Shown here: positions 1 through 41,859 of the stretch, piece after piece
Layout of the letters: every line of letters begins with the position of its first letter
How positions within the stretch are numbered: the stretch's first letter is position 1
Assembly: GCA_026390595.1 (NCBI GenBank)
Contig: JAPLFQ010000019.1
Location: 1 to 41,859, forward strand
Length of the DNA: 41,859 bases
From: Ignavibacteriales bacterium
Lineage (GTDB): Bacteria > Bacteroidota > Ignavibacteria > UBA10030
Direction of reading: 5' to 3'
Translations under genes and position numbers: made by a program
Notes under the pieces: model-generated
Databases searched by the model: none
Told to the model about the DNA's origin: nothing
The model's input: the letters and a program-made list of their open reading frames with translations, nothing else

Positions 1-564
1 GGGACGAAATGCTACACGGAAAAATGTCCTGTAGAACGAAGGGCTTTTCCGCCGGGACAACACGGCCAGAACCGTCGCCAGAAGATCTCCGAGTACGGGA
101 TCCAGCTTCGCGAGAAGCAGAAGGTGAAGCGATCATACGGATTGCTGGAGACGCAGTTCAGGAACTACTTTGAGCGCGCGTTGAAGCAGACCGGCCGGAC
201 AGGCGAAATCCTGGTTAAGACGCTTGAACGCCGCTTTGACAATGTCGTCTACCGGATGGGGCTTGCCCCGTCACGGAAGTCGGCCCGTCAACTGATTCTC
301 CATCGTCATTTTACTGTCAACAATCAGGTCGTTGATATTGCTTCCTACCTCCTGAATCCGGGTGACGTGATCCAGGTTCGCGAGAAGAGCAAGAAGCTGG
401 ACCTTATCCATTCCTCGATGAAGCGCGTCAAAGATACGGCAATGCTCCCCTGGCTGAGTCTTGACAAGGCGACGTTGACCGGAACATTTTTGCAGGTTCC
501 GGAGCGCGCCGATGTGCCGCTGCAAGCCAACGAGCAGCTCATCGTCGAGTTGTATTCGAAGTAA
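1..564 (+). CDS. rpsD: 30S ribosomal protein S4 (5' end outside window)
   Basis: Primary 16S rRNA-binding protein of the small subunit. The frame is open from base 1, giving 187 visible residues. About 20 N-terminal residues are missing compared with the usual 200-209 aa family. The visible start GTKCYTEKCPVERRAFPPGQ is the conserved S4 N-terminal region, and its two cysteines mark the zinc-binding form. The S4 RNA-binding domain follows (RMGLAPSRKSARQLILHRHF, then VNNQVVDIASY). An internal ATG at 124 would drop the conserved N-terminus and is not the real start. rpoA and rplQ follow, which is the usual alpha-operon order. S4 commonly autoregulates its operon in other bacteria; no target site is visible here. 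Confidence 0.97.
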   Translation, partial: GTKCYTEKCPVERRAFPPGQHGQNRRQKISEYGIQLREKQKVKRSYGLLETQFRNYFERALKQTGRTGEILVKTLERRFDNVVYRMGLAPSRKSARQLILHRHFTVNNQVVDIASYLLNPGDVIQVREKSKKLDLIHSSMKRVKDTAMLPWLSLDKATLTGTFLQVPERADVPLQANEQLIVELYSK

Positions 565-595
565 CCTTAACGGTCGTTCATCAATGTTTCATCAA

Positions 596-710
596 GGCTG
601 TCCAGAAAGTACTATCAATCCTTACTGCTAGTTCAGGAAATCTCGACTATCGAGGATTCTTGAACCTCAACGTGGTCGAAATGACATTTCGACCTACATT
701 TTGGACAGCC
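596..710. repeat. Dispersed 115-bp element with terminal inverted repeats (copy 1)
   Basis: The ends GGCTGTCCAGAAAGT (596-610) and the reverse complement of 696-710 (GGCTGTCCAAAATGT) match at 13 of 15 positions. Inside, GTCGAAATG-A-CATTTCGAC (674-692) is a perfect palindrome. A second copy in the opposite orientation lies at 27736-27851. The element fills most of the rpsD-rpoA gap, so it may be transcribed with the ribosomal operon. It encodes nothing. It looks like a MITE-type or REP-like element; its mobiliser is not identified. Confidence 0.75.
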
Positions 711-747
711 TCCAACGTCCTCGCGAACAGCGAGAGGAAAGAGAACT

Positions 748-1737
748 ATGAGCAACGCATTAGTTCAGATGCCAGAAAAGATCGAGATCGACGAGAGCTC
801 CCTGACCCCAACCTTTGGGCGCTTCACTGTCCAGCCGCTCGAGAAGGGTTTCGGAGTTACGCTTGGCAATTCTTTCCGACGAGTGCTGCTGTCTTCACTT
901 CCCGGAACGGCGACTACTGCCATACGGGTTGACGGCATCCAGCATGAGTTCTCCACGATCAAAGGTGTGGTGGAAGATGTCGCCGATCTGGTCTTGAACC
1001 TTAAGCAGGTTCGAATGAAACCCATCAACAAAAAGCTCACGAAAGTGACGCTGGTTGTCAAGGGACCCGGAGAATTGAAAGCCGGTGACATTCAGAAAGC
1101 CTCCGCCGAACTTGAGGTTCTGAATCCGCAACTTCACCTCGCCACGCTCGGCAAGGAAGCCAACTTCGAACTCGAGCTCCGGCTCGGCCGCGGCAAGGGA
1201 TACGTCCCGTCCGAAGAGAACAAGGCCCCGGATCAGCCGATCGGGACGATTGCGATCGATTCGATTTTCACGCCGATCAGAAACGTCCGGTTCTTTGTCG
1301 AACCGACACGCGTCGGCGGGCAGACAGATTTCGAGAAGTTGATCCTCGAGATCGAGACAGACGGATCGACTTCACCGGAAGAGGCGCTCACGCACGCGGG
1401 CAAGATCCTGCGCGATCACATCCAGCTCTTCATCAACTTTGAAGCGGAGCCGGAGACCGAGAAAGTGGAGAGCGAAGAAGAGGCGAAGCTGGCATCGATC
1501 CGAAAGACCCTCAAGATGTCCGTGGATGAACTGGAGCTTTCGGTCCGCTCGCACAACTGCTTACGGTCTGCAAATATCAAAACCATCGCCGATCTCGTCC
1601 GCAAGGATGAATCGGAACTTCTGAAATTCCGGAATTTCGGCCGCAAGTCGCTCGCCGAGTTGTCTGCGATCGTCGATGAACTGGCTCTGAATTTTGGGAT
1701 GGATGTGGATAAGTATCTGAAAGACAGCAACGAGTAA
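748..1737 (+). CDS. rpoA: DNA-directed RNA polymerase subunit alpha
   Basis: The alpha subunit dimerises to nucleate RNA polymerase assembly and contacts promoter UP elements and activators. The protein has 329 residues, the normal length. The N-terminal assembly domain carries GFGVTLGNSFRRVLLSSLPG and GVVEDVADLVLNLKQVR. An acidic linker (about residues 230-250) leads to the helix-hairpin-helix C-terminal domain (SVRSHNCLRSANIKTIADLV, then LLKFRNFGRKSLAEL). A purine-rich ribosome-binding site (GAGAGGAAAGAG) lies just before the ATG. It sits between rpsD and rplQ. The only oddity is the repeat element in the upstream gap. Confidence 0.99.
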   Translation: MSNALVQMPEKIEIDESSLTPTFGRFTVQPLEKGFGVTLGNSFRRVLLSSLPGTATTAIRVDGIQHEFSTIKGVVEDVADLVLNLKQVRMKPINKKLTKVTLVVKGPGELKAGDIQKASAELEVLNPQLHLATLGKEANFELELRLGRGKGYVPSEENKAPDQPIGTIAIDSIFTPIRNVRFFVEPTRVGGQTDFEKLILEIETDGSTSPEEALTHAGKILRDHIQLFINFEAEPETEKVESEEEAKLASIRKTLKMSVDELELSVRSHNCLRSANIKTIADLVRKDESELLKFRNFGRKSLAELSAIVDELALNFGMDVDKYLKDSNE

Positions 1738-1804
1738 GCCTGGATGTCCGGCAGAATGACCTCGTGCCCTGTTGTGTTTAGCTATCACTAAGAGGAACTG
1801 AAGA

Positions 1805-2377
1805 ATGCGTCATCGAAAGTCAGGTCGAAAACTCGGAAGAACCGCAAGCCATCGCAAAGCGACGCTCTCGGCCTTGAGCGTGGCGGTCATCCGGCACAAG
1901 AAGATACGCACAACGACGGCGAAGGCGAAAGAAGCCCGGTCTGTGGTGGAGAAGCTCATTACGCGGGCAAAGCGGGCTGTGGCGAAAGAAGGCGATGGAA
2001 AGCCGAAAGATGTCCATGCACGCCGTGAGGTGTTCGCGTTCCTTCGTGACCGGGAAGCCGTGACCACACTCTTCAACGATATCGCTCCGAAAGTGGCAAC
2101 ACGCGCCGGAGGCTACACGCGCGTCGTGAAACTTGGAAGGCGCCACGGTGACGGCGCTGAAGTTGCTATCGTGGAACTGGTCGATTTCAACACCGGCCAG
2201 GAAAAAGTTGCGCCAAAGACAAAGGCAAAAGCTGCTGCAGCTCGCAAGCGGGGACCAAAGAAGGGTAAGCCCGAATCATCAAAGAAAGCCGAAAAGGCAA
2301 CGACAGAAGCCGCACCGGAAACGCCGGCAAACGCTGAACCGTCGGAGCCCAAGGCCGCGGAGTCTAACTCCAAATAG
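1805..2377 (+). CDS. rplQ: 50S ribosomal protein L17 with a long basic/acidic C-terminal tail
   Basis: L17 is a large-subunit protein near the tunnel exit. The start MRHRKSGRKLGRTASHRKAT is diagnostic, and the conserved core ends near residue 125 (GDGAEVAIVELVDF). Typical L17 is 115-130 aa. Here about 60 more residues form a low-complexity tail rich in Lys, Ala, Glu and Pro. Extended L17 tails occur in the FCB group; the tail probably reaches the ribosome surface (inference). A GAGGAA ribosome-binding site precedes the ATG. It is the last ribosomal gene of the run. Confidence 0.98.
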   Translation: MRHRKSGRKLGRTASHRKATLSALSVAVIRHKKIRTTTAKAKEARSVVEKLITRAKRAVAKEGDGKPKDVHARREVFAFLRDREAVTTLFNDIAPKVATRAGGYTRVVKLGRRHGDGAEVAIVELVDFNTGQEKVAPKTKAKAAAARKRGPKKGKPESSKKAEKATTEAAPETPANAEPSEPKAAESNSK

Positions 2378-2425
2378 TGAGAGTAGACTGTTCTTTCTGG
2401 TTTTGTCGAAGAGAGGGAAGTCTCC

Positions 2426-3055
2426 ATGCTCAAAATCACGTCTGCTGAATTTCTCCAGGGTGTAGCGGATCTTCACCAGCTTCCGAAGAATGAGCTGAAA
2501 GAAGTCCTGTTCATCGGCCGGTCGAATGTCGGCAAGTCGTCGTTGCTGAACAAGATGTGCAATCGCAAGAGCCTCGCCCGATCGAGCTCCACGCCGGGCA
2601 AGACCAGGGAAATCAACTACTACATCATCAACAATCAGTTTTATTTCGTCGATCTCCCGGGATATGGTTACGCCAAGGTGCCGGAACAGATGCGCGCGGG
2701 ATGGAAACGCCTCATCGAGGATTTCCTCAAACGCGGACGCCCCATCGCACTGGGTATGCAGCTGATCGACTCCCGCCAGGAACCGACTCCGCTCGATCTC
2801 ATGATGATGGACTGGCTCGAGTACTACGAGATTCCCGACCTGCTTATCCTGACGAAAGCCGACAAGCTGCCCGTGAGCAAGCTCACCAAGCAGCTCGAGG
2901 CCTACAAGGTTCGCTTCAACCAGCAGCTGACGGAAGGTTCATGCCGGGGAATCGTGCCGTTCTCCATCATCACGAGCGAAGGCAAGGGTGAATTGCTTCG
3001 CCTCATTGATGTTCACATGAACCACGCACTGAATCAGAAGAAGGAGGCCGTCTAA
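2426..3055 (+). CDS. engB: Ribosome biogenesis GTP-binding protein EngB/YsxC/YihA
   Basis: TRAFAC-class GTPase needed for late large-subunit assembly. The 209-residue protein has the full G-motif set: G1 GRSNVGKSS (residues 31-39), G2 region STPGKTREINYY, G3 DLPGYGYAKV, G4 TKADK, and a G5-like ITSEGKG. The G3 DLPGYGYA form is specific to EngB. The ATG has a GAGAGGGAAG ribosome-binding site. The gene follows rplQ by 48 bp and is probably co-transcribed, ending at the hairpin at 3090. Placement next to ribosomal genes fits the role. Confidence 0.97.
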   Translation: MLKITSAEFLQGVADLHQLPKNELKEVLFIGRSNVGKSSLLNKMCNRKSLARSSSTPGKTREINYYIINNQFYFVDLPGYGYAKVPEQMRAGWKRLIEDFLKRGRPIALGMQLIDSRQEPTPLDLMMMDWLEYYEIPDLLILTKADKLPVSKLTKQLEAYKVRFNQQLTEGSCRGIVPFSIITSEGKGELLRLIDVHMNHALNQKKEAV

Positions 3056-3089
3056 GGACCGCACTCTTGAGAGAATTTTTTGTTTCAAC

Positions 3090-3117
3090 AAAGGCCCCGG
3101 ATCACTTCGGGGCCTTT
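3090..3117 (+). terminator. Hairpin terminator after engB
   Basis: The arms AAAGGCCCC (3090-3098) and GGGGCCTTT (3109-3117) form a perfect 9-bp stem around a 10-base loop, 35 bp after the engB stop. There is an A run on the left arm but only a weak T run after the stem, so it may act in both directions. Confidence 0.7.
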
Positions 3118-3129
3118 GTGTTGATGTGC

Positions 3130-3280
3130 CATCCTTCGACTCCGCGCCGACTGCGAATCGTCGGCGCTGCGCTCAGGACGGTGGTGTTATTTCGTTTGCT
3201 GCAAAAAACTGCGTCAGTCTGAGCGCAGTCCTGAGCGAGCCCTGACTTTGGGCGAGTCGAAGGACGAAGTCGAAGACTGT
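3130..3280. repeat. TTCGACTCC/GGAGTCGAA-type palindromic repeat, left of GIY-YIG gene
   Basis: It begins CATCCTTCGACTCCG and ends GACGAAGTCGAAGACTG, so the two ends are partly complementary. It contains CTGCGCTCAGGA and its counterpart TCTGAGCGCAGTCCTGAG. The same modules build the 133-bp tandem units at 3759-4180 and appear in the element at 26434-26607. No convincing gene lies in it. Confidence 0.7.
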
Positions 3281-3307
3281 TCTGCGCCGAAATCGTCCGG
3301 AGCGCTG

Positions 3308-3643
3308 TCACGAGGATGAGCCCCGTTTCTCTTTCCGCGAAGCTCTCCGTTCTCTCATTTCCTTTGACTGCGCCAGTTCGTGAAGCAAGTCAAAGTCTCC
3401 TTTGATCAGCGCTTCTTTCTTCTTCCTCGACCATCCCTTGATTTGTTTCTCGACGTCCATCGCCTGAAAGATATCAGGAAACTCACACAGCCACACAAGT
3501 TTCACCGGCCGACGAGCCGACGTGTAGCCCCGGAAGGTGCCGAGCTGGTGCTGTTCCATCCTCCGATCGAGGTTAGTGGTGACCCCTGTATAATACGAAG
3601 CATCACTGCATAGAAGTATGTAGACCCACGCGCCCTTTGACAT
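3308..3643 (-). CDS. GIY-YIG domain endonuclease-like protein
   Basis: A 111-residue single-domain protein of the small GIY-YIG (UPF0213/YhbQ-like) type. The signature is near the N-terminus: WVYILLCSDASYYTGVTTNL, then DRRMEQHQLGTFRGYT. The usual GIY and YIG tripeptides appear as VYI and YTG, and the conserved Arg and Glu/Gln region follows. The C-terminal third is very basic (KGWSRKKKEALIKG). On its own strand the ATG is preceded by a perfect AAAGGAGG. It is the only gene on the minus strand here and has related palindromic repeats on both sides. In vivo substrates of this subfamily are poorly known; a repeat-associated or repair role is inference. Confidence 0.9.
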   Translation of the reverse strand: MSKGAWVYILLCSDASYYTGVTTNLDRRMEQHQLGTFRGYTSARRPVKLVWLCEFPDIFQAMDVEKQIKGWSRKKKEALIKGDFDLLHELAQSKEMRERRASRKEKRGSSS

Positions 3644-3758
3644 TTTTCGCCTCCTTTTATCACATGATAGGCGATCTGAAGAAAAGGAGACAACCAGAAA
3701 TGCTTGGCATTTTTTTTGCTAGGGTGGGACATGCGATTCTGCCAAGCATGGAGCATCC

Positions 3759-4185
3759 TTCGACTCCGTGCCCGCCTATCGGCGGCCACTGCGCTCAGGA
3801 TGGCTATGGTTTTTTGGTTTACCTAGAAGAAAAGCACCGTCGGTCTGAGCGGAGTCGAAGACCGTAACGGGTTTGTGCCATCCTCCAATTCTTCGACTCC
3901 GTGCCCGCCTATCGGCGGCCACTGCGCTCAGGGTGGCTATGGTTTTTTGGTTTACCTAAAAGAAAAGCACCGTCGGTCTGAGCGGAGTCGAAGACCGTAA
4001 CGGGTTTGTGCCATCCTTCAATTCTTCGACTCTGTGCCCGCCTATCGGCGGCCACTGCGCTCAGGGTGGCTATGGTTTTTTGGTTTACCTAAAAGAAAAG
4101 CACCGTCAGTCTGAGCGCAGTCCCGACATTCCTTGATGTCTTCTATTGGGCGCTTTTTGTCGGGACGAAGTCGAAGACTCTAAGC
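3759..4185. repeat. Three tandem 133-bp self-complementary repeat units
   Basis: Units start at 3759, 3892 and 4025, an exact 133-bp period. Units 1 and 2 differ at about three positions. Each unit opens with TTCGACTCCG and later carries CGGAGTCGAAGA, so each can fold back. Each also has the small palindrome CCGCCTATCGGCGG. The third unit diverges near 4110: its closing arm is interrupted by a hairpin segment TCCCGACA (4121-4128) / TGTCGGGA (4158-4165). Together with 3644-3758 and 4186-4253, where nothing else is seen, this accounts for the 3644-4328 gene-free stretch. Confidence 0.85.
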
Positions 4186-4253
4186 GGCCTGCGACACCTT
4201 TCCCCTCGAGCACAGGATCGACACACTACTTTCCGCAGCACAACAGCGTGCGG

Positions 4254-4282
4254 TTGCATATCGCGCACCTGATCGCTATGTT
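4254..4282 (+). promoter_or_regulatory. Candidate sigma-70-like promoter for the aminotransferase gene
   Basis: TTGCAT (4254-4259), a 17-base spacer, then TATGTT (4277-4282), about 47 bases before the chosen ATG. Both boxes are imperfect, so this is tentative. Confidence 0.35.
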
Positions 4283-4328
4283 TCCTCAGAGCTTCACTTC
4301 TATGAATCATCCCGGGATTTTCTGCCAA

Positions 4329-5471
4329 ATGAAAAAACGATTATTCACACCAGGTCCAACTCCCGTTCCGGAAACAGTGATGCTGAAGATGGCTGAGCCG
4401 ATCATCCATCACCGTCATCCCGAGTTCAGGGAGATATTCAAACGGGTCAATCAGAACCTGAAGTACGTTTTCCAAACCGATCAGCCTGTGCTGACACTTG
4501 CAAGCTCCGGAACCGGGGGGGTGGAGGCAACGTTCGTGAGCTTGTTCTCCCCGGGAGACACCGTCATCGCAGTCAACGGAGGAAAGTTCGGCGAGCGCTG
4601 GGTGAAAATGCCGCGGGTCTTCGGGCTCAACGCAGTTGAGATCAAGGTCGAATGGGGGAAAGCTCCCACCCCCGGGCAGGTGCTTTCCGCCCTGAAGGAG
4701 CATCCGCAAGCAAGGGGGGTCTATCTCGTCCACAGCGAGACTTCGACGGGTACGGCCACCGATGTCAAAAACCTGGCAAAACTCATCCGAGAGAACTCAG
4801 ATGCGCTCGTCTGTGTTGACGGTATAACGGCGATCGGCGCGCATGAATTCCGTTTTGACGAATGGGGGATCGATGTCTGCGTGACCGGTTCCCAAAAATG
4901 GCTGATGATTCCTCCGGGGCTGGCGTTCGTCGCTGTTAGCAAGCGTGCGGTTGAGGCGATGGAGAGATCCACACTCCCCAAATTCTATTTCGACCTTCGT
5001 AAAGCGCTCAAATGCCACGAGAATGATGACACACCGTGGACGCCCGCGATCTCGCTGGTCATCGGCCTCGACGCGGCACTGCAGATGATCCGGAAGGAAG
5101 GGATCGAGAACGTCTGGAGAAGACATGAGCGGCTTGCGACAGGATTACGCGAGGGGGTCAAGGGAATGGGGCTCAAGCTCTTCTCTGATTCTCCATCCTT
5201 TGCGGTCACGCCGGTTTGGCTTCCCGCTGGAATTGACTGGAAGGTGTTCAACTCCACTCTGAAAGAGAAGTATGGCATCACGATTGCAGGCGGCCAGGAC
5301 GAATACGCCGGGAAGTTATTCCGGGTTTCCCATCTTGGCTACTACGACGAGCTGGACATGATCACAATGGTCGCGGCGCTCGAGATGGTGCTGTTCGAGA
5401 GTGGATATTCGTTCGAGCTTGGCAGCGGTTTACGCGCAGCACAGGCTTCGTTCCTTACGACCGCGCGATAA
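4329..5471 (+). CDS. Class-V aminotransferase (alanine/serine-glyoxylate type), probable phosphoserine aminotransferase role
   Basis: PLP-dependent fold-type I aminotransferase of 380 residues. The start MKKRLFTPGPTPVPETVML is the family's characteristic N-terminus; a longer in-frame ATG at 4146 would add 61 residues read from repeat DNA and is rejected. SSGTGGVEA binds the cofactor phosphate, CVDGITAIGAHEF holds the PLP-ring aspartate, and GSQKW carries the Schiff-base lysine (K190). The C-terminal FELGSGLRAAQASF fits relatives. The next gene is serA, so it may convert 3-phosphohydroxypyruvate to phosphoserine in place of SerC, as proposed for similar pairs; serine-pyruvate or alanine-glyoxylate activity is equally possible. 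No clear ribosome-binding site is seen. Confidence 0.9.
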   Translation: MKKRLFTPGPTPVPETVMLKMAEPIIHHRHPEFREIFKRVNQNLKYVFQTDQPVLTLASSGTGGVEATFVSLFSPGDTVIAVNGGKFGERWVKMPRVFGLNAVEIKVEWGKAPTPGQVLSALKEHPQARGVYLVHSETSTGTATDVKNLAKLIRENSDALVCVDGITAIGAHEFRFDEWGIDVCVTGSQKWLMIPPGLAFVAVSKRAVEAMERSTLPKFYFDLRKALKCHENDDTPWTPAISLVIGLDAALQMIRKEGIENVWRRHERLATGLREGVKGMGLKLFSDSPSFAVTPVWLPAGIDWKVFNSTLKEKYGITIAGGQDEYAGKLFRVSHLGYYDELDMITMVAALEMVLFESGYSFELGSGLRAAQASFLTTAR

Positions 5472-5820
5472 CAATCCGTGTGGATCCGTTACATCCGTGT
5501 CATCCGTGGTTGCTTTGAATTTAACCACGGATCACACGGAAACAGCGCGGATTGTCACGGATTTAGAATTCCAGATGTTGCCTCAACCCCGGTTGTCAGA
5601 GAGTTAGTAAGCACCTCAATCACTGAAAATCAAAAAGACCCAGCTATTGAATCAGGGAACGGAGTTCGCGCCGCTCAGGCCTCGTTTCTGATGAGGTCAT
5701 GACAACAATCTGTGTGGATCCGTCTCATCCGTGTCATCCGTGGTTGCTTTGTCTTTAACCGCGGATCACACGGAAACAACGCGGATTGTCACGGATTTAG
5801 AATTCCAGCTGTTGCCTCAA
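5421..5820. repeat. Tandem duplication (234-bp period) of aminotransferase 3' end plus ATCCGTG repeat
   Basis: The segment 5421-5586 recurs, diverged, at 5655-5820, an offset of exactly 234 bp. Each copy holds the codons for the aminotransferase tail followed by a 116-bp intergenic repeat (5471-5586 and 5705-5820). That repeat carries ATCCGTGTCATCCGTGGTT and the inverse AACCACGGATCACACGGA and can fold on itself. ATCCGTG-type repeats of this kind are common in FCB and other environmental genomes. Along with the short repeat at 5843-5886, this fills the 5472-5893 gap. Confidence 0.8.
5655..5702 (+). pseudogene. Remnant duplicate of the aminotransferase C-terminus
   Basis: In the same frame as the upstream gene these bases read GNGVRAAQASFLMRS and a stop, against GSGLRAAQASFLTTAR at the true C-terminus. 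No other part of an aminotransferase is present, so it is a duplicated gene end rather than a gene. The frame between the real stop (5469-5471) and 5702 has no further stop codon, probably by chance. Confidence 0.65.
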
Positions 5821-5842
5821 TACAATTTTGAAATTTGAACTT

Positions 5843-5886
5843 GGAACTCAAAACTCAAAACTACTAACTCAAAACTCTAAACTGAG
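5843..5886. repeat. Short AT-rich AACTCAAAACT repeat before serA
   Basis: Several imperfect copies of AACTCAAAACT lie immediately upstream of serA. Reading through them gives the unlikely N-terminus TQNSKLLTQNSKL, which argues that translation starts after them. Confidence 0.6.
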
Positions 5887-5893
5887 AATTCCC

Positions 5894-7471
5894 TTGAAAG
5901 TCCTTCTAAGTGATCCGATTGAACAGGTCTGCTCCGACATCCTCACCTCGGAGGGCTTCGAAGTTGTCTCTAAACCCAACCTCTCTCCGGATCAACTGAA
6001 GTCGATCATAGCGGATTACGATGTGCTGATTGTCAGAAGCGGAACGAAGGTCACGGCCGACGTTATCGCTGCAGCTCCGAATCTGAAGATCATCGGAAGG
6101 GCAGGAGCGGGAGTGGACAACGTTGATGTCGACGCAGCCACCAGGCACGGCATCGTCGTCATGAACACTCCCGGCGGCAACACGATCTCAGCCGCCGAGC
6201 ACACGATGTCGTTGCTGCTCTCCATGGCCCGGAATATCCCTCAGGCAAACGAGTCGATCCGGCAGGGGAAGTGGGACCGGAAGAGCTATATCGGCACAGA
6301 ACTTCTAGAGAAAACGATAGGGATTGTAGGTTTAGGAAAGATCGGCAGAGAAGTCGCCTCGCGTTGTCAGGCGTTTGGCATGGTGACAATCGGATACGAT
6401 CCTGTGCTCTCCGCCGAGGTCGCAGCAAGAGCGAACATCGAGCTGGTGTCCCTGGACGGAATTTTCAAGCGATCCGATTTCATCACCCTCCACACTCCGC
6501 TGAACGATGAAACGAAAGGACTTATCGGTGACGATTCATTAGTGAAATGCAAAAACGGGGTTCGCATCATCAACTGCGCTCGCGGGGGAATCGTCGACGA
6601 GCATGCGCTGCTCAGGGGTTTGCAGTCCGGCAAGGTGGCCGGGGCAGCCCTCGACGTTTTTGAGAAAGAGCCGCCGGGAGATCAGCCGTTGTTCCATCAT
6701 CCGCGCGTGATCGCTACTCCTCACCTCGGTGCGTCAACGGAAGAGGCGCAGGAAAAAGTTGCCCGTCAGATCGCAGTGCAGGTTTCTGATATGTTGAACG
6801 AGCGGGGCATCGCCGGCGCTGTGAACGGAGAGGTGGTCCAACTCGCGCTAAACAAAGAGCTCAAGCCTTTCGTTGCTCTCGCCGAGAAACTCGGAAGTCT
6901 CCTGGCTCAATTGATGGCGGGGCAGTTGAAAAAAATCTCCGTCACCTGCAGCGGCGCATTTCTTTCTCCTTCGCTCGACCTTGTGACTGCGGCGGTTCTT
7001 AAGGGAGCCTTCATGAAATTGATTTCCGAACCGGTGAATCTCGTGAACGCGCGTATGATAGCGCGGGAGATGGGGCTCGCTGTGGACGAAGAGAGAGAAA
7101 GCGAGCACCCCTCGTACATGCATCTGATCACGGTGCGGTACGAAACAGACAGGGAAGCGCGTCGTTTGGCGGGGACCGTCTTCAGCAATACCCACGCGCG
7201 CATCGTTCGCATTGATGACTTCCACTTCGAAGTGAATCCAGAGGGATCCCTTCTATTCTACAGTAATATAGATAAGCCCGGAATGCTGGCTCGCGTCGGT
7301 GCCACATTGGCAGATGAAAAAATCAACATCGGGGGTCTGTCCCTGGGACGAGACAAGCCCGGTCAGAAGGCGCTCACGGTCATTAATGTAGACACCCCGT
7401 TGAGCGAAGGTGTGCTCGAGAGGGTGGGCATGATCGAGGGGGTCACAGAGGTAAGGGCTGTGCGGCTTTGA
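5894..7471 (+). CDS. serA: D-3-phosphoglycerate dehydrogenase
   Basis: First committed enzyme of serine synthesis: NAD-dependent oxidation of 3-phosphoglycerate to 3-phosphohydroxypyruvate in the cytosol. The TTG at 5894 gives 525 residues beginning (M)KVLLSDPIEQVCSD, the usual length and start. The ATG at 5828 would add 22 residues from AT-rich repeat DNA. Domains in order: substrate/Rossmann core with GLGKIGREVA, catalytic Arg in NCARGGIVDE, Glu in DVFEKEPP and His in TPHLGAST; an intervening ASB domain (about 320-450); and a C-terminal ACT domain (NIDKPGMLARVGATLADEKI) that in relatives binds serine for feedback inhibition. The preceding aminotransferase is its likely pathway partner; no serB is in the window. 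Confidence 0.96.
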   Translation: MKVLLSDPIEQVCSDILTSEGFEVVSKPNLSPDQLKSIIADYDVLIVRSGTKVTADVIAAAPNLKIIGRAGAGVDNVDVDAATRHGIVVMNTPGGNTISAAEHTMSLLLSMARNIPQANESIRQGKWDRKSYIGTELLEKTIGIVGLGKIGREVASRCQAFGMVTIGYDPVLSAEVAARANIELVSLDGIFKRSDFITLHTPLNDETKGLIGDDSLVKCKNGVRIINCARGGIVDEHALLRGLQSGKVAGAALDVFEKEPPGDQPLFHHPRVIATPHLGASTEEAQEKVARQIAVQVSDMLNERGIAGAVNGEVVQLALNKELKPFVALAEKLGSLLAQLMAGQLKKISVTCSGAFLSPSLDLVTAAVLKGAFMKLISEPVNLVNARMIAREMGLAVDEERESEHPSYMHLITVRYETDREARRLAGTVFSNTHARIVRIDDFHFEVNPEGSLLFYSNIDKPGMLARVGATLADEKINIGGLSLGRDKPGQKALTVINVDTPLSEGVLERVGMIEGVTEVRAVRL

Positions 7472-7538
7472 GTGCATTTCGTCCCAAGGGATTCCGGGAA
7501 TGATGTCAAGGATAATGTTACGAAATGACAATTTCCGC

Positions 7539-7567
7539 TTGACAAACGTATTCTCGTGTTATATATT
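7539..7567 (+). promoter_or_regulatory. Strong sigma-70-like promoter
   Basis: Consensus TTGACA (7539-7544), exactly 17 bases, then TATATT (7562-7567). It lies about 240 bases before the TonB receptor ATG and is the only convincing promoter for the three-gene cluster 7809-15569. Confidence 0.8.
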
Positions 7568-7808
7568 CAGTTAAGCATATTTGGCAAATAACCCGTCTCA
7601 CTGGCAAGCATTCCCATCAAGAAGGAGGTGACCTGCTAATTCGGACGACGGTGCGTTGTGTTGTTTTTGCGCGTCCGAAAAAACCAGCTTGATACCCTTT
7701 CCTCGTTGTACCCGCCGATAGTCCCCTGCAATCAATGCCGGGACTTCGACCCAGAACAGTGTTCCACTCTTCACAATTCACATTCTTCATTTACGAAGGA
7801 GGTACGTT
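7568..7808 (+). promoter_or_regulatory. Long 5' leader with an orphan Shine-Dalgarno and hairpin
   Basis: From the promoter to the receptor ATG there are about 235 untranslated bases. GAAGGAGGTGA (7621-7631) is complementary to the 16S rRNA 3' end over at least ten bases, yet no ATG, GTG or TTG stands at the right spacing. A hairpin TTCGGACG (7640-7647) / CGTCCGAA (7672-7679) follows. A 13-codon GTG reading frame starts inside its loop. The real receptor start has its own GAAGGAGGT. Function unknown; this accounts for the 7472-7808 gap. Confidence 0.5.
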
Positions 7809-10800
7809 ATGTTCCGCAAGCTCCTTTTAGCTGTAGCCGCTTTGCTTCTTCTTCCCGTTCTCCTTGTCGCGCAGGATGGCAAGCTGCGTGGTAAGGTCAC
7901 GGACAAGGAGTCGGGCGAAGCACTCATTGGTGCCAACATCACAGTTGAAGGCACCAACCTGGGTGCGGCGACCGATGTCAACGGCGAGTACGTTATCCTC
8001 AGCGTCCCACCAGGAGTCTACACGGTGAAGGCAACGTACATCGGCTATTCACCTGTGACGTATTCGAACGTCGAGGTGAATGCGAGCCTTACCAAGTCAC
8101 AGAACTTCGCGATGTCGAGTTCTGCCGTGCAAGTGCAGGGCGTTGAAATTATCGCTGAGCGCCCTCTCATTCAGCGCAATACAACGAATACAATCCGTAT
8201 TTCGAATCAGGCTGATGTGGCCTCCCTGCCGTTCCGCGGAGTACAGAACATCGTTGCTCTGTCTGCAGGCGTCGTTCAACAGGCAGGCGCCCTCTACGTC
8301 CGTGGCGGACGAAGCGGTGAAGTCGCCTACTTTGTTGACGGTGCGAACGTCACAGACCCGTCGAGCATGGGCGAAATGGTCAGCTTGATCCGTGAGGCTC
8401 TTCAGGAGGTCCAGCTTCAATCCGGCGGATTCACTGCTGAGTTTGGCGGAGCCAACTCGGGCATCATCCGTTCGTCGATGAGGACTGGCGGATCTCAACT
8501 GAAGATGTCGGTGGATTACCTGACCGATGATTTTGCCAAGACCGGCAAAGAATTCATCGGAACGACCTCTCGCGGGTACAAGAACGCAGTCGGAACCATC
8601 AGTGGTCCGATCATGTCCGGCGTCCGGTTCTTCCTCGCAGATCAATACAACTATGTGCGTAACGGTTCTTCACGTTTCATCACGCCGTTCTCATTCACGA
8701 ATCTGACGCAGGACGAGTTCGGGGCGCCGCGTGTACTTGGCGAATCACTTCCCGGTCCGGTGGAGATGCTGAAGAACGCCAATCCGAATCAGACTTGGGA
8801 CTGGACCAACACTGCACAGGGCAACCTGCTCTTTGACATGGCTGAGCTGGCAAACCTGCCCATGAAGATCAGGGTATCCGGCAACTACTCGTTCCGGAAT
8901 AATATAAATGGCGGCTACTGGCCGTCATTATCCGCCATTTTCCGCAATCCGGACAAGATGTCACGGAACGATGCAAACACAGCATTTGGCAACTTCCGTT
9001 TGACGCACTTCCTCAGCCAGACCACCTACTACGAGGTCGGCATTTCCTACACCAAACAATGGGGCAGGACGTACGACAAGGTGTTTGGCGACAACTGGAT
9101 GGCATATCCGGACAGCGCGGCGAACGCTCAGGCTGGTTTCAAGGGTTACAATGGCCACGGCTGGAGCTCCCGGTATTCCGGCCCACCGAACATGACTACG
9201 ATCTATCAGTTCGCTTTCACCGATCCCGACGCTCCGAACAACGGGTACAGCAAGTACAACCAGACTCAAACTGCGGTAACGATTGACCTCACCTCGCAGA
9301 TCTCCGGCCGATGGGAATTGAAGGCTGGCGGCAGCATCGAGAACTGGCTGTATCGATCGTTTAACTTTAGTGACATTGCGGGCTACCTCCGCTGGATTGA
9401 CAACGACCAGAATGGTGTCGTCAACGCCGATGCGGTTGTCTACGCTTCAGACCTGGCAAAAGGCATCCCCCTCGAAGTCGCTCGTCGAGCCCGCACGATT
9501 GTTCAGGGCGGTGTCACGACGTACGGCTATGACTACTTGGGAAATGAGAAGGACGGTTACACAGTCGACGGCAGCTCCACGGTGTGGGACAAACCGTACA
9601 AGCCGACCTTTGCATCAGCGTACATTCAGAACAAGATTGAGTATCAGGACCTCGTGCTGAATTTTGGTGTTCGCTACGAGTATTCCTATACAGACGTGAA
9701 AGAAGTCCCGACGACCACCAACCCGGTTACCGGTCTGCAGGACTACGTCTATCCGGACGGTCTCAATCAAACTTTGAACTATATCGATCCAGGAACGTTT
9801 ACGCGGACGACAGCGAACCATCTGTTCCTGCCTAGAATCAGCTTCTCGTTCCCGGTCACTGACCGCACGATCTTCTTTGCGCAGTATGGAAAGTACGCGC
9901 AGATGCCGTCACTCGGCCAGTTGTATCGCAGTGACAACGGTTTCCAGACGATCGTGAACCCGAATACCCGCTCTCCGTTTAGCGGAAGCGCTCCGTGGTT
10001 TGTGAAACCCGAGCGGACGACGTCGTTCGAAGTCGGGTTCCGTCAGTATTTGACGGACAACCTTGCGTTCTCGCTGAACGGCTTCTACAAAGACACGAAG
10101 AACCTGATCCAGCTTCGCCGTGTCTACGACTCTCAGGGTAATCCCAGCTTCACAGCGTACCAGAACGAAGACTTTGCCACGAGCAAGGGCATCGAGTTTT
10201 CGCTCGAGCTGAGAAGAACAAACCGGCTGTCCGCAAAACTCAACTACACATTGTCGGACGCTCAGGGAACTGGTGCCAACTCTGCATCGAATAGCGTTGC
10301 TACATCCGACGAAACAAAGGCAAGATTCCCGAACTTCACCGCGCCGTTGCCTTACAACCAGGCGAACCGCGGAAACCTCGTTATTGACTATCGTTGGGCA
10401 AAGGGTGATGGTGGCCCGATCCTTGAAGGCATGGGTCTATATGTGCTCATGAGCTTCAACAGCGGTCACAACTTCACGAAGATTCAGGAGCCGCAGAACC
10501 TTGGTCAGGCAAGCGCATGGAACATCGGCGTCAGGGCGTTGTTGGATGCCCGGACACGAACCCCGGTTGAACCTGCGAATGCTTCGACGACCCCGTGGGT
10601 CTTCAACATCGACCTGAACTGGGACAAGACGATCTATGCTGGCAGTGTCAATTTCACGATCTATGCCAACGTCCTGAACGTGTTGAACACCAAGCAGATC
10701 CTCAACGTGTACCCGTCAACAGGCACACCGTTTGACGATGGCTGGCTGAAGAGCTCGAACGCCGCGTCGTACAAGGCGATCCCGAATTACACAGATTTCT

Positions 10801-10907
10801 ATAAGGCGATCAACCTTGACAACCGGTGGGGTATTTTGCAGAGCTTTGTCGGTGACGTATACGGCGCTCCGCGGCAAATCCGTGTTGGCGCACGCGTGGA
10901 CTTCTAG
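7809..10907 (+). CDS. TonB-dependent outer-membrane receptor with N-terminal carboxypeptidase-regulatory-like domain
   Basis: A 1032-residue outer-membrane protein. The signal peptide MFRKLLLAVAALLLLPVLLVAQ is followed by a CarboxypepD_reg-like beta-sandwich (about 25-100: GKVTDKESGEALIGANITVE, DVNGEYVILSVPPG). The plug domain has SAGVVQQAGALYVRGGRSGE and YFVDGANV. A long beta-barrel ends RQIRVGARVDF with the terminal Phe typical of barrel proteins. The architecture is SusC/RagA-like, but no SusD partner is adjacent. A T9SS cargo gene and a PorV-like gene follow in the same orientation. Substrate unknown. The ATG has a perfect AAGGAGG site. Confidence 0.92.
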   Translation: MFRKLLLAVAALLLLPVLLVAQDGKLRGKVTDKESGEALIGANITVEGTNLGAATDVNGEYVILSVPPGVYTVKATYIGYSPVTYSNVEVNASLTKSQNFAMSSSAVQVQGVEIIAERPLIQRNTTNTIRISNQADVASLPFRGVQNIVALSAGVVQQAGALYVRGGRSGEVAYFVDGANVTDPSSMGEMVSLIREALQEVQLQSGGFTAEFGGANSGIIRSSMRTGGSQLKMSVDYLTDDFAKTGKEFIGTTSRGYKNAVGTISGPIMSGVRFFLADQYNYVRNGSSRFITPFSFTNLTQDEFGAPRVLGESLPGPVEMLKNANPNQTWDWTNTAQGNLLFDMAELANLPMKIRVSGNYSFRNNINGGYWPSLSAIFRNPDKMSRNDANTAFGNFRLTHFLSQTTYYEVGISYTKQWGRTYDKVFGDNWMAYPDSAANAQAGFKGYNGHGWSSRYSGPPNMTTIYQFAFTDPDAPNNGYSKYNQTQTAVTIDLTSQISGRWELKAGGSIENWLYRSFNFSDIAGYLRWIDNDQNGVVNADAVVYASDLAKGIPLEVARRARTIVQGGVTTYGYDYLGNEKDGYTVDGSSTVWDKPYKPTFASAYIQNKIEYQDLVLNFGVRYEYSYTDVKEVPTTTNPVTGLQDYVYPDGLNQTLNYIDPGTFTRTTANHLFLPRISFSFPVTDRTIFFAQYGKYAQMPSLGQLYRSDNGFQTIVNPNTRSPFSGSAPWFVKPERTTSFEVGFRQYLTDNLAFSLNGFYKDTKNLIQLRRVYDSQGNPSFTAYQNEDFATSKGIEFSLELRRTNRLSAKLNYTLSDAQGTGANSASNSVATSDETKARFPNFTAPLPYNQANRGNLVIDYRWAKGDGGPILEGMGLYVLMSFNSGHNFTKIQEPQNLGQASAWNIGVRALLDARTRTPVEPANASTTPWVFNIDLNWDKTIYAGSVNFTIYANVLNVLNTKQILNVYPSTGTPFDDGWLKSSNAASYKAIPNYTDFYKAINLDNRWGILQSFVGDVYGAPRQIRVGARVDF

Positions 10908-10999
10908 CTTGAATCAGGGAAACGAATCCTGTTCCGCTCCAGCTGAACGGGAGGATGAATCGTGTAGTGAACCCTTTAACTAAAAAGGAGTTTTCAGTA

Positions 11000-13900
11000 A
11001 TGATGAACTTCAGAAAGATTCTGCACTTGTCGCTCGCGTTGCTCAGCGTTTTGTTCTTGACGCTCGCAAACGCAGCCGAGAAACCCGGCAGCGGCAAAAA
11101 CGACAAGCAGTCTCTCGGGAAGGTTTCAGGTACTCCCACGCACCAGATCCTGAACATTAACAATATCACGACGTGGGGTCGATCCGATGGCGAATCCAAT
11201 CACTCGCCGTCTGCAGACAACGGGGTGTATTACCCCGTAGGAACCGGAAACGTTGTGTACGAAGACGGAATCGTCTTTGGTAGCAAGCAATTCCTGGACG
11301 CTGCGAAGAAAAATCCATCACAAGGTCAGAAAATCCGTGTTGGCGGATCGACCTATCTTTCAAACGTAGGAAACAAGGCGGGCTATGTGACCGGTGTCGG
11401 AGCTTCTGCGAAAGCAGCCAGCCCCGATGCGCCGGACGTCCGCTACTACAAGGTTCGCCGTGACTATTTCTACATGACGGATCCTGAATTGCAGTTCGAT
11501 GCGTATACCCGCTTTGAGCACTCAAAGCAAGCCGACGTCACGCAGTCGGAAATGGATGCCGTGAAGGCGCAGTATGATACAGATTGGAAGAACTGGCCGG
11601 TCGCCCTTGGCGCTCCGTATATCGAGCGAAACGGGAAACCCGGTTATCAGGCCCCTCCGGTGTTCGGTCCAAATTTCACGGTTGACAGCCTGGTCTCTGG
11701 AAAATATGACGAACCCGGTGTCGGTGATCCTAACACGCCTGCCGATCAGGTGATGTGGACCGCCTACAACGATCTCGACAAGGCGCAGTCCCTTCGTTTC
11801 GAAGGTTCTGAGTCGCAGGGCATCGAGCTCCAGGTCACCACCTGGGGTTACAAGCGAACGGATGCCATGGGCAACTGCTATTTCAAGAGAGTGAAATTCA
11901 CAAACAAGGGCGGCGTCGATCTTGGCAATGGAACTTTTGGCGCCTTCTATCTTGATAGCATGTATGTTTGCCAATGGTCGGATATCGACCTTGGTGACGC
12001 TGCCGACGACCTCGCCGGTTGTGACAGCGCCCGCAGCATGGGCTTTGTATACAACGGCAACCCGGTCGATAAGACTTTCACGAAATTCGGATTGCCACCT
12101 CCGTCATCCGGTTATGATTTCCTCGCCGGCCCGACAATCACCAGCGCGGGAGATTCTGCTGTTGTGGACTTCAAGCGAGTCTATGGGAAAAAGAATCTTC
12201 CCATGAGCGGATTCTCGTACTTCTCTGCCGGAAGTCCGTACACGGACCCCGGATTTGCAAACTATCCGTCGGGAACAGGCCAATGGTGGAACATGTTGCG
12301 TGGCTATGCTCCGCTCGGCACAATTACCGATCCTCCTGTTGTGTATGCATATCCCGCGACCCATTATCCGACGAAGTTCCCGCTCTCCGGCGACCCCACA
12401 AAGGGAATCGTCGCGGGCAACTTTGTTGACGGCGCAGGCACCTCGTCATCATTCGTCATGGGCGACCGTCGTATTCTTCTGAATACCGGTCCGTTTACAC
12501 TGGACCCGGGCGAGTCTCAGGAGCTGTATGTTGGCTTCGTGGTGGGTATCGGCGCTGACCGTCTTTCCAGCGTCTCCGTCATGAAGGCGAGTGACAATGC
12601 CGTGCAGCAGACATTCGACCTCCTCTTCAAGGTCGCAAAAGCGCCTGCGGCACCGGTTGTGAAATTCACGGAAATGGACGGCGAGGTTATCCTTGATTGG
12701 GGCAACAATGCGGCCGCAGTCCTTGCTACGGAAACAAAGATTGCCGAACCCGGATCCTATACGTTCGAGGGTTACAACGTGTACCAGTTCCCCTCAGCAG
12801 GTTCGACGCTTGCGAATGCGAAGCGCATTGCCACGTATGATGTCGTCAACGATATCAAAGTGGTTCTTAACGACCAGTTCGATCTCGCATCCGGCGCATT
12901 CTTGAAAATACCGATTCAGTTCGGTTCGGATGCAGGCGTCAAGAGGCTGTACCGCTTTTCACAGGACAACATTCGCGATGTCGCGAAGCTGTACAATGGC
13001 CAGGCGTATTATCTCGGCGTCACGGCGTACTCGGTTACGGCTGTGCCCGGATACATCGCGGCTCTTGAATCAAGCCCCGGCGTGATCACGGTTATTCCGA
13101 AAGTTCCTTTCGGCAAGGTGTTCACGGCTAAGTTTGGGGACACTCTGAAGGTCACCGTGGGCGGAGCCAGCGATGGCAAGGCAGTACCGCTCGTGATCAA
13201 TCCAGGTGCACTCACGGGAGACACGTACAAGGTCACGTTTGACGATACGAAGACTCCGACTGAGTGGAGCATCATCGACGTCACGAAGGCCAATAAGGTC
13301 ATGCTTTCCGGTCAGACCAATCAGAGCGGCGACGACAACTACTTGTTCGTCGACGGTATGATGGTGAAGATCATCGGACCGAATCCTGGGATGCTGAGCT
13401 TCGCAGTTCCGTCTGGCACACGCCGCATTTCTCCTGTTGGCGGTTTCATTGGCCTCGGTCTGGAAGGATTCAGCAACGCCGGAGATGCGACTGCCTACGA
13501 TGTGGCAAATGGCACAATCGGTATGGCCGGTCACCTTGCGTTTGGTGGCATCGGAACTACCTTGAAGCCAGCAGATTACCATTCGGTGCTGCTGAAGTTC
13601 GCGCCGGTTCCTGCGACATTGTGGGATCCAAAAGCAGCGACGCAGTCGTCTCCAAACTATTCCAAATCATATCGATATCTGCGAGCTGTAGGCACCACAA
13701 GCACGCCCGCAGATCCGTCCTTTGCTCCCTGGATCATCAACAAGGCCTCCGGCTATCCATATCAAGACTACAACTATGCCGTGCCGTTTTCAGCGTGGGA
13801 CATCGATGTGACTCCGCCCGTTCGTTTGTCTGTCGGCAATTTCGAGAACAACGTGGTCGGCGGTTTGATCGACGGTCGCTACTATCCTGGTCTGACGTCT

Positions 13901-14482
13901 GTGGACAACAGCGTACCGCGTGAGTTCGCGTTCATCTTCTCTGCGCCCTACACAGAGACGCCGAATCCGTTGATGGCAGCCAACATCTCCAACAACGCGA
14001 CGATGCCGTTGATGTGGGTGATGACGTGCGCCCGGCGTAATGATCCTCCCTGGGCAGACGGCGACAACTTCCAGATCAATGCAGGCAAGCTGAATACGTC
14101 GAAGGTGACGTACAACTTCACGTCCCCCGCTCCTCTGTCAGGAGCTGACCAGGATGCGATCAGTGCTGCAAAGATCGGTGTATTCCCGAACCCGTATTAC
14201 GCGTCCAATACAGCAGAGACGAGCCGGTTCGACCGCTTCGTCACCTTCAACAATCTGCCAAAGAACGCTGTAATCCGGATCTTCAGCATTGCAGGGCACC
14301 TCGTAAGGACCTTGAATAAGAGCACAGATAGCCAGTTTATGCGTTGGGACCTGATGAACGCGAGAAACTATCCCGTGGCGAGCGGTGTCTATATCGCCTA
14401 CATTGAACTGCCGGATATCGGCGTGACAAAGACGGTGAAGTTCTCGGTCATCCAGCAGCAAGAAGTTCTCGATTACTACTAA
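11000..14482 (+). CDS. Large secreted protein with T9SS C-terminal sorting domain
   Basis: The ATG at 11000 is chosen because AAGGAG sits nine bases upstream; it gives 1160 residues starting MMNFRKILHLSLALLSVLFL, a clear signal peptide. A start at 10955 would add 15 residues without such a site. The body has no family I recognise and reads as beta-rich with many Gly, Asn and aromatic residues. The last 85 or so residues form a T9SS type-A-like sorting domain: VFPNPYYASN, VIRIFSIAGHLVRTL and SGVYIAYIEL. It is therefore probably exported across the outer membrane by T9SS and released or anchored. Its neighbours are a TonB receptor and a PorV-like protein, consistent with a shared surface function. 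Confidence 0.85.
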   Translation: MMNFRKILHLSLALLSVLFLTLANAAEKPGSGKNDKQSLGKVSGTPTHQILNINNITTWGRSDGESNHSPSADNGVYYPVGTGNVVYEDGIVFGSKQFLDAAKKNPSQGQKIRVGGSTYLSNVGNKAGYVTGVGASAKAASPDAPDVRYYKVRRDYFYMTDPELQFDAYTRFEHSKQADVTQSEMDAVKAQYDTDWKNWPVALGAPYIERNGKPGYQAPPVFGPNFTVDSLVSGKYDEPGVGDPNTPADQVMWTAYNDLDKAQSLRFEGSESQGIELQVTTWGYKRTDAMGNCYFKRVKFTNKGGVDLGNGTFGAFYLDSMYVCQWSDIDLGDAADDLAGCDSARSMGFVYNGNPVDKTFTKFGLPPPSSGYDFLAGPTITSAGDSAVVDFKRVYGKKNLPMSGFSYFSAGSPYTDPGFANYPSGTGQWWNMLRGYAPLGTITDPPVVYAYPATHYPTKFPLSGDPTKGIVAGNFVDGAGTSSSFVMGDRRILLNTGPFTLDPGESQELYVGFVVGIGADRLSSVSVMKASDNAVQQTFDLLFKVAKAPAAPVVKFTEMDGEVILDWGNNAAAVLATETKIAEPGSYTFEGYNVYQFPSAGSTLANAKRIATYDVVNDIKVVLNDQFDLASGAFLKIPIQFGSDAGVKRLYRFSQDNIRDVAKLYNGQAYYLGVTAYSVTAVPGYIAALESSPGVITVIPKVPFGKVFTAKFGDTLKVTVGGASDGKAVPLVINPGALTGDTYKVTFDDTKTPTEWSIIDVTKANKVMLSGQTNQSGDDNYLFVDGMMVKIIGPNPGMLSFAVPSGTRRISPVGGFIGLGLEGFSNAGDATAYDVANGTIGMAGHLAFGGIGTTLKPADYHSVLLKFAPVPATLWDPKAATQSSPNYSKSYRYLRAVGTTSTPADPSFAPWIINKASGYPYQDYNYAVPFSAWDIDVTPPVRLSVGNFENNVVGGLIDGRYYPGLTSVDNSVPREFAFIFSAPYTETPNPLMAANISNNATMPLMWVMTCARRNDPPWADGDNFQINAGKLNTSKVTYNFTSPAPLSGADQDAISAAKIGVFPNPYYASNTAETSRFDRFVTFNNLPKNAVIRIFSIAGHLVRTLNKSTDSQFMRWDLMNARNYPVASGVYIAYIELPDIGVTKTVKFSVIQQQEVLDYY

Positions 14483-14525
14483 ACCAGGGTTCGACAACGC
14501 ACTTGAATAACAAGGAGAAAGTTTT

Positions 14526-15569
14526 ATGAAACAGAAAGCAATCTTCGCAGCCGTATTGCTCTGCATGGCGGTGATGCTTCTGGCGGTGCCGGCCTTGGCC
14601 CAGCATCAACGCGTGGGAGCTGTTGCTGCGCCTGAGCTGCTGATTCCCGTGGGTGCCAGAGATCTCGCACTCGGCGGATCAAGCATCTCCACGACCAAAG
14701 GGGTTGAGGCTATGTATTGGAATCCAGCCGGCCTTGCCCATATGGACGGTGGTGCAGAAGCAATGTTTTCATCGATGTCATACATTGCCGATGTTAATGT
14801 TGTCTATGGAGCAGTCGGCGGTAAGTTCGGCAGCTTCGGCAACGTCGGTTTCACAATCAAGTCGCTCTCGTTCGGTGACATCCCGTTGACGACGGAAGAC
14901 GATCCGGAAAACGTGTCCGGCCGCTTCTACTCGCCAACGTTTGTCACTGTCTCGGCAGCCTATTCCCGTCCCCTGACGGATGCCATCACCATCGGCTTCG
15001 GTCTCAAGCTGATCTCTGAGAAGATCGATCGCGTAGCCTCGTCGGGATTCGCGTTTGATTTCGGAGTCCAGTATGCCGGAGTTGTCGGTGTGCAAGGGCT
15101 GAACCTTGGCCTCGCGGTAAAGAATGTCGGCCCGCAAATGAAGTTCGAGGGCACGGGTCTCTATCGTCAGGCGATCGCAACGGGCGGAAATCGTCCGCAG
15201 GAATTCTATCTCCTGCAGGCGGCCTCGTTCGAGCTCCCGGCATTGGTGGAAATCGGCTTGTCGTATGATTACAAGCTGGCCGATAACTTCAATGCTCTCG
15301 TGAGCGGTTCGTTCACGAATAACAATCTCTACTTCGACTCCTACAACGGGGGCCTTGAGCTTGCGTACTCAATGGAAGACGTGAAGCTCTACGGCCGCGG
15401 TGGATATTCTGCTGTCCCGCAAAATTCGGACAACGAAATCTACGGCGCCACGTATGGATTCGGACTCGGCTATAATCTGGGAGGCATCAATTTGGTCCTG
15501 GATTATGGATATCGCTCAGCGAAGTACTTCAGCGCGAACCAGGTGTTCTCGGTGAAGCTCGAGTTCTGA
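14526..15569 (+). CDS. PorV/PorQ-family outer-membrane protein
   Basis: A 347-residue FadL-like beta-barrel of the PorV/PorQ group. After the signal peptide (MKQKAIFAAVLLCMAVMLLA to LAQ) comes the family hallmark ELLIPVGARDLALGGSSIST, then GVEAMYWNPAGLA. The protein ends in a beta strand (VFSVKLEF). In characterised T9SS, PorV shuttles cargo from the translocon to the attachment machinery. Many Ignavibacteria-like genomes have several paralogs, so this copy may be dedicated to the cargo encoded 43 bp upstream (inference). An ACAAGGAGAAAG site precedes the ATG, and a strong terminator follows. Confidence 0.9.
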   Translation: MKQKAIFAAVLLCMAVMLLAVPALAQHQRVGAVAAPELLIPVGARDLALGGSSISTTKGVEAMYWNPAGLAHMDGGAEAMFSSMSYIADVNVVYGAVGGKFGSFGNVGFTIKSLSFGDIPLTTEDDPENVSGRFYSPTFVTVSAAYSRPLTDAITIGFGLKLISEKIDRVASSGFAFDFGVQYAGVVGVQGLNLGLAVKNVGPQMKFEGTGLYRQAIATGGNRPQEFYLLQAASFELPALVEIGLSYDYKLADNFNALVSGSFTNNNLYFDSYNGGLELAYSMEDVKLYGRGGYSAVPQNSDNEIYGATYGFGLGYNLGGINLVLDYGYRSAKYFSANQVFSVKLEF

Positions 15570-15595
15570 GCCGATTGATTCAGCTGTAGCAGGTC

Positions 15596-15632
15596 AGAGA
15601 GGCCGCCAGAGCATGGCGGCCTCTCTCTTTTT
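15596..15632 (+). terminator. Strong intrinsic terminator closing the receptor/cargo/PorV cluster
   Basis: Thirteen perfect base pairs, AGAGAGGCCGCCA (15596-15608) with TGGCGGCCTCTCT (15614-15626), a five-base loop, then CTTTTTC. It begins 27 bp after the PorV-like stop codon. Confidence 0.92.
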
Positions 15633-15756
15633 CTGGGGACGGAGAGCAAAGGGTTTCCCGTGGCTTTTTCGAAGATTTATGCCGTTCTTGTTGCAGTCGG
15701 TGCAATCAAGCGTTGGAGATGCGATGCGAGGATATCTCTTCTCGACAATAGTGGCT

Positions 15757-16267
15757 TTCAACGCTGAGACGCCGAGTCCGCCGAGAATCGCTGAGCGATG
15801 AACATTGCGGGATATTGAACTCAAGAATTCGCTGTGGGTACGGCATTGCACGAAAACGATATATCAGAAAGAATTATTGGTTGTGCGATCGAAGTGCACA
15901 GGGCCCTGGGTCCAGGGTTGCTTGAGAGCGCATATGAAGAATGTCTTGCAGCCGAAATGAAGTCGCAGGGGCTGCATTTCGAGCGACAGAAGCCAGTGCC
16001 GCTTGTTTTTCGAAATCTGAAGCTTGATTGTGGGTACAGGGTTGATTTTCTAGTAGAAGAGAAAGTTGTCGTGGAGTTGAAGGCACTGGATGTTTTGCCA
16101 CCAGTCATAAAGTCCCAAGTTTTAACATATGTGCGTCTGCTAGACAAAAGGCTTGGGCTCCTGATTAACTTCCATCATGAGATTCTTGTCAAAGGAATTC
16201 GGCGTATCGTAAACAAGCTTGAATGAGGCTCTGCGATACTTGGCGTTCTCCGCGCCTCTGCGTTGAA
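15757..16267. mobile_element. GxxExxY cassette bounded by 35-bp terminal inverted repeats
   Basis: The left end, 15757-15791, begins TTCAACGCTGAGACGCCGAG. The right end, 16233-16267, in reverse complement begins TTCAACGCAGAGGCGCGGAG. The two match at 28 of 35 positions and enclose one gene, at 15834-16226. GxxExxY genes are often seen within such AACGCAGAG-type repeats in Bacteroidota and other phyla. No transposase is encoded, so any mobility would depend on another enzyme. The 15570-15833 gap holds only the terminator and this left end. Confidence 0.65.
15834..16226 (+). CDS. GxxExxY protein (PD-(D/E)XK-like nuclease family)
   Basis: A 130-residue protein with the namesake motif GPGLLESAYEECL (about residues 26-38). 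The core looks like a small PD-(D/E)XK fold: DCGYRVDFLVEEKVVVELKA supplies the Asp and the ExK. The GTG start is the only reasonable one, since the in-frame ATG at 15798 runs into a stop. There is no clear ribosome-binding site. Function in vivo is unknown. It sits between terminal inverted repeats, which suggests it travels as a cassette. Low-level expression from outside is likely, since no promoter is visible. Confidence 0.9.
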   Translation: MGTALHENDISERIIGCAIEVHRALGPGLLESAYEECLAAEMKSQGLHFERQKPVPLVFRNLKLDCGYRVDFLVEEKVVVELKALDVLPPVIKSQVLTYVRLLDKRLGLLINFHHEILVKGIRRIVNKLE

Positions 16268-16332
16268 TCACTACAAACCGACATGTACTCATCACGCTTC
16301 AATTAAACCAAATCTTCACATCCTTCTGAACG

Positions 16333-18672
16333 ATGAATAAGAACATTCGTGCACTGTTCGCCTTTTTCTTCCTCGGTGTAGCCACGCCGGCGTTTGCCCA
16401 GTACTTCCCCCAGACTGGCAAGGAAGCCCTTCACCAGCGCTCCCTTGACGCCAGAGCGCGGCTCAACGTGCTCTCCATTTCCCTTCAACCCGGGTATGAA
16501 GACCTTGCAACGCTGGCATATTTTCGGATAGGCGTCGGCGCAAGAATCGTCAGTGCCTACGTAACGAACGGGGAAGCGGGGGAAAGCGATGTGCGGGCGG
16601 AATACCCGTCCTACCTTGCCGCGATGCGAAGAAGTGAAGCTGCCGCGGCTCTCTCGCACCTGGGCGGCGAGGAGTATTTTCTCAACATGCAGGATTTTGG
16701 CGCTGCCCGTGACACGGCAGTGGTCCGGTCACAATGGAGCATCGATACGCTGCGCATGCGCCTGAACAAACTCCTCACCGATCTTCGCCCGGATGTCATT
16801 CTGATTGCGCGGGATTGGGCCGTCGACGGACGGAGCCCGCAGCGCGAAGTGCTCGCCGATGTACTGCTCAATGCGCTCCGAAAGCTGGAACCGACAGAAG
16901 CAGAGAAGAGGGCAGGAGGAGCAGATGAAATGTTCCGATGGAACGTCGACAGAGTGCTTCTGGAAACCGGGTCTCGGGTTGGCGCGCGTGTACCCGTCGA
17001 CCGTGTGCATCCGTTCTGGAAGAAATCGTATCTGATGATTGGCCAGGAGGCAGGAAGAGCATATGCATCGCTCGCCGTTCGGCGGACGCAGTGGTACGGA
17101 TCGGGACAACCGATTGCCTATGAGGCCATCTACCCGCGCCCATCCCGGCAGATGAAATCAGTCGATGAGGGATTGCCGCGCCCTGCACCTGCGCGCATCA
17201 TGGGAATCGATGCAGGAATCGCGGGCGTAGCGCGGACCATTGCAGGCGGAACCATGTCCACCGCCTCTCAAACCGACGCTCTCCGGCGTGTGGCTGCCCT
17301 GATCGATTCTGTCGATGACCGGCTGACCCGCCCCCTGGATCTTCCGTCACAGGCGCGCAAAATCTGCATGCAATGGAAGATATCGCTCGAAAGCCTCCGC
17401 CTCGCATTGCTCGGCGTGGAAGTCCGGTATTCGGTCAACCCCATGATCCTCACGGAACGTCAATTGGCGCACCTGACGATAGACTCAGTCGCCGGAATCA
17501 GGCCCGGAGACTCCACCTGGGTCTACTTCCCGTTCATAGAACAACAGTGGTATGTGGATGAGTCGCCCGGCAAGATACGGGCACTCCGGCTCCGCGATTC
17601 ATACCGCCTCCTGACCCCGTCGCGGCTTGATCATGATCTTCCGGCAGCTGGAGAAGGACTTACGCAGACAAGCGTTGGGAAGAATCTGACGTTTTTCATC
17701 ATGTGCAAGTCGAAGACGCGGGAGCAAAACTTCGTGTACCGGGCGACGACGCGCATGCTCTACTCCGAGAGATTCAGCGCCGAAGTTCTCACGCCTATTG
17801 TTCGCGTCTTCCCGGGTGAGCAGGTGATTGTACGCAATACCAACCATTCGCGGGATGGGGTGCGGGACTCCGTTTATGTAGATGATTCCCTGGCCACGAG
17901 CGGCAAGAAAGAGTTCCGGATCAATGTGAAGGACCAAGCTGAGGTGGACACTTTGGTTCTGGACTGGAAGCGCTCGCTTGGGGAAGGAACGTACATCGTG
18001 CCTGTCAGCATAGCCACAAAGAAAGTCGCGAAGTTCGCCGCGCGGCAGTTCGAAGCTCGGGTCGATTCAAACATCCGCGTGGCTCTGATCACCGGCTTCA
18101 CGGACGGTACCACGGGAGAATCGCTGAGACGGCTGGGAGTAGGGTGGAAGGAACTCAGGAACGCCCGTGCAGTGACGGAACAGCTGGGAGGGTTCAAGGT
18201 GGCGATCGTCGATCGCAGAGCGATGACGCTGATGAGAGACCTCGTGTCGTGGGCGCAGTATCTCAAGCGCTTTGTGGAAGGCGGAGGACATTTGATTGTT
18301 CTCGCACAGGACGCGGGCATTTGGAACTCCGCTCCTCTCGTTGAGGGGCTCCATCTGACTTCATCTGATGCGTTGGAGGAAGCAGCAGAGGTGGAGAGCG
18401 ATTCTCTCCATCAAGTGTTCACGCGTCCCAACCGCATCACATGGGAGGATTGGGAGTTCTGGCTCTTCAGACGTGCACACAACATCCTGAGCGGACCTGC
18501 GCTCGAAACGGCGCTCGTCCCCTTGAAGGCGAAGCTCGATCGAAGTCCGCTGATCGCGGAATGGCGCATGGGTTCGGGGACGCTTACGTACGTCGACCTT
18601 GCTCTCCAACAACAGCTTCTGAATATCCATCCCGGCGCATTTCGGCTGCTTGCAAACCTGATTTCGTATTGA
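16333..18672 (+). CDS. Exported PIG-L/LmbE-like protein lacking the catalytic HPDDE motif
   Basis: A 779-residue protein with a signal peptide (MNKNIRALFAFFFLGVATPAFAQ). Residues about 45-260 follow the layout of exported PIG-L deacetylases: hydrophobic strand, motif, AYFRIGVGARIVSAYVTNGE, then YFLNMQDFG. The zinc/catalytic motif HPDDE is replaced by Q52-P-G-Y-E56, losing the His ligand and both Asp residues. The later histidine motif is replaced by SPQR (168-171). It is probably a pseudoenzyme. The middle region is beta-rich. The C-terminal part (GGHLIVLAQDAGIW) resembles a ThuA/glutamine-amidotransferase-like fold, which is inference. The GWxTD gene follows 26 bp later, likely the same operon. 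Confidence 0.8.
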   Translation: MNKNIRALFAFFFLGVATPAFAQYFPQTGKEALHQRSLDARARLNVLSISLQPGYEDLATLAYFRIGVGARIVSAYVTNGEAGESDVRAEYPSYLAAMRRSEAAAALSHLGGEEYFLNMQDFGAARDTAVVRSQWSIDTLRMRLNKLLTDLRPDVILIARDWAVDGRSPQREVLADVLLNALRKLEPTEAEKRAGGADEMFRWNVDRVLLETGSRVGARVPVDRVHPFWKKSYLMIGQEAGRAYASLAVRRTQWYGSGQPIAYEAIYPRPSRQMKSVDEGLPRPAPARIMGIDAGIAGVARTIAGGTMSTASQTDALRRVAALIDSVDDRLTRPLDLPSQARKICMQWKISLESLRLALLGVEVRYSVNPMILTERQLAHLTIDSVAGIRPGDSTWVYFPFIEQQWYVDESPGKIRALRLRDSYRLLTPSRLDHDLPAAGEGLTQTSVGKNLTFFIMCKSKTREQNFVYRATTRMLYSERFSAEVLTPIVRVFPGEQVIVRNTNHSRDGVRDSVYVDDSLATSGKKEFRINVKDQAEVDTLVLDWKRSLGEGTYIVPVSIATKKVAKFAARQFEARVDSNIRVALITGFTDGTTGESLRRLGVGWKELRNARAVTEQLGGFKVAIVDRRAMTLMRDLVSWAQYLKRFVEGGGHLIVLAQDAGIWNSAPLVEGLHLTSSDALEEAAEVESDSLHQVFTRPNRITWEDWEFWLFRRAHNILSGPALETALVPLKAKLDRSPLIAEWRMGSGTLTYVDLALQQQLLNIHPGAFRLLANLISY

Positions 18673-18698
18673 TATATTACTGCAAAAGGAGAGTTGGA

Positions 18699-20066
18699 AT
18701 GAAAAGGATATTCGGATTCGTTCTGCTGCTGGTCTTTGCTGTTTCGCCCGGGTTGGCCCAGAAACCGGCGCAGAAACAGAACTTTGTACTAAACATTGAC
18801 TATGCGAAATTCCACAACAACGATTCCAGCGGCTATCTCGAAATCTACTATGGATTCTACCCGAGCCTGATCAGCTACGGTAACCGGAACGGACAGCGCA
18901 TGGGCGTATTGAAGGTGAATACGCGCGTCGTGGAGGAGAAAACCGGCGCATACCGGGTGAATATTCTCTCGACGGTGCTGATCCCTGCCCCGGACAGTTC
19001 TCAGATTTCAGTCAGATCGGTGAGCATCAGTCAGGCCGGTCACGCGCTTCCGTTCGGTGACTATCGGCTTGAAGTGTTTGCGGTCGATTCTATTTCCCCG
19101 ACGCGAAAAGACAGCCTTTCGATTCCGGTTCAGATTCACAGCTACGGAGCAAGTGCGTCCATCAGTGACCTCGAGTTGTGCTCGAGCGTGAAGAACTCTG
19201 ACCAGAAGAACGATCTCTACTTCAAGAATTCTTTGGAGGTCATTCCGAATCCAACTCTCGTGTTCGGTGCATCGTCGCATCCAATGATGTTCCACTATTG
19301 CGAAGTCTACAATCTCGATACTGCGCAGACATATGTGGTGAAAACACAGATCGTTGGCCCGGATGGTAAGCTCGCAAAGGAATCCCTAAAAGCGCGGCAT
19401 TTCGGAGTAAAAAGCGCAGTGGAGGCCGGAATGTCGAACGTCGCATCCCTTTCCTCGGGCAAGTACCGCCTGCGCCTCGTCATCGTGGACGAGAAGGGGA
19501 CAACGACAACGCAATCCGAAAAGGCATTCTACGCCTACAATCCCCACATCCAGTCCACAATGCCCGCGGCAGCATCGATCAAATCGTCTGAGCTGGCTGG
19601 CATGACGGCAGATGAGCTCGCGGATGAGTTTCGCAAGGCCCAGTATGTCGCGTACGATCAGGAGATACGGATGTTTTCGCAGATCACTTCGGAGGACGGA
19701 CGCCGTGAGTTCCTGGCGAAGTTCTGGTCCGAAGTTGAAGCGGGAAGATCAGGGAGGGCGGGCATCCTGCGCTCCGTCTACCTCCAGAGAGTCCTCAACG
19801 CCGACCAACGATTCCGTGCGCTTGGCAGGCCCGGATGGCGGACCGATCGCGGCAGAGTGTTGATGCTGTATGCCGATCCGGACGAAATAGAACGCTTTCC
19901 GTCCTCGCAGGACACCAAACCGTACGAAACGTGGCACTACTATTCCATCGAAAACGGCGTGGATTTTATCTTCGTCGATCGATCGGGATTCGGTGATTAC
20001 ACGCTGGTTCACTCCACGAAGCGAGGCGAGCTACAGGATCCTGATTGGCAGCGTTTCCTCAAATAG
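18699..20066 (+). CDS. GWxTD domain-containing exported protein
   Basis: The ATG at 18699 has AAAAGGAGAG nine bases upstream and gives 455 residues with a signal peptide (MKRIFGFVLLLVFAVSPGLAQ). A longer frame from 18441 overlaps the preceding gene and is rejected. Residues about 25-290 are beta-rich. The C-terminal third is the GWxTD domain: GRREFLAKFWSEVEAG, then RPGWRTDRGRVLMLYADPDE, YETWHYYSIENGVDFIFVD. The namesake is seen as GWRTD. Such proteins occur in Ignavibacteria, Acidobacteria and relatives; their function is unknown. The next gene overlaps its 3' end by 22 bases, so the two are probably translationally coupled. Confidence 0.92.
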   Translation: MKRIFGFVLLLVFAVSPGLAQKPAQKQNFVLNIDYAKFHNNDSSGYLEIYYGFYPSLISYGNRNGQRMGVLKVNTRVVEEKTGAYRVNILSTVLIPAPDSSQISVRSVSISQAGHALPFGDYRLEVFAVDSISPTRKDSLSIPVQIHSYGASASISDLELCSSVKNSDQKNDLYFKNSLEVIPNPTLVFGASSHPMMFHYCEVYNLDTAQTYVVKTQIVGPDGKLAKESLKARHFGVKSAVEAGMSNVASLSSGKYRLRLVIVDEKGTTTTQSEKAFYAYNPHIQSTMPAAASIKSSELAGMTADELADEFRKAQYVAYDQEIRMFSQITSEDGRREFLAKFWSEVEAGRSGRAGILRSVYLQRVLNADQRFRALGRPGWRTDRGRVLMLYADPDEIERFPSSQDTKPYETWHYYSIENGVDFIFVDRSGFGDYTLVHSTKRGELQDPDWQRFLK

Positions 20067-20929
20067 TCGCACTTCTGCTGAGTGTCGGGGCTCCGGGCTT
20101 TGAAACCCGGACCGATACGTCGCTCGCAGAAGTTCAGATCCTCGGTTCGTTTCTTCAGGCGTCTCGCCTCGTCACGACTCCTCAGGGGTGGATCTACGTC
20201 ACCGACTCCGAGCGTAATGTGGTCTTCCGGCTCAAAGGGGATGACGCCGCCGTCAGTTCTGTGGGAGGCTATGGCTGGGCGTCCACAACGTTTGACAAGC
20301 CCACAGGTTTGGCCACGGACGGGCTGAATCTCTACGTGTCCGACTACGGTAATCATCGCATCCAACGATTCGACAGCAATCTCAACTTTATCTCCTCGTT
20401 TTCCACGCGTGACACCTCCTTTTCCAATGCACGGTTTGGATACCCTCTCGGCGTTGCCCTTTCGCGTCTTGGCGATCTCTTCGTGCTCGACGGCGACAAC
20501 CTTCGCGTAATCAAATTCGCGGGGAACACCCGTTTTGAACGGTCCTTCGGCGACATCGATGATCAACGCTCGCGGCTGCGGCAGCCTGAAAAAATCCTCG
20601 TTGGACTGAACGACCAGGTGTACGTCCTGGAACCTGATCGCCTTCTCGAGTTCGATTATTTCGGTCACTATGTCCGGACGATCGGGGTGGGGACCTTCAA
20701 CGATGCGTGCGGGTTCTGTCTTCTCGGCGGCGGAGCACTCGTTGTCACGCCTGCCGCACTGTTCTGGTTTGGCGGGAGAGGAGAACTTGTTCGCACTCTT
20801 CGGCCAACCGATCTGCAAATGAAAACCGAACGCGGTCCATTCAAAGACGTCGCATACGCCGGCGATCGATTGCTGGTGCTGACGGCGACACAGCTGCATA
20901 TCATCCAGCTGGTACTTGGCAGTCATTAA
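20045..20929 (+). CDS. NHL/6-bladed beta-propeller-like protein
   Basis: A 294-residue protein built of propeller blades: GWIYVTDSERNVVFRLKG, NLYVSDYGNHRIQRFDSNLN, DLFVLDGDNLRVIKFAGN, QVYVLEPDRLLEFDYFG. Spacing and YVxDxxNxRI motifs fit NHL or SMP-30-like propellers. A TTG start directly after an in-frame stop (20042-20044) is the only available upstream start, so it overlaps the GWxTD gene by 22 bases. The N-terminus (PQIVALLLSVGAPG) is hydrophobic but lacks basic residues, so export is uncertain. Likely works with the two preceding exported proteins; binding partner unknown. Confidence 0.8.
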   Translation: MAAFPQIVALLLSVGAPGFETRTDTSLAEVQILGSFLQASRLVTTPQGWIYVTDSERNVVFRLKGDDAAVSSVGGYGWASTTFDKPTGLATDGLNLYVSDYGNHRIQRFDSNLNFISSFSTRDTSFSNARFGYPLGVALSRLGDLFVLDGDNLRVIKFAGNTRFERSFGDIDDQRSRLRQPEKILVGLNDQVYVLEPDRLLEFDYFGHYVRTIGVGTFNDACGFCLLGGGALVVTPAALFWFGGRGELVRTLRPTDLQMKTERGPFKDVAYAGDRLLVLTATQLHIIQLVLGSH

Positions 20930-20948
20930 TTCGCCAATCGACCGCACC

Positions 20949-20977
20949 TTGACATTCAATCGCTTTTCTGATAACTT
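20949..20977 (+). promoter_or_regulatory. Candidate sigma-70-like promoter for ssb
   Basis: TTGACA (20949-20954), a 17-base spacer, then TAACTT (20972-20977), 66 bases before the ssb ATG. The -35 box is perfect and the -10 box is weak. Confidence 0.55.
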
Positions 20978-21043
20978 GCCGTAGAGAAAAGCGTTCAGCT
21001 TCATCAACTACTATCGATATTCGTTCCCAGCGGAGGATTTACT

Positions 21044-21469
21044 ATGGCATCTCGCAGCGTAAACAAGGTTATTCTGATCGGCAACCTTGGTAAAGATCCG
21101 GAGCTTCGATATACCAGCGGCGGCGTGGCAGTGGCCTCGTTCAGCGTGGCCACCAACGAGTCGTGGAAAGACCCGCAGGGGAATGCCCAGGAGCGAACCC
21201 AGTGGCACAACATTGTCGCGTGGAAGAAACTGGCCGAAATCTGCGGCGAGTATCTGAAAAAGGGGAGCAAGCTCTATCTCGAAGGACGGCTTCAGTACCG
21301 CAACTACGACGACAAGCAAGGTGTCAAGCGATACGTGACAGAGATCGTGATGGACGAGATGGTTATGCTCGACGGACGCGGCGCCGGCACGGCAGCATCG
21401 GCCCCGGATTCGGGCGGAGCGCCAGCACAGGATGAGCCGGGCGGCAAGATCGATGATCTCCCGTTCTAA
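21044..21469 (+). CDS. ssb: Single-stranded DNA-binding protein
   Basis: Binds ssDNA during replication, recombination and repair. The 141-residue protein begins with an OB fold: [20 protein letters not shown], then [56 protein letters not shown] short Gly/Ala/Pro linker leads to the acidic tip IDDLPF that recruits partner proteins. GCGGAGGA lies before the ATG. It has its own candidate promoter and a terminator, so it appears monocistronic. Confidence 0.97.
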
Positions 21470-21517
21470 CTGGGATCGGGCCACCTCCTGATTCTCTGAG
21501 TATTGTGAATTCAACTG

Positions 21518-21557
21518 AGCGACCGGCTTATGATCGATACCCGGTCGCTTTCTTTTT
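21518..21557 (+). terminator. Intrinsic terminator after ssb
   Basis: The arms AGCGACCGG (21518-21526) and CCGGTCGCT (21541-21549) pair perfectly around a 14-base loop and are followed by TTCTTTTTC. Confidence 0.85.
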
Positions 21558-21587
21558 CTCACGGTCATTCAAACCGACAGACTCACA

Positions 21588-23279
21588 ATGAAATCCCTCG
21601 TCGCGTCTGCGCTCATTCTGCTTCTGCTGGTCCCCTCGGATTTATTCGCTTCCAAGCGCCCGGTTCGTGCACGTCACGGCATGGTGGTATCGGCCGACGC
21701 CTACGCATCGAAGGTCGGAGTCCAGATCCTTCAAAACGGAGGCAACGCTGTCGATGCCGCAGTGGCGGTCGGGTTTGCTCTCGCAGTAACATTTCCGGGA
21801 GCCGGCAACATTGGCGGCGGCGGTTTCATGGTCATCCGCATGGCTGATGGGCGAACGACAACGATCGATTATCGGGAAAAAGCCCCGGGGGCAGCGCGTC
21901 AAAACATGTTCCTGGATGACAAGGGGAATTTTGTGCCGGAGAAAAGCCAGGACGGTTATCTCGCTTGCGGTGTGCCCGGATCGGTGGCAGGGATGCTCTA
22001 TGCCCTGGAGCACTACGGTTCCCTCAACCGGAACAAAGTCATGCAACCGGCGATCGACCTCGCATCGAAAGGATTCCGACTCGGCCACGAGTTCACAGAT
22101 GAGCTCAAATCCGAAATTCATGAGTTCGGCAAATGTCCATCGACCCGCAAAGCGTTCACGAATGACGGGAAACCTCTGGAAGAGGGGATCCTGTTTGTTC
22201 AGAAGGAGCTCGCCCGAACACTGCAGCGCATTCAGAAAACCGGCAAGGACGGATTCTATGGCGGTCGTACTGCCGATCTGATCGTTGCGGAAATGAAGCG
22301 CGGCGGCGGTCTTATCTCGCTGGACGACCTTCGCTCCTACCAGGCTATCGAGAGACCTCCCATCCGTGGCAGCTATCGCGGATATGAGATCATCTCGATG
22401 GGACCCCCGAGTTCGGGGGGGCTGGTGCTGATGGAAATGCTGAACCTGCTCGAACCGTACACGATAGGTTCATTTGGATTCGGATCCTCAAGAACAATCG
22501 GCACGATGACGGAAGCGATGAAGATCGCCTACGCAGATCGGGCTGAGTTCATGGGTGACGCAGATTTCTACCCCGTACCCGTTGACCGGCTCATCTCGAA
22601 AGAATATGCCGCTGAGCGGCGGGCGCTTCTTGACACGACGAAAGCGACGCCAAGCCGGCAAATTTCCCACGGCGCAATCGCGGTGAAAGAAGGGATCCAT
22701 ACAACCCATTACTCCGTTGTCGATCAGTGGGGAAACGCAGTGTCGGTGACGACGACGATCAACAGCTGGTATGGAAACAAGATCGTCGTTGACGGAGCCG
22801 GCTTCTTTTTGAACAACGAGATGGATGATTTCGCAGCGAAGCCCGGCGTCCCGAACCAGTTCGGCCTTGTTGGCGGTTTCGCGAACTCGGTTCAGCCGAA
22901 CAAGCGCATGCTCAGCGCAATGACTCCGACGATTGTGCTCAAGGAAGGCAAGCCATACCTCGTTCTCGGCAGCCCGGGAGGATCGACGATCATCACATCG
23001 GTTCTCCAGGTGATCATGAACGTCCTCGATCACCGCATGAATGTCGGCGAGGCGAACGATGCCCCCAGGTTTCACCACCAGTGGCTTCCGGACACGCTGC
23101 AGAGCGAGCGGTTCGGGTTTTCAAAGGATGTGATCGAGAACCTCGAGAAGCGAGGATACAACGTCCGGCCGCGGGGTGGAACGCTTGGCCGCGTAGAAGC
23201 GATCATGATCGACCAGAAAAACGGTTTCCTCTACGGCTCGACCGACCCGCGCGGCTACGGCGCGGCGGTTGGATACTAG
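21588..23279 (+). CDS. ggt: Gamma-glutamyltranspeptidase
   Basis: Cleaves gamma-glutamyl bonds of glutathione and related compounds in the periplasm or outside the cell; made as a precursor that self-cleaves into two subunits. The 563-residue protein has a signal peptide (MKSLVASALILLLLVPSDLFA). The large subunit carries GNAVDAAVAVGFALAVTFPG and GNIGGGGFM. The autoprocessing nucleophile is T373 in TTHYSVVD, matching T391 of the E. coli enzyme. GSPGGSTIITSV supplies the oxyanion region, and the end GSTDPRGYGAAVGY is typical. No good ribosome-binding site is visible, and the ssb terminator lies only 38 bases upstream. Confidence 0.96.
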   Translation: MKSLVASALILLLLVPSDLFASKRPVRARHGMVVSADAYASKVGVQILQNGGNAVDAAVAVGFALAVTFPGAGNIGGGGFMVIRMADGRTTTIDYREKAPGAARQNMFLDDKGNFVPEKSQDGYLACGVPGSVAGMLYALEHYGSLNRNKVMQPAIDLASKGFRLGHEFTDELKSEIHEFGKCPSTRKAFTNDGKPLEEGILFVQKELARTLQRIQKTGKDGFYGGRTADLIVAEMKRGGGLISLDDLRSYQAIERPPIRGSYRGYEIISMGPPSSGGLVLMEMLNLLEPYTIGSFGFGSSRTIGTMTEAMKIAYADRAEFMGDADFYPVPVDRLISKEYAAERRALLDTTKATPSRQISHGAIAVKEGIHTTHYSVVDQWGNAVSVTTTINSWYGNKIVVDGAGFFLNNEMDDFAAKPGVPNQFGLVGGFANSVQPNKRMLSAMTPTIVLKEGKPYLVLGSPGGSTIITSVLQVIMNVLDHRMNVGEANDAPRFHHQWLPDTLQSERFGFSKDVIENLEKRGYNVRPRGGTLGRVEAIMIDQKNGFLYGSTDPRGYGAAVGY

Positions 23280-23280
23280 G

Positions 23281-23430
23281 GTCACGCTCTGTCGTGACCA
23301 CCCTGTTCGGACGTGACGGAGCAGGTCCGCTCCAACACGGGACATTACGCTCCGTGGCGACCGCGCTGTCCTGACGTGAGGGAGCAAGTCCTTCCAAGGT
23401 ACTTAGTCATACTCCTTCGTGACCATCCCC
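23281..23430. repeat. REP-like repeats upstream of the RAYT gene
   Basis: Two related copies of about 52 bp, 23281-23333 and 23344-23395, share ACGCTC, GACC, CTGT and GACGTGA-GGAGCA-GTCC in order. The first has the palindrome GTCACG (23281-23286) / CGTGAC (23293-23298) and the hairpin GGAGC (23318-23322) / GCTCC (23329-23333). A third partial copy with TCCTTCGTGACCATCCC ends near 23430, just before the transposase start. This is the arrangement expected of RAYT genes. Confidence 0.75.
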
Positions 23431-23440
23431 ATGTTACCCC

Positions 23441-23911
23441 ATGCTGCCAAATCGAAAAACCCCCATTCATTTGCCGATAGTTGAGATCCTCAACCGTCCC
23501 AACATCGTCTTCATTACAGTTTGTTCAAAAGACAGAAAGCCGATTCTGTCACAACCTGATGTTCATCGATTGCTCATCGACGCATGGAGAGAAGCCCACT
23601 TGTGGCGGGTAGGCCGATACGTGATCATGCCAGATCATATCCATCTTTTTTGCTCTCCGTCATGCTCCGAGTACCCCGACCTGAAGAATTGGGTGCAATA
23701 CTGGAAATCATTATCGTCTCGTTTTTGGCCGAGACGTGAAGAGCAACCAGTTTGGCTGAGATCGTTCTGGGATACTCAGGTGCGGAACGGCGTGAGCTAC
23801 GAACAGAAGCTGGAATATGTTAGACAGAATCCTGTCCGGGCCGGCTTCTGTCGGAATCCCGAGGCCTGGCCGTTTCAGGGCGAACTCAATGTCCTCGAGT
23901 GGTTTGGATAA
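23441..23911 (+). CDS. REP-associated tyrosine transposase (RAYT, Y1/HUH)
   Basis: A 156-residue Y1_Tnp protein related to IS200/IS605 transposases. The HUH motif is H66-I-H68 in MPDHIHLF. The candidate catalytic tyrosine is Y126 in KLEYVRQNPVRAGF, a hallmark context of RAYTs. WLRSFWDTQVRNGVSYEQKL is also typical. RAYTs process single-stranded REP hairpins and are thought to spread them. Length is normal and no frameshift is seen, so the gene looks intact. REP-like copies lie immediately upstream; none are obvious directly downstream. Confidence 0.93.
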   Translation: MLPNRKTPIHLPIVEILNRPNIVFITVCSKDRKPILSQPDVHRLLIDAWREAHLWRVGRYVIMPDHIHLFCSPSCSEYPDLKNWVQYWKSLSSRFWPRREEQPVWLRSFWDTQVRNGVSYEQKLEYVRQNPVRAGFCRNPEAWPFQGELNVLEWFG

Positions 23912-24082
23912 TGCGCATCCACAAAAATGGGAAGCCATGGATGTTTGTAGTCACTCCAGTGATGATATGGCTGATTGTCAATTGACCGTTATCCATTGAC
24001 CATTGGAAGTCTCTCTTGACTCTCATCCCGAAACTCTCTACTTTTCAGATGTAATCGAGTGTCGTTCTTTTCCATAGAACGT
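23912..24082. other. Intergenic stretch between RAYT gene and riboswitch
   Basis: Nothing convincing is coded here. A short imperfect repeat, GTCAATTGACCGTTATCCATTGACCATTG, spans about 23976-24004; the sequence is quoted as two pieces, GTCAATTGACCG and CCATTGACCATTG. The riboswitch promoter must lie in or near this stretch, but no clear -35/-10 pair is seen. Confidence 0.4.
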
Positions 24083-24297
24083 TTTGGTGTCCCGACATCA
24101 TGAACTGATGAAGGGATGAAAAGGGAATTCCGTGCTCCGATCCGGTCCAGGCCGGGTTTGGAAATTCGGAAGCTGCCCCGCAACTGTAGTTCCGATCCTG
24201 CCTCGTGCAGGAAAATCTCTGACGCCAGAAGTCACTGCCTCGTTGCTGTTGGCGGGAAGACAAGTCAGGAGATCGGAAAAGCCAGGAGACCTGCCAG
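24083..24297 (+). ncRNA. Cobalamin riboswitch (B12 aptamer)
   Basis: The conserved blocks appear in the correct order. They are TTGGTGTCCC near 24084, GATGAAAAGGGAATTCCGTG near 24115, GCTGCCCCGCAACTGTAG (B12-box core) at 24172-24189, GCCAGAAGTCACTGCC near 24223, GGCGGGAAGACAAGTCAGGAG near 24251 (broken here as GGCGGGAAG and GTCAGGAG), and GCCAGGAGACCTGCC at 24281-24295. It senses adenosyl- or related cobalamin and normally lowers expression of downstream uptake genes. The next gene is a btuB-like receptor, exactly the expected target. Confidence 0.96.
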
Positions 24298-24367
24298 GAC
24301 GCTGCTTCATCGCTGCACTGTTCTACACAGTGCGGCGCGCTTCCGGTTTTGTGCCGGGAGTGTAACC

Positions 24368-24454
24368 TTCGCGGGAGGGTACTCATCAGGCATCGATGTC
24401 CGTCTGTGTCTTTCTTTAGCCCCCGTCCCGCGAAAATTGGATTGGGGGTTTTTT
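24368..24454 (+). promoter_or_regulatory. Riboswitch expression platform: alternative stems and terminator/RBS hairpin
   Basis: TTCGCGGGA (24368-24376) can pair perfectly with TCCCGCGAA (24426-24434). The second arm lies between CCCCC (24420-24424) and GGGGG (24444-24448), which is followed by six T residues. The two folds therefore look mutually exclusive. The G run is also the only ribosome-binding-like sequence before the GTG start at 24458, so the hairpin could act on transcription, translation or both. Confidence 0.6.
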
Positions 24455-24457
24455 GTT

Positions 24458-26437
24458 GTGCGTTTGATACGTTCCATAGTGCTCCTCTCTGTTGTCGTTG
24501 CCACCGGGCTGATCTCGCAGGTGAAGAACTCTGCGGCGGACAGCCTTGCGCAGAGTCAGCACGACCGCCTCTATACAATGCCCGAATTCGTTGTCTCTGC
24601 AACGCGTTGGCAGGTGAACGTGCAGCAACTTCCGTCGAGCGCGACGGTGCTGACGTCTGCGGACCTGCTAGGCGCAAACGGCAGTACCCTCGAAAACGCT
24701 CTCGAAGGAGTACCCGGACTTTTTCTGAAATCCTACGGCGGACCCGGCGCTGTGACGACGTCGTCGATCCGGGGAATGGGGGCCGAGCATACGCTCGTTC
24801 TCATCGATGGGCAGCGGTACAACAATGTCCTCGATGGCCAGGTCGATTTGGGCGTCTTCCTGATGCAGAATGTCGATCGGGTTGAAGTGCTTCGGGGTGG
24901 ATTCTCTTCCGTGTATGGAGCGGACGCTGTTGGCGGCATCATCAACATCATTACCCGGCGGCCGGACGGAAAGCTCGATGTGCGGGCCGAGCTGGGCGCC
25001 GGCTCCTACGGCATGAGCGGCTTCCAGCTGGGAACCGACTTCAGTCTGTTCGGCGTGGGCATGCAGGTGGCTGCAAAGCGCGAAGCAGGAAAAGGGGACT
25101 ATGAATTCGATTTCAACGATGGCATCTCTTCGAATTTGCTCCGCCGGCAGAATTCGGATTATGCTCTGCACCAGGTGCAGCTGCTCGCCGGCGCACTGCT
25201 TTCTCCAAATCTGAACCTGCGTGCATCCTCGATGTATGACTGGGCCGAGCGCGGATCGCCCGGAGCGGTCGTGACGGCTGCAAGCTACGCCATGGGGCGA
25301 CTGGTTGACCGGGGGTTCCTGAACCAGGCGACACTAGAATGGACCGTCACTCCGGCGCTTCTGGCACGATTCCCTTTGTTGTTTCACTCACAGCGAAGAG
25401 AATACTCCAACCCACTCGCAGAAGTCGCGGATGGTAATGATGATGCAGTCTACAATGACCGGACGATAGCGTTCACACCGCACGTGCGGTATTTTCTGAG
25501 TTCTTCTGCAGCGATCGACGCCGGCGCGGAGTATTCGCGTTCCTCCGTGTCGAGCAACAAAGTTCTCGGCTCAACGCGTGAACAGGCCGGTGTCTTCGTT
25601 TCTTCCGATCACGTCGTGGAATTCCAGAACTCGTTGGTCTATCAACTTAACATCTATCCTTCGGTCAGGTATGACCATTTCTCCGACGTCTCGGATGCGG
25701 TCAATCCAAGACTCGGAATCAACGTGGGATTGTGGCGGCCCTCCGGTCTGCGATTGAAGGCGAGCTATGCGAAGAGTTTCAAGGCGCCGACGTTCGACGA
25801 CTTGTACTGGAAGGGGGGAGGAAATCCTCTCCTCAGGCCTGAGCGGTCTCTCAGCTTCGATGCCGGCGTGGCGATCTCGCCTTCCCTGATCGGTGCGCTG
25901 GAGATCGAGGTCAATTACTTCGATATCCGCACGCATGACCGGATCGTCTGGAGCCCGGACAAGTCGGGCTTCTGGTCACCCAAGAATCTTCAGGATGTGC
26001 GGTCATCCGGCGTCGAACTGATCACTTCGTGGCATTTGTTTGAAGATCGGCTGATTCTGAGAGGCTTCTACTCCATTTTTGATACACGGAAAACCGGCTC
26101 CGCCTTGGCCGATGATCAGACGCTGAACAAACAGCTTCCATACATCCCGAGCGAGACTGCGGGACTTTCGTGCTCGGTCTCCATCGGGCGCACCCGGCTC
26201 AACGTCCATCATACGTTTACCGGTTTCCGGTATTCGACGGAGATCAACGATCCGAGATTCGTGCTTTCCGGGTTTGGAAAGACAGACGCCAACGTCTCCG
26301 TCCGGATTACCGAAGAGCCGTTCAACGCCGATCTCCGGTTCGAAGCGACGAATCTTTTCGAGTCGAGGTACGAACTCTTTCCAAGCTATCCAATGCCGCT
26401 GAGGAACTTCGCCTTGAAGATCCTCCTTGATTTCTAG
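24458..26437 (+). CDS. btuB: BtuB-like TonB-dependent cobalamin receptor
   Basis: Outer-membrane receptor that imports cobalamin with TonB energy. The GTG at 24458 gives 659 residues with a signal peptide (RLIRSIVLLSVVVATGLISQ); an ATG far upstream at 24116 reads through the riboswitch and is rejected. The TonB-box-like MPEFVVSATR is followed by the plug (ALEGVPGLFLKSYGG, SSIRGMGAEHTLVLIDGQRY, VEVLRGGFSSVYGADAVGGI) and a 22-strand-type barrel ending FALKILLDF. Substrate assignment rests mainly on the riboswitch and the following btuG-like gene. The stop codon lies within the inverted repeat that starts at 26434. Confidence 0.88.
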   Translation: MRLIRSIVLLSVVVATGLISQVKNSAADSLAQSQHDRLYTMPEFVVSATRWQVNVQQLPSSATVLTSADLLGANGSTLENALEGVPGLFLKSYGGPGAVTTSSIRGMGAEHTLVLIDGQRYNNVLDGQVDLGVFLMQNVDRVEVLRGGFSSVYGADAVGGIINIITRRPDGKLDVRAELGAGSYGMSGFQLGTDFSLFGVGMQVAAKREAGKGDYEFDFNDGISSNLLRRQNSDYALHQVQLLAGALLSPNLNLRASSMYDWAERGSPGAVVTAASYAMGRLVDRGFLNQATLEWTVTPALLARFPLLFHSQRREYSNPLAEVADGNDDAVYNDRTIAFTPHVRYFLSSSAAIDAGAEYSRSSVSSNKVLGSTREQAGVFVSSDHVVEFQNSLVYQLNIYPSVRYDHFSDVSDAVNPRLGINVGLWRPSGLRLKASYAKSFKAPTFDDLYWKGGGNPLLRPERSLSFDAGVAISPSLIGALEIEVNYFDIRTHDRIVWSPDKSGFWSPKNLQDVRSSGVELITSWHLFEDRLILRGFYSIFDTRKTGSALADDQTLNKQLPYIPSETAGLSCSVSIGRTRLNVHHTFTGFRYSTEINDPRFVLSGFGKTDANVSVRITEEPFNADLRFEATNLFESRYELFPSYPMPLRNFALKILLDF

Positions 26438-26607
26438 CAGGTTGTTGAAATTTGAAGTTTCGCCACCTTGAGCGGAGTCGAAAGGTGTCATAAGATGCAA
26501 AAACAGGCTTCGACTTCCCGCCTGCCTCGTAGGACTGTAAATGGCGGGCAGGCGCTCGGCCTGACGATACTATTGTTTGTGTGCCTGTTTTTTTAACAAC
26601 CTGCTAG
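26434..26607. mobile_element. 174-bp palindromic element between btuB and the btuG-like gene
   Basis: CTAGCAGGTTGTT (26434-26446) is a perfect inverted match to AACAACCTGCTAG (26595-26607); allowing one G-T pair extends the arms to 17 bases. Inside are CACCTT...AAGGTG around GAGCGGAGTCGA and a GC-rich hairpin CCGCCTGCC / GGCGGGCAGG. The GAGCGGAGTCGAA core recurs in the repeats near 3.1-4.2 kb. The left arm supplies the btuB stop codon. No gene is inside. A MITE-like insertion is the likely origin. Confidence 0.75.
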
Positions 26608-26613
26608 TGACCA

Positions 26614-27717
26614 ATGATGAACTCTGAGACAATGAAAATACTCGTGAGCCGTGTTGCCCTCGCCGTCAGCGCTCTTGCTCTGTCGCTTCACTTCTCGTTT
26701 GGGTGCAGGTCGAACCCGGCCGAACCGTCCGGCACGACGCCGACAAGCACCACAGGCGTGTACATCGTGAACGAAGGCAATTTCCAGCGGGGCAATTCGA
26801 CGCTCACCGTCTATCTCCCGGACTCGAACAAGGCATACCAGGACGTGTTTGCCCTCGCCAACGGCCGGAATCTGGGCGACACGGGGAACGACATCGTGTT
26901 ATACGGCGGAAAGGCGTACATCGTCGTCAGCGGCTCGCAGCGGATCGAGGTGATCTCGCTTGAAACGAACAAATCGTTCGGGACGATCACGTTTCCGGGA
27001 AAGCGGAATCCCTACAGGCTCGTCATCCTCAACGATGCAAAAGCGTTCGTCACGAATCTTTCCGATTCGTCAATCACAGAATTCAACCCGTCGACACTTC
27101 AGATCGTGACCGACCGGATCAAAGTTGGAACGTACCCCATGGGCATCCTGGGGGCGAACGGCAAGGTGTATGTCTGCAACTCCGGTTTCGGCTACGACAG
27201 CACGGTCACCGTGCTCAATGCGACGACCGGTGGACTCATCAAAACGATTGTCATTGGAGATAGTCCAAGCGAGATCGGTGTCGGGCCGAACAACGAAGTC
27301 ATTGTGAAGTGCGATGGCCGGAGCGACTACGTCAAACCGGCGAATGATACGCCAGGTTCGATTTCGAAAATCAACGCGGACAACGATGTCGTGTTCTCGA
27401 AAGTGACCCTGCCGCTGGCGACCTACGGACATCCGGGGCGGATGACGATCAGCAGCAAGGGGGTGGGGTATTTCCAGGCGAAGACCGGCGTTATCAAATT
27501 CTCCTACACCGGTTCCATTATAAGCGTTGGCGGCACACCGTTTTCCACGATCACGGCATACGGTCTCGCGTACGATGATGTAACCGACCGGCTCTATGTG
27601 ACAGACGCCAAGGACTATGCCCAGCCGGGCGACGTGTACATCCTCGATACCAACGGCGCCAGCATCAGGCAATTCCTGGGAGGCGTCATACCTGGAGCAA
27701 TTGCCTTCAAACACTGA
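26614..27717 (+). CDS. btuG: BtuG-like surface lipoprotein (YncE/DUF5074 beta-propeller)
   Basis: A 367-residue lipoprotein. The signal peptide ends in FSFGC, giving lipidated C31 (C25 if translation starts at the alternative ATG 26632, which gives a more compact signal peptide). A short Ser/Thr/Pro linker leads to a beta-propeller: GVYIVNEGNFQRGNSTLTVY, NDIVLYGGKAYIVVSGSQRI, KVYVCNSGFGYDSTVTVLNA, ATYGHPGRMTISSKGVGYF. In Bacteroidetes, BtuG proteins of this type bind B12 with very high affinity and cap BtuB. Position after a riboswitch-controlled btuB supports the same role here. The palindromic element separates the two genes but there is no other promoter visible. Confidence 0.8.
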   Translation: MMNSETMKILVSRVALAVSALALSLHFSFGCRSNPAEPSGTTPTSTTGVYIVNEGNFQRGNSTLTVYLPDSNKAYQDVFALANGRNLGDTGNDIVLYGGKAYIVVSGSQRIEVISLETNKSFGTITFPGKRNPYRLVILNDAKAFVTNLSDSSITEFNPSTLQIVTDRIKVGTYPMGILGANGKVYVCNSGFGYDSTVTVLNATTGGLIKTIVIGDSPSEIGVGPNNEVIVKCDGRSDYVKPANDTPGSISKINADNDVVFSKVTLPLATYGHPGRMTISSKGVGYFQAKTGVIKFSYTGSIISVGGTPFSTITAYGLAYDDVTDRLYVTDAKDYAQPGDVYILDTNGASIRQFLGGVIPGAIAFKH

Positions 27718-27735
27718 CAACTTCTGTGCGGCGGG

Positions 27736-27851
27736 GGCTTTCCCAAATGTAGGTCGAAATTCCATTTCGACCACGTTGAGAATCCCGAAATCTCCGAAAC
27801 TGAAGAAATCTTGACCTACTCGAAGAGGTCGAAAGTACTTTTGGGACAGCC
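27736..27851. repeat. Dispersed element with terminal inverted repeats (copy 2, opposite orientation)
   Basis: The ends GGCTTTCCCAAATGT and, in reverse complement, GGCTGTCCCAAAAGT enclose 116 bp. Its left half, through AGGTCGAAATTCCATTTCGA and CCACGTTGAG, matches the reverse complement of 596-710; the middle has diverged. The inner palindrome GGTCGAAAT/ATTTCGACC is kept. The rest of the 27718-28187 gap holds a promoter and a structured leader. Confidence 0.75.
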
Positions 27852-27989
27852 ATCTGCCCTTGCCCGCAACCCCTGTCCCAGCGGACAACCAATCGCTGCT
27901 CATAAGTTCTGCCCGCCAACGGATAGGCAGTCAGCGAACAGCCACTTTCTATTCTGTACTCCGCATCACCAATACACATCCCGCTGTAC

Positions 27990-28018
27990 TTGACATTTGA
28001 GGTATCCTTCGGTAAAAT
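27990..28018 (+). promoter_or_regulatory. Strong sigma-70-like promoter of the giant repeat-protein gene
   Basis: TTGACA (27990-27995), exactly 17 bases, then TAAAAT (28013-28018). The start codon is 170 bases downstream, which leaves a leader of about 160 bases. Confidence 0.8.
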
Positions 28019-28028
28019 TGCGCTGAGG

Positions 28029-28100
28029 GGTTGGCGTTCTCACGGGAGCTTGTCGCTTTCGTTGGTTCTCATCCTGCACCGAAACCCCCGTGATCCAACC
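28029..28100 (+). ncRNA. Candidate structured 5' leader RNA
   Basis: Nested complementary segments lie just after the promoter: GGTTGG (28029-28034) with CCAACC (28095-28100), and inside it TCACGGG (28040-28046) with CCCGTGA (28087-28093). A further GGTT/AACC pairing is possible in the loop. The layout suits a folded leader or riboswitch-like element. It matches no class I recognise, and it could be a simple mRNA stabiliser. Confidence 0.4.
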
Positions 28101-28187
28101 GCTAGTTGACCGATCAGAAAAGCTCCGAAGCCAAAAAAAATCACAGGTCCATGTTCCCTGCAATCAGTTCTCAAGAGGGGTGAGGCC

Positions 28188-31100
28188 GTGAAATACCTTC
28201 GACTGTTTCTCGCACTCGCTGTCTCCCTTCTTCTCTCTGTTGGTGCGGCTTTCTCGCAAGATACTCCTCAACAAACTAAGCCCGACGGGACACTCGCTAC
28301 AATCACGATTTCAGGCCAGGTTCTCGTCGGGCACACGGGATTGGCCGGAGTCACCATATCAGGACTCCCAGGTAATCCAGTCACGGATGCATCTGGCAAT
28401 TACAGCGTCGTCTGCCCGGCTTTTTATTCAGGAACGGCCACGCCTTCGAAGGCGGGATACACCTTCAGCCCGGCATCGACGTCCTACGTCAGGGAGAGTG
28501 CGTCTTTGATCACCTCCTACACCGCTACCATCCTCACATATACAATCTCCGGCGCCGTGATGGACGCTTCTCAGTCTCCCATCAGCGGCGTCTCAATGAA
28601 TGGCCTGAAGGGTTCTCCTGTGACCAATTCATCCGGGGTCTACACCGCGTCCATGGATTACGGTCAATCATTTACCGTCACCCCATCAAAGGCGGGTTAC
28701 ACATTCAATCCGCCTTCCATGCCTTACACCAACCTCTTGGCTAATCAAACTCAAAACTTCCAGGGGACGATTCAATCGTTCTCGATTTCTGGTGACGTGA
28801 AGACTTCTACGGGTGCAGCTATCCCCGGTGTCGTGATGAGCGGTCTCTCCGGAAATCCAACCACCGACGCGACCGGCCACTATGCAACGACAGTCAATTA
28901 CGGCACTTCCTGGACTGTGACTCCAGCGCTGGCCGGATACACCTTCAGTCCAGCTAATAAGGTCCACAATTATGTGACTTCAAATATCTCCCAGGACTAC
29001 GTTGCGACTCAACTCACATACGCCGTCTCTGGTACCGTAAAGACCTCCGCAGGAGTGGCGATCAGCGGCGTGACGATGAGTGGACTGACCGGGAGTCCCG
29101 TTACTGACGCAAGTGGCTTCTACACCGCCACCGTGAATTGGGGCTTCACCGGACCAGTAACACCAACTTTGGCGGGATATGCATTCTCCCCTTCCTCAAC
29201 GACCTACGCAAACGGTGTGCAGAGCAATCAAACAACCAACTACACCGGTACTATACAGAAATTCGTTATCTCAGGCTATACGCGATTCTCGGACAGATCG
29301 GCGCTCTCGGCTGTGACCATGAGCGGACTCCCAACCAGCCCGACCACCAACTCCAACGGTTACTACAGTGATACTGTCACGTATGGCTGGAGCGGTACAG
29401 TAACCCCAACGAAGGCCGGATACACCTTCGATCCGGTCTCTACGACCTATAGCAATGTCTCTGCCCCCCCCCAGGGCACGAGCTACGAAGCTTCAGTCCA
29501 GACAATCGCGATCTCCGGCTTTGTAAGGGATGGAAATAACCGCTCAATCAGTTACGTGGTGATGAGTGGATTACCCAACAGTCCGACCACAAACAGCGAC
29601 GGGTACTACACCTCAACCGTCTCCTACGGCTGGTCCGGAACTGTCACACCCTCGAAATCAGGCTACGCGTTTACGCCGGCTTCGGTCTCATACTCAAATG
29701 TGACGAGTAGCCAGACTGGAAACTACACTGGCACGCTTACATATACAATCTCGGGCTCTGTCAAAACACCCGGCGGTGCTGCAATCGCCGGCGTGACGAT
29801 CAACGGATTGCCCGGGAATCCGGTGACCACAGTCAACGGCACGTACTCGGCAACGGTCAACTCGGGATGGTCCGGAACTGCGACGCCATCCCTGAGCGGA
29901 TACGTCTTCAGTCCGACATCAAAAGACTTTTCAAACGTCACGTCGAATCAAACGTGCGACTTCACCGGGGCACAAAACTACTCGATTTCGGGAACTGTGA
30001 CGAGGGGCGGGATGGGGTTGGGAGGGGTCGTGATGAGCGGACTCACCGGGAATCCCAGTACGAACCCGTATGGCTCATATTATGCCACGGTTACTGCCGG
30101 CTGGTCAGGCACGGTTACGCCTACTCTCTCTGGTTACCGCTTCCTTCCAACAGCAACAATCTACACATCCGTCGCTTCAGATCAATCGACCAATTACACC
30201 GCATACAGGCAATTCACGATTTCGGGAACTGTGAAGAGCTCGTCTGGGGCTGTGCTCACCGGTGTGACGATGAGCGGGCTGGGAAATACCGTGACCGACG
30301 GGAACGGCTCCTATTCTGCAGTGGTGGACTCGGGTTGGTCAGGGACCGTCACGCCGATTTACACGGGCTATGATTTCTCGCCGGTGTCGATGACGTACTC
30401 AGGCATTACGGGGAATCAATCCAAGGACTATACCGGGACGCTCAAGACGTATACGATTTCGGGAACGGTCAAGACCTCTGCGCAGGTCGCGATCCCGGGA
30501 GTTGTTCTTAGTGGGCTGACGGGCAATCCGAGCACCGATGCCTCGGGGGCCTATTCGGCCAGTGTCAGCTACGGCTGGACCGGAACAGTGACCCCGACGA
30601 AAAGCGGCTACACATTCTCACCGGCCAGCACGGACTATCGCTCGGTCTCAAGCAGTCAATCGACAAGCTATGTCGGAACGCTACAGACGTTTACGGTTTC
30701 AGGCTACGTTCGCACAGCGGCCGGGGCGGGGATCAGCGGCGTTTCGCTCAGTGGTTTCCCCGGGAGTCCCGCGACGGACACGTCCGGCTTCTATTCCGCA
30801 GCTGTCAGCTACGGATGGTCAGGCACAGTCACGCCCGCGAAGACCGGATACACGTTTTCGCCTTCCAACTCCACGTACAGCAATCTGACATCGAGCCAAT
30901 CGACAAACTACACCGGTTCTCTTGCCACGTGCACAATATCCGGCACAGTCAAGACCTCTGCCGGAGCAGGGATAGCGGGAGTAGTGCTGAGCGGTTTGAC
31001 GGGGAATCCTTCGACGGACGCGTTGGGCGCGTATTCGGCCACTGTGAGCTATGGCTGGCAGGGGACCGTCACTCCTACGTTGAGTGGATACAGTTTCAAC

Positions 31101-34100
31101 CCGGTGTCTACAACATACAACGGTATGACCGCAAGTCAGGTGACGCACTACGTCGGCACATCGCTGTCTTATACGATCTCGGGCTCTGTCCGTACATCCG
31201 CCGGAGCTTCGATTACCGGTGTTGTTCTCAGCGGTCTTCCCGGAAATCCGTCGACTGATGCAAATGGCGCGTACTCAGCTTCGATTACATATGGTTGGTC
31301 GGGGACCGTGACGCCGACGAAGCCGGGATACTCTTTCGATCCCGCCTCCAAAAGCTACAACGGAGTGAACTCGAGCCAGACCACGAACTACACAGGAACT
31401 CTCTCTACCTACACCATTTCTGGCACCATCACGACCTCAGGCAGGACTGGGATTAGCGGGGTTGTCCTGAATGGATTGCCCGGAAATCCGACGACGGACA
31501 CTTCCGGATACTACCGGGCAACTGTGGACTATGGCTGGTTCGGAACGGTGACTCCATTGAAAAGCGGATACGGCTTCAGTCCGTCCTCCACAACGTACAG
31601 CAGCGTCGCAGCCAATCAGAATTCGAATTATACGGGGACGCCGCTTTCGTGCAAGATCAGCGGGACGATCCGGACTTCTGCGCAAACGGGAATCTCGGGC
31701 GTCCTCCTCAGCGGTTTGCCGGGCAATCCGACGACAGACACGTCGGGCGCTTACTCAGTAGTGGTGACCTACGGCTGGTCAGGAACCGTGACGCCGGCGA
31801 AGACCGGCTATAGCTTCAGCCCAGTATCGTCGACCTACGGCAACGTGACAACCGATCAGGTTACGAACTATACCGCCACATTGCTAACCTACGCCATCAG
31901 CGGTGCAATTCGGACTGCTGCGCAGTCTGGCGTCTCAGGTGTAGTCCTGAGCGGTCTGCCGGGAGATCCGGCAACCGATGCGACGGGTGCTTACTCGGTG
32001 AAGGTGAACTATGGTTGGTCGGGAACAGTGACGCCTGTAAAAGCGGGCTACTCGTTCAGTCCCGTATCGTCGAATTACCTCAATGTGATTTCCGATCAGG
32101 TGACGAATTATGCCGCTACATTCCTGACAAATGCCATCAGCGGCACCGTCCGGACGGCTGCAGGAGCAGGCATCAGCGGCGTCGTGCTGAATGGGTTGCC
32201 GGGCAATCCGGCGACCGATGCCACCGGTGCGTACACGGTCACGGTCGATTATGGATGGAGCGGTACGGTGACCCCGGCGAAGTCCGGATATACATTCAGT
32301 CCGCCGTCGACCAGCTATACAAATATTACGACGAGCCAAACCGGCAACTTCACAGGGACGTTGCTGATGTATTCAATCTCCGGATCGGTGCGGACTGCGA
32401 CCGGAGCGGCCATCAGCGGTGTGCTACTGAGCGGTTTGCCGGGCAATCCGACGACAGACGTTACAGGTCACTATGCTGCGACGGTGGATTACGGCTGGTC
32501 GGGGAGTGTCGTGCCATCGAAGAGCGGCTATGTATTCGCGCCTTCATCAACTCCGTACTCGAACGTCACTGGTAATCAAGCTGCCGACTACGTTGGAGCG
32601 CCTTCGGCATACAACATTTCGGGATATATCAGAACCGCGGCAAACGTCGGAATTGCAGGAGTGGTATTGAATGGACTGGAGGGAACTCCGAGCACGAATT
32701 CTGACGGGTTTTATAGTGGAGGAGTGAGTTTCGGGTGGTCGGGAACAGTAACTCCGGCAAAACCTGGATACACTTTCACCCCGCCTTCCGTGACGCACTC
32801 CAATGTAACTGCCGACCAGTCACAAAACTACACCGGCACAACGATTGGATACACGGTGAGCGGTTATGTGCGCACCACGGCGAATGCGGGCGTCAGCGGT
32901 GTAACTATCAACGGACTGCCGGGAAATCCCATCACGAACTTGGATGGTTACTACTCAGCGCCGATAGACTATGGATGGTCAGGGACCGTTACGCCGGTGA
33001 AGCCGGGATACACGTTTGACCCGCCTTCAACCGCCTACGCGAGCGTCTCCGGAAACCAGGCGACGAACTATACCGCTACGTTTGCCAAGATCTTGGTCTC
33101 GGGATATGTGCGGACGGCAGCGAGAACAGGAGTCAGCGGCGTAGTGATGAACGGCCTCCCGGGAAGTCCGAGCACAAATGGGAATGGCTTCTACACGGCG
33201 ACGCTCGATTATGGCTGGTCGGGGACGGTGACTCCAGTGATTGCCGGTTATTCGATAAATCCCCCCTCAAGTGTTTACTCAGGAGTGACAGCAGACCAGT
33301 CGACCGACTATACGGCGACAGCATTGACGTTTACGATTTCCGGGTATGTCCGGACAGCTGCCGGAGCCGGAATCAGTGGCGTCGTCATGAATGGTTTGCC
33401 AGGAAGTCCGGGCACAAGCGCGGATGGATTCTACGCCGGTACGGTGGACTACGGTTGGTCGGGGACAGTGACGCCCGCGAAATCCGGTTATGCCATCAGC
33501 CCATCCACAACAAGTTACACCAATGTCACATCAAGTCGATCGACTGACTATGTCGGGATCGTCCTGACCACTTCTGTCGCAGGGTATGTCCGCACTTCGT
33601 CGGGCTCGGGCATCGGCGGCGTTCTTATGAGCGGGCTGCCGGGGAGTCCTTCCACGGATGCGAACGGGTATTATTCCGTATCTGTGGACTACGGATGGTC
33701 AGGAACGGTGACGCCCGCCAAGGCCGGCCACGTGTTCAGCCAGCCGTCCACGACGTACAGCAACGTAATCTCGAATCAGTCAACCAACTATGTGGGAACG
33801 CCGCTAACATACACGATTACGGGAAGCGTCCGCATGGTTGGTGGCGGTGGGCTTGGTGGTGTGCTCATATCAGGGTTGCCGGTAAGTGTTACAACAACTG
33901 CAGATGGAAACTACACAGCGACGGTCGACTATGGATGGTCGGGCACTGTGACGCCGACGAAGGCGGGCTACGAGTTTAGTCCGCCGTCAAACACCTACAC
34001 AAACGTCACGAGCAACCAGGCGAACGATTACATCTCCTGGTTGCAGGCGTACACAATTTCCGGATATGTCCGCACTGCGTCGGGTTTGGGCGTGGGCGGA

Positions 34101-35411
34101 GTGGTGATGAACGGTCTTATCGGGAACCCATCGACAGACTCGACGGGATTCTATTCGACGTTTGTGAATTATGGGTGGTCGGGAGTGGTGACGCCAACGA
34201 AGACGGGATACACTTTCAATCCGTTATCCTCTACCTACAGCAGCGTCGCAGCGAGTCAAACGACGAACTACGCCGCGTCTCTGCTCACGTTCACTATTTC
34301 GGGATTCGTCCGCACATCAGCGGGAGTGAGGATCAACGGTGTTGTCATGACAGGCCTCCCGGGCGATCCGGCAACAGACACTTCTGGTGCGTATACAGCG
34401 ACTGTTACCTATGGCTGGTCCGGTACTACGAAACCTCTCAAAGCGGGATACACGTTCGATCCAACTTCGACTTCGCACACGAATGTAACGACTGACCAAC
34501 GAAAGGACTATGTGGGGAAGTTGATTCAGAATCCCGTCCCGACGTTGGCAGGTATCATACCGACATCGGGCGTCAGAGGAAAGAGGGTTTCAGTTGTATT
34601 AGCAGGTACGGAATTCATTGCGGGGATCACATCGGTAGGATTCGGGGCAGAGGTCACGGCGGATTCGGTGATTGTGATTAATCCCACACAATTAAGCGCA
34701 ATGCTTTCTGTCAGTGCCGCAGCGGCTGCAGGAGCGCGTGATGTTACAGTAACAAACAGCCCGCCTGGCGGCGGGACCGCGACGCTTTCTGCCGCGTTTA
34801 CTGTGACGAATCCGGCACCATCGGTTGCCTCCGTTGTACCTGCCGCCGCCGGAAGGGGAAGCGTATTGATTGTCAAAGTGACCGGCTCGAATTTCATCAG
34901 CGGCATCACCACTGTCAGTTACGGCACAGACATCACGGTTTCCAACCTCCTCGTAAAAAGCCCCACGGAATTACAGGCAAGCGTCACGATTAGTTCATCG
35001 GCGGCTGTGGGCCTTCGCGCTGTGACGATCACCAATGCCGCTCCGGGCGGAGGATCTTCAAGTTTGCCGAATGCATTCAACGTGACGACGAGCCCCGCCA
35101 CTGGCATTGTGGCTAACGGAGTCCTTCCGGACCAATACCTGCTGCAGGAAGCGTATCCGAACCCGTTCAATCCATCGACGAGGGTGGGGTTCGGTCTCCC
35201 TGAGGACAGCAGAATCACGTTGGACGTGCACAACATGCTTGGCAATGTCGTCGCTGAGTTGGTAATCGGCCAACGCGCGAAGGGGTTGTACGAGCTCCAG
35301 TGGCACGCGGATAATCTGCCAAGCGGTGTGTACCTCATCCGGATGCATGCCGAATCGCTGGAATCAACAAAGAGGTTCATCGCGTCTCGAAAAGTAGTGC
35401 TCGTGAAGTAA
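28188..35411 (+). CDS. Giant surface protein: 26 tandem beta-sandwich repeats, two IPT-like domains, T9SS sorting domain
   Basis: A 2407-residue exported protein. A GTG start with AGAGGGGTGAGG upstream gives the signal peptide MKYLRLFLALAVSLLLSVGA. From about residue 39 there are 26 repeats of roughly 80 residues. Their consensus is ISGxVRTxAGxGISGVVxxG, then LPGNPxTDxxGxYxxxVDYG, then WSGTVTPxKxGYxFxPxSxx, then YxNVTSxQxxNYTGTL. They resemble carboxypeptidase-regulatory or Cna-B-like domains. Two IPT-like domains with TNxxPGGG motifs follow. A T9SS type-A sorting domain (AYPNPFNPSTRVGFGLPEDS to KVVLVK) ends it. It is probably a filamentous adhesin or surface-layer-like protein; ligand unknown. 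It has its own promoter and terminator. Confidence 0.93.
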   Translation: MKYLRLFLALAVSLLLSVGAAFSQDTPQQTKPDGTLATITISGQVLVGHTGLAGVTISGLPGNPVTDASGNYSVVCPAFYSGTATPSKAGYTFSPASTSYVRESASLITSYTATILTYTISGAVMDASQSPISGVSMNGLKGSPVTNSSGVYTASMDYGQSFTVTPSKAGYTFNPPSMPYTNLLANQTQNFQGTIQSFSISGDVKTSTGAAIPGVVMSGLSGNPTTDATGHYATTVNYGTSWTVTPALAGYTFSPANKVHNYVTSNISQDYVATQLTYAVSGTVKTSAGVAISGVTMSGLTGSPVTDASGFYTATVNWGFTGPVTPTLAGYAFSPSSTTYANGVQSNQTTNYTGTIQKFVISGYTRFSDRSALSAVTMSGLPTSPTTNSNGYYSDTVTYGWSGTVTPTKAGYTFDPVSTTYSNVSAPPQGTSYEASVQTIAISGFVRDGNNRSISYVVMSGLPNSPTTNSDGYYTSTVSYGWSGTVTPSKSGYAFTPASVSYSNVTSSQTGNYTGTLTYTISGSVKTPGGAAIAGVTINGLPGNPVTTVNGTYSATVNSGWSGTATPSLSGYVFSPTSKDFSNVTSNQTCDFTGAQNYSISGTVTRGGMGLGGVVMSGLTGNPSTNPYGSYYATVTAGWSGTVTPTLSGYRFLPTATIYTSVASDQSTNYTAYRQFTISGTVKSSSGAVLTGVTMSGLGNTVTDGNGSYSAVVDSGWSGTVTPIYTGYDFSPVSMTYSGITGNQSKDYTGTLKTYTISGTVKTSAQVAIPGVVLSGLTGNPSTDASGAYSASVSYGWTGTVTPTKSGYTFSPASTDYRSVSSSQSTSYVGTLQTFTVSGYVRTAAGAGISGVSLSGFPGSPATDTSGFYSAAVSYGWSGTVTPAKTGYTFSPSNSTYSNLTSSQSTNYTGSLATCTISGTVKTSAGAGIAGVVLSGLTGNPSTDALGAYSATVSYGWQGTVTPTLSGYSFNPVSTTYNGMTASQVTHYVGTSLSYTISGSVRTSAGASITGVVLSGLPGNPSTDANGAYSASITYGWSGTVTPTKPGYSFDPASKSYNGVNSSQTTNYTGTLSTYTISGTITTSGRTGISGVVLNGLPGNPTTDTSGYYRATVDYGWFGTVTPLKSGYGFSPSSTTYSSVAANQNSNYTGTPLSCKISGTIRTSAQTGISGVLLSGLPGNPTTDTSGAYSVVVTYGWSGTVTPAKTGYSFSPVSSTYGNVTTDQVTNYTATLLTYAISGAIRTAAQSGVSGVVLSGLPGDPATDATGAYSVKVNYGWSGTVTPVKAGYSFSPVSSNYLNVISDQVTNYAATFLTNAISGTVRTAAGAGISGVVLNGLPGNPATDATGAYTVTVDYGWSGTVTPAKSGYTFSPPSTSYTNITTSQTGNFTGTLLMYSISGSVRTATGAAISGVLLSGLPGNPTTDVTGHYAATVDYGWSGSVVPSKSGYVFAPSSTPYSNVTGNQAADYVGAPSAYNISGYIRTAANVGIAGVVLNGLEGTPSTNSDGFYSGGVSFGWSGTVTPAKPGYTFTPPSVTHSNVTADQSQNYTGTTIGYTVSGYVRTTANAGVSGVTINGLPGNPITNLDGYYSAPIDYGWSGTVTPVKPGYTFDPPSTAYASVSGNQATNYTATFAKILVSGYVRTAARTGVSGVVMNGLPGSPSTNGNGFYTATLDYGWSGTVTPVIAGYSINPPSSVYSGVTADQSTDYTATALTFTISGYVRTAAGAGISGVVMNGLPGSPGTSADGFYAGTVDYGWSGTVTPAKSGYAISPSTTSYTNVTSSRSTDYVGIVLTTSVAGYVRTSSGSGIGGVLMSGLPGSPSTDANGYYSVSVDYGWSGTVTPAKAGHVFSQPSTTYSNVISNQSTNYVGTPLTYTITGSVRMVGGGGLGGVLISGLPVSVTTTADGNYTATVDYGWSGTVTPTKAGYEFSPPSNTYTNVTSNQANDYISWLQAYTISGYVRTASGLGVGGVVMNGLIGNPSTDSTGFYSTFVNYGWSGVVTPTKTGYTFNPLSSTYSSVAASQTTNYAASLLTFTISGFVRTSAGVRINGVVMTGLPGDPATDTSGAYTATVTYGWSGTTKPLKAGYTFDPTSTSHTNVTTDQRKDYVGKLIQNPVPTLAGIIPTSGVRGKRVSVVLAGTEFIAGITSVGFGAEVTADSVIVINPTQLSAMLSVSAAAAAGARDVTVTNSPPGGGTATLSAAFTVTNPAPSVASVVPAAAGRGSVLIVKVTGSNFISGITTVSYGTDITVSNLLVKSPTELQASVTISSSAAVGLRAVTITNAAPGGGSSSLPNAFNVTTSPATGIVANGVLPDQYLLQEAYPNPFNPSTRVGFGLPEDSRITLDVHNMLGNVVAELVIGQRAKGLYELQWHADNLPSGVYLIRMHAESLESTKRFIASRKVVLVK
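28302..34530 (+). repeat. Coding tandem array: 26 units of about 240 bp
   Basis: About 6.2 kb of DNA encodes 26 back-to-back 79-81-residue units. The segment for YGWSGTVTP is nearly invariant from unit 5 on. The first four units and the last differ most, and the middle ones are most alike, as expected for homogenisation by recombination. Length variation between strains is likely. Confidence 0.92.
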
Positions 35412-35423
35412 CATCCGCTGACG

Positions 35424-35458
35424 ATGCCACGCGCCGCTCAGGTGCGTGGCATTTCTTT
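35424..35458 (+). terminator. Intrinsic terminator after the giant repeat-protein gene
   Basis: Twelve pairs, ATGCCACGCGCC (35424-35435) with GGTGCGTGGCAT (35441-35452) including one G-T pair, a five-base loop, then TTCTTT. It begins 13 bp after the stop. Confidence 0.88.
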
Positions 35459-35711
35459 GTACATCTTTCGCGCCAAGCGTTTTGAATTGCTCTCCTCGTT
35501 TTGCTGTCGTACTTTTCCCCCACAGCAGAGCCCATCTCTACAAAGTAACTTCATCAGTCTTGTCACAGGGGACTTTGATTGCGAAGGTCGCCCCTGACTG
35601 CCCGAAAAGATACAGAACTCACGCGGGAAAGACTGATTCCTCTTTCAAATAGTCACGCCGCAGTTGTGTCCGCTCCACCCAGCCGCATTCTTAAGCCTCG
35701 TGAGCAAAGCC
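35459..35711. other. Intergenic region with no recognised feature
   Basis: No gene, clear promoter, hairpin or repeat was recognised. A promoter for the next gene is expected here because a terminator stands upstream, but no TTGACA/TATAAT-like pair at proper spacing is seen. Confidence 0.4.
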
Positions 35712-38700
35712 ATGACCCACACCATGCAAACAATTCCCCGCATGTTCTTTCTCCTCCTAATCAATCTGGTTCTTCCCGCCAACGCGATGATTCTCCCAGC
35801 GTCAGTTCAGACGTCTCCTGGGTCCGATGGAGATTACCGGTCGGTGCGCTCGGGAGACTGGCACAAGGATTCCACATGGGCCAGATGCGCGGCCGGTGTC
35901 TGGATCACGCCGGCACCGCCTCCCGACTCAAGTTCGGGTGTTGTCACGGTGCGAACCGGGCATTCCGTAACGATCAGGAGCACGCTCGCGTATGATCAGG
36001 TAGTTGTGGAGGAAGGCGGGCAGGTTGTCGTTGCGCCTGGGACCAGTCACACATTGACTGACGGTCCGGGGAACGACTTGATTATCAACGGAACGTGGGT
36101 GAATCAAGGATCGACCTGGACCATTTCCGGAAGTGCCAGATGGGTCGTCAATGACGGCGGCACATTCGTGCAGAACACCTCCTCAGGAATATCGACCCCT
36201 CTTTCAAAAGCTGCGCTGTCCCGTGCAAGCAGCTTCGTCTATCGGGGCGGAACTGCATTGGTACCGGCTTCGTCTTTTTCTGGCCGCACGTATGGCAACC
36301 TCGCTTTTGATTCGAGCGGCGGGATGTGGACATGCTCGGCCGCCGGTTCCAGCGCTTTGACCATCAGCGGAAATCTGACCATCGGTACAGGGGTCAAATG
36401 GAATACCAGCGGATTCGCGGGTGCAATCCTTGTCCAGGGTGCGACGACGATCGAAGGAGAGTGGGGTGGGACTGGTTCGGGGAATCAGGGGACGCACACG
36501 TTCGCTGGGGCATTCTCCGTTCTGAGCACGGGAAAATATGCGCTTTCGACAAGCGGCGCTGTTCAGGGAGGACTCGTATTTCAGTCGGATCTTACAAACC
36601 ATGGCTCGCTCTCGACGCCGTCGAACCGCACGATACTCTTGATTGGCCAGAGCGTTCAGTCGATCGCCGGGTCGGCGGCGCTCACGTTCAACAGAAGCCT
36701 CACGGTAAACAATCCGGCAGGCGTCCTGTTGGAGTGCCCGGTTTCTCTCGAAGATACACTCTTCTGCGTTGCCGGCAATCTGTGCACGGGCAGGCAACTC
36801 CTTACCGTGGGGTCGAAAGCTGCCCTTGTCGAGCGGGATTGTTCATCAGTTGTAGGGAAGGCCTCGGCCAGCAGAGCACTGCAGAACGGCGTAACCGAAT
36901 CATTTGGAAACCTCGGGCTTGATATCACTCCAGCATCACCGTACACCGGGACAATTACGGTGATGCGTGAGACCTCAAGTCCGCAGTCGATCGAAAGTGT
37001 CAGAACCATCAGCCGGTGTTTTGACGTCGTACCCTCAGTCTCTGCAAACAGCGCGGCCGAATTCCGGTACCATTTCAACGAATGCGATCTCTCCGGTGCA
37101 ATCAAGGCCAATTTGAAACTGTACAAATCGAGTGATGGCGGCGCTACGTGGAGGGACGAAGGAGGAATTGTCGATTCGGCGAAGAATACAATCAGACTCG
37201 ATGCGATCTTGTCAGCTTCCCGATGGGTGGCCGGCGAACCGATTCCAACGCCAACGATCGGTTCTGTGAGTCCGGCGTTCGCGGAATCCGGCTCGTCGTT
37301 AAGCTTATCGGTATCGGGGACGGGGTTCGTGACCGGAATAAGCAGCGTGTCATTCAGCGGGACCGGCATTACCGTTGCCTCCATCTCCGTCATCTCCGCA
37401 ACGCACATCATCGCGGGGATCGTCGTTTCTCCCTTCGCCCCGCTCGGCGTTCGCGATATCACTGTGACAAACGCTTCGGGCAGCGCGTCAATGCTCGCCA
37501 ATTGTTTTGAAGTGCGCCCGCATCTCAATCCATTCCCGGTAATCACCGGTATGTTCCCGGCATCAGGGTTTCGAGGGGGTGCGGCAGAGGTGGTGGTGCG
37601 CGGGCGCGGATTTGCGAATGGTCTTACGGTTGCTTCATTCGGAGAAGGCATCGTTGTCGGAAACACCAGAGTCGCGGCGGAGACTGAACTCATCGTCTCG
37701 ATTGCCCTGAATCAAGGGGCTCAACCCGGCATGCGGAATGTGTCTGTGGCAAACCCGCCTCCGGGGGGAGGGCTTTTCATCTTCCCGAATGGGTTCCTTG
37801 TTCTCAATCCCGCCCCTTTAATCAACACTGTTTCTCCAATCACGTTTGTCCGTGGAGAGACTTCCTGGATATCACTCAGGGGGAAAGATCTGTATGCTGA
37901 TGCCACGCGCCTTGACGTGGGGGAAGGGATTACGCTTGATTCGCTCGTTGTCGAATCATCTACGATTCTGAAAGCCAGAATCAACATCGCCATTTCAGCG
38001 AGGACCGGCGAAAGGGACCTCGCACTCGTCAATGCTCCTCCGGGAGGAGGGAGCGCCAGGCTTCCCGCCGCAATGAACATTGTGAACCCGTCACCGATTG
38101 TCCGAATGTTCGCTCCAGACACCGTCATTGTCGGTCAGCAAGCAGAGTTGACACTCGACGGATCGGGATTCATACAGGACGTGACATCTGTCAGGATTGG
38201 AAACGGCGTGACGGTCGATTCAGTTGTCGTCAGGAGCGGTTCCAGGCTCACCGCCAACGCGCTGGTTGCGATGACCGCGATTCCTGGGCCGAGAGACGTC
38301 ACTGCAACAAATAATCCCCCCGGTGGGGGAACAGTCACGTTGCCGGGAAGAGTCATCGTGGCAAGTCCGCATCCCCGCATTGATAGTATCGCGCCTGCAA
38401 TCGCGGTGGGCGGAACGCGCGAAAGGATCACTGTGCGGGGAGGGGGGTATGTCCCGGGATTGACGCGGCTCGATTTTGGTGCTGGCATCAGGGTGGATTC
38501 AATGGAGTTTTACGGATCGTCCTGCCTCGTGGCTTCGATATCGATTTCCGGATCGATTCGGGGCGGTGCCAGGGATGTGGCCTTGATGAATCCTGGACCC
38601 GGTGGCGGAGCAACGCGCCTTTCAGGCGCACTTGTGATAAACAACCCTGTGCCAATCATAACAAGCCTCTCCGCAACATCCGGTTCCCGGGGAAATACGT

Positions 38701-40646
38701 TCACCATCATGGTCAATGGAGGAAACTTCACACAAGGGGTTACATCCCTCGTATTCGGGGAAGATGTTAACGTGGACAGTGTCAGGGTGACCAGTCCGGA
38801 TTGCCTGTTCGCTGGAATTACCGTCAGTCGTTTGGCGTCGACTGGTTTGCGCGACGTGCAAATCACGAATTGCGCTCCTGGCGGAGGGTCTCGGCTGGTT
38901 CGCGGAGCTTTCGCCGTCACGAACCCGTCGCCGGTTCTCAGGGAAATCAGTCCACGCACTGTGTGTATCGGTGAGACAATCACGCTGAAACTCAACGGAT
39001 CGGGATACCTCGATGGAGTGACGACACTTGACCTTGGGGCGGGAATCGCGGTGGGCACAATAATCATCGACTCATTGGGGAGGGAGATTGTGTCGATCAT
39101 TTCTGTCGATCGCACTGCAGCTGCGGGATGCCAAATTGTTCAAGTTTCGAATGCAAAGCCCGGGGGCGGCACTGCATCCCTGCCGAACGCCCTCGAACTC
39201 GTCTATCCTGCTCCCGTCCTCGCGAGTATTGCGCCGCTCGGCGGAAACCGATCGCAAGCATTCGAGATCACCATAACAGGAAGAAACTTCATCCCCGGCG
39301 CAACGAAGGTAGGTGTTGGAGCTGACGTTGAAGTCAAATCAATCATGGTGAAAAGTTCCGTTGAAATGAGGGGCACCGTCACCATCGGAGCTGAGGCGGC
39401 TCTTGGTCAAAGGACCGTCGTCGTGTCCAATCCATCTCCCGGAGGAGGGGCGTCGGCACTGACGAACGCTTTCACCATTGCTAATTCAGCTCCAATGTTG
39501 GCCCATATGACTCCGTCTGCCGGAGCAAGAGGGGATACGCTGGATGTTCTCCTCGAGGGCATGAACTTCACCGTAGGTGAAACTCGTGCGAGCTTCGGGG
39601 ACGGAATCATTATCACTTCATTGACGAGGCATAGCTCGTCCGTCATGACTGTGCGTGTCGCCATCGCAACTACTGCCGAAGTGGGACCCAGAGATGTTGC
39701 ACTCACGACCGCAGAACCCGGTGGAGGACAATGCAGACTGTGCGGCGCTTTTGCAGTCGTGAATCCGTCTCCGATTGTCACAAGTGTCTCTCCCTCCGCT
39801 GGCTGCAGGGGGAAAACGTATGTCGTGTCGGTGACCGGATCGCGTTTCGAGTCGGGCATCAGTTCTTCGGATTTTGGATCAGGGATTACGGTAACGGCGC
39901 TGCGCATTGACAGCCCGGAGATGCTGACGGCGGTGATATCGATAGGAGTCATCGCCAAAACGGGAGTGAGGCCCGTCATCGTCCGGAACAAAGGGCCCGG
40001 TGGAGGTACTGCGAGTCTGGCCGGAGCGTTCGCCGTTTGGAACCCATCTCCAGCGCTCACAGCTGTGTCTCCCGCCGAGTGTGTCCGCGGCAGATCTCTG
40101 CAAGTGACACTAACCGGAGAGAATTTTATCGCCGGCGAAACGTCAACAGATTTTGGGCCGGGTGTCACTGTGCAAGCGCTCGCTGTGAAGAACGGTTCCG
40201 AAATCAGCGTGAATCTGTGCGTCGATCGATCAGCAGAACCGGGCCCTCGAGCCGTGAGCATTACGAATGGGCAGCCCGGTGGTGGCGTGGCCACGCTCGT
40301 GAATGGGTTTCTAGTACAATCAGACGTGGCCTCTCTTGTCCTGAAAGGGTCAGAACAGGCTCCGACGCGAAATGCCTTGAACGAGGCTTTTCCAAATCCG
40401 TTCAATGGAAGAACAGCGATCAGCTATCAGCTTTCAGTTGCCAGCCTGGTGACGCTCAAGGTGTTCGATTTGCTCGGAAGGGAGGTGGCATTGTTGGTCA
40501 ACGGCGAACATGCGGCTGGCGTTCATCAGGCATGGTTTGATGCAGGCGATAGAACGAGCGGCATGTATTTCGTTTGTCTTGTTGCAGAGTCAATGGAATC
40601 ACGAGCGAGGTTCGTCGCATCGAAGAAAATTGTTCTGGTGAGATAG
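35712..40646 (+). CDS. Large surface protein: beta-helix-like N-terminus, 11 IPT/TIG-like PGGG repeats, T9SS sorting domain
   Basis: The ATG at 35712 gives about 1644 residues and a signal peptide (MQTIPRMFFLLLINLVLPANA from the nearby second ATG, 35727); a TTG at 35664 would extend it without support. The first 450 or so residues are beta-helix-like (HSVTIRSTLAYDQVVVEEGG, DLIINGTWVNQGSTWTISGS). Then come 11 repeats of about 93 residues built on NPSPIVTSVSPSAGCRGKTY, FGSGITV and TNxxPGGGxAxL. The end is a T9SS type-A sorting domain (AFPNPFNGRTAISYQLSVAS to KKIVLVR). The same PGGG module occurs twice in the preceding protein. Probably a second surface adhesin or scaffold; function unknown. Confidence 0.9.
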   Translation: MTHTMQTIPRMFFLLLINLVLPANAMILPASVQTSPGSDGDYRSVRSGDWHKDSTWARCAAGVWITPAPPPDSSSGVVTVRTGHSVTIRSTLAYDQVVVEEGGQVVVAPGTSHTLTDGPGNDLIINGTWVNQGSTWTISGSARWVVNDGGTFVQNTSSGISTPLSKAALSRASSFVYRGGTALVPASSFSGRTYGNLAFDSSGGMWTCSAAGSSALTISGNLTIGTGVKWNTSGFAGAILVQGATTIEGEWGGTGSGNQGTHTFAGAFSVLSTGKYALSTSGAVQGGLVFQSDLTNHGSLSTPSNRTILLIGQSVQSIAGSAALTFNRSLTVNNPAGVLLECPVSLEDTLFCVAGNLCTGRQLLTVGSKAALVERDCSSVVGKASASRALQNGVTESFGNLGLDITPASPYTGTITVMRETSSPQSIESVRTISRCFDVVPSVSANSAAEFRYHFNECDLSGAIKANLKLYKSSDGGATWRDEGGIVDSAKNTIRLDAILSASRWVAGEPIPTPTIGSVSPAFAESGSSLSLSVSGTGFVTGISSVSFSGTGITVASISVISATHIIAGIVVSPFAPLGVRDITVTNASGSASMLANCFEVRPHLNPFPVITGMFPASGFRGGAAEVVVRGRGFANGLTVASFGEGIVVGNTRVAAETELIVSIALNQGAQPGMRNVSVANPPPGGGLFIFPNGFLVLNPAPLINTVSPITFVRGETSWISLRGKDLYADATRLDVGEGITLDSLVVESSTILKARINIAISARTGERDLALVNAPPGGGSARLPAAMNIVNPSPIVRMFAPDTVIVGQQAELTLDGSGFIQDVTSVRIGNGVTVDSVVVRSGSRLTANALVAMTAIPGPRDVTATNNPPGGGTVTLPGRVIVASPHPRIDSIAPAIAVGGTRERITVRGGGYVPGLTRLDFGAGIRVDSMEFYGSSCLVASISISGSIRGGARDVALMNPGPGGGATRLSGALVINNPVPIITSLSATSGSRGNTFTIMVNGGNFTQGVTSLVFGEDVNVDSVRVTSPDCLFAGITVSRLASTGLRDVQITNCAPGGGSRLVRGAFAVTNPSPVLREISPRTVCIGETITLKLNGSGYLDGVTTLDLGAGIAVGTIIIDSLGREIVSIISVDRTAAAGCQIVQVSNAKPGGGTASLPNALELVYPAPVLASIAPLGGNRSQAFEITITGRNFIPGATKVGVGADVEVKSIMVKSSVEMRGTVTIGAEAALGQRTVVVSNPSPGGGASALTNAFTIANSAPMLAHMTPSAGARGDTLDVLLEGMNFTVGETRASFGDGIIITSLTRHSSSVMTVRVAIATTAEVGPRDVALTTAEPGGGQCRLCGAFAVVNPSPIVTSVSPSAGCRGKTYVVSVTGSRFESGISSSDFGSGITVTALRIDSPEMLTAVISIGVIAKTGVRPVIVRNKGPGGGTASLAGAFAVWNPSPALTAVSPAECVRGRSLQVTLTGENFIAGETSTDFGPGVTVQALAVKNGSEISVNLCVDRSAEPGPRAVSITNGQPGGGVATLVNGFLVQSDVASLVLKGSEQAPTRNALNEAFPNPFNGRTAISYQLSVASLVTLKVFDLLGREVALLVNGEHAAGVHQAWFDAGDRTSGMYFVCLVAESMESRARFVASKKIVLVR

Positions 40647-40659
40647 AAATCCGGGGGAG

Positions 40660-40722
40660 AAGGACGATCCACATCTCGTGATCGTGTCGCAAAGGGACGA
40701 TTCGCACAGGGTCGTCCTTTTC
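40660..40722 (+). terminator. Probable terminator after the PGGG-repeat gene
   Basis: AAGGACGA (40660-40667) pairs with TCGTCCTT (40712-40719), followed by TTCATATTT. The long interior can form a further GATC-containing hairpin. It begins 13 bp after the stop. The 40647-41091 gap holds this and the gdhA promoter region. Confidence 0.65.
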
Positions 40723-40917
40723 ATATTTATGCAGGTTCCGGGACCGGGGAAGTAATCCAAATTCGCAAACCTGGGAAGGCAGATTTCCCCGCGTTCGGCA
40801 CGCACTGTTCGAGTTGAAAATTCGCAACACGAAGGTTAACAAAAAATAATGTGGGAACGATGAGTCGCAGAGGCTGCGTCAATCATTTGATGCATACTTA
40901 TCCGGTATTTCCTTTGA

Positions 40918-41859
<942 letters not shown>

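Follow-up and report, generated by a model that had tools for sequence, protein, structure and literature searches.

The window analysed here is a stretch of 41,859 nucleotides from an Ignavibacteriales bacterium. At 28188-35411 its plus strand, on which all features described below are located, contains a gene (hereafter the rod gene) that starts with GTG and encodes 2407 amino acids in a single frame with no internal stop. A ribosome-binding-like stretch can be seen by eye ahead of this start. The encoded protein begins with a signal peptide (residues 1-23, 28188-28256; read by eye, with the cut at FS/Q and Gln as the predicted mature N-terminus), followed by 26 tandem transthyretin-like/CnaB-like units (28302-34529; hand cut, profile search and predicted structure), two IPT-like domains (residues 2116-2301, 34533-35090; NF058597 with 52.8 bits in two stretches, and repeat count) and a T9SS type A sorting domain (match over residues 2323-2398 and then to the end, 35154-35408; PF18962 and TIGR04183).

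The first unit (u1) extends from 28302 to 28538 and the last (u26) from 34290 to 34529. In detail, 21 of the 26 hand-cut units are 80 amino acids long and the others 78-81; for later analyses u1 was trimmed by one residue to 79. A search of the whole 4.77-Mb genome with the unit profile gave 26 matches, every one within the rod protein. A previous sequence-only reading of this DNA had described a 2407-residue protein with 26 units in an array of about 6.2 kb built from 240-bp repeats, and both the frame and the identical counts by hand and by profile confirm this description.

Just 3' of the stop codon lies a terminator-like hairpin with a 13-pair stem (35423-35453); such hairpins are not more numerous than expected by chance across the scanned region (18 found, 16.2 expected). 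It is followed by a second T9SS rod gene (35664-40646) with 11 IPT-like domains (NF058597 with 241 bits, and repeat count), the tail of which reaches 26.7 bits with TIGR04183 (cut-off 23) and 26.3 bits with PF18962, slightly below the cut-off of 27.

Upstream of the rod gene are genes typical of cobalamin uptake. A cobalamin riboswitch (RF00174, 24068-24312; 82.7 bits, gathering score 31.5) lies ahead of a BtuB-like TonB-dependent receptor (24116-26437; Pfam TonB_dep_Rec_b-barrel and Plug), whose best PDB match by sequence is 8blw_A, BtuB1 (E 4.6e-39). The listed start of this reading frame overlaps the riboswitch, so that translation probably begins further inside the frame. The receptor gene is followed by btuG, encoding a BtuG-like beta-propeller (DUF5074, 26614-27717; PF16819 with 56.6 bits) that matches 8p97_B (E 8.2e-29), 8bmy_A (E 2.4e-28) and 8blw_B (E 6.5e-24), the last being another chain of the BtuB1 entry. 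We take 8blw, 8p97 and 8bmy to be BtuB-BtuG complexes, judging from their chain names and from the title of PMC10404256. Next after btuG, across a gap of 470 nt, comes the rod gene.

Within this gap a promoter-like element of the rod gene is found at 27990-28018 (TTGACA-17-TAAAAT, 11 of 12 consensus positions). The number of such sites in the scanned region is not above chance (6 found, 8.3 expected). The gap could be aligned for the window and for four of the five congeners considered here (G001, G002, G003 and G005). In these five genomes its DNA has diverged save for CTTGACATT, followed after a 17-bp spacer by TAnnATT; TTGACATT and TAnnATT occur at the same spacing in all five, with a single TTGACATT in each gap. 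A search for riboswitches in the gap gave nothing at E values up to 1 apart from one sRNA match, which has an E value of 0.71, is below its gathering score and lies inside btuG. Taken together, the conserved promoter-like element, the terminator-like hairpin and the gap in which no riboswitch was found argue for an independent transcript of the rod gene, as far as this can be read from DNA.

The position of the rod gene suggests a link to B12 capture, and the rod might be an accessory B12-acquisition protein that serves BtuB and BtuG, either by binding corrinoids itself or by keeping binding proteins, or the cell, close to their source. Indeed, btuG has the rod gene as its immediate downstream neighbour in five of the six genomes of the genus, the window included, and the riboswitch precedes btuB in four of them (this one, G002, G003 and G005), the contigs of G001 and G004 ending short of the respective place. 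In addition, B12 loci of Bacteroides encode additional surface proteins, among them BtuH2 with its Ig-like N-terminal domains (PMC8941943). There are however several reasons why we regard such a role as improbable. A conserved promoter-like element and a terminator-like hairpin belong to the rod gene itself, and no riboswitch was found in the gap. Although a propeller match is present in all six genomes, the close match in G004 is a fragment of 61 residues at the end of a contig, the next 9.6 kb contain other genes and no rod gene, and the rod gene is found at the start of another contig, which means that the order of btuG and rod gene is broken or misassembled there. Two genomes from another genus of the same family (G027 and G019) possess the riboswitch, the BtuB-like and the BtuG-like protein but no rod gene within 20 kb. 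Finally, the rod module differs between species (see below), which speaks against a specific ligand site.

The sequence-only reading had also assigned a C-terminal T9SS tag to the protein. This holds, as the tail scores above the cut-offs of both Pfam PF18962 (29.6 bits, cut-off 27) and NCBIfam TIGR04183 (27.4 bits, cut-off 23), and the genome encodes the SprA translocon (TIGR04189, 1116 bits with a cut-off of 200, covering positions 4-2318 of 2319), whereas no SprA match was obtained with TIGR04189 in any of 14 control genomes. A PorV-family protein is encoded inside the window itself (34.5 bits, cut-off 27). Judged by these matches, sorting of the rod protein by the T9SS is supported and its display on the surface would be expected: it would be exported by Sec and then pass the outer membrane via the T9SS, the sorting domain would anchor it, and the fibre would stand off the cell, where it may be a spacer for something or itself a contact surface.

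To obtain structural models, units 15-17 as well as units 1-3 with the preceding residues were predicted with AlphaFold2. The alignment behind the models was made from repeats of the same protein, for units 15-17 from 24 overlapping three-unit stretches. Mean pLDDT was 97.2 for units 15-17 (pTM 0.75) and 94.8 for units 1-3 (pTM 0.72). The modelled units are all-beta, the last strand of each leading nearly directly into strand one of the following unit, and there are no unstructured linkers between them. The beta-sandwich units proposed from sequence therefore agree with both the confidently predicted models and the fold comparison. Of the long surface rod proposed at the same time, the stacking of sandwiches is supported by the three-unit predictions, but projection from the surface is an extension of the sorting signals, and beyond three units we infer the rod shape from the models. 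With roughly 3.5-4 nm per unit, a typical size for domains of this kind, a straight rod would measure about 90-100 nm in total.

When the models were compared with solved structures, the best match for a whole triplet was 6fwv_B, the TIE surface protein of Bacillus anthracis (Z 14.1, rmsd 4.2 over 235 residues, 12% identity), whereas a single unit resembled the carboxypeptidase D transthyretin-like domain (5aq0_A; Z 11.3, rmsd 1.9 over 76 residues) and a CnaB2 domain (8bdw_A; Z 9.5, rmsd 2.6 over 82 residues). By sequence, no solved relatives were found for the whole rod protein at E values up to 1 or for the 26-row unit profile at E values up to 10. Likewise, the whole protein matches neither PF13620 nor PF13715 at E values up to 1. 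Single units match PF13620 in 15 cases out of 26 (best E 6e-4) and PF13715 in five (best E 0.0029), and bit scores, shown for one unit only, are 13.0 for PF13620 (gathering score 32.3) and 12.7 for PF13715 (gathering score 32.2). Related planctomycete arrays of this unit do exceed the Pfam cut-offs (34.6 and 39.2 bits in L136, 33.4 in L162).

CnaB isopeptide bonds are defined by a Lys, a Glu or Asp, and an Asn residue. Such a Lys/Glu/Asn set is not conserved across the 26 units, the best conserved columns containing Lys in 19, Glu in one, Asp in 16 and Asn in 15 of them, and isopeptide locking is therefore unsupported. The outermost unit, u1, is predicted to have the same sandwich fold as the other units, and for this reason a separate tip domain is not seen; neither Pfam and NCBIfam searches of the rod protein nor the model of units 1-3 led to the recognition of one.

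These observations bear on the possibility that the rod is an adhesin or a biofilm-matrix fibre whose repeated domains bind glycan, a surface or, as self-recognition, each other, with no separate tip. The fibre is long and has no other recognised domains, its units contain few charged residues and are rich in Thr, Ser and Gly (together 44%), and stalk-only N-termini do occur among predicted fibrillar adhesins (PMC9210967). However, no adhesive family was found above cut-off for the rod protein or its units in Pfam or NCBIfam, and in the congener G001 the unit occurs in short stretches behind propeller-like sequence (see below), which suggests a spacer. We consider this explanation rather unlikely, while noting that it is compatible with the frozen array described in the following and that both can hold.

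The units of the array are near-uniform in length and fold, as had been proposed, but not in sequence: pairwise identity between units is on average 53% in protein (range 38-74%) and 56% in DNA (41-73%), and even the two most similar units, u15 and u16, are only 73% identical in DNA. The longest exact DNA repeat in the array is 30 bp, and Tandem Repeats Finder reported no array at the rod gene. An assembly artefact or a collapsed array was considered and is unlikely given the 30-bp limit; moreover, both array junctions run into sequence common to the congeners.

The sequence-only reading had explained the array by concerted evolution. As a test, fourfold sites at which two units share the same codon box were collected and the third bases compared. 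In 2694 of 9082 such comparisons the bases agree (29.7%), compared with 28.5% expected from the codon usage of the gene, meaning that silent sites are saturated. Mean DNA identity of the units was 0.558 and fell to 0.535 after codon shuffling, so that a weak silent signal remains. Concerted evolution of this array, tested in these two ways, is not supported and was rejected. That the test can detect younger arrays follows from three others that are well above expectation, namely the five-unit array of the congener G001 (locus L123; 60% observed, 28% expected), that of Geothrix rubra (L164; 87% and 52%) and a planctomycete array (L141; 53% and 32%).

Nor is a saturated array rare for this unit, since among 35 arrays with at least four units 14 are within 0.04 of the silent expectation, while the other 21 exceed it by 0.05 or more (rounded values; the expectation used here and for the IPT arrays below is a gene-wide codon-box average, cruder than the pairwise one used for the rod array). 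Some arrays of low identity also show a silent excess, such as L162 with 53% observed and 30% expected at 45% protein identity, which might stem from codon usage that varies along the gene.

The order of the units still retains traces of how the array arose. Adjacent units resemble each other in protein to a degree reached by only 2 of 2000 random unit orders, whereas at silent sites the identity of adjacent units (0.321) was reached by 128 of 2000 orders and that of pairs within three units (0.315) by 29 of 2000. A higher-order period of eight units, as in the planctomycete arrays, was rejected, identity plotted against distance having no peak at eight. The pairwise matrix shows that divergence is unequal. 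Mean protein identity to the other units is 46% for u1 and u2, 55-58% for u10-u17, 50% for u24 and 51% for u26, and the protein identity within the central block u10-u23 was not reached by any of 2000 random orders. The suggestion that terminal units are diverged and central ones alike thus stands for protein, but at silent sites the central excess is weak (reached by 134 of 2000 orders), so the excess concerns mainly protein.

We conclude that the array grew by tandem duplication, of which order traces remain in the protein, and that this took place long ago because silent sites have since been rewritten to saturation. Given this saturation, nothing points to recent homogenisation, and the DNA appears to offer no basis for strain-level slippage. 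The likeness between units is most simply put down to selection on the fold, rather than to concerted evolution or slippage at the DNA level.

The same data weigh on the suggestion of the sequence-only reading that repeat number may vary between strains and mediate adhesion or self-recognition, taken here as a Periscope-like adhesin in which repeat number would vary through recombination of near-identical repeats and thereby tune the projection of a tip. The congener array with 60% silent identity is younger and indicates that recent duplication can enlarge arrays of this unit. For the rod array itself, the mean DNA identity of 56%, exact repeats of at most 30 bp, saturated silent sites, and an outermost unit predicted as an ordinary sandwich with no separate tip domain recognised all point in the opposite direction, as do the rods of G004 and G005, the only congener pair with full positional matching, in which IPT units have been kept one-to-one. 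A Periscope-like adhesin is thus highly improbable.

The unit itself is not restricted to this genome. In a phylum sample it was matched in 53 of 395 genomes, a count that takes in the present one, with at most 14 candidates scored per genome; outside this genome, the most units found in one reading frame of that sample was at least five, the loci often being incomplete. Within the genus it is present in three of six genomes, with 26 units in the window, seven in G001 (5+2) and two in G004. In G001, the five- or two-unit stretch lies behind beta-propeller-like sequence, as judged by eye.

A scan of named-species genomes yielded 65 loci, G001 (L123) among them, of which 31 belong to Planctomycetota according to their record titles and the remainder to Aminicenantes, Hydrogenedentes, Chloroflexi and others. 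Counting units with a domain E value below 1e-3 in the best reading frame per locus, the largest number was 16 (8+8, Hydrogenedentes, L133), followed by eight, and exactly eight units are present in 17 of the 65 loci. With 26 units, the rod gene has the longest array of this unit among the genomes and loci compared. A contig scan with the whole rod array as query retrieved no relative, and among the matches listed by searches of open-access literature, none described the unit in a T9SS stalk.

The five congeners possess positional counterparts of the rod gene (gene 1), which is the next gene after btuG in G001, G002, G003 and G005 and the gene before the second rod gene (gene 2) in G004. The two rod genes are neighbours in five of the six genomes and lie on two contigs in G005. 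The C-terminal 293 residues of the window's rod protein are common to all gene-1 counterparts, with identities of 66% (G005), 64% (G004), 60% (G003), 59% (G001) and 56% (G002). The same residues are 41% identical to the window's own second rod gene and 37-50% identical to the second rod gene of four congeners, that of G003 being cut and that of G001 being cut before the tail, with 36% over its IPT part.

In a tree of these 293 residues gene 1 does not form one group; two changes are needed, and it is united in 30% of the bootstrap trees. The failure of the tree to resolve gene 1 is due to long branches, and the putative orthology is based on place, promoter and pairwise identity.

The part in front of this C-terminus is a different matter. 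None of the five gene-1 counterparts contains rod-type units; instead, they hold 4-13 IPT domains (10 in G005, at least nine in G004, 13 in G003, eight in G002 and four in G001), which in G003, G002 and G001 follow other N-terminal sequence. The window's rod gene, with 26 units and two IPT domains, is unlike these IPT rods, and G001 and G004 carry their rod-type units in other genes. Promoter and C-terminal anchor are thus shared with the congeners, whereas the rod module between them is different. It appears that in the window this module has replaced an IPT rod within an otherwise conserved gene. We infer the direction, from IPT to the transthyretin-like unit, from the five genomes of one kind against one of the other.

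Between G004 and G005, the IPT units of the rods at this place match best at the same position in nine of nine cases for gene 1 and eight of eight for gene 2, while in gene 1 of G002 and G003, with eight and 13 units, the last five correspond one-to-one. Silent identity is near the floor also here (observed and expected for gene 1 28.2% and 28.9% in G005, 29.5% and 28.0% in G003 and 29.6% and 27.6% in G002, and 29.5% and 28.2% in gene 2 of the window). In the cases seen, unit number is kept between near species and altered between more distant ones; that rods change over species time is concluded from the varying IPT number among congeners (4, 8, 10 and 13).

In summary, we consider it fairly probable that the rod gene encodes a secreted, T9SS-sorted surface stalk of 26 stacked domains, with an old and frozen array whose rod module has taken the place of an IPT rod. 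According to this explanation, 26 transthyretin-like/CnaB-like domains would be stacked upon two IPT domains and a sorting tail, and the resulting fibrillar stalk would govern the reach or the spacing at the surface of the cell. The array would go back to an old duplication and now be frozen, with protein selection keeping the units alike while silent sites are saturated, and it would have come to lie inside an older gene of which address and anchor were kept and only the module was replaced.

Functionally, a T9SS-anchored fibrillar stalk selected for reach is the most likely reading of this architecture. A spacer or stalk role is favoured over a specific ligand site by the IPT rods of the sister species and by the propeller-linked stretches of G001, a specific ligand site being disfavoured because the rod module differs between species. 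More tentatively, and with the odds somewhat against it, this may be a case of an exchangeable rod at a conserved address beside the B12 genes, at which selection retains the promoter, the anchor and the character of a long fibre, the families that build the rod are interchangeable, and the rods are frozen and not length-variable. If this is true, rod-building families would be functionally interchangeable parts, and the apparent swap of stalk folds would constitute a natural experiment on whether selection sees the reach of a stalk and not its sequence. In addition, the silent-site test can tell frozen from active arrays, and the rod array is a frozen one; the gene is hence a counter-example to the view that long surface proteins built of tandem domains are always adhesins of variable length.

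T9SS adhesins of the SprB type are known for their large size and for repeats. SprB and other large T9SS adhesins are likewise big surface proteins delivered by the T9SS, the rod protein being distinguished by its type A tail. With the CarboxypepD_reg (PF13620, PF13715) and CnaB domains the modelled rod units have their fold in common; however, protein and units stay below the Pfam cut-offs of the former, and the conserved Lys/Glu/Asn set of the latter is absent. The TIE protein of B. anthracis (6fwv) is also a surface protein and the best three-unit match, at an identity of 12% only.

Fibrillar adhesins and stalk proteins (PMC8286594, PMC9210967) resemble the rod in having a long single chain, tandem stalk domains and an anchor at one end; their feature of a stalk with a surface anchor is found in the rod protein by sequence and prediction. 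The rod differs in being sorted by the T9SS instead of through a sortase motif and in having no known adhesive domain. Periscope Proteins share the tandem folded domains that form a surface rod, as is predicted here, but are characterised (PMC8201768, PMC9704523) by highly identical DNA repeats in variable numbers, adjacent SHIRT domains being 82-100% identical in protein, whereas the rod array with its 56% mean DNA identity and saturated silent sites lacks this DNA feature. The rod protein thus belongs with the known fibrillar stalk proteins (PMC9210967), and what is unusual about its gene is that the array is so long and frozen, and that the rod seems to have been exchanged within an otherwise conserved gene.

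Two other arrays of the transthyretin-like/CnaB-like unit bear signs of duplication. In the Hydrogenedentes protein at L133:2967-10403, which has 8+8 units, the best partner of unit i is unit i+8 in 16/16 cases, a tandem duplication of half the protein. In the five-unit ORF of Geothrix rubra (L164) the identity between units amounts to 84% at the protein level and 87% at silent sites, which makes this array a candidate for a recent change of repeat number within the rod-unit family. In the window itself, a 133-bp tandem repeat (3758-4122; 2.7 copies, 97% alike) occupies the gap preceding a class V aminotransferase gene and, in contrast to the 26-unit rod array, looks like the result of recent copying.

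The window also encodes a second T9SS rod gene with 11 IPT-like domains (35664-40646), which matches domain III of the quinohemoprotein amine dehydrogenase alpha subunit (PF09099, 92.3 bits).

Upstream of the 26-unit rod gene, a B12 uptake set composed of a riboswitch and BtuB-like and BtuG-like genes was found outside the Bacteroidales. It is preceded by a gamma-glutamyltranspeptidase gene (the whole region spans 21588-27717), which also adjoins the B12 uptake set in two relatives from another genus (G027 and G019), and an IS200-like transposase ORF (23441-23911; Y1_Tnp 26.0 bits, cut-off 23) separates the transpeptidase gene from the riboswitch. In the congener G004, the btuG gene end lies at a contig edge (L110:9640-9825) and is followed by unrelated genes, glycosyltransferase-like as judged by eye, instead of the rod gene, so that the locus has been either rearranged or misassembled.

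Several records from Planctomycetota (L141:7884-11324, L139:6960-10724, L129, L136, L137, L144, L153 and L162) encode a secretin domain with eight members of the rod-unit family on its N-terminal side. Ten of the 17 eight-unit ORFs were scanned for the secretin domain PF00263, which was present in eight and absent from L138, whose ORF extends past its contig end, and from L151, an ORF of 753 aa. Unit 8 is position-conserved between species, its best match having the same position in 225/272 comparisons, as are, to a lesser degree, units 7 and 1. A secretin bearing a fixed N-terminal array of eight domains is a subject worth separate study.
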